Positions 1 to 50,690 of a stretch of DNA of 50,690 nucleotides are shown piece after piece. Where the stretch lies: the IMG/VR virus record IMGVR_UViG_3300025701_000018, positions 1-50,690 of that record, one strand, 5' to 3'. The DNA is from a virus. Each line of letters starts with the position of its first letter. Within the stretch, counting starts at the first letter, position 1. The notes under the pieces are model-generated. The model was not told the DNA's origin. It ran no database searches and was given only the letters and a program-made list of their open reading frames with translations. A program made the translations under genes and the position numbers.

Positions 1-246
1 ATTGTTGTTGTTATCAATCTGGAATAGCGGATCGCCGAATGTATCTGCTAAATCTCTCTGCGAAGTAAGCAAGTAAGGTTTACCTGCATTAGCTTTTAAT
101 GTTCCTTGTGCGGTTCCTGTTCCAGCTGCGTTTGTCTTATTGCTTGCAGATGCAACAAAAACCATTGGTACTGTACCTGGTTCAGCTGGAGTGTAGAAAC
201 TCTCGTCAATTACGCTAACCTGTACGCCTGGTGATGTCAATGCCAT
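1..246 (-). CDS. 18: Tail sheath protein gp18, N-terminal 82 residues (runs off the left edge)
   Basis: Contractile tail sheath subunit, which polymerises around the tail tube and contracts on infection. Translating the minus strand from the ATG at 244-246 gives an open frame to the window edge. It begins MALTSPGVQVSVIDESFY and later carries KPYLLTSQRDLADTFGDPLF, the hallmark N-terminus of T4-like sheath proteins from marine phages. A good Shine-Dalgarno (AGGAG) lies upstream, and a late-type CTAAATA element sits about 35 bases upstream of the start. The C-terminal part of the gene is outside the window. The assignment is by recognition of the N-terminal sequence. Confidence 0.93.
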   Translation of the reverse strand, partial: MALTSPGVQVSVIDESFYTPAEPGTVPMVFVASASNKTNAAGTGTAQGTLKANAGKPYLLTSQRDLADTFGDPLFQIDNNNN

Positions 247-278
247 ATCGTTTTCTCCTATTGGATTGTTATTGTTAG

Positions 279-285
279 TATTTAG
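279..285 (-). promoter_or_regulatory. Late promoter element CTAAATA for the tail sheath gene
   Basis: The minus strand reads GCTAAATAC about 33 bases upstream of the sheath ATG. It matches the short AT-rich late promoter of T4-like phages (T4 TATAAATA; cyanophage variants NATAAATA and CTAAATA). No -35 element is expected for this class. Confidence 0.6.
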
Positions 286-353
286 CATACTACGATAAAT
301 TTATACGAGTTATAGCGGTATAAAAGGGGCCGAAAAGGTGAGGTAAATACAAT

Positions 354-689
354 ATGAGACCATTATGCAAGTGCGGCCAGCGTCCTGCGGCTATAAACTA
401 TAAAAAAGAGGGCAAAGTTTATTATCGTAAACTATGCGAACGCTGTTTACGTAATGGGGTTAGCCACGGAGTACCTAAATGGAAACAACGTGGCTATGTC
501 AAGAAAGACTTTTGTGAGAAGTGCAATTTTAAAAGTAAACACATTGAGCAATTCAATGTGTTTCACATAGATGGAGATCTAAATAATTGCAGTCCTATGA
601 ACTTAAAAACTATCTGTGCAAACTGTCAACGTACTCTACAAAAAGAAGGAGTGCGGTGGAAACAGGGAGACTTAGTTCCTGACTTCTAA
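354..689 (+). CDS. Small HNH-like zinc-binding protein, possibly degenerate
   Basis: A 111-residue basic protein rich in paired cysteines: CKC near the N-terminus, CERC, CEKC and a final CANC. The segment FHIDGDLNNCSPMNL has the H...N layout of an HNH nuclease core. Two positions are unusual. The residue before the core histidine is F instead of D or H, and the last ligand position after CANC is Q instead of H or N. It may therefore bind zinc and DNA without cutting. Marine T4-like phages carry close relatives ending in a similar QGDLVPDF tail, near terminase and sheath genes. It is transcribed divergently from the sheath, with SD-like GAGG about 10 bases upstream of the ATG. Its last 18 bases overlap the end of the convergent kinase gene. 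Confidence 0.6.
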   Translation: MRPLCKCGQRPAAINYKKEGKVYYRKLCERCLRNGVSHGVPKWKQRGYVKKDFCEKCNFKSKHIEQFNVFHIDGDLNNCSPMNLKTICANCQRTLQKEGVRWKQGDLVPDF

Positions 690-1181
690 GTAACTCATTA
701 ATTGATCTAAATTAAACTTTAAGTCTTCCAGTGTACCGTTGTTGTCAATTGTAAAGTTAGCCATCCATTGTTCTAAACTCATCGAGTCTTTAGATTCGAC
801 CTCTAAGTGCATACTGCGATCAACCCAAATACAGTAATCAAATACACCAGTATTTTGCATTGCAAAGAATTCACGCTTGTTGCGCAGCCCACAATAAATA
901 TCATAGGCTTCAAACATCTCTCTACCTAAAGTCGCTGCATCAGGTACATTATAATCGCAGATAGCATTATACCATTCTGCTCTGTGATTATGCCTATCAG
1001 CGTAACACTCTTCCTCATTAGCATATCCATACTTGTCCTTTAGATCATTGTATATAAATTGTTTACTGCAAAACTTGCTGCTGCTTTCAAAAGTATATCC
1101 ATAGCAGTCACGAAGCATTTCGCACACAGTATCTTTGCCATGGCGGCCATGCCCTATTACTAGTAACTTGGGTTTACTCAT
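672..1181 (-). CDS. P-loop deoxynucleoside monophosphate kinase-like protein (T4 gp1-like)
   Basis: Probable (d)NMP kinase, phosphorylating nucleoside monophosphates for phage DNA synthesis. The N-terminus has a short beta strand followed by the Walker A loop GHGRHGKDT (about residues 10-18), resembling GVKRSGKDT of T4 gp1. There is a second charged helix with YADRHNHRAEWY, and a late beta strand YCIWVDRS that fits the Walker B or lid region of this fold. The 169-residue length is shorter than T4 gp1 (about 240), so a lid or substrate segment may be missing. The ATG at 1181 is preceded by AGGAG. The sequence supports the P-loop fold well; the exact substrate is inferred. Confidence 0.6.
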   Translation of the reverse strand: MSKPKLLVIGHGRHGKDTVCEMLRDCYGYTFESSSKFCSKQFIYNDLKDKYGYANEEECYADRHNHRAEWYNAICDYNVPDAATLGREMFEAYDIYCGLRNKREFFAMQNTGVFDYCIWVDRSMHLEVESKDSMSLEQWMANFTIDNNGTLEDLKFNLDQLMSYLEVRN

Positions 1182-1237
1182 ATGAATCTCCTAACATTTA
1201 AATATATTATACATTAAAAGCTAGGTAGTGTCAACCG

Positions 1238-1486
1238 TTAATCGTAGTGACCGCCTAGTACAGCAACACGGTTTATATCATTTTGATAAACTTGTTCTTC
1301 ACGTTCTGCATACGCTTGATCAAAGCCTTGTTCGTGGATATACATTTCGTTATTACCCCAAAGTCTTTTAAAATATGAATTGTAGGTTTTTTCGACATCT
1401 TCATCGGACCAACTTATATCAATAAGTTTTCCTTTGATTATCCAATTAAGTCTATTGGCTTCTTTACGCACATATGGTGAACACAT
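1238..1486 (-). CDS. Small unknown phage protein, 82 residues
   Basis: I do not recognise this protein. It begins MCSPYVRKEANRLNW, is rich in aromatic and charged residues and has no evident membrane segment or signal peptide. A strong SD (AAGGAG) lies 6-7 bases before the ATG, and a GTAAATACA sequence upstream could be a weak late promoter. It lies between gp13 and the kinase-like gene on the same strand, separated from gp13 by a hairpin. The start and reading frame look real; no function can be assigned. Confidence 0.55.
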   Translation of the reverse strand: MCSPYVRKEANRLNWIIKGKLIDISWSDEDVEKTYNSYFKRLWGNNEMYIHEQGFDQAYAEREEQVYQNDINRVAVLGGHYD

Positions 1487-1558
1487 TAGCTTCTCCTTGT
1501 TACATACTGTATTTACAATATAACAAGATGTTGGCGCTAACGTTGGTGGTTTTAAGTC

Positions 1559-1596
1559 ATTGAAATCATTAGATTATTTTCTTCAATGATTTCAAT
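1559..1596 (-). terminator. 12-bp perfect inverted repeat just after the gp13 stop
   Basis: Arms ATTGAAATCATT (1559-1570) and AATGATTTCAAT (1585-1596) pair perfectly around a 14-base loop. The repeat begins four bases after the gp13 stop codon (minus strand) and precedes the next minus-strand gene. There is no clear U-tract, so it may be a weak terminator or an RNA-processing or stability hairpin. Confidence 0.5.
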
Positions 1597-1599
1597 AAG

Positions 1600-2574
1600 T
1601 TAGCCAATTGAAAAACTATAACCTGTGCCGCCGGCCATAGCCATTGCTACTTCATTTTCAAGTTTTTCTATTTCTTGTTGTGCTTCAGATTTTAAACTAG
1701 ACCCATTCAAACTTGTGCCGCCTTGTGGTCCTGCAATAGTAGCAAATTTTTCTCTTGCTTCGCCTAGCATATATTTGCAAGTTGCAAGAGTATAATCTTT
1801 AATCCATTGTTCTGACATATAATCACTTAACAATTGCTCATCTGGACGATAATTATACGCCATTAACATAATTGTCTCTTCTGACCTTGGTCGTTGTAAC
1901 AATGTAAGTTTTTTTGTACTAGCATTCCAAGTAAACTCAATAAATCCACCAAACATTCTGCCAACAAGTTCTTGATATTGACTAAACATATCATATGTTG
2001 CTAGTCCTCCCATGTTACTACTTGATAGTAAGTATGCGTTTGTGTATGCTAAACTAAACGGATCAAATAAACTGCCGCCGCCATTCGCGCTACTAGTATA
2101 AAGACTAACATTAACTATGTCGTTTAAATTTAAGGGAGTAGAAAATATAATACTACGTGTGCCGTTGTCCGTAGTATATGCAGTTGTTGCAACGTTATTT
2201 ACATTCACTACAATTGTATTGACTGCGCTAATATTATAGTTTATATTAAACATTGCTTGTGATGCAGCAGCAGTAAACGATTGAGTAAATATCGGGCCGC
2301 CTGATGCTGATGTACTTGGGCGTGATCCAATACTTCTACGAAAAATCTGGCGAACTTCTATAACTTCATTTCCTAAAATATATTCATTTTGATCTGGAAC
2401 TGTCTTTAAAAACAGATAACTTTCTTCAACTGAGTTATCACTCCGCTGTCTAAATCTAGACAGTGCTTTTTTTAATGCAGTTTCGTAATGAATAGGATCG
2501 AGTTCAACGTCAACCATACCCCCGCCTAGCAGCGTGTTTACATAATCATATACTTCTTGTTTTGTAGTTGTCAT
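1600..2574 (-). CDS. 13: Neck (head completion) protein gp13
   Basis: Forms part of the neck joining the DNA-filled head to the tail. The order of motifs matches T4 gp13: an N-terminal helical part with MVDVELDPIHYETALKKAL (T4 has INVELTP.. at this place), a strand region ending EVRQIFRRSIGS, a later QWIKDYTLATCKYMLGEAR helix, GGTSLNG, a charged helix, and a C-terminus ending in ...SIG (T4 ends ILVG). Its 324 residues compare with 309 in T4. Residues about 93-166 look like an insertion with a different character: Asn/Thr/Val-rich beta sequence containing MFNINYN, VVNVNN and AYTTDNGT, resembling a fibre-type module. It is divergent from gp14, with SD GGAG and a late ATAAATA element upstream. 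Confidence 0.78.
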   Translation of the reverse strand: MTTTKQEVYDYVNTLLGGGMVDVELDPIHYETALKKALSRFRQRSDNSVEESYLFLKTVPDQNEYILGNEVIEVRQIFRRSIGSRPSTSASGGPIFTQSFTAAASQAMFNINYNISAVNTIVVNVNNVATTAYTTDNGTRSIIFSTPLNLNDIVNVSLYTSSANGGGSLFDPFSLAYTNAYLLSSSNMGGLATYDMFSQYQELVGRMFGGFIEFTWNASTKKLTLLQRPRSEETIMLMAYNYRPDEQLLSDYMSEQWIKDYTLATCKYMLGEAREKFATIAGPQGGTSLNGSSLKSEAQQEIEKLENEVAMAMAGGTGYSFSIG

Positions 2575-2593
2575 TATAAAGTGTCTCCATTAG

Positions 2594-2600
2594 TATTTAT
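2594..2600 (-). promoter_or_regulatory. Late promoter element ATAAATA for gp13
   Basis: The minus strand reads CGATAAATACTAATGGAGACAC, with ATAAATA about 20 bases before the gp13 ATG and the SD GGAG between them. It matches the T4-type late promoter consensus. Confidence 0.65.
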
Positions 2601-2624
2601 CGTTACTGTCCAAAGACGCTAAAT

Positions 2625-3767
2625 ATGTATATGCCAAGATTAAGTTTATACAAACCGCAAAAAGGTAACGATTATCACTTTATAGACAAACAAGTCTATG
2701 AGATGTTTACAGTTGGCGGCACAGACATTAACATACACAAGTTCCTAGGAGCAGAGAATCCTAGTGACGCAGACGCAACAGCTGATCAACCTCAATACGA
2801 TGCTGTTAAGGAAACAAACATACAAGATTTGTTATTCCTTGAAAACAGAGATCGCAAGTATGATCCGGATGTATACACAATGCGTGGAATATATAATGTT
2901 CAAGATCTCGACTTTAATTTAAGTCAGTTTGGATTGTTCCTAAGTAATGACACACTGATGCTAACAATACATATTAATAGTAGTGTTAAAACAATCGGAC
3001 GAAAAATTATAGCGGGCGATGTAGTTGAATTGCCTCATTTAAAGGATGAGTACGCACTAAATGATTATAGTGTTGCACTTAAACGTTTTTACGTAGTAGA
3101 AGATGTTAATCGTGCAGCAGAAGGATTTAGTCAAACTTGGTATCCGCATTTATATCGTTTAAAACTTAAACAAATATATGACGGTCAAGAATTTAAAGAA
3201 ATACTCGACTTGCCTGCAGAAGAAGATGCGCCAGGTGGGAATACACTTCGTGACTTGCTTTCAACATACGATAAAGAAATGCAAATTAACAATGCCGTAG
3301 TTGCACAAGCAGAATCAGATGCTCCTAAAAGCGGTTATAACACAAGTCATTATTTTAGTTTACAACTAGATGCAAACGGAAATACCGAATTAGTAGATAC
3401 CAACAGCGACGATGTGCCAGACACTATGCAAACTCCAGACCGCGAAGGTTATAACGGTTATTTATTAGGAGACGGAATTCCAACTAATGGCGAAGTATTT
3501 GGATTTGGTATTGCATTTGCGCCAGGTCCAGAAACAGGTGATTTCTTTTTACGTACAGATTTTTCACCAAATAGATTATTTAGATATGACGGCGCACGAT
3601 GGGTAAAGCAAAAAGATAATGTAAGAATGACATTAACAAATACAAATACCCGTGCAACACAAAAAGGTACATTTGTTAACAATAGCAATACTAATACAAT
3701 TGGTGGTGTTACAACAACAGAACGTCAAAGTTTGTCCCAAGCACTTAAACCAAAGGCAGATAATTAA
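2625..3767 (+). CDS. 14: Neck protein gp14
   Basis: Neck/connector component of marine T4-like phages. After MPRLSLYKPQKG come conserved blocks NIQDLLFLENRDRKYDPDVY (about 65-84), NVQDLDFNLSQFGLFL (91-106), DVVELPHLKDEYALNDYSV (132-150), ALKRFYVVEDVNRAAEGFSQ (151-170) and TWYPHLYRLK. The C-terminal third (about 230-380) is a Gly/Asn/Thr-rich structural extension with a GDFFLRTDFSPNRLFRYDG module. Start choice is uncertain: ATGs at 2625 and 2631 both fit and neither has a clear SD. The ATG at 2631 gives the N-terminus usual for this family. A CTAAATA element at 2619-2625 overlaps the start. It is the first gene of a plus-strand operon whose next two junctions are 1-base overlaps. Confidence 0.77.
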   Translation: MYMPRLSLYKPQKGNDYHFIDKQVYEMFTVGGTDINIHKFLGAENPSDADATADQPQYDAVKETNIQDLLFLENRDRKYDPDVYTMRGIYNVQDLDFNLSQFGLFLSNDTLMLTIHINSSVKTIGRKIIAGDVVELPHLKDEYALNDYSVALKRFYVVEDVNRAAEGFSQTWYPHLYRLKLKQIYDGQEFKEILDLPAEEDAPGGNTLRDLLSTYDKEMQINNAVVAQAESDAPKSGYNTSHYFSLQLDANGNTELVDTNSDDVPDTMQTPDREGYNGYLLGDGIPTNGEVFGFGIAFAPGPETGDFFLRTDFSPNRLFRYDGARWVKQKDNVRMTLTNTNTRATQKGTFVNNSNTNTIGGVTTTERQSLSQALKPKADN

Positions 3768-4792
3768 TGCAATATAAAGATATAAAATTAGTAGAAACCG
3801 CCAAACCTTTGATATTATGTAGGTCACTAAAACGTGCTGCACGTGAACAACGTCCGAACGGATTAAAACTTGCACGAACTGCAATGGAAAAATATCTATT
3901 AGATTTTCCTGAAGATCGCGAATATTTAGAGAATTGTTTTGCCGGTGCCGGTAGTGCCGGAACAGCGACTACAGGTGACGGTCCAGGTGCCGGAATAGAA
4001 GGACCGGGTATTGCTGCTGGTGGTACTGGAGACGGAGTTGCATCAGGCAAGGACGGCGACGATCTAGGTAACAACGATGACGGCAACGGAAGAAGTGATC
4101 AGGATTCTAATTCAGACTCTACTGCTGCCGGGGACGGTGATGCAGATAATAGCGGAACAACCGACGGTAATGCAGATAACGCAACTGCTTTAAAGGCAAG
4201 TGCTGACGAATTAGAGCGGTTGTTAAATGCAGAAGATTGGCAAGGTGCCAAAGACCTTATTGATGGTGATCCTAAATTACAAGAATTAGTTCCTGACAAT
4301 ATTATAACAGACTTAGATGCAGTTATAAAAGCAGAAGCTGAGGCTGTAGAATCAGACAGATTAGCAGACGAAGCAGAAAAAGCAAAAGAAGAAGCCGAAG
4401 CAAGAGCTGAACAAGATAGAGCAGATCAAGAGGCTAAAAATGCTGTAGAGGCTGCTGCTGAGGAACAACGATTAGCTGACGAGGAACAACGATTAGCTGA
4501 CGAGGCTAGACAAAAACGAATAGATGCAGCACAAGCTGAGGCTGCCAGAATAGAAGCACAGCAGATTGCCGACGCTGCAGAAGATAAACGTCTTGCTGAC
4601 AAAGCAGAAGCTGATAGAAAAGCAGCTAAAAAACTAGAAGATGAAAAACAACGTATAGCCGATGAAGCAGAAGATGCTCGAGAAAAAGCAGCCGAAGAGC
4701 CAGCACCTGCTCCTTCAATTGAGCCAGTTGTGCCAGCACCGTCAGGGCCTGGGGTAGATATTCCATTAATACCATGGAATGTGGAGGAATAA
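3767..4792 (+). CDS. Acidic low-complexity / coiled-coil virion-region protein
   Basis: 341 residues, not recognised as a named family. There are three zones. The N-terminal domain (1-60) begins MQYKDIKLVE. A Gly/Asp/Asn-rich disordered zone covers about 61-150. A long Ala/Glu/Asp/Lys-rich helical zone (about 150-310) should form a coiled coil, followed by a Pro-rich tail. A perfect 21-bp tandem repeat near 4461-4502 duplicates EEQRLAD. The start overlaps the gp14 stop by one base (TAATG), so it is translationally linked. The next gene starts with a similar sequence (MRYKDIKKII), suggesting shared ancestry or a shared docking peptide. The position between gp14 and gp15 suggests a neck, tail-completion or scaffold role, which is inference. 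Confidence 0.6.
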   Translation: MQYKDIKLVETAKPLILCRSLKRAAREQRPNGLKLARTAMEKYLLDFPEDREYLENCFAGAGSAGTATTGDGPGAGIEGPGIAAGGTGDGVASGKDGDDLGNNDDGNGRSDQDSNSDSTAAGDGDADNSGTTDGNADNATALKASADELERLLNAEDWQGAKDLIDGDPKLQELVPDNIITDLDAVIKAEAEAVESDRLADEAEKAKEEAEARAEQDRADQEAKNAVEAAAEEQRLADEEQRLADEARQKRIDAAQAEAARIEAQQIADAAEDKRLADKAEADRKAAKKLEDEKQRIADEAEDAREKAAEEPAPAPSIEPVVPAPSGPGVDIPLIPWNVEE

Positions 4793-5769
4793 TGAGATAT
4801 AAAGATATAAAAAAAATAATAGTACGTGAAGAAAATAAAGAGTTACCTACAAAAGATGCATATATTGTCCTAGTACGGTTTACAGATGATTCACAAATAC
4901 GTATTGGTCCTATTCCGGTAGATGTTCTTACAAGTACTGATTTTAGAGAAAAATTAATAGCTAGACTCAAACTATCGTATAATGAATTAATTGTTTCAAG
5001 GTTTTACATTGAAGGTGAGCCAGGTTCTAAATACCCGTTTGATGTATTAAAGAGAGACGAAATTGCCGATCCTGACGATGTCGATGCTGTACCAGATTTT
5101 AGTGACGACAATAGTGACACATCAGATATTGGCGAAATTGAGCCTCAAGACGGTGACGCAACTTCCAGCGATGACGACAAACAAGAATTTCCTGTACAAA
5201 CTGGATCTTTTGTTGCAACAACAGCTGATCAAGCTGAACGGCACAACGCCTGGGCCGATAGAGTTGATAAGGATCGAGATAATAAACACGACGAAACTGG
5301 CAAAGAAGTAACGCGAATGAACGATCAGGGCAAGCTTGTAGATGCTGACGGCAATATATTAGATACTCCGTATAATAACATCAATATTCCGACGTATGAC
5401 CCTAGTGAGTTTGGCGGAGGTAGCGAAGGTGAAGAAGGTGAAGGCGGTGAAGAAGGCATTGAAGGTACTTCGGAAATTGTATCTGATTTGTTTGATGCAA
5501 TGCGCGGACTCGGAACCGGCGAAACTAAATTAATTAATGCACTAAAGCAAATTAAATCATCAGTTCATTTAAATCAAGTAATAAAGATGTACCGAGAAAC
5601 ACATAATAGTAGTATGCCTAATGATATAATAAATGAATTTTTCTATGACCTAGGAAAAAATACACCAAATGTTATAAAAGAAGTTAACGAAATAATGGTT
5701 CCGTTAGGTTGGAAATTAATAGGTATGCGATTCTCGACCCTTAGATGGGAAAAAGTAGGTAACGAATAA
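4792..5769 (+). CDS. Acidic structural-region protein with annexin-like C-terminal helical motif
   Basis: 325 residues from the ATG at 4792, chosen because it overlaps the previous stop (TAATG) and has SD GGAGG 5 bases upstream; an in-frame ATG at 4774 would add six residues but lies before the SD. The N-terminus MRYKDIKKII resembles the preceding protein. Residues 1-90 look like a compact alpha/beta domain, about 91-225 are strongly acidic and probably disordered, and 226-325 are helical. Residues 233-250 (LFDAMRGLGTGETKLINA), followed by LNQVIKMYRETH and NDIINEF, have the layout of an annexin-type repeat (A-GLGT-E--L...). No function is established. The operon position between gp14 and gp15 suggests a virion or assembly role. 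Confidence 0.6.
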   Translation: MRYKDIKKIIVREENKELPTKDAYIVLVRFTDDSQIRIGPIPVDVLTSTDFREKLIARLKLSYNELIVSRFYIEGEPGSKYPFDVLKRDEIADPDDVDAVPDFSDDNSDTSDIGEIEPQDGDATSSDDDKQEFPVQTGSFVATTADQAERHNAWADRVDKDRDNKHDETGKEVTRMNDQGKLVDADGNILDTPYNNINIPTYDPSEFGGGSEGEEGEGGEEGIEGTSEIVSDLFDAMRGLGTGETKLINALKQIKSSVHLNQVIKMYRETHNSSMPNDIINEFFYDLGKNTPNVIKEVNEIMVPLGWKLIGMRFSTLRWEKVGNE

Positions 5770-7250
5770 TGCAACATTTTTATGATGGCCAAATACGCAG
5801 ATACATAACACAAATGGTACGTCTAATGAGTAACTTTAGTTACAAAGACGGCAAAGGAGCTCTTACACAGATTCCAGTAATGTATGGCGATTTGACTCGT
5901 CAAGTTGCAAATATTATTAGAGAAAATAGTGAAAATAAAATTCCAAGTGCACCTAGGATGGCAGTATACATAACTGGTCTTGAACTTGACGCGGCACGAC
6001 TAAGCGATAGTAGTTATATTAACAAAGTTAATATTAGAGAACGTGCATACGATGCTGACGGTAACGAATATTTAAACACCGAAGGTAAAAACTATACAGT
6101 TGAAAGACTAATGCCTACTCCGTACACATTAAATGTCAATGTTGATATCTGGAGTTCAAACACTGATCAAAAATTACAAATTCTAGAACAAATATTAATG
6201 TTGTTTAACCCAAGTTTAGAAATACAAACAACTGATAATTATATTGACTGGACTAGTTTAAGTGTAGTGCATCAAACAGGTATTACTTTTAGTAGTAGGT
6301 CTATTCCTACTGGAACTGAAAGTGATATTGACATTGCTACAATTTCGTTTACTACTCCAATATATATTAGTCCACCTGTTAAAGTTAAACGATTAGGTGT
6401 AATTACCCAAGTTATACAAAGTATATTCAATGAAAGTCAAGGCACAATTGATTTAGACTTATCAAGAGCAGGCAGGTATTCATCAGATACTCCACAAGCC
6501 GACATTACAACTAAGATAGAATCTGTTGATAATTTTGGTAATATTACCGGAATCGAAGAACAAAATACAAACAAAGATACAAGTATCACTAGTGTTGATA
6601 CTCCGATAGTTACTTCACACGATAATTATGGCCTATTAGTAATGGGCACAACTGCTAAACTAGTACATAAAGGTGTAGTTGGTTCAGAAACATGGACAGG
6701 TTATTTAAAATCAATGCCGTTTGAATTTAGTTCAGGTGTTACTGAATTAAGATTATCTAGGGAAGATTTAACAAATGATATTGTAGGCACTGTTGTAGTT
6801 AATTCAATTGATCCTTACGAATTAGCAATTGTTTGGGACACTGACACAATGCCTGCAGATACAATCATGCACGGTCCTAATGGTGATAGAAATAAAATTG
6901 ATTATATTATTAATCCTTATAAAACTAACCCTACTGATTTAAAATCAAGCAATCCGCGCATACTAATACTAGACAGTATAAATGATGGCGCAAGTGTGCA
7001 AGATTCGTCATATGACGGTCCTGATGCTTGGAAAAATACTGATGGCACTGATTTTGTAGCAAGTGTTAATGACATCATTGAATGGGACGGTACTAATTGG
7101 AGTATAGTATTTGATGCTAGCACTGATGATAGTACTATTGTTTACACATCTAATCTTAATACAGGTAAACAATACAAATATGAAAACAATGAATGGGTAC
7201 TAGCATACGATGGTGAGTATCCAAGAGGCACCTGGAGATTAGCATACTAA
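5769..7250 (+). CDS. 15: Tail sheath stabiliser / tail completion protein gp15
   Basis: In T4, gp15 caps the proximal tail and binds the sheath and the neck. The N-terminal half matches that family: HFYDGQIRRYITQMVRLMSN (T4 begins with FYNSSFRRYATLMGDLFSN), then LTQIPVMYGD, a TPYTLNVNVDIWSSNTDQK strand-helix, QILEQILMLFNPSLEIQ and a late YISPPVKVKR that parallels MYPPV in T4. At 493 residues it is far longer than T4 gp15 (about 270). The extra C-terminal half is beta-rich structural sequence with IIEWDGTNWSIVF and YKYENNEWVLAYDG modules like those in the fibres. It starts by a 1-base overlap (TAATG) with the previous gene. Confidence 0.75.
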   Translation: MQHFYDGQIRRYITQMVRLMSNFSYKDGKGALTQIPVMYGDLTRQVANIIRENSENKIPSAPRMAVYITGLELDAARLSDSSYINKVNIRERAYDADGNEYLNTEGKNYTVERLMPTPYTLNVNVDIWSSNTDQKLQILEQILMLFNPSLEIQTTDNYIDWTSLSVVHQTGITFSSRSIPTGTESDIDIATISFTTPIYISPPVKVKRLGVITQVIQSIFNESQGTIDLDLSRAGRYSSDTPQADITTKIESVDNFGNITGIEEQNTNKDTSITSVDTPIVTSHDNYGLLVMGTTAKLVHKGVVGSETWTGYLKSMPFEFSSGVTELRLSREDLTNDIVGTVVVNSIDPYELAIVWDTDTMPADTIMHGPNGDRNKIDYIINPYKTNPTDLKSSNPRILILDSINDGASVQDSSYDGPDAWKNTDGTDFVASVNDIIEWDGTNWSIVFDASTDDSTIVYTSNLNTGKQYKYENNEWVLAYDGEYPRGTWRLAY

Positions 7251-7263
7251 GATAATTATTAGT

Positions 7264-7701
7264 ATGAAGGAAACAAATATTATTTGTAGTGGTGCTATTG
7301 TCTATGCCCAAAGTACTAAACGCTTTTTATTCTTACACAGAGTAAAAGGTCGTGCTGGTAATTTGTGGGGATTAGTAGGTGGCACTAACGAAGGTACCGA
7401 AACGCCTTGGGAAGGTCTAAAACGTGAAATCTTTGAAGAGATTGGCGAAATCTCAATTAAGAAAACCATGCCCTTAGAAACATTTATTAGCAATGACAGT
7501 CGCTTTCATTTCCATACATACTTATGTGTTGTGGGACAAGAATTTATACCAACATTAAATGATGAACATAACGGTTATGCCTGGTGTAGTTTTGGCAAAT
7601 GGCCAAAGCCTCTACATCATGGGCTAAGTAACACATTACAAAAAAAAGTTAATTTACAAAAACTTGAAACTGTGTTTAAAGTTATAGACTTATTAGATTA
7701 G
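7264..7701 (+). CDS. Nudix hydrolase
   Basis: Hydrolyses a nucleoside diphosphate linked to another moiety (X), with Mg2+ or Mn2+. The full Nudix box is present at about residues 40-62: G40, E46, R54-E55, E58-E59 and G61, fitting GX5EX7REUXEEXG. Upstream are the usual strand elements (GAIVYAQ and RFLFLHR) and WGLVGG. T4-like phages encode related enzymes (NudE-like), thought to act on ADP-ribose, Ap3A or similar signals or RNA caps. The 145-residue length fits a single-domain enzyme. It lies 13 bases after gp15 in the same operon, with no strong SD. Substrate is unknown. Confidence 0.85.
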   Translation: MKETNIICSGAIVYAQSTKRFLFLHRVKGRAGNLWGLVGGTNEGTETPWEGLKREIFEEIGEISIKKTMPLETFISNDSRFHFHTYLCVVGQEFIPTLNDEHNGYAWCSFGKWPKPLHHGLSNTLQKKVNLQKLETVFKVIDLLD

Positions 7702-7711
7702 AGAATATTAA

Positions 7712-8053
7712 ATGAATAATAATGTTAATGAAACTGACTACGGATATGAAATTATTTGGGCCGACAACGATCAGCATTGTGGGAAAATTTTAATTTTTGA
7801 AAAAATAAATAGTAAAATGTCATTACATTTTCATAAAAATAAATCAAAAAGCTGGTTTGTTAATGCTGGTAAATTTAAAGTGCAATGGGTAGATACAGCT
7901 GACGGGGAGGTGTATGCCCAAGAACTACAAGAGGGAGGATTCTTTCATGTTCCTGCATTAATGCCAGTTATGTTAGAAGGGCTGTCTGCTAATAGTGCAA
8001 TGGCAGAAGTAAGTAATTCAAACGATATTAACGATTATTTTAGGTTAAATTAA
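7712..8053 (+). CDS. Cupin-fold protein, metal ligands partly lost
   Basis: 113 residues with a single cupin barrel resembling mannose-6-phosphate-isomerase-type cupins: GKILIFEK, then LHFHKNKSKSWFVNAGKF (cupin motif 1) and GGFFHVPALMPVMLEG (motif 2). In canonical motif 1 the pattern is HxH...E. Here the two His are kept (HFH) but the Glu position is Lys or Ser, and the motif 2 His is Val, so metal binding may be weak or lost. It sits between the Nudix and small helical genes and ends with a 1-base overlap (TAATG) into the latter. It could bind a sugar or nucleotide without catalysis; the function is not shown by the sequence. Confidence 0.65.
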   Translation: MNNNVNETDYGYEIIWADNDQHCGKILIFEKINSKMSLHFHKNKSKSWFVNAGKFKVQWVDTADGEVYAQELQEGGFFHVPALMPVMLEGLSANSAMAEVSNSNDINDYFRLN

Positions 8054-8313
8054 TGTTTAAATTAAGTCAAGAATTAAAATTTCAAACTGAATTTAAAAAA
8101 TATACATCAGTTATAGAAAAAATTAAAAATACAGAAGTGCAACAGCACGGGTATGCATTATTAAATGAGCTAATACATCAATGCAATTTAATAGACGCAG
8201 TACACAATCCGGTAACTAATAAAAATATTGACCCAACTAAAGTACGTGAAAATGTAGAAAAAGTTATTAATATAAGAATGACGCTAGACGGATTAGTTAA
8301 AGATTCTAAATAG
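8053..8313 (+). CDS. Small helical phage protein, 86 residues
   Basis: Not recognised. It is predicted to be almost entirely helical from its heptad-like Leu/Ile/Val spacing, with no Gly or Pro in the first part: FKLSQELKFQTEFKKY and EKIKNTEVQQHGYALLNEL. A start overlapping the previous stop and an intact frame support it as a real last gene of the plus-strand operon. Its final bases overlap the end of the convergent fibre gene (8306-8313). No function assigned. Confidence 0.5.
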   Translation: MFKLSQELKFQTEFKKYTSVIEKIKNTEVQQHGYALLNELIHQCNLIDAVHNPVTNKNIDPTKVRENVEKVINIRMTLDGLVKDSK

Positions 8314-9112
8314 AACTTAATCGCTTAATTGTAATAGGTCCAAACATAGCAGCATGCGAGTTACACTGGTATCTATAAGTACCAAATATAGTTTCCGGAA
8401 CTCTCCAATACAACGTTCCGCTAGACCTATTTTGTGCAGCTAGCCCAGTTGTTACTATTCCCGCTGAGGATACATGTACTAATCCAACGTTATAAGGATC
8501 ACCTGCCGAGTCTTGTATCTGGAAGGGATGTCCTGGTATTTCATCTAGATCAAATGCAATCGTTGCTCCTGATAAAACTAATAATGTAGGATTATTACCT
8601 GCATAATGACTGTTAAAGGTATAAGCACTTGTTCCTACATTATCCAGTCTTAGCATTGCTATAGCAGGCTCGTATATTTTGTCAATGGTTAGATTTGCAA
8701 AAGTAACATCGCCTAAGTCACTAAAATTACTTGAGCCACCGCCACCGAGCGCTGACAAATCAGGCGGGGTATATGAAAACACACCTGTAGTGTTGTTGTA
8801 TGTTAAATTAGCAGTTCCGGCTGCTTCAACTGTTACACTAAGATCTGTAAGCGCAATGCCGCCACCACCGCCGCTGCCATTAGCTGTCCAAGCATAGTCG
8901 CTCCCGGACCAGCTTAATACTTCGTTAATACTTGCAGTAGCTGTATTTAAATGTGTATCAACATCAACGTTAGAATAATCACCACCACCACCACCACCAC
9001 CGACGCCGCCACCTGATACTACGTTCCAAGCTACGCCGTCAAATCGCCACGTTATTCCGTTAGAAGTATATTCATCATTTAGTAGTGGGCTTGCTGGAAA
9101 ATTTAATGCCAT
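8306..9112 (-). CDS. Tail-fibre-type protein with cupredoxin-like C-terminal domain
   Basis: 268-residue structural protein. Residues 1-35 (NFPASPLLNDEYTSNGITW, then RFDGVAW) form the common phage fibre module that ends in an aromatic 'W' box. A poly-glycine hinge encoded by tandem CAC/GCC triplets follows (about 36-45), with a second Gly tract later, a SNFSDLGDV segment, and a C-terminal beta domain of about 110 residues. That domain contains H195 (GHPFQIQ), C250, H253 and M256 in QCNSHAAMFG, the H...C-x2-H...M layout of type 1 copper (plastocyanin-like) sites, although the spacing to Met is shorter than in plastocyanin (C-x2-H-x4-M). Related domains occur in other marine phage fibres. It has its own ATAAATA element and SD AGGAG. 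Confidence 0.7.
   Translation of the reverse strand: MALNFPASPLLNDEYTSNGITWRFDGVAWNVVSGGGVGGGGGGGDYSNVDVDTHLNTATASINEVLSWSGSDYAWTANGSGGGGGIALTDLSVTVEAAGTANLTYNNTTGVFSYTPPDLSALGGGGSSNFSDLGDVTFANLTIDKIYEPAIAMLRLDNVGTSAYTFNSHYAGNNPTLLVLSGATIAFDLDEIPGHPFQIQDSAGDPYNVGLVHVSSAGIVTTGLAAQNRSSGTLYWRVPETIFGTYRYQCNSHAAMFGPITIKRLSSI
8979..9001 (-). repeat. CAC triplet repeat encoding a poly-glycine hinge
   Basis: An uninterrupted run of CAC triplets on the plus strand (GGT glycine codons on the coding strand), followed by GACGCCGCCACC. It encodes the Gly hinge in the fibre gene. A triplet tract can lengthen or shorten by slippage without breaking the frame. Confidence 0.8.
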
Positions 9113-9132
9113 TCTATAACTCCTGTCTCAAG

Positions 9133-9139
9133 TATTTAT
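9133..9139 (-). promoter_or_regulatory. Late promoter element ATAAATA for the cupredoxin-like fibre gene
   Basis: The minus strand reads CACATAAATACTTGAG about 21-27 bases upstream of the ATG at 9112, with the SD AGGAG between them. It matches the T4-type late consensus. Confidence 0.62.
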
Positions 9140-9150
9140 GTGTTAATATC

Positions 9151-9179
9151 ATTAAGATTAGTCTAATTTTAATCTTAAT
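9151..9179 (-). terminator. Inverted repeat at the end of the subtilisin-like gene
   Basis: Arms ATTAAGATTA (9151-9160) and TAATCTTAAT (9170-9179) form a perfect 10-bp stem with a 9-base loop, overlapping the stop of the protease gene. No clear U-run follows on the minus strand. A late promoter for the next gene lies just downstream, so this is a plausible transcript boundary. Confidence 0.45.
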
Positions 9180-11701
9180 CCAGTAAATGTTAATGCAGAC
9201 AATGGCATAGTTACGGGATTTGCAACGCCATATCTACTATATAGGTGTCTATTAGATGCTCCGAGAATACTTTCGTTAGTTGAGTAATCTGTAGTCGAGT
9301 CTGTAGTATATATTACTTCAAGGGCTTCGCCATTTATTCGGTCTTGCATCTGTGCCGGAGTTAAATCAGGTCTAACTTGTAGATGTTGTGCTACTACTCC
9401 TGCAACTTGTGGTGCAGCCATACTTGTGCCGCCAATACTTAGTATTCTAAAATTACTATCTTCCGGCGAAGATATAGAAGAACTACCAAATTGGTTAGTA
9501 GTACTGCATGCACTTACTATGCTTGTGCCAGGCGCCCAAATATTTACTCCTGGTCCACGTGTACTTGAAAATGCTGTCTTGTCTCGAAAAGTTCCGCCGT
9601 CATTAAATGTTGTAGTATCTAAATTGCCTACCATAAACGCATTATCACTATAGGGACTACTTCCTCTATGATAATTAGTAGTAGTTCCCCCAAATGTAAC
9701 TGTATTGTCGTAATCTACTCCGCCTAATAGTTCTGCTTTATATAAATTGTTACCTGCAGCTATGCATACATGAATGCCTTGAGAAATCATATCCTCGATC
9801 TCTGCATCTACACTTGCAACACGCACAGGAACTCGCTGCGAAGTTCCTGAATTAAGATAGTCAGGAGTGTATCCTACTCCTGACCAAAGTCCAAGGCGAG
9901 TTGTGTAATCAATGTCATAATTCCAATCTACTCCTCTGTAGGTTCCGCTATCAGGGGCGCCTGATCTAGTTGTACTGTATCCCCAACTCATATTTACTAC
10001 AGTAGGACGTTTGAATCCCGTTGCCGGGTCTATTGGCTTTGCATCATGCCATAACCTTATTGTATCAAATGCATCTGTAATACTAATTCCTGTGTTGCCG
10101 TCGAATTCAAGTCCTGCTAATTTTTGCGAATATATATGTGCGCCTTTTGCCCATCCGTAAGTTTTACCAGCAGTTATTCCAGCAACATGTGTGCCGTGAC
10201 CGTCCCAGTCTCTATAATGATTAACACTCTGTGTTCCGGACAACCCGCTAGCTGTGTACCAATCAATTTGTTGTACCCGTGATGTGCCTGCCGTAGATAC
10301 CACATATCCCGATACGCCTGCTAGTGCTGGGTTATCTTGTGCTGGTGTATTACCATCACCAAATATACTATTAATAGTGGCAATACTTGGTTTACTAATA
10401 ACCGGAGCGATGTATGAGTTAAAGAGTGCATAACCTAGTGGAAGATTTGTTTGAATTTGTGATGCTGTGCGAACATTATCTGTCCACTCAGGAGCAAGAC
10501 TGTCACCGTCCCATAAGCTAGTGTATTCAAACATACAGAAGTTTAACAAGTACAGATATTCTTTTGCTGCTACTTCAAATGCATCTGCTACAGTTTTAAA
10601 GTTGCTGCCGCCATATCCTGATGGATCCCAAAAGCCGCCATCGTACGCTTCTACCATTGCGTTATATAACGGTCCAGTTGCCCAGTCTGAACTTATTGCT
10701 GCATACATTTTTAATGACACAGCATCAAGGCCGTGCATATGTAGAGTATGAAATACGTGTTCAATTACTTCTTGTGCGTCAATGTCTCCATCGCCGTAGC
10801 CATCGCCTGTTGAATTCAAATACCAAACCATATCATTGGCCGCGTGTGAGTCAAATAATGGTGACAAGTTATAAGAAGCAATACCTTCATCAGTTAAGAA
10901 GTTCGGAGTATAGTCGCTGCCAGCTCCTCTTGCTACTCGTTGTAGTGTTGGGCCTTGGGCTGCGTGATAAGTTCCTGCATCGCCCCTTAGTGTTTTAATA
11001 AATGTGCGTTGTGATGTTTCGTTAATACTTGCTCCGGTTTTGTCAGTAAACAATTCAAACATACGTGCAACCTTTTCAGTCCACGCATCTGGTACTGCTG
11101 TTTGCCCACCTACTGCTCCTGCTGCTACAATTCTCACACCATTAACTGTAACCTCTCGACTGAAGAAGCTACTACCGTTGCCAACTAGATTAGAAATTGC
11201 TCCATTGTTATATTCTGAATCTATAGACCCTGCTATCATAAATTCAGGATGGTCTACTTGTAATCCGCTATCTTGTATTACAACATCTACTCCTGATCCA
11301 TCAACGGCATAATCAAAATTATTATCAGGCGCTGCTGAACTATTATTATATACATTAGTTTGTTCAATGCATCTACGTAGCCCCCAGTTTGCCCAAGTCT
11401 CATTTATTCCGCTTGATCTTGTAAATAATTTATCCGATTGTGTTTTATGCAACCCAATTTGTATGTCGTCTCTTTGATCAATTGGTATTTCTATTGATAA
11501 CACTCTGTCGTCTTGATTTAATTCGGTTACTTCTTCATCAGTAAGCATCCAATGAGTCATACGTTTAGAGCCAAGTCTTGGATTTGCAATAGCTACAGAT
11601 CGATTGGGCACAGGACCTGCGCCGGTTGTTGCTAACAATTCTGCGTCGAATAATTTAAGATCAACACCAGCCTTAACTACAACTGCATATTCTTTTTCCA
11701 T
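9158..11701 (-). CDS. Subtilisin-like serine protease (S8) with a large insertion, probably virion-associated
   Basis: 847 residues. The S8 catalytic triad is complete: D144 (VVIQDSGLQVDHPEF), H502 (DGHGTHVAGITAG) and S760 (GGTSMAAPQVAG). The oxyanion Asn is likely in CIAAGNN. Residues 1-110 resemble an inhibitor or propeptide-type domain (YAVVVKAGVDL, MLTDEEVTELNQDDRVLSIE) followed by WGLRR. The distance between Asp and His is about 358 residues instead of the usual 35-50. An insertion at about 180-440 is helix-rich, with acidic DGYGDGDIDAQEV followed by IEHVFHTLHMHG. There is no signal peptide. It starts one base after the stop of the preceding structural gene, which carries the late promoter, so it is probably made late and carried on the tail. 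Likely roles are digesting host surface protein or maturing fibres; both are inference. Confidence 0.85.
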   Translation of the reverse strand: MEKEYAVVVKAGVDLKLFDAELLATTGAGPVPNRSVAIANPRLGSKRMTHWMLTDEEVTELNQDDRVLSIEIPIDQRDDIQIGLHKTQSDKLFTRSSGINETWANWGLRRCIEQTNVYNNSSAAPDNNFDYAVDGSGVDVVIQDSGLQVDHPEFMIAGSIDSEYNNGAISNLVGNGSSFFSREVTVNGVRIVAAGAVGGQTAVPDAWTEKVARMFELFTDKTGASINETSQRTFIKTLRGDAGTYHAAQGPTLQRVARGAGSDYTPNFLTDEGIASYNLSPLFDSHAANDMVWYLNSTGDGYGDGDIDAQEVIEHVFHTLHMHGLDAVSLKMYAAISSDWATGPLYNAMVEAYDGGFWDPSGYGGSNFKTVADAFEVAAKEYLYLLNFCMFEYTSLWDGDSLAPEWTDNVRTASQIQTNLPLGYALFNSYIAPVISKPSIATINSIFGDGNTPAQDNPALAGVSGYVVSTAGTSRVQQIDWYTASGLSGTQSVNHYRDWDGHGTHVAGITAGKTYGWAKGAHIYSQKLAGLEFDGNTGISITDAFDTIRLWHDAKPIDPATGFKRPTVVNMSWGYSTTRSGAPDSGTYRGVDWNYDIDYTTRLGLWSGVGYTPDYLNSGTSQRVPVRVASVDAEIEDMISQGIHVCIAAGNNLYKAELLGGVDYDNTVTFGGTTTNYHRGSSPYSDNAFMVGNLDTTTFNDGGTFRDKTAFSSTRGPGVNIWAPGTSIVSACSTTNQFGSSSISSPEDSNFRILSIGGTSMAAPQVAGVVAQHLQVRPDLTPAQMQDRINGEALEVIYTTDSTTDYSTNESILGASNRHLYSRYGVANPVTMPLSALTFTGLRLKLD

Positions 11702-11702
11702 A

Positions 11703-12395
11703 TTATACTAAGCTCGCCCAGGCGCCGCCTTCATAAACTTGTGCTTTGTTTAATGTAGTGTCGTACACCATATCACCATTAACTGAACTCAAGGCATTCT
11801 TTTGTACTGTTGTAAAACTTGGTAATCTAAAAGGACCACTAGTTACTATTATACCGTCTGGTGCTGTTAATGTTAACGTTGTTGCACTTGACAACACCGG
11901 AACACCTACTCCAGTGCTTACAAAATCATCTGCTGTAATAGTTCCACTAGCTGTAAGTGCAACAAAATCAACGCTATCTGTTGTGTTTAAATCTTGATCA
12001 TATGATGCACCGACACTGCTTGCTGGCTGTATCCATTGCTCGCTGTCACCATCATTTATATAGACATACAATGTACCATTATTCGTATTCAGCCAAAGGT
12101 TGCCATTTGTCGGCGAAGCAGGATCAGTTTCACTTACCGAGACTGACACGCCGCCACTGCCGCCACCTACGCCGGCCTCTGTCGCCTTTGCTAAGAATGT
12201 AGCATTTAAAACGTTAGCTAAATCTGTCTTAGCAAGTTCAAATCCTCCGAGATTAGAACCATTGAATACCCGAAGACTGCTAGAATCTTTATTATAATAT
12301 ACTTGACCACTTGAGCCTACATTTCGATTTAAAAAATCACTTGGTCTGGGTATAATACGTATTCTGTCAACGACAGGTGCTTGCTGAGAACTCAT
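11703..12395 (-). CDS. Short tail-fibre / structural protein
   Basis: 230 residues in a typical modular fibre style. It has an N-terminal RIRIIPRPSDFLNRNVGSSG stretch, then QVYYNKDSSSLRVFNGSNLG, a Gly hinge GVGGGSGGVSV, a second module (ASPTNGNLWLNTNNGTLYVY..QWIQ) and a last module (GDMVYDTTLNKAQVYEGGAW) repeating the 'GxxxYxTxxxxxxxYxxxxW' box seen in other fibres of this window. DLNTTDSVDFVALTASGTITA is a short beta-helix-like stalk unit. It is the first gene of a two-gene unit with the protease and is preceded by a late promoter inside an inverted repeat. Confidence 0.68.
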   Translation of the reverse strand: MSSQQAPVVDRIRIIPRPSDFLNRNVGSSGQVYYNKDSSSLRVFNGSNLGGFELAKTDLANVLNATFLAKATEAGVGGGSGGVSVSVSETDPASPTNGNLWLNTNNGTLYVYINDGDSEQWIQPASSVGASYDQDLNTTDSVDFVALTASGTITADDFVSTGVGVPVLSSATTLTLTAPDGIIVTSGPFRLPSFTTVQKNALSSVNGDMVYDTTLNKAQVYEGGAWASLV

Positions 12396-12408
12396 AGATT
12401 AGTTATCC

Positions 12409-12451
12409 TTGTTAGTGTCGTAGTATTTATTAAATATTAGTGACACAACAA
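12409..12451 (-). promoter_or_regulatory. Late promoter ATAAATA enclosed by an inverted repeat
   Basis: The late element ATAAATA occupies 12424-12430 (minus strand), between arms at 12409-12419 (TTGTTAGTGTC) and 12442-12451 (GACACAACAA), which pair over 10 bp with one bulge. An inner palindrome TATTTA-T-TAAATA also exists. The hairpin follows the end of the halogenase gene and precedes the structural gene's SD (AAGGA). It could end the upstream transcript while the enclosed promoter starts a new one. Confidence 0.6.
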
Positions 12452-12460
12452 GCTACAACA

Positions 12461-14005
12461 TTATCCTAAATGCCATTCAACACCTTGTTTAGGATTAAAC
12501 TTAATATTATTATTTTTAACTAACTTTATATGATCAGCACAGCTATAATGCGTTAGTTTTTTAGTTTCTGAAAAATTATTAAGTTTATTTAAAAAATACT
12601 CAGCATCACTAATTGCTTGCTGATCTAAATAAGTTGAAGTTACTTTAGATGTTAACTGATTAGTTCCTAATAAAACATAACACCAAATAAGCCACCCGGC
12701 AGCACCGGGGTAACTAGGAAAATCAAATTTTGTTGGCATTCTTGATTTACACATTTCTTTTAAATCGTTAGCATAGTCAGTTGCTGATTCATGTGTTATA
12801 TATTTCCAAAATTCAGTATCAGTTCTACCACCTAAATAATGAGAAGATAAAAAGTCTTTAAAGTCGTCATACATTTTATTAATTCGCTGATTGCACAATT
12901 TAACTGATGCAGGATTAATTGTTTCGTCTATTGTTGGTCGAAGAAACTCAAATGTAAGATGTGCCAAGGACTTTATAGTTGAATGTACCGAAGTAGCTTC
13001 AAGAGGTTCAGAAAACCCAGATGCTAGTCCTATAGCAAAACAGTTTCCGACCCAGCTATTTGCAAGGCGTCCGCTATCAAATTTTATAACTTTAATTGGA
13101 TCAACTTTTCTTCCTAATGTTTGTTCAATTTCAGCGTGAGCTTGATCTACAGATATAAAGTCATCCGAAAATACATAGCCACATCCTTTTCTATGCTGAA
13201 CAGCAGCTTCCCAATACCATCCGGCATTTTGTGCTTGTGCTACACTATAAAATTTAGGAACTTCGTCTTCGTCGTGATCAAGGAAAAATGGAATTGCAGT
13301 ATTTACAGGCAAATGTTTTTTATAACTAATCCAATCATCATCTAATTCTTTTATTAATAATCTAGAAAACCCAGTGGCATCTATAAAAAAGTCTGCTGAT
13401 ATTTTTCTATCATTCTCTAACACAACAGATTGCAGTAGACTGTTACTTGACTTTTCTACTCTTTTAATCTTACTGTCTATTAAATTACAATTTGTAAAAT
13501 TCAAAGCTATTTTTTCAAGATAATCTGCTGCTAATTTTGCATCGAAATGAAACGCAAACGTAGAAATGTCAAACGCATTAGTTACTTTACTAATTGGTGA
13601 TATTTCACGTTCAAAAAGATTTCCATAAAAGGATCCTAAATGAACATTGTTTGGATTAAATGTTGATTGATATGCTAGTAAGCTATCTGGCAATTGAAGA
13701 CCTGTAAGAGTACCATCAATGGGACCAAAGTAAGCTGCATCTTTTATTGTACTCCAGTTTTTATGTAGAATGCCGTATTTCGGCATTGCTCCTGTTTTCA
13801 TTAAAAAGTCTTGAGGATCTATGCCAAAATCACCATAGTGGCCTGTAATGACATCCATCAATTCACCAGTAACTCCTTCTCCTGCTCCGATAACACCAAT
13901 TTGAGATGATGCTATAACAGTCACATTGTGTGCTGGATGATTCTTTGAAATAAATAATGCTGCTAGCCAACCTGCAGTGCCGCCTCCGGCAATAATAATG
14001 TTCAT
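12461..14005 (-). CDS. Flavin-dependent tryptophan-halogenase family protein (divergent copy)
   Basis: 514 residues of the FADH2-dependent halogenase family, which uses O2, halide and reduced flavin to form a lysine haloamine that halogenates an electron-rich ring. Visible features are the GGGTAGW FAD loop (7-13), GAGEGVT (about 40-46), a conserved lysine K76 matching catalytic Lys79 of PrnA, and SEPLEATS with E336 matching Glu346. The family WxWxIP signature is altered: GWYWEAAV instead of W-x-W-x-I-P. The length is close to PrnA (538). No flavin reductase is visible nearby, so the host or another phage gene would supply FADH2. It is transcribed divergently from the oxygenase at 14081 and carries no late promoter. 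It could be a halogenase or a flavin monooxygenase-like relative. Confidence 0.85.
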   Translation of the reverse strand: MNIIIAGGGTAGWLAALFISKNHPAHNVTVIASSQIGVIGAGEGVTGELMDVITGHYGDFGIDPQDFLMKTGAMPKYGILHKNWSTIKDAAYFGPIDGTLTGLQLPDSLLAYQSTFNPNNVHLGSFYGNLFEREISPISKVTNAFDISTFAFHFDAKLAADYLEKIALNFTNCNLIDSKIKRVEKSSNSLLQSVVLENDRKISADFFIDATGFSRLLIKELDDDWISYKKHLPVNTAIPFFLDHDEDEVPKFYSVAQAQNAGWYWEAAVQHRKGCGYVFSDDFISVDQAHAEIEQTLGRKVDPIKVIKFDSGRLANSWVGNCFAIGLASGFSEPLEATSVHSTIKSLAHLTFEFLRPTIDETINPASVKLCNQRINKMYDDFKDFLSSHYLGGRTDTEFWKYITHESATDYANDLKEMCKSRMPTKFDFPSYPGAAGWLIWCYVLLGTNQLTSKVTSTYLDQQAISDAEYFLNKLNNFSETKKLTHYSCADHIKLVKNNNIKFNPKQGVEWHLG

Positions 14006-14031
14006 AATTAAAAGTATATCCTTGAAAAAGT

Positions 14032-14054
14032 TATATATAGTAGTAGTATATATA
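14032..14054. promoter_or_regulatory. Palindromic AT-rich divergent promoter region in the island
   Basis: The 75-base gap between the divergent halogenase and oxygenase genes holds TATATATAG, a TAGTAG spacer and TATATATA, nearly symmetric. A very similar sequence (ATATATATAGCAGTATATT) lies in the other divergent gap at 16742-16760. No ATAAATA late element is present. I read these as shared, non-late promoter or operator sites. Confidence 0.4.
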
Positions 14055-14080
14055 AACTTATAGTCGGAGGCTACAGCAAA

Positions 14081-14689
14081 GTGGAAATTAATATTAGCAA
14101 AATGTTTTCTGCATTTTTACTAAAAGAAGAGTTAACAGTAATGGATAACGCTGACTTAGAAAAATATGGCTATGAGATAAAAAACAAAGAAACAGGAGTT
14201 GTTAAGAGCAACTATCATGCTTGGCAAAGTGATGTGTTAACAGCACCTAGTCAACAAATTAATTTATTAATTAATAATATTTTAGAAAGATTAAATGCTT
14301 CAAAATCTATATTAGGGTTTCGAGAAGATACTCACATTTATATGAATAATATATGGATGAATATAAATCCTAAAGCTAGTTTTAATAGGCCTCATATTCA
14401 TGCAGATTCTACATTTTCAGGAGTTTACTATGTTAAGTGTAATGATAAAAGTGGAAACTTATGTTTTAAGCACCCTTCAATGGCACATCAATTTATTATT
14501 AAAGAAGAAACTGTAGACCAATACACAGACGATCTTGCATCTCATTGGACAATATATCCCAAAGCTGGAACATTAGTTATATTTCCTGCATGGTTAGAAC
14601 ACTACGTAGAACCAAATACTAGTGATGAAGATAGAATATCAATAGCTTTTAATGTTGCAATTGATAAAATACAAAATATAAAGGAATAG
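14081..14689 (+). CDS. 2OG-Fe(II) oxygenase (TIGR02466-like)
   Basis: A 202-residue double-stranded beta-helix oxygenase. The facial triad is clear: H107-x-D109 in RPHIHADS, and H174 in PAWLEHYVEP, followed by R185 in EDRISIAFN for 2-oxoglutarate binding. FSGVYYVKC and GTLVIFP are typical strands of this marine family. Such enzymes hydroxylate, halogenate, desaturate or demethylate small molecules or side chains; the substrate here is unknown. The start is a GTG at 14081, with GGAGG at 14066-14070; an ATG at 14102 would remove seven residues. It ends one base before the second halogenase gene, so the two are co-transcribed and probably functionally linked. Confidence 0.82.
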   Translation: MEINISKMFSAFLLKEELTVMDNADLEKYGYEIKNKETGVVKSNYHAWQSDVLTAPSQQINLLINNILERLNASKSILGFREDTHIYMNNIWMNINPKASFNRPHIHADSTFSGVYYVKCNDKSGNLCFKHPSMAHQFIIKEETVDQYTDDLASHWTIYPKAGTLVIFPAWLEHYVEPNTSDEDRISIAFNVAIDKIQNIKE

Positions 14690-14690
14690 A

Positions 14691-16154
14691 ATGTCAAAAA
14701 GAAATTTTGCAGTATTAGGTGGCGGCACAGCTGGATGGATTACAGCCCATAGTGTACGAAAAATGTTTCCTGATGATAATGTTACTATAATTTATAGTGA
14801 AGAAAAGGGCATAGTCGGTGTTGGAGAAGCAACAACTCCTCATATAATTAATTTTTTAAGGAGCATAGATGTTGATATATTTGACTTTTTAAAAGAAACA
14901 GGCGGTTCAATTAAACATGCAATCAACTTTGAGAATTGGAACGGCGACGGTAAAAAATACTACCACCCCTTTGTTGAAAATATTGCAGAATTTTCTATTC
15001 CAGGTATTTTCGATTTTGGTTGCTGGGATCATTATAATCGAGCATTAATTAGTAAAACTCTTCCAGTTGAAGATTACTTATATCAAGCTAGACTAGCCCA
15101 AGAGAATAAAATTGATTTACAAAATACTAACTATGCATTACACTTTAACACTTATAAGTTTGGCCAATATTTAGAAAAAATTGGCGTAGAAAGAAATATT
15201 ACTGTTATTAAAGACGATTTTCACACAGCTAATTTAGACGAAAATGAAAATATCAAAGAGCTTGTTTTAAACAATAGCACAGTTAAATGTGACTTTGTTT
15301 TTGATTGTTCAGGATTTCACAGGGCACTAATTGGCAATGTGTATAAACAGTCATGGGTGTCGTATAAGAAACACTTGCCAATGAAAAAAGCTATAGCATT
15401 TTGGCTAAAGTCGGAAACAGCATGTGCGCCTTATACGTCGGCTATTGCAATGAAGTATGGGTGGATGTGGAAAATTCCATTACAAGATCGAATCGGCTGT
15501 GGGTATGTTTATGATTCTGATTATATTAATGAAGAACAAGCAGAGGCAGAGGCAGAAGAATTTTACGGGCAGCCTCTTGAAATAAGAAAAACGCTAGACC
15601 TTAATGCAGGAAGATTTGAAAATGCATGGGTAAACAACTGCATAGCTGTTGGATTGTCTAGTAACTTTATTGAGCCGTTAGAATCTACATCAATATGGTT
15701 GCAATTAAATGTAATGTCAAACTTAAAGGATTTCTTAGGTGAGATTGATTCATTAGATGAAAAAAATATTGAATTGTTTAATAAGATAACTGCTAACGAT
15801 GTAGACGAAAAAATGAATTTTGTTTACTTACATTATTTAGGTAAGAGAGACGATAGTCCTTTTTGGAGAGAATTTAAAGAAAAAAATCCTATGCCAGAAA
15901 AGCTAGCATCTATCATGCCTCGTATCAAGGAAGGCAATATAAAATACCACCACCTTGGTGTTTTTGACTGTCGTTCTCCATTTCCGCTTATGAGCTATTT
16001 ATGGATATGTGGAGGTTTAGAGTTATTTGAAAAATCATTATCAATCAACGGATACGAAAGATTAGATCCTAGTCCTGAAATGTATAAAGAAATTATTAAT
16101 CAGCGTATGCAGGATTCTGCTTTTGATCAACGAACGGTGTTATCATCCTTATAG
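14691..16154 (+). CDS. Flavin-dependent tryptophan-halogenase family protein (canonical copy)
   Basis: 487 residues with all family hallmarks: GGGTAGW (10-16), GVGEATTPHI (43-52), catalytic lysine K75 in GGSIKHAINF, the intact W-x-W-x-I-P signature in GWMWKIPLQDR, a DCSGFHR flavin segment, and E331 in FIEPLESTS, equivalent to PrnA Glu346. It is therefore expected to be an active flavin-dependent halogenase; in seawater both chloride and bromide are available. It has a good SD (AAGGA) and is one base downstream of a 2OG oxygenase. It differs clearly from the other halogenase in the window, so the pair is not a recent duplication and may act on different positions or substrates. The substrate is not identifiable from sequence. 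Confidence 0.92.
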   Translation: MSKRNFAVLGGGTAGWITAHSVRKMFPDDNVTIIYSEEKGIVGVGEATTPHIINFLRSIDVDIFDFLKETGGSIKHAINFENWNGDGKKYYHPFVENIAEFSIPGIFDFGCWDHYNRALISKTLPVEDYLYQARLAQENKIDLQNTNYALHFNTYKFGQYLEKIGVERNITVIKDDFHTANLDENENIKELVLNNSTVKCDFVFDCSGFHRALIGNVYKQSWVSYKKHLPMKKAIAFWLKSETACAPYTSAIAMKYGWMWKIPLQDRIGCGYVYDSDYINEEQAEAEAEEFYGQPLEIRKTLDLNAGRFENAWVNNCIAVGLSSNFIEPLESTSIWLQLNVMSNLKDFLGEIDSLDEKNIELFNKITANDVDEKMNFVYLHYLGKRDDSPFWREFKEKNPMPEKLASIMPRIKEGNIKYHHLGVFDCRSPFPLMSYLWICGGLELFEKSLSINGYERLDPSPEMYKEIINQRMQDSAFDQRTVLSSL

Positions 16155-16155
16155 T

Positions 16156-16710
16156 TTATATAAATGTAAAAACTACAACATATCTAAACTCGTTTATTTT
16201 AGGAAATTGATGAGCATGTAGTGTGTTTTCAAAAGCACATGCATGGAATTTTTTTGCAGGAAACTGTTGTGTTATATTGTAGTCAGTGTCAAACAATAAA
16301 GTTGCTGCATCATTATCGTTAAGATACATTATCCAATTCCAATGAGGCCATTCGTGGTCATAATGAGGTACTGAAAAATCTTTATCGTTATGCAATGTAA
16401 GGTTTAAGCCTGCTCGATAGATTTTACTCGGAAGTTCTAAATTATTTTGTTTAATCCATCTGTAGAAAATATTTTCAAACATATGATAATATTCACTATT
16501 AATATTGCCAGGCACAGTAGGATCGCTTGTATTACGCAACATTAGAGCATGGCCAAAAAAACCGTTATTACCTACACTATCTTTTATTGCGTTATCAGGT
16601 TCAAAATCTGTTTGAAAATCTTGTTTATACCATGCCATTGATGGACCTAATACAACTTTAGAAATAAAATTAATTTCGTTTTCTGTTAACTCTACTTCGT
16701 TGTATACCAT
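16156..16710 (-). CDS. 2OG-Fe(II) oxygenase-like protein
   Basis: 184 residues from the ATG at 16710, chosen because GAGG lies about 6 bases upstream; an in-frame TTG at 16722 would add four residues but overlaps the SD. H116-Y-D118 (SVPHYDHEWPHW) is the HxD metal motif. H165 or H167 (TLHAHQFP) and R176 (EFRYVVV) complete the triad and the 2OG-binding Arg. TLLFDTD and PAKKFHACAF are strand segments. It ends two bases after the end of the convergent halogenase gene and starts opposite another oxygenase. Substrate unknown. Confidence 0.72.
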   Translation of the reverse strand: MVYNEVELTENEINFISKVVLGPSMAWYKQDFQTDFEPDNAIKDSVGNNGFFGHALMLRNTSDPTVPGNINSEYYHMFENIFYRWIKQNNLELPSKIYRAGLNLTLHNDKDFSVPHYDHEWPHWNWIMYLNDNDAATLLFDTDYNITQQFPAKKFHACAFENTLHAHQFPKINEFRYVVVFTFI

Positions 16711-16741
16711 ATTTAACCTCAATCTTTACTAGTACGACTAC

Positions 16742-16760
16742 ATATATATAGCAGTATATT
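16742..16760. promoter_or_regulatory. Second AT-rich divergent promoter region in the island
   Basis: The sequence ATATATATAGCAGTATATT lies between two divergent oxygenase genes and resembles the site at 14032-14054 (shared core ATATATAG, then AGTATAT). No late element is present. A promoter or operator role is inferred from the similarity and position. Confidence 0.38.
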
Positions 16761-16778
16761 ACTATAGGATTAATTAAA

Positions 16779-17411
16779 ATGACTAATACCTTTGTACAAA
16801 ATTTTAACAACTACGGAATACTAACTCGTCAGTTCACGTCTGAGGAACTGTTGCCGGTGCAAAATGAAATAGAAAAAATAAAAAGTAATTTTGAATCTTC
16901 AATTTCTATGAATACTTCACTAATTGGAAATATAGAAAAGGAGTACAGGTTATTAGATTCTAAAGATCATTTAGAAAATTTAATTATGCCATTAGTAAGA
17001 GATTATGACAACACTTATAATTACCTTAGCCGATCAGTGGTGCTTTTGCAAGATGTACCGTTAAGATTAACAAATGCTTGGGTAAATTTTCAATCGAAAA
17101 ACGAGTTTAATCCTAATCACGATCACGATGGCATTTTTTCTTTTGTGATTTGGACGCATGTTCCTTACAATATGAATACTGAGAAGGATTCTGCACCAGG
17201 AAAATATTCTAAAAATAATCTAGCAGGAGCTTTTGAATTTCAATATACAAATATCTTAGGTGACATTCAATCTCACACTATTCACATAGATAAGTCTGTA
17301 GAAAATACTATTGTATTATTTCCTGCAAAACTAAGACACTGCGTTTATCCATTCTACACATCAAATGATTATAGAATTAGCGTGTCTGGAAACTTTATGT
17401 TAACTTTATAA
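16779..17411 (+). CDS. 2OG-Fe(II) oxygenase-like protein with an H-D-H metal motif (type A)
   Basis: 210 residues, clearly paralogous to the gene at 20490-21116: LTNAWVNFQSKNEFNPNHDH and GIFSFVIWTHVP match VNNVWVNFQEKYEFNPVHDH and GVFSFVIWVTLP. The conserved metal region is NPxHDHxG, with H114 and H116. This gives H-x-H where most relatives have H-x-D, although D117 in this copy could also serve. The distal His is H187 (LRHCVYPF) and the 2OG Arg is R199 (DYRISVSGN). Tandem position with the carbamoyltransferase gene (17-base gap, SD AGGA) suggests coordinated expression. The fold call is strong; the chemistry is unknown. Confidence 0.78.
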   Translation: MTNTFVQNFNNYGILTRQFTSEELLPVQNEIEKIKSNFESSISMNTSLIGNIEKEYRLLDSKDHLENLIMPLVRDYDNTYNYLSRSVVLLQDVPLRLTNAWVNFQSKNEFNPNHDHDGIFSFVIWTHVPYNMNTEKDSAPGKYSKNNLAGAFEFQYTNILGDIQSHTIHIDKSVENTIVLFPAKLRHCVYPFYTSNDYRISVSGNFMLTL

Positions 17412-17428
17412 TTTTAGGAACTACCAAT

Positions 17429-19132
17429 ATGAACATATTAGGAATACAAAAAGATCATAATTCGTCAGCGTGTTTGTTTGTTGATAATGAACTAGTGTAT
17501 TATAATCAAGAAGAAAGACTTTCTAAATTTAAGAAAGATGCCGGATTGCCAATTAGAACACTACAAGAGATACTCAAGATTGAGTCTACTATTGATGTAT
17601 TAATACTTTCAGGATACGATTCAATCTTTACAGAAAATTTATCAATAATAAATATTATCGAAAAATTAGGATTTACTCGTGGAATAGACTTTAAATTCGA
17701 ACCTTACTATCATAGTCATCATCTGTCTCATGCTGCTACTGCATTTTATAATTCTAAGTTTGATAATGCTCTAGTATTTATAAGTGACGGAAAAGGAGCA
17801 ACATATAATTTAGACAATGGTGATCAGGCACAAGAAACTACATCGATCTTTACTGCATCCTATCCAGATCAGTTTGGTTTAGTTTATAGAAGATTTTTTA
17901 CTCATTCAAAGGATTATCAAAATGCATCTGTTGTTTGGGATAATGCATTTACTGTTGACAAAAAACTCCCTCCTAGATATCTTAGAAAAAAATCTATCAT
18001 AGAAATAAGAAATGATTATGATTTAGGATTTATGTACGAAGGTACTTCTCGAAGTATGGAATTAGACGACGAAGGCGGCAAACTAATGAGCCTCCAAACC
18101 TTTGGTGTTAAAGACAATTCTCTTCCGCCAGTACTAACCGAAGACGGAAAATTTAATATGGATATATTTAAGTTTGACGAATTTAATAGACATAGAGGGT
18201 TTGATATCGGCAAATATCCATCACTTACGCACCAAGAACAAAAAATTAATTTTTCATCTCAGATACAAGCAACATTTCAAAATATTGGTCTAAATTTAAT
18301 AAAAGATATGTTAGACAAGACAGGTGAAAAAAATTTAATACTATCTGGCGGTACTGCATTAAATGTAGTTGCAAATAGTTTTTATAGAAAAAATCTTCCT
18401 TCGGATATTAATCTTTATATAGAGCCAATGTGTGGCGACGAAGGAAATTGTATAGGGTTATGTCAATACTATATACAAACTGAAACCAAGGCAACAGAAA
18501 TTAAAAAACCGTTATCTATTTACTTAGGCGGACATCGGCCTCAATACGAATATTCTTTAAAAGAAAACGAATTTGAAATTAAAGATGCTGACGAAATACT
18601 GATTACAGATTTAATTCGAGCAGGGCATGTTGTAGCGTTATATCAAGGCTGTGCAGAAGCAGGCCCAAGAGCATTAGGAAATCGTAGTTTTTTATATGAC
18701 CCTAGAGTTGTCAACGGAAAAGACGTAGTAAATAAGCTAAAATATAGAGAACCGTTTAGGCCGTTTGGTGCTGTAGTAATGCAAGAGCATGCAAGTGATT
18801 GGTTTGAGCTAGATAAAATAAAAGAATCACCATTTATGATGTATGCAGTTGATATAAAAGATCAAAAATTTAATCTAATTCCTGCTGTAACACATGTAGA
18901 CAATACTTGCCGTATTCAAACTGTTACAAGAGAACAAAATCAACACTTACATAATTTATTAAAAACGTTTAATGATGAAACAGGTATTCCAATGTTACTT
19001 AATACTTCGTTTAATCTTGCAGGCAAAGCGATTGTAGAAACACTTGACGATGCAATATTTGCACTCAGAGAATCTAGTTTTGAATATCTATATCTTCCTG
19101 AAATTAAAACAGTACTATATATTAAAAATTAA
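17429..19132 (+). CDS. O-carbamoyltransferase of the NodU/CmcH/TobZ family
   Basis: 567 residues, full length for the family (TobZ is about 570). These enzymes transfer a carbamoyl group from carbamoyl phosphate, through carbamoyl-AMP, to a hydroxyl of a sugar or natural product. The N-terminal Kae1-like domain starts MNILGIQKDHNSSACLF and has the metal-binding HxxxH in YHSHHLSHAATAF (H97, H101), then FISDGKG and SGGTALNVVANS. The C-terminal YrdC-like domain has GCAEAGPRALGNRSFL, REPFRPFGAVV and MLLNTSFNLAGKAIVET. All recognisable motifs are intact. Carbamoylation needs a hydroxyl acceptor, which neighbouring oxygenases could create. Its end overlaps the convergent gene by four bases. Relatives occur in some marine T4-like phages; the substrate is unknown. 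Confidence 0.9.
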   Translation: MNILGIQKDHNSSACLFVDNELVYYNQEERLSKFKKDAGLPIRTLQEILKIESTIDVLILSGYDSIFTENLSIINIIEKLGFTRGIDFKFEPYYHSHHLSHAATAFYNSKFDNALVFISDGKGATYNLDNGDQAQETTSIFTASYPDQFGLVYRRFFTHSKDYQNASVVWDNAFTVDKKLPPRYLRKKSIIEIRNDYDLGFMYEGTSRSMELDDEGGKLMSLQTFGVKDNSLPPVLTEDGKFNMDIFKFDEFNRHRGFDIGKYPSLTHQEQKINFSSQIQATFQNIGLNLIKDMLDKTGEKNLILSGGTALNVVANSFYRKNLPSDINLYIEPMCGDEGNCIGLCQYYIQTETKATEIKKPLSIYLGGHRPQYEYSLKENEFEIKDADEILITDLIRAGHVVALYQGCAEAGPRALGNRSFLYDPRVVNGKDVVNKLKYREPFRPFGAVVMQEHASDWFELDKIKESPFMMYAVDIKDQKFNLIPAVTHVDNTCRIQTVTREQNQHLHNLLKTFNDETGIPMLLNTSFNLAGKAIVETLDDAIFALRESSFEYLYLPEIKTVLYIKN

Positions 19133-19881
19133 TCTTTAACTATAAATTGATGATTTGAAAGATATTTTCTCTCAGTTTCTTTTTGTTTAATGTCAGCATC
19201 ATAGTCTAATATTTCAATGCTGTCATTGTTGTCTCTAACAGCAATAATTTGAAACAACGGAGTACCTGCAGGAATACTAAATTCTTTATTGTTAGAATTG
19301 CATTTGATAATTGCATTTACTTCATAATGTTTTCCGGGCCCTAATATACCATGCACCGATACAAAATCTGTTTGGTCAGGATACGGAATAGGCATAAAAA
19401 TTAAATTCCATCCGTTAGGCACTGACACAGCCCAAGGTAGTGTTATCTTAATTAAGGATTGTAATTGAGAATTAGGTAATGGTATTGCGTGAGCAGGTTC
19501 TTCTTTAGAAAACCAACTAATTAGTTGTTTATCATACCCTTTATCTCTTAAATAAGAATATAACCCTTGTGGTATAAAAAACTCGAACCTATTAGCATCA
19601 TCAGTTAATCGTATTGTAAGATCAAACCACGACTGCATTATATACCCTTTTCGCATCATTGGTAAAACACCCGGACACCTTACAGTTCCTGATATTTGTT
19701 CATACGAAGATTTTTCTTTAGAAATTTCTTTAAATTTCTTAGCTGACTCTTTAACCCAATTAAATTTATATTTGCTAGCTTCTATTACAGGATAGTTTTC
19801 TTTAACTTCAGGCAATTCGCAATAGAATTTGATTTTAGGGCTATTAAAAAATTTATTATAAATTGTTTTATACATATTCAT
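19129..19881 (-). CDS. Unrecognised island protein, 250 residues (faint DUF6065 resemblance)
   Basis: I cannot name a function. It has no signal peptide or membrane segment. After a basic N-terminus (MNMYKTIYNKFF) come WVKESAKKFKE, GTVRCPGVLPMMRKGYIM, a beta-rich core with LPWAVSVPNGWNLIFMPIPY and GPGKHYEVNAIIKC, and FSIPAGTPLFQIIAVR near the C-terminus. The W-x-V-P-x-G-W / IPAGTPLFQI layout suggests a small beta-sandwich and faintly recalls the DUF6065 family; this is a weak memory-based match. It is 13 bases downstream of an oxygenase gene on the same strand, with no strong SD, so it is probably the last gene of the minus-strand oxygenase operon. Confidence 0.5.
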   Translation of the reverse strand: MNMYKTIYNKFFNSPKIKFYCELPEVKENYPVIEASKYKFNWVKESAKKFKEISKEKSSYEQISGTVRCPGVLPMMRKGYIMQSWFDLTIRLTDDANRFEFFIPQGLYSYLRDKGYDKQLISWFSKEEPAHAIPLPNSQLQSLIKITLPWAVSVPNGWNLIFMPIPYPDQTDFVSVHGILGPGKHYEVNAIIKCNSNNKEFSIPAGTPLFQIIAVRDNNDSIEILDYDADIKQKETERKYLSNHQFIVKD

Positions 19882-19894
19882 ATATAATGTGTTA

Positions 19895-20476
19895 TTACCA
19901 AGCCCAGGCTACAAAACTATAACGAGATCCTTTAGTAACAGTTGTTACTTCGTGTGGATACATAAAATTACTAGGAAATACTAATACCGATCCTTGATCA
20001 AATAATACTTTTTCTTCTTCCCAAAGTAGGAAGTCGCCGCCTTCGTAATCATTATTAAGTAATCCAACAATTGATAATAACGGAACTCCTTGGCGTTCAC
20101 CGTCAAATATATCATGTATATGATCACAATGTAATTTCATATTAGTGCCTTGATCATACTTGTGAAATTTTACTCCAGTTGTTCCCATCCAGGTTCCGAA
20201 CCACTTAAACTGCTTGTAGTATGATGCATGATCTTTCATTATATATTGTTCAACTACTTGATATATAGTTTTGTCGATATGTTCTTGCTGTGCTGACATT
20301 TGATTAGAATGTAAAAAATCGTTACCGACAGCAATATATTCTTTATCACTATTATAAAACTGATGTTCATTCCATTCGGCTGATTTTAAAGTTTCAATTG
20401 TGCTTTCGCAAAACTCTTTTGTGAAAACATTTTTATATAATTTTGCATAGTCTTTAATATTATTAGGGAAATTCAT
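19895..20476 (-). CDS. 2OG-Fe(II) oxygenase (prolyl-4-hydroxylase-like)
   Basis: 193 residues. The facial triad is H116-C-D118 in MKLHCDHIHD and H175 in MYPHEVTTV, with R185 in KGSRYSFVAWAW for 2OG. The segments LSIVGLLNNDYEGGDFLLW and GSVLVFPSNF are typical of P4H/PKHD-type hydroxylases, in which a 'Y-x-GG-x-F' strand precedes the metal His. SD AAGGA is present upstream. It belongs to a minus-strand run of four consecutive oxygenase genes (19895-22290) with the unknown gene at 19129 downstream. The substrate could be a peptide side chain or a small molecule. Confidence 0.85.
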   Translation of the reverse strand: MNFPNNIKDYAKLYKNVFTKEFCESTIETLKSAEWNEHQFYNSDKEYIAVGNDFLHSNQMSAQQEHIDKTIYQVVEQYIMKDHASYYKQFKWFGTWMGTTGVKFHKYDQGTNMKLHCDHIHDIFDGERQGVPLLSIVGLLNNDYEGGDFLLWEEEKVLFDQGSVLVFPSNFMYPHEVTTVTKGSRYSFVAWAW

Positions 20477-20489
20477 TTTCTAGTGTTCC

Positions 20490-21116
20490 TTATATTTGAA
20501 AAACAATATTGCCTGATACACTAACTCTGTACTGATCAGACGAATAAAACGGATGCACTGAGTGCTTCATGTGAGATGGAAATAGCAACATGCAATTTTC
20601 AAAAGATTCATCTGCCGGTATATCGTATTCACGTATATTACCTAAGACATCTGTATAATAAAAACAAAAGTGGCCAGCTAACGGACTTTTAGATTTGGCT
20701 CCTGGAGAATTTTCAATTTCGTCTCTAATATTAAACGGAAGAGTGACCCAAATAACAAAACTAAATACTCCAGAATGATCATGGACTGGATTAAACTCGT
20801 ATTTTTCTTGAAAATTTACCCATACGTTGTTTACCCATAAAGGAAGATTACCAGACAAATAAGATTGTGTCTTAAGATAATCAAACGACTGGTTATATTG
20901 TCTTACATATTGTTCCATTAATTTATTAATGTAATCATGGCACTTAGTTAATTTGTATTCTTTTTTTATATTTCCAACTAAAAATGAATTAGCTTTAGTA
21001 GAAATATCAAAGTTTTCTTTTATTTCATCAATTTCTTGAATTATCGGTACCATTTGATCATCAGTAAGTTCAATCTTTAAAAATCCTGTGTTAGGAAATT
21101 GTATAGTTTCTATCAT
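20490..21116 (-). CDS. 2OG-Fe(II) oxygenase-like protein with an H-D-H metal motif (type A paralogue)
   Basis: 208 residues from the ATG at 21116, chosen because it forms an ATGA overlap with the upstream stop; a TTG at 21134 is less likely. It is paralogous to the gene at 16779: shared NFQEKYEFNPVHDHSGVFSF, SPLAGHFCFYYTDVLGNI, LLFPSHMKHSVHPFYSS and QYRVSVSGNI. The metal region is H112-D-H114 with Ser following, so no HxD is present in this copy. H185 and R197 supply the distal His and the 2OG Arg. Two such paralogues in opposite halves of the island, each next to other oxygenases, suggest old duplication within the cluster. Confidence 0.78.
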   Translation of the reverse strand: MIETIQFPNTGFLKIELTDDQMVPIIQEIDEIKENFDISTKANSFLVGNIKKEYKLTKCHDYINKLMEQYVRQYNQSFDYLKTQSYLSGNLPLWVNNVWVNFQEKYEFNPVHDHSGVFSFVIWVTLPFNIRDEIENSPGAKSKSPLAGHFCFYYTDVLGNIREYDIPADESFENCMLLFPSHMKHSVHPFYSSDQYRVSVSGNIVFQI

Positions 21117-21637
21117 AGTTTTGAATCTGTCCAATTATAATACATAAAGTTTATTAAACAACGAACTTTTTGATCTGTACACGTAGATCCGGTATGTAAC
21201 GTATCACCATCAAATATCACTAATCTATTTTCAATTGATTGAACTTTAGTGCCGTCATCAAAAATTGTATATCCGTTATTAGTGTTTACATAAAAGATAG
21301 CAACCTTCCCGTCAAAATTGTCGTTATCGTAGTGCCACTCACTTTCTTTTATTGCGTTTGATTTTGGTCGAAGATTAGCTTTAATTCTAACAATTGCCGA
21401 CGGGTTTAGTATTTCTAATATAGGAGTTAACACATTGTGTAAATCGCTTACTTTCCCAATATTATGTTTATAAGCTGAGTGTGTAAATTGAAAATCATCT
21501 AAATCATTTCTTAAATCATTGCCAGGTGATGCTATAAAATCATTATAATACCAATCTAAGTTTGCCCCAAGCATAATATTCTTTATTTTTAAAAATTCAT
21601 CTTGTGGTAAGCAATTATCAATTATTTTATAGCTCAT
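21113..21637 (-). CDS. 2OG-Fe(II) oxygenase-like protein
   Basis: 174 residues. H102-Y-D104 (SEWHYDNDNFDG), H148 (GDTLHTGSTC) and R159 (KVRCLINFMYY) fit the 2OG oxygenase triad and 2OG-binding Arg, and GKVAIFYVNTNNGYTIF is the typical strand pair. It resembles phage and bacterial oxygenases of about 170-200 residues found in marine phages. It starts by an ATGA overlap with the preceding PKHD-type gene and ends by an ATGA overlap with the next, so these genes are translationally coupled. Substrate unknown. Confidence 0.78.
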   Translation of the reverse strand: MSYKIIDNCLPQDEFLKIKNIMLGANLDWYYNDFIASPGNDLRNDLDDFQFTHSAYKHNIGKVSDLHNVLTPILEILNPSAIVRIKANLRPKSNAIKESEWHYDNDNFDGKVAIFYVNTNNGYTIFDDGTKVQSIENRLVIFDGDTLHTGSTCTDQKVRCLINFMYYNWTDSKL

Positions 21638-22290
21638 CTAAATTTAGGTCCTAACACCCATACTACTAAAGATTTTCTAACACCTTTTGTAACAGGTGCA
21701 ATTCGATGTAATTGAAAGGAAGGAAACAATATCAGTGTACCTTTTTTCATTTTAACCGAATCAATATTATTTTGGTGGCCCATTTGAAATTCCCCTCCGG
21801 TAAAATCTTCTTCTGGATCATTTAATAATAATGTTAATGATAGTTTTCTAGTTTCTGAATATTGGTCTTTAGATTTTGGTCCGTAGTGTGTATCAACATG
21901 CCAATTATAGTGTCCATTAACACTACTATGATATTCCGTATATTGATATTGGTCATATCCATTTAAATCAAAATTGTACCAACGATTATTACATTCTTCA
22001 ATAAGATAATTTAACCTTTCAAAGACCCATCTATTTTGATCATTTACAGTATTAAATGCTACTTGCGAAGTGCGAACAGTTTCATTTAAAGTAGGAACTA
22101 GCCCATCTTTGGCATTATCTTTGGCAGAAGGTTTGCCTCCAATAGCACCGCTACTTAACCCATTTGATGACACTTCACAAATTTTTTCAAGTTCTTCAGA
22201 CGAAAATGCATCGTTCCAATAAACATATGGAAATAGAATTTGTTGCCTTTCTTCAGGTGTATTTGATATTTTATTATAGTTATAACTCAT
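21634..22290 (-). CDS. 2OG-Fe(II) PKHD-type hydroxylase (PiuC/YbiX-like)
   Basis: 218 residues with a standard PKHD-type layout: GHYNWHVDTHYGP (H131-x-D133), RKLSLTLLLNDPEEDFTGGEFQ, KKGTLILFPSFQLHRIAPVT (H195) and KGVRKSLVVWVLGP (R205). Bacterial PiuC/YbiX proteins are linked to iron uptake, and many marine phages carry homologues of unknown substrate. It is first in a run of four coupled oxygenase genes on the minus strand. It is the only island gene with a recognisable late element, and that element lies inside a hairpin that covers its SD (22292-22331), so its expression may be switched by which promoter makes the RNA. Confidence 0.88.
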   Translation of the reverse strand: MSYNYNKISNTPEERQQILFPYVYWNDAFSSEELEKICEVSSNGLSSGAIGGKPSAKDNAKDGLVPTLNETVRTSQVAFNTVNDQNRWVFERLNYLIEECNNRWYNFDLNGYDQYQYTEYHSSVNGHYNWHVDTHYGPKSKDQYSETRKLSLTLLLNDPEEDFTGGEFQMGHQNNIDSVKMKKGTLILFPSFQLHRIAPVTKGVRKSLVVWVLGPKFR

Positions 22291-22291
22291 G

Positions 22292-22331
22292 AATACCTCC
22301 GCTACTATTGATATTTAGTAGCGGAGGTATT
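22292..22331 (-). promoter_or_regulatory. 16-bp perfect hairpin holding a late promoter and covering an SD
   Basis: Arms AATACCTCCGCTACTA (22292-22307) and TAGTAGCGGAGGTATT (22316-22331) pair perfectly around an 8-base loop. On the minus strand the 3' arm contains SD GGAGG (22296-22300), five bases before the ATG of the PKHD gene. CTAAATA (22318-22312) lies across the loop. Read-through RNA from upstream would hide the SD; RNA started at the enclosed late promoter would lack the 5' arm and leave it free. The hairpin may also end transcripts of the upstream structural gene. Confidence 0.68.
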
Positions 22332-22351
22332 GTTAACAAATTAAATTGGAT

Positions 22352-22843
22352 TTATGGTTTCGGTATCCAAGTACCTCTAAGATCACTATATCTATATGTT
22401 TGTCCATCTGTAGGATATGACGGCAACCCTAAATCTACTGTTGTAGTCACTACTACTACCCATCTTTCTTCATTAAAATCCCAAACATATACTTGTCCAT
22501 CGTCTGGCATAGGGGGTGGCTTGTGGGTACATGTGTCTGCATCAAAGGACCAGTCTGGATGACCGCCGCTACTAATCCAAGATTCTTTTACAGCATTTTG
22601 TTTTGCTGTAATTTCATCAGCGGTCATACTAGTAACAATCAAACTATCAGTAACTGTGTCTCCATCCCAAATATATGATTCAGTAAGAGTTTCGTAAGTT
22701 TCTAATCTAGGACGTTCTAGTCTAATAAACGGAGCCCAGTCGTCTGGTAAATTGTTTATATCAATGTCAGGATATGCTGTTATAAAGTTATCAGCTAGGA
22801 TGGGATGCCCATGCGGCTGTCCATTTAATATTTTAATATACAT
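22352..22843 (-). CDS. Conserved T4-like marine phage structural/fibre-associated protein
   Basis: 163 residues. The N-terminus MYIKILNGQPHGHPILADNF resembles a family often found beside tail-fibre genes in marine T4-like phages. A middle helix (ADEITAKQNAVKESWISSGG) and two 'DG-x-x-Y-x-(W/Y)' modules follow: DDGQVYVWDFNEERWVVV and TDGQTYRYSDLRGTW. It could be a fibre-tip or chaperone-like protein, comparable by position to gp38-type genes. Its start overlaps the stop of the adjacent glycine-rich gene (TAATG), linking the two. Confidence 0.58.
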   Translation of the reverse strand: MYIKILNGQPHGHPILADNFITAYPDIDINNLPDDWAPFIRLERPRLETYETLTESYIWDGDTVTDSLIVTSMTADEITAKQNAVKESWISSGGHPDWSFDADTCTHKPPPMPDDGQVYVWDFNEERWVVVVTTTVDLGLPSYPTDGQTYRYSDLRGTWIPKP

Positions 22844-23835
22844 TATAAATTTCCCGTATTAGTTGACGGATATGCTCTAGTTAGTGTATTTCCCCATAAC
22901 ACTCTTACAGCACCCGGATATCCATCGCCTGAACATGCTGGCCAACTTGTGCCAGGGCCACCGCCGCCTCCGCCGTAAGCGCCGCCTTGTTGGTTGTTCG
23001 AGCTTTCGCCTGAGCTGCTCCATGGATTTTCGCCGTAGTATCCTCTTGTGCCGCCTGAGCCGCCATTGCCGCCGCCCCCTGGCGATCCAGTAGTGTTCCA
23101 CGGAGTATAAAATCCAATCCCAGATGGCCCTTCACCAAAAATACCAGTGCCGCCGCCGGCGCCTGTGCCATATGTACTTGAATAATTGTTGCCGCCAGCG
23201 CCGCCGCCGCCAGAACCATTTGATCCGCGATCGCCGCCTTGCCCTGTATATCCACCTGCGCCTGCCCCGCCGGCCCAGTCATTGCAATTGCCGCCTGCTC
23301 CGCCACCGTCGCCTACGTAGCCGCCGCCTCGCGAATTACCAGAAGGACCACCTGTTTGCCCCGAGGCTGAGCCGCCGCCGTATCCTGCAACTGTTGAAGT
23401 AGATTGAAAATAACTAGTGCCGCCGTTCTGCCCGTTGCCGCCGCCTCCGCCGACTACAACTGTATATCCTTGCCCTGGAGTTACTGGTATACTATTTTTC
23501 CATCCTAGTCCAGCACCTGCACCGCTGGGATTAGCCCAATTGTTTTGGCCGCCGCCGCCACCTCCGATACACATTACTTGAACTTCCATCACCCCCGCAG
23601 GAGCTGTCCAGGTGTACGTACCTCCACTAGTATATTCACTTTGTCCCGGCAACACTGCGGGATCACTTAAAGCGATTTGTTGCCAGTCTGTGCCGTTGTA
23701 CCCTTCATACCAATTTTCGGTTGTATTATATCGTATCATGCCAGTAGTCGGGCTACCTGGGCGCTGGCCGTCTGTCCCTTTGGGCAATTGAAAATAACTA
23801 GTATCATTAATTATTGTGTTCTTAAGATTTGCCAT
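22843..23835 (-). CDS. Glycine-rich tail fibre adhesin
   Basis: 330 residues. The N-terminus carries the common fibre module (LPKGTDGQRPGSPTTGMIRY followed by NTTENWYEGYNGTDWQ). A beta module (GGTYTWTAPAGVMEVQVMCI) then leads into about 200 residues dominated by poly-Gly runs separated by short Ser/Asn/aromatic segments, ending GAVRVLWG and a short tail. This resembles receptor-binding adhesins with polyglycine helices packed in a sandwich (as in S16/T2-like gp38 tips), although no homology is shown. The coding DNA is locally GC-rich because of GGN and GCC codons. A late element lies 24-30 bases upstream, inside the preceding gene. Confidence 0.7.
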   Translation of the reverse strand: MANLKNTIINDTSYFQLPKGTDGQRPGSPTTGMIRYNTTENWYEGYNGTDWQQIALSDPAVLPGQSEYTSGGTYTWTAPAGVMEVQVMCIGGGGGGQNNWANPSGAGAGLGWKNSIPVTPGQGYTVVVGGGGGNGQNGGTSYFQSTSTVAGYGGGSASGQTGGPSGNSRGGGYVGDGGGAGGNCNDWAGGAGAGGYTGQGGDRGSNGSGGGGAGGNNYSSTYGTGAGGGTGIFGEGPSGIGFYTPWNTTGSPGGGGNGGSGGTRGYYGENPWSSSGESSNNQQGGAYGGGGGGPGTSWPACSGDGYPGAVRVLWGNTLTRAYPSTNTGNL

Positions 23836-24690
23836 TTATAACTCCTTCGTATTAGTAATATTTATCTTCTTTAAATCATCTAGTTCTTGTTTTAATGATT
23901 TAATTGATTCTATCAAATATGCTGTTATTCGAGTGTATTGAACTGATTTAAATTCACCGTTATTGTCTACGAGCTCCGGTACTATTTTTTCAACTTCTTC
24001 AGCAATTAACCCTGCCTCAAATTTACCTGTTTCTTTTCTGTTATAATTTACTCCGTCTAGCATTAATACTTTTTGCAGTGCATTAACAATAGGATTAATA
24101 TTATCTTTTAATATTATACTTGATGTTTCAGTTAATGATGTAAACGATCCAGTACTGCCACTAATAGATGTTCCTGAAATACTACCACCAGTAATAGAAA
24201 CGTTACCTGATGCCAAGATTGTAGCTGTTAATCTACCTGTACTAGGTTGAAACGACAACTTTGAACTAGATACATTATTAGCAGTTATTTTTCCAGAAGT
24301 TGATGTAGTCATCATTGGATAATGCGTAGTTGACGAAGATGTTTGATTAGATAGTGTTATGAATGGAGTAGCCCAGGTCAAGCCGCCACTACCGTTAGTT
24401 TGTAACATTTGGTCTGTATTGCCGTCATTGCTAGGAAAAGTTAATGTGTAACTCGCTCCTAAGGTTGCTGGAGATTTAAGCGCAACATATGTGCTAGAGT
24501 CATTATCAGCTAGTCTAAGTGTGTTCCCGTCGTTTACTTGAATGTGTGCTCGGGATTGTACTATTCCGGTTCCGTTGGGTTCAAACACAATATTAGCATT
24601 TGTTACTACTGATTGAAGATGATTATTTATTGTGGTCAGTGCACCTAATTGAGATCTTCCTGTAATACCTGATGTAATTTTTCTAGCCAT
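23836..24690 (-). CDS. Tail fibre protein with C-terminal peptidase S74 chaperone domain
   Basis: 284 residues. Residues 1-180 are repetitive beta-helix-like fibre (ITSGITGRSQLGALTTINN, then NIVFEPNGTGIVQSRAHIQV). From about residue 195 there is an intramolecular chaperone of the S74 family: SSIILKDNINPIVNALQKVL, DGVNYNRKETGKFEAGLIAE, EVEKIVPELV, and a C-terminal helix (SIKSLKQELDDLKKI) for trimerisation. In this family the domain drives trimer folding and then cuts itself off after a Ser-Asp-type site; here the site reads SS..LK, so the usual Asp is absent. It ends directly before the glycine-rich adhesin start. Confidence 0.8.
   Translation of the reverse strand: MARKITSGITGRSQLGALTTINNHLQSVVTNANIVFEPNGTGIVQSRAHIQVNDGNTLRLADNDSSTYVALKSPATLGASYTLTFPSNDGNTDQMLQTNGSGGLTWATPFITLSNQTSSSTTHYPMMTTSTSGKITANNVSSSKLSFQPSTGRLTATILASGNVSITGGSISGTSISGSTGSFTSLTETSSIILKDNINPIVNALQKVLMLDGVNYNRKETGKFEAGLIAEEVEKIVPELVDNNGEFKSVQYTRITAYLIESIKSLKQELDDLKKINITNTKEL
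23859..23865 (-). promoter_or_regulatory. Late promoter element ATAAATA for the glycine-rich adhesin
   Basis: The minus strand reads AGATAAATATTAC, 24-30 bases upstream of the adhesin ATG and within the last codons of the S74 fibre gene. SD AAGGAG lies between. Confidence 0.58.
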
Positions 24691-24702
24691 AATTAATTTC
24701 CT

Positions 24703-25029
24703 TTAAACGGTTGCTGTCTCTATGCCAAACACCATTGCTACTGTGTTTGCAGAAGAAGACCATGCAACGACCTTTCTATCTGCTTCTAATACGATGCCTG
24801 TTCTTTCTAGTACACCATTTGCTAACACCTCAGTGTCATATTCTATATAATCGTCTCCTGCTGGTGTTGCTTGACCAGGTTTAACTAATGCAAGTCTAAC
24901 AGTAATTGCTGTTGCGTTTTTGTTGCAAAAACTGATTGTTACTACTGAAAACGTGCTGTCAGGCACATCATACACAGTTACATTTGTTGTTGAAGTTAAA
25001 TCGTTTGATCCTAATATTCCATTTGCCAT
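24703..25029 (-). CDS. Small beta-rich virion protein, 108 residues
   Basis: One of three similar-sized proteins (with 38916-39245 and 49302-49634), each placed right beside giant fibre genes. The sequence shows alternating strands: VTVYDVPDSTFSVVTISFCN, TAITVRLALV and VLERTGIVLEADRKVVAWSS. The shared pattern is a hydrophobic strand, a 'xCN' or 'xTN' turn, then 'L.AGx...(R/E)..(V/L)L..(D/N)'. It probably forms a small beta sandwich that decorates or links fibres. SD GGAG is present. Function is inferred from position only. Confidence 0.55.
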   Translation of the reverse strand: MANGILGSNDLTSTTNVTVYDVPDSTFSVVTISFCNKNATAITVRLALVKPGQATPAGDDYIEYDTEVLANGVLERTGIVLEADRKVVAWSSSANTVAMVFGIETATV

Positions 25030-25045
25030 TTTTTAATCTCCGTCC

Positions 25046-28000
25046 TTATTTTAAGAAATAGTTATATGCTAGAGGTAAACCAAGTACAGTTCCGCTGAAT
25101 ACCACGTTTGCTTTTATATTTAGCGTATTACCGCTTAGTGTTGTAATTCTATCAGTTCCGATGAATATATCGCCTGCAGTAACACTGTTAACGTTTAGTG
25201 TTGCGCCACCGCCGCCGATTTGTGATTCGATATATGCTTTAATAGCTCGCTGTGTCGGAACAACACTATCACTGTTAGCTGTAAAGAATGGGTCTGTACT
25301 AAATTCGTTAACACTTGCACTATTACCGCCTAGTGTAACTTCGCCTAATGATAGTTCTTGTAGTCCTGCAATGTTAAATGCATCGGCATTCAATGTCGCA
25401 ACACCAGTTGACTGTTCAATAGTAAACAAGTCACCTACTCTAAAGTTACCATCTTGGTCAGTAGCAGTGTAAAACACTCGTCCGCCATCTGAGTCAATAG
25501 TTTCGTTATTTTGATCCGGTGCTGTTAACGGTGTATCTGGATAGTTAGTAGTTGTGACGCCTCCGGTACCGATATCTAAGAAGTCGTGTCCTGTTAAACG
25601 TACTTGACTAAATCTAATACGTAACTCTACAGGATCACCTTCTGGAAGAACTTGCGGAACTGTTACAAGTGGGCTAACTTGTAAGAAGCCTGTAAATGTT
25701 CCTTCATTAGTGCCAATAAAACTAAGTACATTAACTAGTTTAAAGAATACTCCTGGTAAACTAGCAAATTCAACATTTGAACCATTAACTGGCCTGCTAC
25801 TTAATCGTTTAACCGCAATAAATCCTCCGGTTTGTGGGAAGTTTGCACTACCATTTGATGCTGATGCTGTAACTTCTCCGCTTGCCTGTGTAAAGCCTGT
25901 TCCTCTATTAACAAATGTTGGGTTAGCTATTGCGCCACTAGCTATTTTTGGTACTAGTACTACATCCTCAATATTGTTAGGGTCAGTAACAGTTATTGTT
26001 GGTGCCGAGCCGTATCCAGAGCCTGGTTCTATGATTCTAACTTCAAATAATTGTTGATTTGCAATAGCTGAACGCCCTCGTGTAGTAGCACCAATTTTAG
26101 CATAAACGCCGCCTGTTCCGGCATTATTTGGTAATATTACAAACTTACCTTCTCTAGCAGGTGCGCCGAATGCTACAGCATTATAGCCGCCTGCAACAGT
26201 TGTTGCAAGCGTGTATGCTTGCCAGTATATTCCGTTTTCTGAATACTGAACTTCATTAGTATCGTCTGATGTTAAAATAAACATACCTTGTCCGTATGCA
26301 ATTTTACGCTCGGCTACTGTTAACGGTAATGATAAGGTATTGTTTAACCAAGTTATGCCATCAAAACTATACATAATACCATTAGTTCCGCCTAGCATTA
26401 CAAATCGTCCGTTGCCCCAAATAACGCTATTTACACTTGCTGCTGTTCCTGGAAGTACTACAGTAGTCCAAGAAACACCGTTTGTACTATATGCTGCGTC
26501 TGTAGTTCCGCTACGAGTTGCAACAAATTTTCCTGCGCCGTATGCAATAGCATCATACCCTATAGTGTCTAGTGCATTAGTATTTATTGTCCAAGTAGCT
26601 CCGCCATTATCACTGTGTGCAGTATCTCTATCAGCAACAGATATAACAACAAATCTATTAGATAAAGAGCCTACAACATTTCCGTATGCAACTCTATTTT
26701 CTGCACCTGTATTCATGCCTCCTGGCAATGTAGATGTTGACCAAGTGTCTGCATCAGAACTATATGCTATATTACTACTACCTGTTGTTGTTAAAACTAT
26801 ACTGCTCGGTTTAAATGTTGACGAACCGTCGTCTAGTAGTCCATTTGCAATGCTTGCCCAGGTACCTGAGCCTGGTGTAGGTAGAGTTTCAGATGTCCAA
26901 GTGCTGCCATCAATACTTAATGCACCAGTAGTACCACTACCCAATGCAAGGAATTTACCTGTTTGTCCTATGCCTGCAAAGTCGTAATCAACAGCTGCAC
27001 CACTGACACTATTTACAGTAGTTAATGTTACAGTTATGTTATTTGCAGGTGTTGCGCCGCCAAGCGAGGCTCCTGCAATAGTTACAGCATCTAAACGTTT
27101 GTAGTCTGCGCCTGCAGCATTAATTGTTAAATAATATTTGTATCCATTACGTGTTACATCAAATGTTAATCCAGAACCAGTACCGCCCGACGCACTAATA
27201 TTTGTATATTGTGCTGCTGTTTCAATATATTTAACATCTCCCCAAGTAGTACTAGATGGCATTGTTAATGCAGAGCTTGATTTTGTAGGAGCACTAAATG
27301 TAATTGTTGGTTCGATTTGGTAAGTTGAACTACCATTTGGTGCAAGAATAGTTGTTCCTGGGATTGCGTGATCCCATCCTGCTACTCCGTCACTTTCGCG
27401 TATAACTGTTGCGCCTTTACTACCTGCATTATATGTAGTAATAATACCGTACTGTCCGTTTCCGGCGCCACCTATAATATATATTTTCATACCAATATAC
27501 GCACTACTTAAATTACCATCTGTGGCAGATAGGAATATACCAGTAAGAGATCCACTTTGTGCCGTATTACTTGCAACAATATATCCGCTTCCGCCTAGGG
27601 TTACATCAGGATCTGCATCCTGATCTACAAATACATAGTTTACAGCATCATCTCGAAATTCGTCAGCTACTAACGACTCGCCTGTGCCTGGTCCAAATAC
27701 ATTTAACGCTACTTCTGTATAATCGTTTCCAGCATGTCCAAACTCAACATTAAGTAATGAACTTTGATCTGTTACAATACTAGCTATTGTTGCGCTATAT
27801 TGTGTAAGATTATCAACTACCGCTGTTACTGCTGTTTCATCTGGATCTGTGCCTTCTGCAACTGATCCAAATTCTCCGTATGAGTTATTTCCGTTAGTTG
27901 CACGTATACGTCCGCCTGTTTCTGCTAAGTAACCAATATGCGAGTAGTAAGTAAATACAGATACTAGTTCTGCTCTGCCATTATTAGTAATCCAAGCGCC

Positions 28001-31000
28001 AATTCCGTCGGATATAACTTGTGTAAAGTCATTAGACACTATACTATCGTTGCCGCCGTTGTGTAAATTTCCGTCAATTTTTTGTCCAATTGCAGCATTG
28101 CCAAATGTAGTTAACCCTTGAACATAAGGAGAACGTGTAATAATCCAAGTTGTAAAGTCATCTGGTCCCCAACCTGGATCAAGCGAAGCATAAGCACCTG
28201 CTGTCGGCCTACTTGTTCCGTAAACGCTAGGTGGAGTTAGGTCTCCGTTTAATCCAAACAATGAACAATCTCGTAAGCCAGTTGCGTCTCTCAAGTAGAA
28301 CATGTCTTCTTCTTTACTACCAGTTACAGCGTTAGCATAGTAACGACCGATATAGCGAGACTTGTAGTTGCCAGGATATTTTAAATCATATTTTAATGCG
28401 TCAATATAAAGTCCAACGTCTCTTAGACACAGAGCACTATCGTATGTATAGTCATCCCAAATACTTCCCGATGAAGCAGTTGCAATTTGATTTGCTATCC
28501 AGGCACTAACTTCTGCTGTAATATATGCTCTATTACGCTCAAGTTGTAATAATGCATAATATACATTTTGATCTTCGCTTTGACAAACACTACCGTCATT
28601 AGTTGCACCAAATATTATTGCGTCAATGATTCTTGAACTTGCTGTTAATCGGGTAATTGCTGTTGAGTCACTTGCAACATTTGCTATTGCTTCAGTGGTT
28701 AATGCATTTACTATAGCATCTCTAGTTATTGTTTTTTGATTTCCAATATAAACAGACAATGCAGGTTTTCTTAGATACGAATGTGCAGCTTTAAGTGTAC
28801 GCCAATTAGAGTTAAACATAAAGTCATATCTAACTGCTTTTAAGATTATTCCAAGATCTCTTATACATTTGGTTTGAAGATATTTTGTTTTTGTTATTCC
28901 AGATTGTGTTGACGTTGCACTTGGGAACACTGTATTCGAAGCACCTAACCCGCTGTTACAACTTACTGTAATATTTTCAATATTAACTATGTCAGCAGCT
29001 GATAACCCGTGAGTGCTTGTAGTTACTATTGCATAACCAGTTGCATTATCGTATACAAAATTACTTATTGTTAATACAGTTCCGTTTGCTTTAGTAACAG
29101 TTCCTCCGCTAACATATGTATGTACTAACGAATGTTTACCTACATATATACGGAATTGCGTTGTTGTTAACGATGTACTATCAACAGCCCAATCAGTATG
29201 CCAGGCAACAACATTTAAATCATCTATAACATTTTGAATAATAGTGTCTTGTGCTGCAACAAGTGCATCAGAAGCAGCAATTAGTGCTGTAGTTGTATTA
29301 ACGCCGTTTGCTGGGGTTGGTTCTACTAATGTAGTTGAAACTCCAACAGCTTGTGGACCATTATCAATAATGTCAATAATATCTTCAACAAGATTTGCAA
29401 TTTGTGTCTGAGAGCCAACATTGCCTGTTAAAGTTTGTGTAACAAGTCCTTGCTGCGGACTCGCAATAGATACGTTTCCGGCAACACTCTGTGCTGTAGT
29501 TTTTAAAAAGTTGTTTGCAGCTATTGTTGCGGCTTTGATTGATGCTGGTATTTGGGGGATCGAATCGTCATCACCAGCAAAATATGCAAGTCCAGTTGTA
29601 ACTGATTGAGAATTTCCACCGTATGTTAAATCGTATACTAAAGCATCTAGTATATATCTTGCATCTCTACGAGTATCAGTTTTACCATAACGCAATGTAG
29701 GATATTCTGTTGCAAGATAAGATATAACTTCTTCAATAATAAATTTTGAATTTGCAATAATATTATCTTTTGCATTTTTTAAGAGTATACTATATCCAGT
29801 TGGATCTGTTACATATGCCGATGACATAGTATTTAATCTATAGTCAGTTTGATATTTCATCATATCTACTAAACTTTTAGCTGCAGTCGCTTGGGCATCA
29901 ATTGCATGTGGCCAATCTCGAAATTGTGCTTCGTTATTACCTGATGTAGAAGTTACCTCAACTCCAGTAACAACATCTCCAATTATTTCTGCAATTCTAT
30001 CATACGTAGCAACTGTATTAGGTGTATCAGTTTCAGGCGTAGTAGGATTAGCTGCTATAATCTGTGTTGAACGTAGTTCTTCTCCATTGATAGCACAATA
30101 TGCTGGAACAATAATAGGTAATACTTCGTAGTGCTTGCCAGTTGATACTCTAACCAATGTTTGATTCACAACTCTGTCAGGAATACTACTAACAAGCCCT
30201 GTATCTATTGCATTAATAACGATATTAGCAAGTGTAGTTAATCTAGATAATGCTGTAGGTTCTGCTGTTATAGTAATGTTAATATATTGGTCGATAATTG
30301 CAGTTGAGTCGTCTGTTACATTTTGATATAATGTTGCAGGAACAGTATTAGCTAATGCGTTACTTACAAGTGTAAGCATATAATTATATGCCGCAACACT
30401 TTGGTCGCCCTCTGTTAGTAGATTTCCATATGCTCCAGTTCCGTTATTTTCTTCAGCTTTAGAAAACGGACCGTCCGCTAATGCATTTAAGAATGTTTGT
30501 GCAGCAGCCCGAGTTTTTAAGTTGCCGCCGTGTGTCATATCGTGTGTAATTCTATCAAGTACAAAGCCTACATCGCGCTCACATTTTAGTGTATCGTATG
30601 CAAAATTTTCCCAGATACTTCCGCCAGTTGCATTTTCAACTTGATCTCTAATATATGATGTAACTTCTCGTTGTATAAACGATCTATTAAGTTCTAATAA
30701 ATGCTGTGCATTAGGAAATTTTGGTCCTTTTTCAATTTGTTCACAAGCATATCTAATTGTTTTAAATGGACGATCTAACGTGTTGCCACGTGTTGGATAA
30801 GGTAAATCGGCTCCATGTTCTGCCACGTAGTAAACATCTTCTACATCGTTTAAAAAATTCCAATTAGGTGTTCCGGCGCTTCCTACTGTTAACACTTGAC
30901 CTTCAAGTCCAATTGGTAATCTTGTCGGAGCACTTCCGCTATAGTAAACTAAATCACCAATAGTTGTAAGAACACTAGATTCTGTACCAACAGCTAAAAC

Positions 31001-32446
31001 CGCCCAGTATTGTCCACTATCTGCTAAATCTGGGCGACTGCCTTCTGCGCCACCACCAGCTCCTAATGGAGTTTCAGTAGAATAATCGTCGCCTTCTGAT
31101 ATGTGGCCAAGTACACAATAATAACTATTATCTCCGTAGCGTACTACATCTCCTTCATAATATTCTTGATCGTCTACCCAGGCTGATCTCCAACGGAAAC
31201 CTTCGTTTACAAGTTTCCAAAAGTCGACGTTCGGCGGTTGTTGTGCTTCTTCGTGATCTAGTACACAAACATATGTAAATCCACCTAATCGAACAACTTC
31301 ACCTATTTTATAATGTGTATTTGCACTATCTTCGTTCCAGTCTCCGATGAAACGAAATCCTTCTGTAAATACATCCCAATCAGATGGCGAAGTTGAAGTG
31401 TATGTTCCTCCTGAAGTATAAGTTCCAAAACCTATCGAATCTAACGGAGTTGTTAATGCTTCGTTTTCATACAAATCAAAAGTGTTTGCATCAATTACGT
31501 CTACGTATAAAGTCGTTCCGTTAATTGCTACCATGCCCAACACATTGTTTATTATAATTTGTCTAGTATCTTGTAATCCGTGATTTGCATGTGTTACTCT
31601 TGCAGGTGACTGATTTGTAATTCCTGTAAGTGTTCCACTTTGTGGTCCCGGAGTAATTGATGTGTGATCCGTTTTTGCAATATATTGATTGCCGCCATAA
31701 CGAACAACATCGCCAGGTTGATATCCGCGGAATGGGCTCCAGTCATTTTCGTATTGGAAGCCTTCTACAAATTTAGTCCAGTTTGAGGAGTTTGTACTAA
31801 AGTCTGCTGCAGAACTGTGTTGAGTTACACAAATCCAAACTCCTGCGCCATAACGAGCTAAATCGTTGAGTTTATATCTAGTATTTGCTTTCCAGGCGCC
31901 TGTGTATTCTGTGCTTTGATTAAATATATCCCAGTAACTAATACTACTTTCTAATCCATCAGATAATGTTGCGGCTGAAACGTGTAATGTATTACATACA
32001 TAAGTAGAACCACCGTATTTAACAAAATCATTTACACGATATCTAGTACTAACGGCCCATTCTGATTTCCAATCTAACCCCTCAGCGTAAATATCCCATT
32101 TAGCTAAATCAACTTCAAGTCCGTCTGTAGCATCAACAGCAGTTGCAGCAGAAGTATGGATAGTATTACAAATATAAAGTCTTGCTCCATAACTAACTAT
32201 GTCGTTGTATACATATGAAGTGTCAGTAGTCCAGGTGCCTTTCCAGGTTTGTCCATCACTTACTAAGTTCCACTTAGCTGGAACAATGTCCAAGTCTGTA
32301 AAGAAATTTGATTCACTTGTATGTCCTATTGTACAAATATATGTCTTACCACCAAATGATATAACATCATCTTGATAATAAATATTTGCTGTGGTCCAAG
32401 GACCTTTCCATACAAATCTAATTCTACCTAGTTTAAATTCTGCCAT
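25046..32446 (-). CDS. Giant modular fibre protein, 2466 residues
   Basis: Largest gene here. The N-terminus MAEFKLGRIRFVWKG is shared with the next giant. Residues about 1-450 hold seven repeats with W...Y...D-V..GG..Y.C....H (CBM5/12-like), e.g. WAVSTRYRVNDFVKYGG. From about 535 (DVYYVAEHGAD, PFKTIRYACEQIEKG) a long beta-helix region begins, with GIGAWITNNGRAELVSVFTY and ATNGNNSYGEFGSVAEG. Residues about 1820-2100 form a propeller with Asp-box motifs (YSTNGVSW, YSFDGITW, YSENGIYW). Then come TATDQDGNFRVGDLF and the end module NSDSVVPTQRAIKAYIESQI. It is probably a long tail or lateral fibre that binds surface polysaccharide. A late promoter lies upstream. Confidence 0.78.
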   Translation of the reverse strand: MAEFKLGRIRFVWKGPWTTANIYYQDDVISFGGKTYICTIGHTSESNFFTDLDIVPAKWNLVSDGQTWKGTWTTDTSYVYNDIVSYGARLYICNTIHTSAATAVDATDGLEVDLAKWDIYAEGLDWKSEWAVSTRYRVNDFVKYGGSTYVCNTLHVSAATLSDGLESSISYWDIFNQSTEYTGAWKANTRYKLNDLARYGAGVWICVTQHSSAADFSTNSSNWTKFVEGFQYENDWSPFRGYQPGDVVRYGGNQYIAKTDHTSITPGPQSGTLTGITNQSPARVTHANHGLQDTRQIIINNVLGMVAINGTTLYVDVIDANTFDLYENEALTTPLDSIGFGTYTSGGTYTSTSPSDWDVFTEGFRFIGDWNEDSANTHYKIGEVVRLGGFTYVCVLDHEEAQQPPNVDFWKLVNEGFRWRSAWVDDQEYYEGDVVRYGDNSYYCVLGHISEGDDYSTETPLGAGGGAEGSRPDLADSGQYWAVLAVGTESSVLTTIGDLVYYSGSAPTRLPIGLEGQVLTVGSAGTPNWNFLNDVEDVYYVAEHGADLPYPTRGNTLDRPFKTIRYACEQIEKGPKFPNAQHLLELNRSFIQREVTSYIRDQVENATGGSIWENFAYDTLKCERDVGFVLDRITHDMTHGGNLKTRAAAQTFLNALADGPFSKAEENNGTGAYGNLLTEGDQSVAAYNYMLTLVSNALANTVPATLYQNVTDDSTAIIDQYINITITAEPTALSRLTTLANIVINAIDTGLVSSIPDRVVNQTLVRVSTGKHYEVLPIIVPAYCAINGEELRSTQIIAANPTTPETDTPNTVATYDRIAEIIGDVVTGVEVTSTSGNNEAQFRDWPHAIDAQATAAKSLVDMMKYQTDYRLNTMSSAYVTDPTGYSILLKNAKDNIIANSKFIIEEVISYLATEYPTLRYGKTDTRRDARYILDALVYDLTYGGNSQSVTTGLAYFAGDDDSIPQIPASIKAATIAANNFLKTTAQSVAGNVSIASPQQGLVTQTLTGNVGSQTQIANLVEDIIDIIDNGPQAVGVSTTLVEPTPANGVNTTTALIAASDALVAAQDTIIQNVIDDLNVVAWHTDWAVDSTSLTTTQFRIYVGKHSLVHTYVSGGTVTKANGTVLTISNFVYDNATGYAIVTTSTHGLSAADIVNIENITVSCNSGLGASNTVFPSATSTQSGITKTKYLQTKCIRDLGIILKAVRYDFMFNSNWRTLKAAHSYLRKPALSVYIGNQKTITRDAIVNALTTEAIANVASDSTAITRLTASSRIIDAIIFGATNDGSVCQSEDQNVYYALLQLERNRAYITAEVSAWIANQIATASSGSIWDDYTYDSALCLRDVGLYIDALKYDLKYPGNYKSRYIGRYYANAVTGSKEEDMFYLRDATGLRDCSLFGLNGDLTPPSVYGTSRPTAGAYASLDPGWGPDDFTTWIITRSPYVQGLTTFGNAAIGQKIDGNLHNGGNDSIVSNDFTQVISDGIGAWITNNGRAELVSVFTYYSHIGYLAETGGRIRATNGNNSYGEFGSVAEGTDPDETAVTAVVDNLTQYSATIASIVTDQSSLLNVEFGHAGNDYTEVALNVFGPGTGESLVADEFRDDAVNYVFVDQDADPDVTLGGSGYIVASNTAQSGSLTGIFLSATDGNLSSAYIGMKIYIIGGAGNGQYGIITTYNAGSKGATVIRESDGVAGWDHAIPGTTILAPNGSSTYQIEPTITFSAPTKSSSALTMPSSTTWGDVKYIETAAQYTNISASGGTGSGLTFDVTRNGYKYYLTINAAGADYKRLDAVTIAGASLGGATPANNITVTLTTVNSVSGAAVDYDFAGIGQTGKFLALGSGTTGALSIDGSTWTSETLPTPGSGTWASIANGLLDDGSSTFKPSSIVLTTTGSSNIAYSSDADTWSTSTLPGGMNTGAENRVAYGNVVGSLSNRFVVISVADRDTAHSDNGGATWTINTNALDTIGYDAIAYGAGKFVATRSGTTDAAYSTNGVSWTTVVLPGTAASVNSVIWGNGRFVMLGGTNGIMYSFDGITWLNNTLSLPLTVAERKIAYGQGMFILTSDDTNEVQYSENGIYWQAYTLATTVAGGYNAVAFGAPAREGKFVILPNNAGTGGVYAKIGATTRGRSAIANQQLFEVRIIEPGSGYGSAPTITVTDPNNIEDVVLVPKIASGAIANPTFVNRGTGFTQASGEVTASASNGSANFPQTGGFIAVKRLSSRPVNGSNVEFASLPGVFFKLVNVLSFIGTNEGTFTGFLQVSPLVTVPQVLPEGDPVELRIRFSQVRLTGHDFLDIGTGGVTTTNYPDTPLTAPDQNNETIDSDGGRVFYTATDQDGNFRVGDLFTIEQSTGVATLNADAFNIAGLQELSLGEVTLGGNSASVNEFSTDPFFTANSDSVVPTQRAIKAYIESQIGGGGATLNVNSVTAGDIFIGTDRITTLSGNTLNIKANVVFSGTVLGLPLAYNYFLK
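26140..26990 (-). repeat. Asp-box (BNR-type) beta-propeller segment in the 2466-residue fibre
   Basis: Within the coding sequence, about residues 1820-2100, successive blades end in S-x-(D/N)-x-G-x-x-W-type boxes (SSDADTW, SDNGGATW, STNGVSW, SFDGITW, SENGIYW), each preceded by YG.GKF/RFV-type strands. This is the layout of sialidase/Ycf48-like propellers. No sialidase catalytic residues were identified. Confidence 0.6.
31100..32440 (-). repeat. Seven CBM5/12-like protein repeats at the N-terminus of the 2466-residue fibre
   Basis: Seven units of about 55-75 residues follow the pattern W-x4-(Y)-x3-D-x-V-x-Y/F-G-G-x-x-Y-x-C/A-x3-H-(T/S). Examples are WTTANIYYQDDVISFGGKTY and WKANTRYKLNDLARYGAG. 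The pattern recalls chitin-binding CBM5/12 modules. The DNA is diverged between units, so the array is old. Confidence 0.6.
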
Positions 32447-32465
32447 TTTTATTACTCCGCTCGTA

Positions 32466-32472
32466 TATTTAT
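32466..32472 (-). promoter_or_regulatory. Late promoter element ATAAATA for the 2466-residue fibre
   Basis: The minus strand reads TGATAAATATACG, 20-26 bases upstream of the ATG, with SD GGAG between. It lies in the 48-base gap between the two giants. Confidence 0.62.
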
Positions 32473-32494
32473 CATTATGTTAGCCCATTGCCGT

Positions 32495-35400
32495 TTATTG
32501 CATGGTATCGTCAAATCCTTTAAACAATAGCATTTGTGAAACTATTGTCCCTGAAATTTCTGTTTGATTAACTGTTATATTTCCTTGGCCGTCGTCTGAT
32601 TCAAAGTTTCCATTAAGTAGTACATCGGCATCTATATATAAATATTGCTGTGCTGAATTACTTAATTCATTAAATGCACCACCAACAACAACTCTACCTG
32701 CTTGCAACTTATTAACTTCTAATGCTTCTCCACCAACACTTAACCTGTCTGCAAGGAATGTTGCAATAGCTCGTTGTGTCGGAATAACATTATTTGAATC
32801 TGCTGAAAAAGTTCCGTCAGTTGAGAATTCATTTACTACTGTACCGGATCCGCCTAATCTCACTCCACCAAGTGCAAGTTGTGACAGGCCTTCTAAGTTA
32901 AAAAACTGAGCACTAATTGTAACAATACCTGTTGCTTGCTGAATGCTAAACAGCTCACCTGTTCTAAAATTACCATCTTGGTCTGTACTTACATAATATA
33001 CTCTACCACTGTTAGTTTCAAAAACTTCATTTTCAGGAGAAGCAACAAAATAAGAACCGCTTGAATACACTGATGGATAATTAGTGTCTACAAAATTTCC
33101 TGTTCCGATATCTAAGAAATCGTGTCCACTAATTCTACACTGACTATATTTTTCACGAAACGTAACTGCTGTACCGTGAAGAACATTAAGATAAGTTTCT
33201 AGACTTGGACTAAGTGTGATCTGCACTAACCTAGTGTCGTTATTAGTTCCGTCATCACCTAAGTCTGTAATTATAACTCCACTAAAAATAAACAAATCAT
33301 CAATTGGTTCTGACACAACATCAAATACGCCAGCAATTTCTATTTGTACACCAGGTCCCGGAACAGATCTGACTCCTGTTACTGTAAATATATTTTCATC
33401 TGGAATAAAATCTGCAAATCCGTCGCCACTTATTTTAATTGTACTAGTATTACTTCTATATCCAGCTCCTCTATTAATAAAATCTGGCTGGCTTACAGAA
33501 CCATTGCCTATTCTAAGTTCAATAGCAACTTCAGATGTAAAATTAGGATCAACTATTGCGAATCCTGGAGGAGTTATGTATCCGCTACCCGGATCCCATA
33601 TTTTAACAGATTTAAAACTTCCTGTAGTAATATTTGCTCTAACTTTTGCTTGGGCGCCTACATTAACATGGTTAACCCCGGCTAGAGTTGTATTTGATGC
33701 AATTAATAGCCATTTATTAACACCTTGAACTTTCCCTACAGTCATTGCACTATATAGTTTTTCATCTGATAATGTTCTAAGTGTCCATATTAATCCATCT
33801 TCTGTAGTAGAAAATTGATTACTTAAATTATTAGTTCTTGCAACAAACAAGCCGTTGCCGTATTTCATATCAGAATATGTAATAGCAGCATCTGCTGAAG
33901 TTCCAGCTGTCCAATTAATTCCATCAAAACTATATGCCGATGTGCCGTCAGCAGCTAGTATTAAAAATCTATTATTGCCATATGCAACTGATGCAGTTGC
34001 CCAAACTTCATCAGGCAATGCTTGATCGTGTCTGACCCAAGTTTCACCATCAGTACTTGTTGCAGTTGCTCTATCATTTGAACTTACAGCAAGATATTTA
34101 CCTCTGCCGTAAGTAACATGTGACCATATACTAATAGTACTATCACCTACAGTATCATTTGGTATTGACCCTGAGGTCCAAGTTGTTCCGTTAGTACTTG
34201 ATGCTACTACGTCTGTATCTTGTGCTACTAAAACAAATTTGCCTCCGCCAAATACACCGTCTGTCCAAGCTGCTCTTGTCGGAAGAGTTACTGATGACCA
34301 AACTTCGCCTGTTAAACTCGAAGCTGCACGTTTTTCGTTATTATCTGATATTGCAATAAATCTATTATTGCCACTGATTACTTTTTTATAAGTCGAAATA
34401 AACGGAAGACTAACTTCAAACCAATTTTGGCCATCATTACTCCATCTAGCATATTCGTCTTGAATTAATGAAACAAACCGATTACTATAAGCACTTCCGT
34501 TAGTAGTAAACGTTAAAATAGTACTAGAACTATCGTCACTTACACTAGCAACTGTAATATATAAATCATTACTAGGCGAAGTACCGCCTAGTAATGTACC
34601 TAATATTACAATTTTGTCACCAACGTCATATCCTGCCCCAGGATTTGTTAGAGTTACTGTATATAATGAGCCAGCTTTAACTACTCTAAATCTAGCAGAT
34701 ACAGGACTATCGTCAAATGTGTCCCCTGAACCTACAGTATATACAATATCAAATTCTTCGCCAAGGGCAAAGTTGTTTCCATTAGCATTGATAACAAGGT
34801 TAATAATACCTTCAGTGCCAGGAGATGTTGATAGTATTGTGGCAGTAGTGCCAGATGTTCTTCCTCGTATATTTAAAGGTACTCCGATATTAATATCAAA
34901 TGATGCTTGAATATTAATTGCTGTATCCGATACTAGTTCTGCTAGTGTAATACGATAAAGATCATCATCTTTCCATAGCCTATAACTATTAGCAGTTAAA
35001 TTACTATAAGTTGCCGTTGTGCCGCCGTATGCTGCGTCTACGTAATTTCTTTCTGTAAATACATTATATCCAGTAGAACTAAAGTCAGGTTGTGTAATAG
35101 TAACAAGAGGTTCAATTCTATATCTTGTTGTTTGATCCATTGCCGCAACAATAGGAGTACCAGGAATAACATGATCCCAGCCTGCTGCTAAGTCGCTGTC
35201 TCTAATTACAGTTACAACTTTTGATGCAAAAGTAAACGAATCAATACGCCCGTATTGACCAACACCTGTACCATCTGTGATAATAATTCGCATTCCTGCA
35301 ATTTCTGTCTCTTCTTGGGTTGTGTCATTTATACTTAATGTAATACTTGAAGTTGAATCTAAAGTTTCTTGGGCACTACCTTGACGCCCTAGATATCCGG

Positions 35401-38400
35401 CGCCGCCTTTGTTACTAGAGCCGTCGGGTGATGCTAGTCTAGCTTCAAACAATGCGCCGTCTCTAAAATCTGTAAATTCAACTGTTGCATCGGCACCTGC
35501 TCCTACAATAGCCGCTGTTGCTTCAGTATATTCTTCACCTGTGTTGCTATATTCAAATATTAATACTTCATCAGTTGCACCTCCTGAAATTGCTTGTTCT
35601 ACTGTTGCTTCATGATTTCTATTAAATACAAAAACTTCTTGAGGCACTTCTGTAGCGTCGACGCCGTCAGCAACTGATCCGTATCTCCCGTAAGAGTTAT
35701 TTCCATTAGTTGCACGTATAACGCCGCCATCTTCAGCAAAATATCCAATTTGACAATAGTAAGTAAATACAGATACTAGCTCTGCTCTACCATTATTAGT
35801 AATCCAGGCACCAATACCATCACTTAATACCTGCGTAAAGTCATTAGCTGTCATAGACTTATTACCGCCGTCGTGTAATGCCCCATCTACTTTCATACCT
35901 ATACATCCAAATCCGGTATTTGTGACTCCTTGAATATAAGGCGATCGATTAATAATCCAGGTACGATTATCTTCTGGGCCCCAGCCTGGATCAAGGCTTA
36001 CAAGTGCGCCGCCAGTTGGCTTTTGATAAAGTTCGAAGACTCCTGGAGGATTGAGAGTTCCTTGCAATCCTCCTGTTGTGCAATCTCTTAAACCTGTAGT
36101 ATCTCTTAAGAAGAAAAGACTATCTAACTGACTACCATTAACAGCATTAGTATATCTTCTAGCAGCAAGTATTGTACTGTAATTTCCGCTATATTTTATA
36201 TCTCGACTTAATCCTCTTATAAAAGAATGAATGTCATTTTTAATTTTTATTTTATCAAAAGTGATTGCTGGGTACTGGTTAGTTAAATATGCATATATTT
36301 CTTCTTGTAAAAAATTATCATTTAATAATAGACCTTCAGCTCCATTAAGCCTTGCTTGATCTATAGATTCTGTATTTGATCCTGTTATCGCTGGGTCAAC
36401 ATCTCCAGAAATAACTCTAAAGTCTATATAATTTTTAAAATCTGTTACTAGTTCTGTTAAACGATCACTAGTAGCGGTATCAGCTGCTGGATAATTATTA
36501 CTAACTAAAACAGGGGCGCCAAGAAGGTCTGTTATAACTTTGCCGTTTTCGTCTAAGGACGGAACTTGCTGTTCATAAGACTGATCTGTAGTATTATTAG
36601 GCTGTTTGACGATTTGGTTACCTAATAATATATCAAATGTTATAGTACCAAGATATTCTAAATAATCTATAACATAATCATAATCATTTTGATATCCTGG
36701 AAGTGCAGGCGCTGCTAGTATAGTAGTTGAACGGAGTTCATCGCCATTAACAGCACACCCTGCTGGGACAATAATAGGCCCAATTTCTTCATACTTGCCT
36801 GTACCTACTCGTATAATAGTAGGATCTAGTGCGGTAAAATTATCTTCTATATATTCAGCTGCATAACGGATAGTTCTAAAAGGGTTTTCGTAAGTTCCTC
36901 TGCTAGTGGCATCGATGCCACTAAGCGATACATAGACAGTGTCACTTTCTTCAATTCTATCATTCCAAAAAACAGCTAAGTTGTCTGACACTGTTAGTAG
37001 CTGATCTTGAGCTCCGATTGATAATTTTGCATCACCAAATGTACTTTCGTCAAATATAGTACTACCATCGTCGTCAATTTCTCTAGACAATCCATAAGTT
37101 AGAAGATCGCCTTTTTCTTGTAAAGCAGCTGGGCTACCTGATTGAACTAATATATCCCAGTAATCGTACACATTGCCGTTATCACCTGGATAATTTAATA
37201 TACTCGATGTATGTTCAAAATTACAAGTATACGACGATCCTTTAAAATAAGCAACATCGTTTAAAGCATAAACATTTCCAATAGCCCAAGTACTTTTAAA
37301 ACTCTTTCCTGGAATAAATAATTCCCAGATACTAGTATCAATATAATCTAAAGTACTACCGTCTGTTTCGTCTCCTGCTATATCTCTTAATGCTGTATAT
37401 AAATTACCGCCTCGAGAAACAATATCACCAGTTTTGTATATTGTAGCTGCACTACTAACAGAAGTAAGAGCAACTTTTACCGTACCTATTGTAGCATCAA
37501 CATTAGCATTATCTATTTCTTGTGCTGGAACTTTATTAATTGTAATTGTTGTAGAATCTAATATAGTTGTAATTTTTGTATTAGGTTGAAAAAATCCGCC
37601 GGCACCATTGACTTCAAGATTCATTCCTACTACTAGTTCAGTTGTAGATGGCACAGTGACAGTTGTCGGAGACCAAGTTCCTACAAAATTAGTACCCCTA
37701 GAAACAATAATCCAATCAGGACTCGGAACGCCTTCGCCATTATAAGGTGATGAACCATAATTATTATTAATAGCGTAGTACACAAATCCTCTATGACGTA
37801 CAACATCACCTATATTATAGTAAGAAGAACTACTCCAGTTTCCGTCGTATTGAGTTCCAAATACTTCTACTATAAATTTAGTATCATCTAATGCAGTAAG
37901 ATTTGACGTATGTGTAGTTGTGCAGCGAAATACAGTACCGCCGTATTTTACTAGATCGTTTTTTCTGTATTCAGTATTAGATGCCCAATCATTGCGAATT
38001 TCTATCCCGTCATGATAAATTTCCCAATCAGCAATATTTGCTTCTAATGTTGCACCTGCAGAGTTTGCTGTTATACATTTGTATACTATACCGTTGTATT
38101 TTGCAAGTGCCCCGGGTCCGTATGTGGTGCCAGTAAGCCAATCAGTTACAAATCCAATATGTTGTGTGAACACGGCCCAATTAGCACTATTAGTTGCAAA
38201 GTTAGTTGCAGCATGTGGCACTGTACACACCCATAAAGAACCGTCATAATTAACAATATCACCTAAGTTATAATCAGTACCGTTTACCCAATCACCAATA
38301 AAGGTATTTCCTTCAGTCATTGTTTTCCACTTTGGCAAAGGTTGTGGAGGACTTGATCCAGGAAGTGTTGCTGTTAAATCTGTTCTAAACGCTGCGCTAG

Positions 38401-38530
38401 AAGTATGGGTTATAAGACACACATAACTGTTTCCATTAACTCGCACTATGTCATCTCTTCTATAGGCGGTCCCAGTTGCCCAGGTGCCTTTCCATGTATA
38501 TCTAAATCGTTCTAACTTAAACTCTGCCAT
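32495..38530 (-). CDS. Giant modular fibre protein, 2011 residues (paralogue)
   Basis: Paralogue of the 2466-residue fibre with the same architecture. The N-terminus is MAEFKLERFRYTWKG. Seven CBM-like repeats follow (e.g. WASNTEYRKNDLVKYGG), the sixth split by about 60 extra residues. The beta-helix starts at VYVSLSGIDATSRG and PFRTIRYAAEYIED; GIGAWITNNGRAELVSVFTY is identical to the neighbour. An Asp-box propeller at about 1345-1610 (WSNDGQNW, SSTNGTTW, TSTDGETW, YSFDGINW) is followed by STDQDGNFRTGELF and NVIPTQRAIATFL. Its shorter length comes from the beta-helix region. Expression is probably linked to 38542-39245 upstream on the same strand (11-base gap). Late fibre role inferred. Confidence 0.78.
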   Translation of the reverse strand: MAEFKLERFRYTWKGTWATGTAYRRDDIVRVNGNSYVCLITHTSSAAFRTDLTATLPGSSPPQPLPKWKTMTEGNTFIGDWVNGTDYNLGDIVNYDGSLWVCTVPHAATNFATNSANWAVFTQHIGFVTDWLTGTTYGPGALAKYNGIVYKCITANSAGATLEANIADWEIYHDGIEIRNDWASNTEYRKNDLVKYGGTVFRCTTTHTSNLTALDDTKFIVEVFGTQYDGNWSSSSYYNIGDVVRHRGFVYYAINNNYGSSPYNGEGVPSPDWIIVSRGTNFVGTWSPTTVTVPSTTELVVGMNLEVNGAGGFFQPNTKITTILDSTTITINKVPAQEIDNANVDATIGTVKVALTSVSSAATIYKTGDIVSRGGNLYTALRDIAGDETDGSTLDYIDTSIWELFIPGKSFKSTWAIGNVYALNDVAYFKGSSYTCNFEHTSSILNYPGDNGNVYDYWDILVQSGSPAALQEKGDLLTYGLSREIDDDGSTIFDESTFGDAKLSIGAQDQLLTVSDNLAVFWNDRIEESDTVYVSLSGIDATSRGTYENPFRTIRYAAEYIEDNFTALDPTIIRVGTGKYEEIGPIIVPAGCAVNGDELRSTTILAAPALPGYQNDYDYVIDYLEYLGTITFDILLGNQIVKQPNNTTDQSYEQQVPSLDENGKVITDLLGAPVLVSNNYPAADTATSDRLTELVTDFKNYIDFRVISGDVDPAITGSNTESIDQARLNGAEGLLLNDNFLQEEIYAYLTNQYPAITFDKIKIKNDIHSFIRGLSRDIKYSGNYSTILAARRYTNAVNGSQLDSLFFLRDTTGLRDCTTGGLQGTLNPPGVFELYQKPTGGALVSLDPGWGPEDNRTWIINRSPYIQGVTNTGFGCIGMKVDGALHDGGNKSMTANDFTQVLSDGIGAWITNNGRAELVSVFTYYCQIGYFAEDGGVIRATNGNNSYGRYGSVADGVDATEVPQEVFVFNRNHEATVEQAISGGATDEVLIFEYSNTGEEYTEATAAIVGAGADATVEFTDFRDGALFEARLASPDGSSNKGGAGYLGRQGSAQETLDSTSSITLSINDTTQEETEIAGMRIIITDGTGVGQYGRIDSFTFASKVVTVIRDSDLAAGWDHVIPGTPIVAAMDQTTRYRIEPLVTITQPDFSSTGYNVFTERNYVDAAYGGTTATYSNLTANSYRLWKDDDLYRITLAELVSDTAINIQASFDINIGVPLNIRGRTSGTTATILSTSPGTEGIINLVINANGNNFALGEEFDIVYTVGSGDTFDDSPVSARFRVVKAGSLYTVTLTNPGAGYDVGDKIVILGTLLGGTSPSNDLYITVASVSDDSSSTILTFTTNGSAYSNRFVSLIQDEYARWSNDGQNWFEVSLPFISTYKKVISGNNRFIAISDNNEKRAASSLTGEVWSSVTLPTRAAWTDGVFGGGKFVLVAQDTDVVASSTNGTTWTSGSIPNDTVGDSTISIWSHVTYGRGKYLAVSSNDRATATSTDGETWVRHDQALPDEVWATASVAYGNNRFLILAADGTSAYSFDGINWTAGTSADAAITYSDMKYGNGLFVARTNNLSNQFSTTEDGLIWTLRTLSDEKLYSAMTVGKVQGVNKWLLIASNTTLAGVNHVNVGAQAKVRANITTGSFKSVKIWDPGSGYITPPGFAIVDPNFTSEVAIELRIGNGSVSQPDFINRGAGYRSNTSTIKISGDGFADFIPDENIFTVTGVRSVPGPGVQIEIAGVFDVVSEPIDDLFIFSGVIITDLGDDGTNNDTRLVQITLSPSLETYLNVLHGTAVTFREKYSQCRISGHDFLDIGTGNFVDTNYPSVYSSGSYFVASPENEVFETNSGRVYYVSTDQDGNFRTGELFSIQQATGIVTISAQFFNLEGLSQLALGGVRLGGSGTVVNEFSTDGTFSADSNNVIPTQRAIATFLADRLSVGGEALEVNKLQAGRVVVGGAFNELSNSAQQYLYIDADVLLNGNFESDDGQGNITVNQTEISGTIVSQMLLFKGFDDTMQ
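33690..34490 (-). repeat. Asp-box beta-propeller segment in the 2011-residue fibre
   Basis: Six Asp-box-like turns are visible within the coding sequence at about residues 1345-1610: WSNDGQNW, SSLTGEVW, SSTNGTTW, TSTDGETW, YSFDGINW and STTEDGLIW. Each is preceded by a (Y/F)G.G(K/R)(F/Y)-type strand. Six repeats would suit a six-bladed propeller. Confidence 0.6.
37200..38520 (-). repeat. Seven CBM5/12-like protein repeats at the N-terminus of the 2011-residue fibre
   Basis: Units such as WATGTAYRRDDIVRVNGNSY, WVNGTDYNLGDIVNYDGSLW and WAIGNVYALNDVAYFKGSSY match the array in the neighbouring giant. Seven units are seen, counting one interrupted unit. Confidence 0.58.
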
Positions 38531-38541
38531 TTATATTCTCC

Positions 38542-38916
38542 TTAATATCCTGGACTTGAAATATTCTCAGGATATTCGTAATCTTGTGAAATACTTATGA
38601 TATATTGTCCGTCTACCGGATCAACATAATATGTTAACAGTCTGCTATCCCATTTAAGTTGGGGATAACGTAAATTTTGATAAATGACATTATGCTCAAT
38701 ATCAACACCTTCTAAAAAATCAATGCCTTCTTCATAGTCAAGAAAGTTATTTGCTCCAATTCCAACATCGTTAATAACAGCAGTTTCGTCACCTGCTAAT
38801 TGATCTATTCTAATTAAAAATAATTCACCGTCGTCGTTTCTACGTAATCCATAAAAATATCTTTTAATAAATCCGTTAACTACAGCTTCTGGACTTGTTC
38901 CAATAAAATAACTCAT
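38542..38916 (-). CDS. Conserved marine T4-like phage structural-region protein, 124 residues
   Basis: Begins MSYFIGTSPEAVVNGFIKRY, then FYGLRRNDDGELFLIRIDQL, a Asp/Glu-rich middle (DYEEGIDFLEGVDIEHNV) and WDSRLLTYYVDPVDGQYIIS. Similar small acidic proteins lie next to giant fibre genes in marine T4-like phages. It starts by a 1-base overlap with the preceding 109-residue gene and ends 11 bases before the 2011-residue fibre. It may be a fibre base or attachment protein. No catalytic motif is visible. Confidence 0.55.
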   Translation of the reverse strand: MSYFIGTSPEAVVNGFIKRYFYGLRRNDDGELFLIRIDQLAGDETAVINDVGIGANNFLDYEEGIDFLEGVDIEHNVIYQNLRYPQLKWDSRLLTYYVDPVDGQYIISISQDYEYPENISSPGY

Positions 38917-39245
38917 TATGTAATCTCCACGTAACTAACAATAACGTCAACTGAATCATTTAAGCTCGATCTAACTAATAATCTATTATTAGGAGCTAAT
39001 ACTAATTTCTCGCCAGTTGACACCGCTCTTAAACTTGTGCCCGCAGGTAAAAGAGAATCTTTTAAATAATATCCCGAAACACTTGTGTCATCTTCTACTA
39101 ATACATCTACATAAACAAATTTATTAGATAAGTTTGTAAAACTTAATCCTAATATTGTTACGCGAGCTGATGGTAGTGTTTCATAGATTAACACGGGAAC
39201 CGTTCCGCAATTTTTAATTACTGTGTTTTTTAATACTGTTGCCAT
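38916..39245 (-). CDS. Small beta-rich virion protein, 109 residues (second of three)
   Basis: Similar in size, strand pattern and genomic setting to 24703-25029 and 49302-49634: ITILGLSFTNLSNKFVYVDV-like strands (here VTILGLSFTNLSNKFVYVDV), LLPAGTSLRAVSTGEKLVLA, then NNRLLVRSSLNDSVDVIVSY. A 'L.AG....(V/S/F)....(K/R).VL..(N/D)' stretch is shared with the other two. SD GGAT lies upstream and the stop overlaps the next gene by one base. Probable small structural domain; no function shown. Confidence 0.55.
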   Translation of the reverse strand: MATVLKNTVIKNCGTVPVLIYETLPSARVTILGLSFTNLSNKFVYVDVLVEDDTSVSGYYLKDSLLPAGTSLRAVSTGEKLVLAPNNRLLVRSSLNDSVDVIVSYVEIT

Positions 39246-39251
39246 TTTTTC

Positions 39252-42200
39252 TTATCCAAATATTAATACTTTTTCAATTGCAATATCTTCTGCATCAGCA
39301 AAACTAATACCACCACTTGATCCTGCAACTGATACCCAATTAGTACCATCAAATAATTCGACCCTTTCATCTACAGTATGATATCTAATCATACCTGCAC
39401 TTGATACAGGAGGTCTGTTAGTGTCGTCACCAATTGGTAACACGATTCCAGCTGTACCTCCGATTTCTACATATCCAGTTCCAGTACTTTGAAGTAATGT
39501 ATTACTGCCAGAAACTGTATTTAAAATTACATTGTCTTTGATTGCAATGTTATCTAAAACTACTCTGCCAGTTCCATTAGCACTTAGTACTAAGTCTGTG
39601 TCTGCTGTAATAGTACTTATCACATTTCCGTCAAGCTGTATATTATCTACTAATACCTTAGGTGCCGATAGTCGCTGCGAAGTAATATCAACAACAGTAG
39701 CATCTTCTATAATAAACCTAATAGTATTATCATTAGCACCTTCAGTTAATTCAGCTGTTACTCGTGTATTACCGTCTTGATCTTGAACTCCTTTTAGATT
39801 AATCCATCCAGTGTTGTTGTATCCTTCAAATCTTTCTAATTCAGTATTATATCTAATTTGTCCAGCTGCAGGAGTTGGACGTTCGCTTGTATTGCCTTTA
39901 GGAAGAACTAATGATCCAGTGCCAATAATATTTACTGTACCACTGCCTGGTTGCAAAATTAAATTGCTAGTAGATGTAATAGTACTATCATTAATTGAAA
40001 TATCATCAATAATAATACTACCGGTTCCTGCAGAACGTAGTTCTAGATTACTATTTGATATAGTTGTTGTAATAAAATTATCATCGATTAAAATATCACC
40101 GGTTGTAAAATTGTTAGCTTGTATAGTACCAATACTATCAATATTACCAACATTTAATGTACCATTAACGGTTAAATTATTAGATATAATAACATTATTA
40201 TTAGGAATTAATATATTTCCTGTGCCATTTGCACGTAGTTCTAAATTTGTATTACTTGTAGTTGTTGTAATAAAATTATCATCAACTAATATTTCTTCAA
40301 ATTGGAATGCTCCACTTACATCTAAATTACCAAGTACATTTAAGTTACCAGTAATAGTAGTGTTACCTGTTTGGTTATAATTGCCTACATGAGTAACAGT
40401 TCCAGTAATATTTGTATTTGCAAGTACTGTGTTACCGTTAACTGTTAGCGCCTGTGTTATATCAACATTGTTACTAGGAATAATTATTTTTCCAGATCCG
40501 TTTGCTCGCAAATCTAAATTAGTGTCTACTGATATTGTTTCAATAACGTTGTTATCAATAAGTATAGTATTATTCGTAAAGCTATCAGCTGTTATTACTC
40601 CTGTGCTAGTAATATCAACAGTAGTTGTTATTCCATTAATAGTAAGATCGTTATTTATTACAACATTATTATTAGGAATTAATATATTTCCTGTGCCATT
40701 TGCACGTAGTTCTAAATTTGTATTACTTGTAGTTGTTGTAATAAAATTATCATCAACTAATATTTCTTCAAATTGTGCCGATGCGTTAACTAGTAAATCT
40801 TGCAATACACTTATATCACCAATTACAGTAGTATTGCCTGTTTGATTTAATGAGCCATTAATTGTTATAGTTCCAGTAATATTTGTATTTGCAAGAATAG
40901 ACGTGCCATCAACAGTTAAATTATTGTTAATTTGTACATTATTGTTAGGAATTAATATCTCACCTGTGCCACTCGCTCGCAATTCTAAATCAGCATTTGA
41001 GTCAATAGTTTCGATATAGTTGTCTCTAATTACAATTCCGTCAATATTTGCTTGATTAGTCCAAATGTTATTCCATCGTTTACTAGGAACACCTAAACTA
41101 TAAGTACTATTTAAATTTGGAACAAGGTCGCTATCAATTCCTGCTATAATCTGAATCGTGTCACTTACTTCGTTACCAATTGTAATATTTCCACCAATAG
41201 TAACATTGCCGGTTACATCTAAGTCTCCTGTAATATTTACATTGTTCAATAAATCAATCTGATCATTTGCTGAACTAAAGTTAATATTTCCACTTAAACT
41301 TTCAATAGTGTTTCCACTAATACGCAAATTACCAGTATCAATTTTTTCGCCGTTTATAACTGTATTATTGCCGCCTGTTGTAAGTGTTACTCCGTTTGTT
41401 ATGTCAATGTTTAAATTACTTGCAGTAAAACTTACACTGCCATCTTCTTGATTAACATAAAACAATTCGCCAACTCTAAAGTCACCTTTGTGATCAACTG
41501 TGTTGTATCGAACTTGTGCTCCATTTAATTCAACTACTTCGTTAGCTTGTATAACAGTTGTTGGATCGTTGGTTATTTCTTTTCCGTTTCCAACATACGC
41601 TAAGTTATGTCCAATAGCATAGATAATAACTCCTGCGCCATCTCCGACTAATCCGTAGTTACCATAAACACTAGCACTACCAATCATTCGTATTTCTGCG
41701 CCAAAATCTTTTAGATCATAGTTTAATATTGTTGTTGCTGTGCCTGTGCCGCTAAATGTAATAGTTGCCGGAGTAGTATCAAACCCGATTAAATTTTCAT
41801 TTTTTCCATCTATAACAAGAATATCACCATTTATAACACTTTCAATATTTAATGGCCCAACTACTGTTGAACTATCACTTGATGTAAATGTTACTGTCTG
41901 GCCAGCAGCCGGTGCTGTGCCTAATAATCCTCCAAGACGTATGCGAGTCTTACCTGCACCATACTTACCATCATTGCTATCATATGCATGAAAACTTCTA
42001 TTAGCAAAGTAAGTAAATGAATTTAGCCATTCAATGCGCACACCGTTTGTTGCTACAATCCCGTCTACTCCGGGAACAATAAATGTTGCACTATGGAACA
42101 GCATACTTGCTTCTTTACTAGCAGCAGTTGCATAGGCGCCATCTATGTATGCACCTTTACCTGCATCGCCTGCATTAAACCCTCTTGGGTCTTCAACAGT

Positions 42201-44678
42201 AGTTGTACTACCTGAAGTAATTACAGTAACATTTCTTATGTAAGGACTACGTGTTGTTACTTCAAAATCTGTTGCAAAGCGAAATGCATAACCGTTATCA
42301 GGAAATGTTCTATTGCCGCCATTACAGCTAAATGTAAGATTTGATATGAATACATTGTTGCCTACTGTTGACAATCCACCTGTATGATATATTTCTATTA
42401 CTCCGGTAGTTTCGTTGTAGCCTGCTCCTGTAATTGGATACTCTATATCGTCGATTGATATAGTTCCGCCACTAACATAACTGTGAGGCTGTGCTGTTAT
42501 ACCTACGTTAACCGTAGTATTACTTGTGCCTCCAGGTTTATTAAAAAAGTATGCTCTGCCAGTCCTGTTGGCATCGCCAAAAGCACCTGATATTATATAA
42601 TCTCCTGATATTGCCACTGACCCGCCGAAGTAATCGTTCGTATCGACGTTACTGGATATTATTTTTTCTTGTAGAGTCCAAGTACTGCCGTTTGTAGTAA
42701 ACACATAAGCACTGCCTGCTCTGCTACCAGCACCGTACTCATCTTCAAGAGCACCGATAACAACAGTGTCACCACTTATTGCCACTGAAGTGCCGAATTG
42801 GTCCTCAGCATGAGCGTCACTGGCTGTGAGTTTTTGCTGTTGAGTCCAAGTGCTGCCACTTCTAGTAAACACATAAGCACTACCTGACTCAGTATTGTCT
42901 CCCCTTGCACCAATAACAACAGTGTCACTACTTATTGCCACTGAAGTGCCGAAGAAATCGCTAAACGTGCCGTCACTGGCTGTGAGTTTTTGTTGTTCAG
43001 TCCAGGTGCTGCCACTTCTAGTAAACACATAAGCACTACCTGAGTCATTGGCTGGGGCATTGTCTAGATACGCACCAATAACAACAGTGTCACCACTTAT
43101 TGCCGTCGAGACGCCGAATAAATCGAGATTAGCAGCGTCACTGGCTGTGAGTTTTTGTTGTTCAGTCCAGGTGCTGCCACTTCTAGTAAACACATAAGCA
43201 CTACCTGAGCTACTGCCAACGTTATCATCACCTTGAGCACCAATTACAACCGTATCGCCGTCTATAGAGACGCTATAGCCAAAATTATCATATTCAGAAC
43301 CATCACTAGCTGTGAGCTTTTGCTGTTCAGTCCAGGTGCTGCCACTTCTAGTAAACACATAAGCACTACCTGCTTCGCCACCAACAGGATATTCAGGAGC
43401 GCCTACTATAGCAGTGTCACCACTTATTGCTACTGAAGTGCCGAAGTAATTGAGAGTAGCAGCGTCACTGGCTGTGAGCTTTTGCTGTTCAGTCCAAGTT
43501 CCACCAGTACGTGTAAAAATATTTGCACTACCGGAGTTACTACCATCGTCACCATCTCTACGAGCGCCTACTATAGCAGTGTCACCACTTATTGCTACTG
43601 ACCCGCCAAATTCGTCCAAGAAGGATGTAGTGCTGGACACAACATTTTGCTGTTCATTCCAAATAGGACTAGCACCTGCCGCAGTAACTTCATAAAAATT
43701 ACCGCCACTTTGAAATCCAGTAATCATCAAGTCTTCAACTGTTGTTTCACCGTTAAGTAAAAATGCATCGTTGTAACGTGTTGCTGTTGTAGGACGAACA
43801 GTTACACTACGTAAACTTGAACCTTTAACTGTAACACCTACCGGAATTGTTAATGGAAATGCTTCTGTGTACTCCCCCGGATTAATAAAAACAGTATCGC
43901 CTGCTGTTGCCGCACTTAATGCCTGTGTTATTGTAGCATACGGGTCTTGTATGTGATTACCGGTGTTAGAATCGTTGCCGTTTTCAGCAACATAATAGCT
44001 ATTACCATTGCGAAATGTTAGATCAATGCCGTCAACTTCTAATGCTGTAGAGTTGATACTAGTTGCTACTAGATTGTTAACCCAAATATCATTCCATTCT
44101 TTACCGCCAGTATCAGGATTAGATCCCAGTGTATATGTATTATTAGTATCTGGAATAATATTACTTGCAACTTCAGCATTAAATATAACATTATCAGTGT
44201 CTGCATCGCCAAGGGTGATATTTCCGTCTGCTGTAATATTGCCAGTGGCATGGATATCACCTTGAACATCCATATTACTATAAACTTCAACTACACCAGT
44301 TCCGTTTGGTCTAAATTCTAAATTAGCATTTGAATCGTTTGTACTAATGACATTGCCTTCAATATCAATACTGTCGATTCTTGCTTTATTTTGGTATACA
44401 ACATTATCGAATGTACCTAGATTTAAATAGGGCTGTGTTGAACTAATAGTATTACCTACAATAGTAACATTGCCGAGATCAGCCTGCGTGTCCACTAGTA
44501 AATTTGTTGTTTTTGTTGTACCGGAAACTTCTAATTCGTGTGTAGGGGTTGTTGTTTTGATACCGATGCGCTGAGAAGTTACATCTAGATATAATAAGTC
44601 TGTCTCAAAAGCTAAATCAATTCCATTACGAATAAGATTCGACTTTAAGAGCGGACCGGATATGCGACCAACAGCCAT
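39252..44678 (-). CDS. Giant fibre protein, 1808 residues, with FG-GAP propeller
   Basis: N-terminus MAVGRISGPLLKSNLIRNGI, shared with the next giant. Stalk units follow (NLEFRPNGTGVVEVYSNMDV), then a DUF1565-like beta-helix start (NDSNTGNHIQDPYATITQAL). Residues about 336-713 are seven FG-GAP-type repeats (PF14312-like), e.g. FGVSTAISGDTVVIGAYLDN. The beta-helix resumes with GYAFRFATDFEVTTRSPYIR, then NTVDHKGDFRVGELFYVNQE. A long repetitive stalk (IPNNNV.. / TTTTSNTNLELRANGTGNIL) ends in two RPxxxxGxIRYxT boxes. The paralogue at 44810 has the same frame without the propeller. Late promoter and SD AAGGAGAG are upstream, with a 100-base leader. Confidence 0.78.
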   Translation of the reverse strand: MAVGRISGPLLKSNLIRNGIDLAFETDLLYLDVTSQRIGIKTTTPTHELEVSGTTKTTNLLVDTQADLGNVTIVGNTISSTQPYLNLGTFDNVVYQNKARIDSIDIEGNVISTNDSNANLEFRPNGTGVVEVYSNMDVQGDIHATGNITADGNITLGDADTDNVIFNAEVASNIIPDTNNTYTLGSNPDTGGKEWNDIWVNNLVATSINSTALEVDGIDLTFRNGNSYYVAENGNDSNTGNHIQDPYATITQALSAATAGDTVFINPGEYTEAFPLTIPVGVTVKGSSLRSVTVRPTTATRYNDAFLLNGETTVEDLMITGFQSGGNFYEVTAAGASPIWNEQQNVVSSTTSFLDEFGGSVAISGDTAIVGARRDGDDGSNSGSANIFTRTGGTWTEQQKLTASDAATLNYFGTSVAISGDTAIVGAPEYPVGGEAGSAYVFTRSGSTWTEQQKLTASDGSEYDNFGYSVSIDGDTVVIGAQGDDNVGSSSGSAYVFTRSGSTWTEQQKLTASDAANLDLFGVSTAISGDTVVIGAYLDNAPANDSGSAYVFTRSGSTWTEQQKLTASDGTFSDFFGTSVAISSDTVVIGARGDNTESGSAYVFTRSGSTWTQQQKLTASDAHAEDQFGTSVAISGDTVVIGALEDEYGAGSRAGSAYVFTTNGSTWTLQEKIISSNVDTNDYFGGSVAISGDYIISGAFGDANRTGRAYFFNKPGGTSNTTVNVGITAQPHSYVSGGTISIDDIEYPITGAGYNETTGVIEIYHTGGLSTVGNNVFISNLTFSCNGGNRTFPDNGYAFRFATDFEVTTRSPYIRNVTVITSGSTTTVEDPRGFNAGDAGKGAYIDGAYATAASKEASMLFHSATFIVPGVDGIVATNGVRIEWLNSFTYFANRSFHAYDSNDGKYGAGKTRIRLGGLLGTAPAAGQTVTFTSSDSSTVVGPLNIESVINGDILVIDGKNENLIGFDTTPATITFSGTGTATTILNYDLKDFGAEIRMIGSASVYGNYGLVGDGAGVIIYAIGHNLAYVGNGKEITNDPTTVIQANEVVELNGAQVRYNTVDHKGDFRVGELFYVNQEDGSVSFTASNLNIDITNGVTLTTGGNNTVINGEKIDTGNLRISGNTIESLSGNINFSSANDQIDLLNNVNITGDLDVTGNVTIGGNITIGNEVSDTIQIIAGIDSDLVPNLNSTYSLGVPSKRWNNIWTNQANIDGIVIRDNYIETIDSNADLELRASGTGEILIPNNNVQINNNLTVDGTSILANTNITGTITINGSLNQTGNTTVIGDISVLQDLLVNASAQFEEILVDDNFITTTTSNTNLELRANGTGNILIPNNNVVINNDLTINGITTTVDITSTGVITADSFTNNTILIDNNVIETISVDTNLDLRANGSGKIIIPSNNVDITQALTVNGNTVLANTNITGTVTHVGNYNQTGNTTITGNLNVLGNLDVSGAFQFEEILVDDNFITTTTSNTNLELRANGTGNILIPNNNVIISNNLTVNGTLNVGNIDSIGTIQANNFTTGDILIDDNFITTTISNSNLELRSAGTGSIIIDDISINDSTITSTSNLILQPGSGTVNIIGTGSLVLPKGNTSERPTPAAGQIRYNTELERFEGYNNTGWINLKGVQDQDGNTRVTAELTEGANDNTIRFIIEDATVVDITSQRLSAPKVLVDNIQLDGNVISTITADTDLVLSANGTGRVVLDNIAIKDNVILNTVSGSNTLLQSTGTGYVEIGGTAGIVLPIGDDTNRPPVSSAGMIRYHTVDERVELFDGTNWVSVAGSSGGISFADAEDIAIEKVLIFG
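40191..40304 (-). repeat. 114-bp perfect direct repeat, copy 1 (partner 40662-40775)
   Basis: Bases 40191-40304 and 40662-40775 read identically over 114 positions. They encode the stalk unit around EEILVDDNFITTTTSNTNLE and LRANGTGNILIPNNNVV/I. Spacing is 471 bp (157 codons), so recombination between copies would delete or add one in-frame stalk unit. Confidence 0.85.
40662..40775 (-). repeat. 114-bp perfect direct repeat, copy 2
   Basis: Second copy of the repeat at 40191-40304 in the same gene and frame. Confidence 0.85.
42530..43668 (-). repeat. Seven tandem FG-GAP repeats, middle ones near-identical with 165-bp period
   Basis: Seven protein repeats of about 52-56 residues share WTEQQKLTASD, FG.SVAISGDT(V/A)(V/I)(I/V)GA and SGSAYVFTRSGS. 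At the DNA level a 48-base core is identical at 42995-43042, 43160-43207 and 43325-43372, exactly 165 bp apart, with a near-identical fourth copy near 42836. Only the loop between GA and SGSAYVF varies strongly (e.g. YLDNAPAND, RGDNTE, QGDDNVGSS). Seven repeats fit a seven-bladed propeller like integrin alpha heads. Confidence 0.82.
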
Positions 44679-44809
44679 ATTCTCTCCTTAACACGGGGAT
44701 CCTGTCCCACCAACTACCTTACATTGCGAGTTGACCACAGTTTGATTGTACAAAACATTAGTCGCGTTCTGTACATTAGTATTTATCGTTTATTAAGAAA
44801 AGGAATGGG
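44679..44809. other. 131-base intergenic leader between two giant fibre genes
   Basis: Longest gap in the structural block. It holds the late element at 44780-44786 and then an untranslated leader of about 90 bases, with a short GC-rich GGGACAGGATCCC segment capable of a 4-bp stem, before SD AAGGAGAG. No open frame or tRNA is seen. Confidence 0.5.
44780..44786 (-). promoter_or_regulatory. Late promoter element ATAAATA for the 1808-residue fibre
   Basis: The minus strand reads ACGATAAATACTAATG, about 102 bases upstream of the ATG. It shares CGATAAATACTAATG exactly with the gp13 promoter at 2594-2600, extending the match well beyond the 7-base core. Confidence 0.65.
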
Positions 44810-47800
44810 TTAACCGTAAATTAACGATTGTTGTATACTAAGATCTTCCATAACGTTTGATGAAATACTTTCAGATAGCCCAGCACTTGGTATCCACTTT
44901 GTTCCGTCATATGTTTCTAATACATCAGTATCGCTATTATGCCTAGTTAGACCAATTTGAGGTGCTGAAGGTCGTTCGGCTGTTGTGCCAGATGGAAATC
45001 TAACAGCATAATTACTATCAAACACTACAAGATGGGTACCAGTTCCGTTAAATTTAAAATTCTCATTTGTGCCGTTTGTATTAGTAATTATATTTCCATT
45101 AAATTTAAAATCATCAATAAGTGTATTTCTAGTGCTTGAGACTTCTAAATCTGCATTACTGACATTAGTTAAAATAGTATTTGAATTTATTAATATATCG
45201 TCAACTTGTAAGCTAGATAATTCAATTCCGTTAGAGTTAACTACTCCTACCTGTGCATTGTTAATTTGAAATGCTATAGTATTGTTTGTTGGATGTGCTG
45301 TTAGACTTGTACGTCTATCATTAGAATATACTCCGCCAAATGATATAACATCATTACTTGTTGCTTCAAAAACATTATCAAAGGTATTAAATCGTATATC
45401 GCCGAGGTTAAGCGATCTTTCTGGTATTGTCCCAGTTGGGATTTTTAATGCTAGAGTACCTAATATAGTTAAGTTATTAGTAACATTAAAAGTTATATCG
45501 TCTGATACTGTTTGTAGTACATTATCTTTAATGTGTATATCTTGTAAACCTACATACCCTGTACCACTTGCTCGTAGTTCTAAATTACTATTACTGTTTG
45601 TAGTACGTATAATATTATCAAAAATTTCTATGTCACTTGAACTGTTTAAATTTTCTATAGCAAAGGTATTATCAATATTAATAGTTGGTGCATTTAAAGT
45701 ACCAACAGTTAAATCATTAGATATCCCAGTGTTACTATTAGTAATTAATATATTTCCTGCGTTGTTAGCACGTAATTCTAAATCAGTATTACTTGTAGTT
45801 GTAGTAATAACGTTACCGTCAATATTAATTTCTTCAAACTGTGTTTGGCTATTTACATCTAAGTCACTAGTAATTGTAAGATCAATAGTACTATAATTTC
45901 CTGTTTGGGGTCTATTACCAACGTGTGTTACTATACCTGTAATATTAATGTCTTGTAGATCTGTGTTGTTACTAACTGTTAAGTTGTTACTTATTTGTAC
46001 ATCATTACTAGGAATAATAATTTTTCCACTAGCACGTAATTCTAAATCAGCATTTGAAATATCTGTAGTGATTACATTTGCATTAATGTTAATAGTATTA
46101 TTATCAAATGTAGATGCTTCGACTTGCTGAGCAACATTTATATCTGATGTAAGTGAAGATCCTTGAATATTAAAATCATTATTTATAATAACATCTTGAT
46201 TAGGTATTAGAACAATTCCAGTACTATTAGCACGTAATTCTAAATCAGTATTACTTGTAGTTGTAGTAATAACGTTACCGTCAATGTTAATTTCTTCAAA
46301 CTGTACTTGTGATCCAACTGTTAAATTTTGGACTGTTAAATTAGTAGTACTATAATTTCCTGTTTGATTTCTATTACCAACGTGTGTTAATATACCTGTA
46401 ATATTAATGTCTTGTAGATCTGTGTTATTACTAACTGTTAAATTATTGCCTGCACGAGTATTATTATTAGGAATTAATATCTCATTTGTGCCGCTTGCTT
46501 GCAATTCTAAATCAGCATTTGATACTGTAGTAGTAAGATAATTTTCTGTAAATTTAATATCAGCTAAATTTGCACGGTTAGTGTTAGTAAATAACCATTC
46601 TTTAGCAGCAGATCCTAAATTAAAAGTACTATCTTGATTTGGATTAATATTTTGATCAAAGTTAACATTAAAGTCAACTATATCAGTAGATTGATTTCCT
46701 AGTAAATTAAGATCACCACTGAAACTTAAATCACCACTGATGTCTAAATCTTTATGTATATTAGTACTGTTTAAGTTTATTAGTCCACTTGCTGATATAA
46801 TATTAATATCGCCCAATGTAGATAAAATAGTATTATTAGCAAGCCGTAAACTTCCAGTTTCAATTTTTTCACCGTCAATTAATGTAATTTTGCCGTTAAC
46901 GTCTTTAACAGTTAATCCATTTAATGCATCAACTTGTGCTTCAGTAATAACTAAACTTGTTTCACCTGTTTCTTGGTTAACAAAAAATTGTTCGCCAACT
47001 CTAAAATTACCATTATGGTCTGTTGTTTGATAATAAACTTTTCCGTTATTTAATTCTGTAATTTCTTGGCTTTGTATTACTCTACTAGTATCGTTATCTA
47101 AAAATTTACCTGTACCTATATAAGCTAAATTATGTTGAATTAAGTACATTAAACAATCAACGCCGTCGGCTACTGCGCCGTAATTGCCATAAACATTTGC
47201 TGAGCCAATTGAGCGTATCTCTGCACCAAATTGTGTTGTTGACCCGTCTGAGCTTAAATGACCTGTCGATCCTCTTACTGCATACATTCCTCTATTAGCA
47301 AAGTATGTAAAACTATTAAGCCATTCTACTCTAACACCGTTAGTCGTCGTAAGTGCATCTACTCCGGGAGTAATAAACGTTACGCTATGGAATAACATAC
47401 TTGCTTCGTTACTTGCACTGTTTACGCTTGCGCCATCAACTAACGCACCTTTACCTGCATCACCACTAGCAAATCCTCTTGGATCACTAACACTTGTGGT
47501 TGTACCTTGTGTAATAACTGTTACGTTTTGTATATATGGACTTCTAGTACTTACAACAGTATTTGGTGCAAATCTAAATGCGTACCCGGTGTTTGTTCCA
47601 CTGTTGTAATAAAAGTTTTTAATTGTTAAGTTTTGTACAGTTGATTCGCCATTAAGTAAAAACACATCATTACTTTGTGTACTAGTATCTGGAGTAATGA
47701 TTGTATTACGTGTATCATCGCCCATTACTGTAACATTACTAGGCACTGTTAACGGCAATTCTTCTTGATATTCTCCTGCGGATATGCGAATAGTTACAGG

Positions 47801-48595
47801 CCCAGAAGTACTTCCATCTGATGCATCTAACGCCTTTTTTACTGTTTGAAACGGAGAAAATACTGAGTCGCCACTATTATTATCATTGCCGTTAACACTA
47901 ACGTAGAATGTATTTCCTAATTTTAAATTATAATCAAGATTGTCAACAATAATCGAAGTTGCACTAACTGATGTTCCGTTAACTAAGTTGGTATATATTG
48001 CATTCCATTTAGTGTTTATAGATCCTAAATTATAAGTTCCGGAATCATTGGGTATAATGTCACTGTTTATATCAGTGTTAAAAATAACAGTGTCTTGATT
48101 TATGTCATCACCAAAAGTAATTGTGCCGTCAAAGGTAATATTTTGATTACTGTGTAAGTTGCCATATATTTCTAAATCTGAAAATATGTCAATTTTACCA
48201 GTTCCGTTAGGACGCAAATCAATATTTGAATTACTATCAAAACTAGATATAATATTATCGTTTATATTAATATTGTCAGTACTAAGACCTGATAAATTAA
48301 TTAGCTGCGATGCCGATAAATTAATATCACCGTTTAATGTGGTTATGTTATTTTGACTAACTGTAAGATTTGCAATATACGAAGTGTTAGTTGATATTAA
48401 ATTAGTAGCATGTATTGTAGAATTTACGTCAAGTTCGTATCCAGCGGATCCTTTATTAACTCCTATTTTTCCGTTATTAACGTCTAAATATAATAACTGT
48501 GTTGATCCAGACGTGTTTCTAAAGGCAAGATCAATACCGTTACGTTCTAAATTTGCTGTTAATAATGGTCCGGAAATTCTACCGACTTGTGACAT
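44810..48595 (-). CDS. Giant fibre protein, 1261 residues
   Basis: Starts MSQVGRISGPLLTANLERNG, like the 1808-residue neighbour. It has the same order without the propeller: stalk, DUF1565-like beta-helix (NDNNSGDSVFSPFQTVKKAL), TRSPYIQNVTVITQGT, FASGDAGKGALVDG, EASMLFHSVTFITPGVDALT, EWLNSFTYFANRG, TTDHNGNFRVGEQFFVNQET, then repeated stalk units (TTTTSNTDLELRANSTGIVL), and end modules with GTTAERPSAPQIGLTRHNSD and ETYDGTKWIPS. Likely a trimeric beta-helical tail or whisker fibre. SD AGGAG is present. The late promoter upstream lies partly in a small inverted repeat that includes the SD. Confidence 0.76.
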   Translation of the reverse strand: MSQVGRISGPLLTANLERNGIDLAFRNTSGSTQLLYLDVNNGKIGVNKGSAGYELDVNSTIHATNLISTNTSYIANLTVSQNNITTLNGDINLSASQLINLSGLSTDNININDNIISSFDSNSNIDLRPNGTGKIDIFSDLEIYGNLHSNQNITFDGTITFGDDINQDTVIFNTDINSDIIPNDSGTYNLGSINTKWNAIYTNLVNGTSVSATSIIVDNLDYNLKLGNTFYVSVNGNDNNSGDSVFSPFQTVKKALDASDGSTSGPVTIRISAGEYQEELPLTVPSNVTVMGDDTRNTIITPDTSTQSNDVFLLNGESTVQNLTIKNFYYNSGTNTGYAFRFAPNTVVSTRSPYIQNVTVITQGTTTSVSDPRGFASGDAGKGALVDGASVNSASNEASMLFHSVTFITPGVDALTTTNGVRVEWLNSFTYFANRGMYAVRGSTGHLSSDGSTTQFGAEIRSIGSANVYGNYGAVADGVDCLMYLIQHNLAYIGTGKFLDNDTSRVIQSQEITELNNGKVYYQTTDHNGNFRVGEQFFVNQETGETSLVITEAQVDALNGLTVKDVNGKITLIDGEKIETGSLRLANNTILSTLGDINIISASGLINLNSTNIHKDLDISGDLSFSGDLNLLGNQSTDIVDFNVNFDQNINPNQDSTFNLGSAAKEWLFTNTNRANLADIKFTENYLTTTVSNADLELQASGTNEILIPNNNTRAGNNLTVSNNTDLQDINITGILTHVGNRNQTGNYSTTNLTVQNLTVGSQVQFEEINIDGNVITTTTSNTDLELRANSTGIVLIPNQDVIINNDFNIQGSSLTSDINVAQQVEASTFDNNTININANVITTDISNADLELRASGKIIIPSNDVQISNNLTVSNNTDLQDINITGIVTHVGNRPQTGNYSTIDLTITSDLDVNSQTQFEEINIDGNVITTTTSNTDLELRANNAGNILITNSNTGISNDLTVGTLNAPTINIDNTFAIENLNSSSDIEIFDNIIRTTNSNSNLELRASGTGYVGLQDIHIKDNVLQTVSDDITFNVTNNLTILGTLALKIPTGTIPERSLNLGDIRFNTFDNVFEATSNDVISFGGVYSNDRRTSLTAHPTNNTIAFQINNAQVGVVNSNGIELSSLQVDDILINSNTILTNVSNADLEVSSTRNTLIDDFKFNGNIITNTNGTNENFKFNGTGTHLVVFDSNYAVRFPSGTTAERPSAPQIGLTRHNSDTDVLETYDGTKWIPSAGLSESISSNVMEDLSIQQSLIYG

Positions 48596-48602
48596 GTTAA
48601 CT

Positions 48603-48623
48603 CCTATACTATGTATTTATAGG
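48603..48623 (-). promoter_or_regulatory. Late promoter TATAAATA overlapping a short SD-masking inverted repeat
   Basis: The minus strand reads CCTATAAATACATAGTATAGGAG. CCTATA (48618-48623) can pair with TATAGG (48603-48608), which includes part of the SD. The late element (48614-48620) starts within the 5' arm, so RNA started there would lack it. This is a weaker (6-bp) version of the arrangement at 22292-22331. Confidence 0.5.
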
Positions 48624-48624
48624 T

Positions 48625-49302
48625 TTACTTGTCGAAGTTGTGAATGACTGTTACAGGCTTTGCTAAGTCAGGCGCACTAGTAAAACTTATATAATATCCT
48701 GTAGGCCTTGCTAACCCAGTAGCATCAACTGTTCCTGCACCGGTTGCTGTAAACACAGTTCCAGGATTATTATCTGCTGCACCATGCTCTGCTACAAAAT
48801 CTGTAGATCCTGTTGCGGTAATGATATATTGTGTACTAGTAACAAAGCTACCAGATGCAACTTCTTGCCCAGTCGTTGTCGAAACAGGATTTTGTACTAA
48901 TGTGTAGTTTGTTACAGAAAGTTGAAATACATTTTCTACAAGAACTAACACATTTTGTGCCGCTGCTGGTGCTTTGTAATTGTCATTTGCATCTTGGCTG
49001 TCCAAAGGTCCAAACAATATAATTGTTGCATCACCGTTACCTAAGTTTTGTTGTACAATACTAGTAGGTTCAAGGAAGCGTAGCCGACGCCAGGCTGAAT
49101 CTTGATAAAGTTCAAAGCTTTCAAGGTCTGTATTATATCTAGCATGGCCATTAACTGGAGTAGTAGGTCTCTGTGCCTCAGTGCCCTTAGGTACTAACAT
49201 TACGTTAGTTGATTCAAGAACTACCTGATCGTTAATATCGTACTTAACACCGCGACCTGCAATACTACGTAGATTAGTTGTTTGGGCTTTGATTAATCTC
49301 AT
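48625..49302 (-). CDS. Fibre / structural protein with RYNT-type module
   Basis: 225 residues. N-terminus MRLIKAQTTNLRSIAGRGVK, then the shared fibre module PKGTEAQRPTTPVNGHARYN through ESFELYQDSAWRRL, a middle domain (NVLVLVENVFQLSVTNYTLV), and the phage structural motif STQYIITATGSTDFVAEHGA followed by NNPGTVFTATGAGT. It ends with YYISFTSAPDLAKPVTVIHN, a beta module common in phage structural proteins. Its start overlaps the stop of the 110-residue gene. It is probably a virion protein preceding the giant fibres. Confidence 0.62.
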   Translation of the reverse strand: MRLIKAQTTNLRSIAGRGVKYDINDQVVLESTNVMLVPKGTEAQRPTTPVNGHARYNTDLESFELYQDSAWRRLRFLEPTSIVQQNLGNGDATIILFGPLDSQDANDNYKAPAAAQNVLVLVENVFQLSVTNYTLVQNPVSTTTGQEVASGSFVTSTQYIITATGSTDFVAEHGAADNNPGTVFTATGAGTVDATGLARPTGYYISFTSAPDLAKPVTVIHNFDK

Positions 49303-49634
49303 TATACTTCCAAATAACTTATTGTTGTTGCTAAGTCTGTTAATGCAGCGCCGATATCAGGACTAGCAACAAATGATATTTTATCACCTGTTTCTAATAC
49401 AATTCTTTCGCTATCAAATGTAAATGTTTCACCAGCAGGTAATATTAAATTATTAATAACTCGTGTAATCTTGTTATTCAATGCGCTGCCGTTAGCAACA
49501 AAATGTAAATCAAATGTTGCATCTGCGGCTCCTGTATTACACACTAATATATTTGTAATAGCATAACTTTTAGTTGCCGGTACAGTGATTACGTCTAATT
49601 GATTTGTAGTTAATTGTGCGTTTACTATTGCCAT
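49302..49634 (-). CDS. Small beta-rich virion protein, 110 residues (third of three)
   Basis: Third member of the small beta-rich set with 24703-25029 and 38916-39245: AITNILVCNTGAADATFDLH, NLILPAGETFTFDSERIVLE and TGDKISFVASPDIGAALTDL. The CN turn, the L.AGE..... strand and the ERIVLE.GD pattern recur. This type of sequence also occurs in many phage structural cassettes. SD AAGG is present. Position before giant fibres suggests a fibre-associated role, by inference. Confidence 0.58.
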   Translation of the reverse strand: MAIVNAQLTTNQLDVITVPATKSYAITNILVCNTGAADATFDLHFVANGSALNNKITRVINNLILPAGETFTFDSERIVLETGDKISFVASPDIGAALTDLATTISYLEV

Positions 49635-49643
49635 TTCATTTCC

Positions 49644-50675
49644 TTAAAAAAGCATGCTAAACAGCAATGCTCTATTTTTACTTATTATTTCTCCAGCAGT
49701 ACTATCTTTATTTACAAAGTATAATCCTGTCCTACCGGTACTTTCGTCTGTTGAATATAACTTTATTCCGCTATCAGGTGAAATTGTACCTGGATCAATT
49801 GTGTCATCGTCATACAACAACGAAGTTATTTCAAACGCATCCTTTACTTTAACCGATCCAGACCCAGGTGCTGATAATAGTAATGATTCGTCACTGATAG
49901 TTGTTGAAATTTCATTACCTTGTATTTTAATATCTCCAAGTTCTATTCTGTTTGAATAAAAATTAGTAGTTACTATCCCGTCTATAGATATAATTACAGT
50001 ACTTTCAGATGCACTAGTGTCAAAATCAATAGCATTTACAGAAGTATTAGCGTCAGCAATGCCTGGTTGTAAATTAGATGCAAGTGCAAATGTAACATAA
50101 TCAACTAATCCTTTAACATTTGGTATATAGTCGTTATTTAAAACTACTCCACTACCTGCGTCAGTAATTACTCCACCAGAGTAATTAAATACGTTTTCTT
50201 CGTAATCAACTGTACCTGCTACATTAATAGCACTGTTAGGCGTTGTTACATATAACGGCCCTTCAGCATTAATACTGTTTACATTAAGCGGAAGAAATGC
50301 ACCGTTGATATCTTCAAATCTAAATGACCCTGTGCCACTTAGGCCGCCGGCAACATATGGACTTTGTTCATCAAACACTAATCTTGCAGTAGGCAAGCTA
50401 CCTCTATCAATTTCAATACCTGCTTTGTAGTCAAAGCTAGCTCGGATACCTGCACCAGCTTCTCCATTATTAAGTGTCAGTATGTTATCAGCAATAGTAG
50501 TAACAGAAGATTCTACAGTTGTTTGTGTACCTTTGACTTCTAAGTCGCCAGTAACAACAACAGTGCCTCTAGGACTTGCTGCACCACTAGTGGTATCTAA
50601 GTAGATTGTGCCTGAGGCACCGTTATCTACTACAATTCTATAGTCGCCGTCTGTTACTCTTAATACTTTTGACAT
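49644..50675 (-). CDS. Conserved marine T4-like phage structural protein, 343 residues
   Basis: Begins MSKVLRVTDGDYRIVVDNGA, then GTVVVTGDLEVKGTQTTVES, TTIADNILTLNNGEAGAGI, KAGIEIDRGSLPTARLVFDE and, near the C-terminus, TGRTGLYFVNKDSTAGEIIS with ALLFSMLF at the end. I recognise this N-terminal pattern from structural proteins of cyanophage-type T4-like phages, where it sits at the head of a fibre block as here. Beta-rich stalk units (EISTTISDESLLLSAPGSGS) match those in the giants. SD AGGA lies in the last bases of the window; the promoter must lie further right. Confidence 0.68.
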   Translation of the reverse strand: MSKVLRVTDGDYRIVVDNGASGTIYLDTTSGAASPRGTVVVTGDLEVKGTQTTVESSVTTIADNILTLNNGEAGAGIRASFDYKAGIEIDRGSLPTARLVFDEQSPYVAGGLSGTGSFRFEDINGAFLPLNVNSINAEGPLYVTTPNSAINVAGTVDYEENVFNYSGGVITDAGSGVVLNNDYIPNVKGLVDYVTFALASNLQPGIADANTSVNAIDFDTSASESTVIISIDGIVTTNFYSNRIELGDIKIQGNEISTTISDESLLLSAPGSGSVKVKDAFEITSLLYDDDTIDPGTISPDSGIKLYSTDESTGRTGLYFVNKDSTAGEIISKNRALLFSMLF

Positions 50676-50690
50676 TCTTTTATCCTAGTT

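Follow-up and report, generated by a model that had tools for sequence, protein, structure and literature searches.

A tailoring-enzyme island beside tail fibre genes of a virus and its possible role in decorating the fibre tip

Introduction

Eleven adjacent open reading frames at 12461–22290 encode two putative flavin halogenases, seven proteins with a 2OG-Fe(II) oxygenase fold, an O-carbamoyltransferase, and a phrog_7084 protein, which raises the question of what a marine phage would modify with such a set. The window, i.e., the whole stretch of 50,690 nucleotides analysed here, continues from this island into tail fibre genes. Roles proposed in the literature for viral halogenases and the 2OG oxygenases of marine phages include nitrogen sensing, DNA repair, and antibiotics. 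A first-pass annotation had suggested that the genes could form one pathway acting on a single scaffold, and had listed host metabolites, envelope components, nucleic acid, and the phage's own fibre proteins as conceivable substrates; of this list, the fibre proteins are the option favoured by gene neighbourhoods. The adhesin-linked layout, which is common to cyanophages, a pelagiphage, and the jumbo-like phage of the window, suggests one testable substrate, the fibre tip.

Gene content of the island

The genes and the adjoining features are as follows, with functions predicted from family matches:

12461..14005, minus strand: HAL1, flavin-dependent halogenase, 514 aa (PF04820 Trp_halogenase, E 7e-87)
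14081..14689, plus strand: OG1, 2OG oxygenase, HxH...H...R (PF13759, E 2e-27)
14691..16154, plus strand: HAL2, flavin-dependent halogenase, 487 aa (PF04820, E 2e-106)
16156..16722, minus strand: OG2, 2OG-fold protein of phrog_274 type, HxD...H...R (phrog_274, E 3e-22)
16779..17411, plus strand: OG3, 2OG oxygenase (PF13759, E 2e-9; H114/H116/H187/R199)
17429..19132, plus strand: O-carbamoyltransferase of NodU/CmcH/TobZ type (PF02543 and PF16861)
19129..19881, minus strand: phrog_7084/DUF6065-like protein, predicted dUTPase-like fold (matches only phrog_7084)
19895..20476, minus strand: OG4, 2OG oxygenase (PF13640, E 1e-12; relative of PKHD hydroxylase PiuC, E 0.005)
20490..21134, minus strand: OG5, OG3-like 2OG oxygenase (PF13759, E 2e-7; H118/H120/H191/R203)
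21113..21637, minus strand: OG6, 2OG-fold protein of phrog_274 type (phrog_274, E 2e-48; H102/D104/H148/R159)
21634..22290, minus strand: OG7, 2OG oxygenase, relative of PKHD-type hydroxylases (PF13640, E 3e-16; PiuC, E 1.5e-9)
22292..22331, minus strand: perfect 16-bp hairpin at the boundary of fibre and enzyme genes (z -8.6)
22352..22843, minus strand: small gene, 163 aa, between adhesin and island (weak phrog_7759 match, E 0.004)
22843..23835, minus strand: Gly-rich (30%) tail-tip/adhesin-like protein with 10 Trp and 19 Tyr (phrog_4474/phrog_863 matches)
23836..50675, minus strand: tail fibre and baseplate genes (PHROG tail-fibre/baseplate-wedge matches for several ORFs)

Enzyme families and largely intact active sites are evident at the level of sequence: the first-pass claims that ten of the eleven genes match three enzyme families, and that catalytic residues are largely intact, are borne out by Pfam and phrog_274 matches and by residue checks on all three families, respectively. 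It also holds that the island lacks a scaffold synthase: none of its genes could be recognised as coding for a backbone synthetase, carrier protein, transporter or flavin reductase, and no sugar-nucleotide gene, glycosyltransferase, sugar-modifying gene, methylase or cupin is found among its Pfam and PHROG matches.

HAL1 and HAL2 can be assigned by family and catalytic residues to the flavin-dependent halogenases, enzymes that act on aromatic rings. Both match PF04820 over the whole length and carry the GxGxxG motif (GGGTAG), the catalytic lysine equivalent to RebH K79 (K76 in HAL1, K75 in HAL2), and the PLEST glutamate equivalent to RebH E357/PrnA E346 (E336 and E331, respectively); the WxWxIP motif is intact in HAL2 (WMWKIP) and degenerate in HAL1 (WYWEAA). 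HMMER alignments of both proteins to RebH-type tryptophan halogenases stop before the C-terminal substrate region. In the halogenase tree, HAL1 groups with copies from loci L088, L159 and L160, and HAL2 lies in the clade of pelagiphage HTVC008M, whose halogenase is its closest isolate relative (44%). A recent duplication of one halogenase is rejected on account of these two clades, in each of which the window copy stands beside its own L088 counterpart. A pattern scan based on HAL1 by itself yielded no relatives, and the sequences of alignment A2 diverge too far for use as a scan query. VirX1, a halogenase of Syn10, is known to halogenate with reduced flavin, and its active site is large and accessible (PMC8407142).

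Among the 2OG-fold proteins, OG2, OG4, OG6 and OG7 carry the HxD motif and the distal histidine of the 2OG facial triad; the families of OG2 and OG6 also conserve the 2OG-binding arginine, which was seen by eye in OG4 and OG7. OG2 and OG6 have no Pfam match above the cut-off, both showing HxD...H...R, and in OG2 the residues H120/D122/H169/R180 are kept across 24 homologues. In OG1, OG3 and OG5 (PF13759), HxH replaces HxD, so that the carboxylate ligand of the triad is absent. This HxH, the distal histidine and the arginine are invariant across 32 aligned PF13759 sequences, and the HxH also occurs in PDB 3bvc/2rg4. Despite the HxH, a 2OG-type fold is predicted for OG1 (AlphaFold model, pLDDT 90), and the model matches, among other 2OG enzymes, several protein hydroxylases: P4H:EF-Tu and PHD as well as the collagen prolyl hydroxylase of a virus.

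The putative carbamoyltransferase can be placed in the NodU/CmcH/TobZ family (Kae1-like N domain, YrdC-like C domain), with GdmN and TobZ among its PDB relatives; sugars are the substrates of NodU/TobZ-type enzymes. Alignment A4 shows no variation at its HxxxH motif (H97/H101), at D120 or at D337, and by analogy with TobZ we take these residues to be metal ligands. The phrog_7084 protein is predicted to have a dUTPase-like fold: the best Foldseek rows for its AlphaFold model are dUTPase and dCTP deaminase-dUTPase (E 5e-4), and comparison of the model with dUTPase gives a VIA Z of 10.8 over 132 residues (rmsd 4.4). The dUTPase motif III (G[IV]ID) is absent from the window protein, which has GILG without the aspartate, and motif V was not seen by eye in its sequence. 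Homologues of this protein occur in 14 phage records, and the copies in isolates lie directly downstream of a halogenase.

Position of the island beside fibre tip genes

The fibre and baseplate genes share their direction with OG7 to OG4, and the 3' arm of the hairpin at the boundary contains the ribosome-binding site of OG7; the hairpin was not found at the same boundary in relatives. The T4 late-promoter motif TATAAATA is rarer than chance and uninformative, and a promoter/terminator scan gave matches at chance level. For the small gene, phrog_7759 occupies the equivalent slot in HTVC008M and in locus L009. Between the small protein of cyanophages (phrog_1787) and the window gene at 22352 there is no detectable homology, and phrog_7759 alone provides a link, if a weak one.

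The island has a higher AT content than the flanking DNA, and its enzymes resemble those of pelagiphages and cyanophages, unlike the backbone protein gp15 of the window, which is closest to the jumbo phages PA5oct and Phosso. Megablast of window positions 1–25000 against phage isolates gave no match. What is new here is the anchor: a gp15 near jumbo phages, and an island bordered by a small gene and then by one for a Gly-rich, adhesin-like protein.

The island is linked to adhesin genes in unrelated phages and on different backbones. The order of Gly-rich fibre tip, small gene (~135–220 aa) and enzymes is common to the window and seven cyanophages (Syn9, S-RIM44, P-RSM6, S-SZBM1, P-TIM40, S-WAM1, and S-CREM1); it recurs in HTVC008M, where the enzymes are 2OGs. 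On the 269-kb contig L032, a fibre gene, a 117-aa gene, a halogenase, a Gly-rich tip gene, a 177-aa gene and a second halogenase are followed by five 2OGs, all on one strand with short gaps, and with a few unassigned ORFs among the 2OGs. Halogenases likewise alternate with a Gly-rich fibre-tip gene in L037. In S-SRM01, the halogenase is flanked by a fibre gene and the gp37-gp38 adhesin tip, in P-SSM2 it adjoins fibre assembly genes, and in the actinophage DSL-LC01 it lies one gene from collagen-like genes.

In a set of 64 halogenase loci, each 9 kb or longer, 6 of the 17 with at least three enzymes contain a Gly-rich ORF that bears aromatic residues, compared to 1 of the 47 that have fewer enzymes (P 0.001). 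The P values given here are optimistic because L010 and L012 are near-copies and L032 and L037 are related. In Syn9, seven of eleven 2OGs and both halogenases fall within a 22-gene stretch of the 232 genes (P 7e-6 for the 2OGs). Gly-rich ORFs are not associated with the island in the gp15-anchored set, in which sequences end at 10 kb (1/10 vs 1/32, P 0.42). A general location of halogenases at fibres was rejected: they lie elsewhere in S-H35, S-MbCM6, the Syn1/S-PM2-type locus, S-SCSM2R, S-H38, and many freshwater loci, and the fibre label clusters weakly on the tree (4 changes vs 5.7 when shuffled). Also rejected was a CBM fibre as partner of the island, since CBM fibres of the gp15 set mostly occur without one.

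Co-occurrence of the island genes

Among gp15-anchored relatives, a halogenase occurs with at least two 2OGs in 4 of 5 cases, compared to 4 of 32 (P 0.005, window excluded); the P value is 0.018 once both the window and L088 are left out. The carbamoyltransferase, however, is associated neither with 2OGs (P 0.37) nor with halogenases (P 0.51), and gene sets differ from phage to phage, i.e., their composition is mosaic. One relative, L088, retains most of the set in preserved order (HAL1-2OG-HAL2-carbamoyltransferase-2OGs). This mixed co-occurrence, together with the order in L088, supports a modular, exchangeable decoration island. The proposed pathway on one scaffold is not supported, and a fixed, co-inherited pathway is rejected in its strict form, given the unassociated carbamoyltransferase; what stands of the expected co-occurrence is the pairing of halogenase and multiple 2OGs beyond chance.

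Proposed decoration of the fibre tip and alternative roles

As the best explanation, to which we give about an even chance, the island would decorate, after translation, the receptor-binding fibre tip of the phage itself, as a recombining module of protein-modifying enzymes joined to host-recognition genes. Besides the recurrent neighbourhoods, this reading is favoured by the protein hydroxylase matches of the OG1 model, by the accessible active site of VirX1, and by the contrast between the jumbo-phage affinity of gp15 and the pelagiphage and cyanophage affinities of the enzymes; the halogenases located away from fibres and the gp15-anchored set, in which Gly-rich ORFs are not associated with the island, speak against it. 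We infer late expression, and at this stage of infection the 2OG oxygenases would add hydroxyl groups to residues of the distal fibre or adhesin, most likely of the Gly-rich, Trp/Tyr-bearing protein at 22843–23835. The two halogenases would halogenate exposed aromatic side chains of this presumed substrate, and the carbamoyltransferase might carbamoylate hydroxyls introduced by the oxygenases or present on an attached sugar, in an order of steps that is likewise conjectural. The outcome could be a wider chemistry of the receptor-binding tip, or its protection, with a putative benefit for adsorption. More tentatively, and with rather less confidence, unrelated lineages might trade a tip-diversifying cassette for hydroxylation, carbamoylation and halogenation, with the phrog_7084 protein as a substrate-presenting partner of the halogenase. 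We know of no halogenated virion protein so far; if true, this one would be the first, and a sequence-independent way to alter or protect host recognition.

The island might instead be a hot spot of cargo: accessory enzymes that work independently on different targets, be they small molecules or proteins, would have gathered beside fibre genes, where recombination is frequent, without joint function. Since recombination is concentrated in fibre regions, genes may come to lie side by side there even if they share no function, and the host-recognition regions of marine phages are hypervariable (PMC3909814); the mosaic composition, the unassociated carbamoyltransferase and the lone halogenases found elsewhere agree with this. 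It is nevertheless unlikely in our view: Syn9 keeps its photosynthesis and carbon genes elsewhere, while its fibre-side stretch consists mostly of genes for oxygenases, halogenases and DUF7084; halogenases co-occur with multiple 2OGs; and the L032 and L037 halogenases are interleaved inside the fibre operon. Quite unlikely is the decoration of a host-surface or phage-made glycan, in which LPS, capsule or a sugar precursor would be modified, e.g., to block superinfection. A carbamoyltransferase of sugar-using type would fit, but aromatic rings are the targets of halogenases, and the window island has no detected sugar-nucleotide gene or glycosyltransferase. S-SSM7 and S-CAM1 do pair a carbamoyltransferase with heptose kinase/adenylyltransferase, phosphoheptose isomerase and epimerase; the sugar genes of S-CAM1 are themselves flanked by fibre genes, however, which makes fibre glycosylation equally likely. 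Capsule decoration is one option favoured by Iyer et al. for the S-SSM6a island (PMC7824862).

Their other option, a secondary metabolite, is the published reading for S-SSM6a (PMC7824862) and for cyanophage prnA (PMC2984593; PMC9964418). A halogenated, amino-acid-derived antibiotic, signal or toxin is very unlikely here, as the synthetase, carrier, transporter and flavin reductase are not recognised, gene sets vary between phages, and the alignments of both halogenases to RebH types end short of the substrate region. Least credible, with a very small chance, is the modification or repair of DNA or nucleotides, or 2-oxoglutarate/nitrogen control. DNA repair and 2OG sensing were proposed by Sullivan 2010 (PMC3037559), 2OG genes of Syn9 adjoin uvsY/uvsW and uvsX, and the predicted fold of the phrog_7084 protein is dUTPase-like. 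The island lies in a structural module, however, no nucleotide-modifying partner was found, the phrog_7084 protein of the window has GILG where motif III of dUTPases carries Asp, and no part in such processes is known for halogenases.

Comparable systems

Enzyme islands of this kind are not new, comparable sets being carried by Syn9, P-RSM6 and S-CREM1. The first-pass view that single members occur in marine phages and that such density marks a dedicated pathway was thus half right: dense islands were already known from S-SSM6a and S-CREM1. Syn9 has 2 halogenases and 7 2OGs in 22 genes, and S-CREM1 has one halogenase and a JmjC protein alongside seven or more genes with a 2OG oxygenase annotation; ten 2OG genes were reported for S-CREM1 (PMC9964418). 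In P-RSM4, a carbamoyltransferase is accompanied by 2OGs.

The island of the jumbo cyanophage S-SSM6a, which Iyer et al. (2021, PMC7824862) interpreted as a cluster for a secondary metabolite or for the capsule, and the same region in S-SSM7 hold a halogenase, carbamoyltransferases and 2OGs between tail fibre genes and gp13. The window has the same core of halogenase, carbamoyltransferase and 2OGFeDO beside fibre/structural genes. Sugar genes, a methylase and a cupin are found only in S-SSM6a/7, which have two carbamoyltransferases and one halogenase, whereas the window has two halogenases from different clades, seven 2OGs, a protein of predicted dUTPase fold, and a gp15 backbone nearest to PA5oct/Phosso rather than to cyanophages.

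A fibre-tip role as preferred here has partial parallels in two viral 2OG enzymes whose substrates are collagen-like proteins, the collagen prolyl hydroxylase vCPH of PBCV-1, to which the OG1 model has a structural match, and L230 of Mimivirus. Both belong to eukaryotic viruses and to another 2OG family, without halogenase or carbamoyltransferase. HTVC008M resembles the window in its Gly-rich tip (phrog_2295) followed by the phrog_7759 gene and 2OGs, but its halogenase sits between terminase genes. In Syn9/Syn10 (VirX1-type halogenase, PDB 6QGM), two halogenases, DUF7084 and 2OGs directly follow Gly-rich fibre-tip genes; the island there has no carbamoyltransferase, and the window halogenases belong to other clades. 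The halogenase/DUF7084 locus of Syn10 is like that of Syn9.

Enzyme Content and Active Sites of the Island

The window, a 50,690-base virus fragment from IMG/VR, carries the island at 12461-22290. The first-pass annotation described this stretch as an array of tailoring enzymes, and open reading frames and domain matches bear out the content it claimed: two flavin halogenases (HAL1 and HAL2), seven 2OG-Fe(II) oxygenase-type proteins (OG1-OG7) and one carbamoyltransferase.

Selected genes of the island
12461-14005, minus strand: flavin halogenase HAL1 (ORF and domain)
14691-16154, plus strand: flavin halogenase HAL2 (ORF and domain)
17429-19132, plus strand: carbamoyltransferase (ORF and domain)
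19129-19881, minus strand: family-less protein (phrog_7084)

Active-site residues are mostly kept, with two exceptions: the WxWxIP motif is degenerate in HAL1, and in the three PF13759 oxygenases (14081-14689, 16779-17411, and 20490-21134) HxD is replaced by an invariant HxH (triad HxH...H vs. HxD...H), which makes a three-histidine metal site possible. Relatives of the PF13759 proteins with solved structures (3bvc, 2rg4) are uncharacterised. Cyanophage proteins recorded as “DNA endonuclease V” (phrog_274), i.e., those of L004 (Syn9 gp51 and gp53), L176, L178, and L180, belong to the 2OG oxygenase family (HxD...H...R); their window counterparts lie at 21113-21637 and 16156-16722. The label “ferrochelatase” (phrog_3531) in such islands seems no less doubtful, and possibly “minor coat protein” (phrog_1644) as well.

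Homologues of the phrog_7084 protein in isolates (14 records) directly follow or overlap a tryptophan halogenase gene, and our guess is that it is a halogenase partner. The best Pfam result for the family is a weak DUF6065 match in one relative. Its AlphaFold model (pLDDT 80) resembles dUTPases (Foldseek E 5e-4; VIA Z 10.8 over 132 residues, rmsd 4.4); the motif III Asp is missing from the window copy, which therefore probably lacks dUTPase activity.

Genomic Setting and Co-occurrence

To the left of the island lie gp13-like, virion protein, gp15-like, NUDIX, baseplate-connector-like, and subtilase genes; its right flank, encoded on the minus strand, begins with a small gene and the gene of a Gly-rich protein, followed by fiber and baseplate genes. 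OG7, OG6, OG5, OG4, and the phrog_7084 gene share the direction of the fiber genes and lie directly downstream of them. With 30-34% G+C over 14-22 kb, the island is more AT-rich than most of its flanks. The window gp15 is nearest to those of the jumbo phages PA5oct and Phosso (~32% identity) and not to cyanophages, while the nearest relatives of HAL2 and the carbamoyltransferase are found in pelagiphage HTVC008M and in cyanophages, respectively, which suggests that backbone and enzyme set differ in history.

The evidence on whether the gene set moves as a unit is mixed. Among the 38 gp15-anchored loci with sufficient downstream sequence, 12 have a 2OG gene and six a halogenase within 10 kb, and in the others the downstream sequence enters fiber or other genes. 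Kinship ignored, a halogenase and at least two 2OGs co-occur (P 0.005 with the window excluded, 0.018 with the window and L088 excluded), and locus L088 has a similar order (gp13-, virion-protein gene vs1+, gp15+, HAL-, 2OG+, HAL+, carbamoyltransferase+, five 2OGs). In these loci, again ignoring kinship, the carbamoyltransferase was not associated with the other island enzymes; the island is a mosaic in composition.

Three further features of the window were observed. In a perfect 16-bp hairpin with an 8-nt loop (22292-22331; fold z -8.6), the 3' arm includes the GGAGG immediately ahead of the OG7 ATG. Masking of the ribosome-binding site and uncoupling of fiber from enzyme expression are possible roles of the hairpin, which was not found in the relatives in which it was sought. 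The tail-region subtilase (9158-11701, minus strand; PF00082) has the Asp, His, and Ser motifs (DSG at 144, HGTH at 502, GTSMAAP at 758) and a big insert containing HVFHTLH between Asp and His; subtilases matched 14 times across the comparison loci, frequently adjoining gp15. A fiber-like protein of 2466 aa (25046-32446, minus strand) contains five chitin-binding-type CBM_5_12 modules.

Association With Gly-rich Fiber-Tip Genes

In seven cyanophages (Syn9, S-RIM44, P-RSM6, S-SZBM1, P-TIM40, S-WAM1, and S-CREM1), which share a single layout and may count once, the genes leading up to the first halogenase encode between one and three Gly-rich proteins (21-25% Gly; both that were tested match phrog_863) plus a single small protein. 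The small proteins of these phages are homologous to each other, with phrog_1787 matches in 4/4 tested. In HTVC008M, a run of 2OGs follows a Gly-rich protein of phrog_2295 and a protein of phrog_7759. The equivalent slot of the window holds a protein with 30% Gly, 10 Trp, and 19 Tyr, along with a gene that matches phrog_7759 weakly. Gly-rich phrog_2295 proteins alternate with halogenases on one strand in L032 (3273-16288, from a 269-kb viral contig), here 3' of a collagen-like fiber gene, and in L037 (4934-11016). In S-SRM01, the halogenase is flanked by a fiber and an adhesin tip. A Gly-rich, aromatic-bearing ORF occurs in 6/17 loci with at least three enzymes vs. 1/47 with fewer (P 0.001), and seven of the 11 Syn9 2OGs fall in the fiber-tip-side stretch (P 7e-6).

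Within the gp15-anchored set, no association between Gly-rich ORF and island was found (P 0.42). When each layout is scored once, halogenases of isolates sit next to fibers in about half of their placements, and lone halogenases often lie away from fibers. Those of L022, L029, L035, L059, and similar loci are followed by a small hydrophobic ORF of ~94 aa, in small-gene regions distant from recognised fiber genes.

Candidate Substrates

The best-supported reading, to which we give about an even chance, is that the receptor-binding tip is decorated post-translationally, with the island enzymes as putative modifiers. The predicted OG1 model resembles protein hydroxylases, alongside other 2OG enzymes, and OG7 is related to PKHD-type hydroxylases. 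HypF, a related carbamoyltransferase, has a known protein substrate. VirX1, the viral halogenase of Syn10, has an open active site and takes bulky substrates (PMC8407142). Other roles have been proposed: capsule decoration or a secondary metabolite for the S-SSM6a cluster (Iyer et al., PMC7824862), and nitrogen or DNA-repair functions (Sullivan et al., PMC3037559). Fe(II)-dependent oxygenases are among the commonest genes of marine phage metaviromic islands, where they were classed under host recognition (Mizuno et al., PMC3909814). No statement that the fiber tip is the halogenase substrate was found in the open PMC papers searched.

In P-RSM4, fiber genes precede a carbamoyltransferase and four 2OGs, and in S-CAM1, they lie on both sides of a carbamoyltransferase with heptose genes, gp13 being next. 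At this fiber-gp13 junction, S-SSM7 (L005) and S-CAM1 (L186) combine the carbamoyltransferase with heptose kinase/adenylyltransferase, phosphoheptose isomerase, and epimerase, possibly for fiber glycosylation with a carbamoylated sugar.
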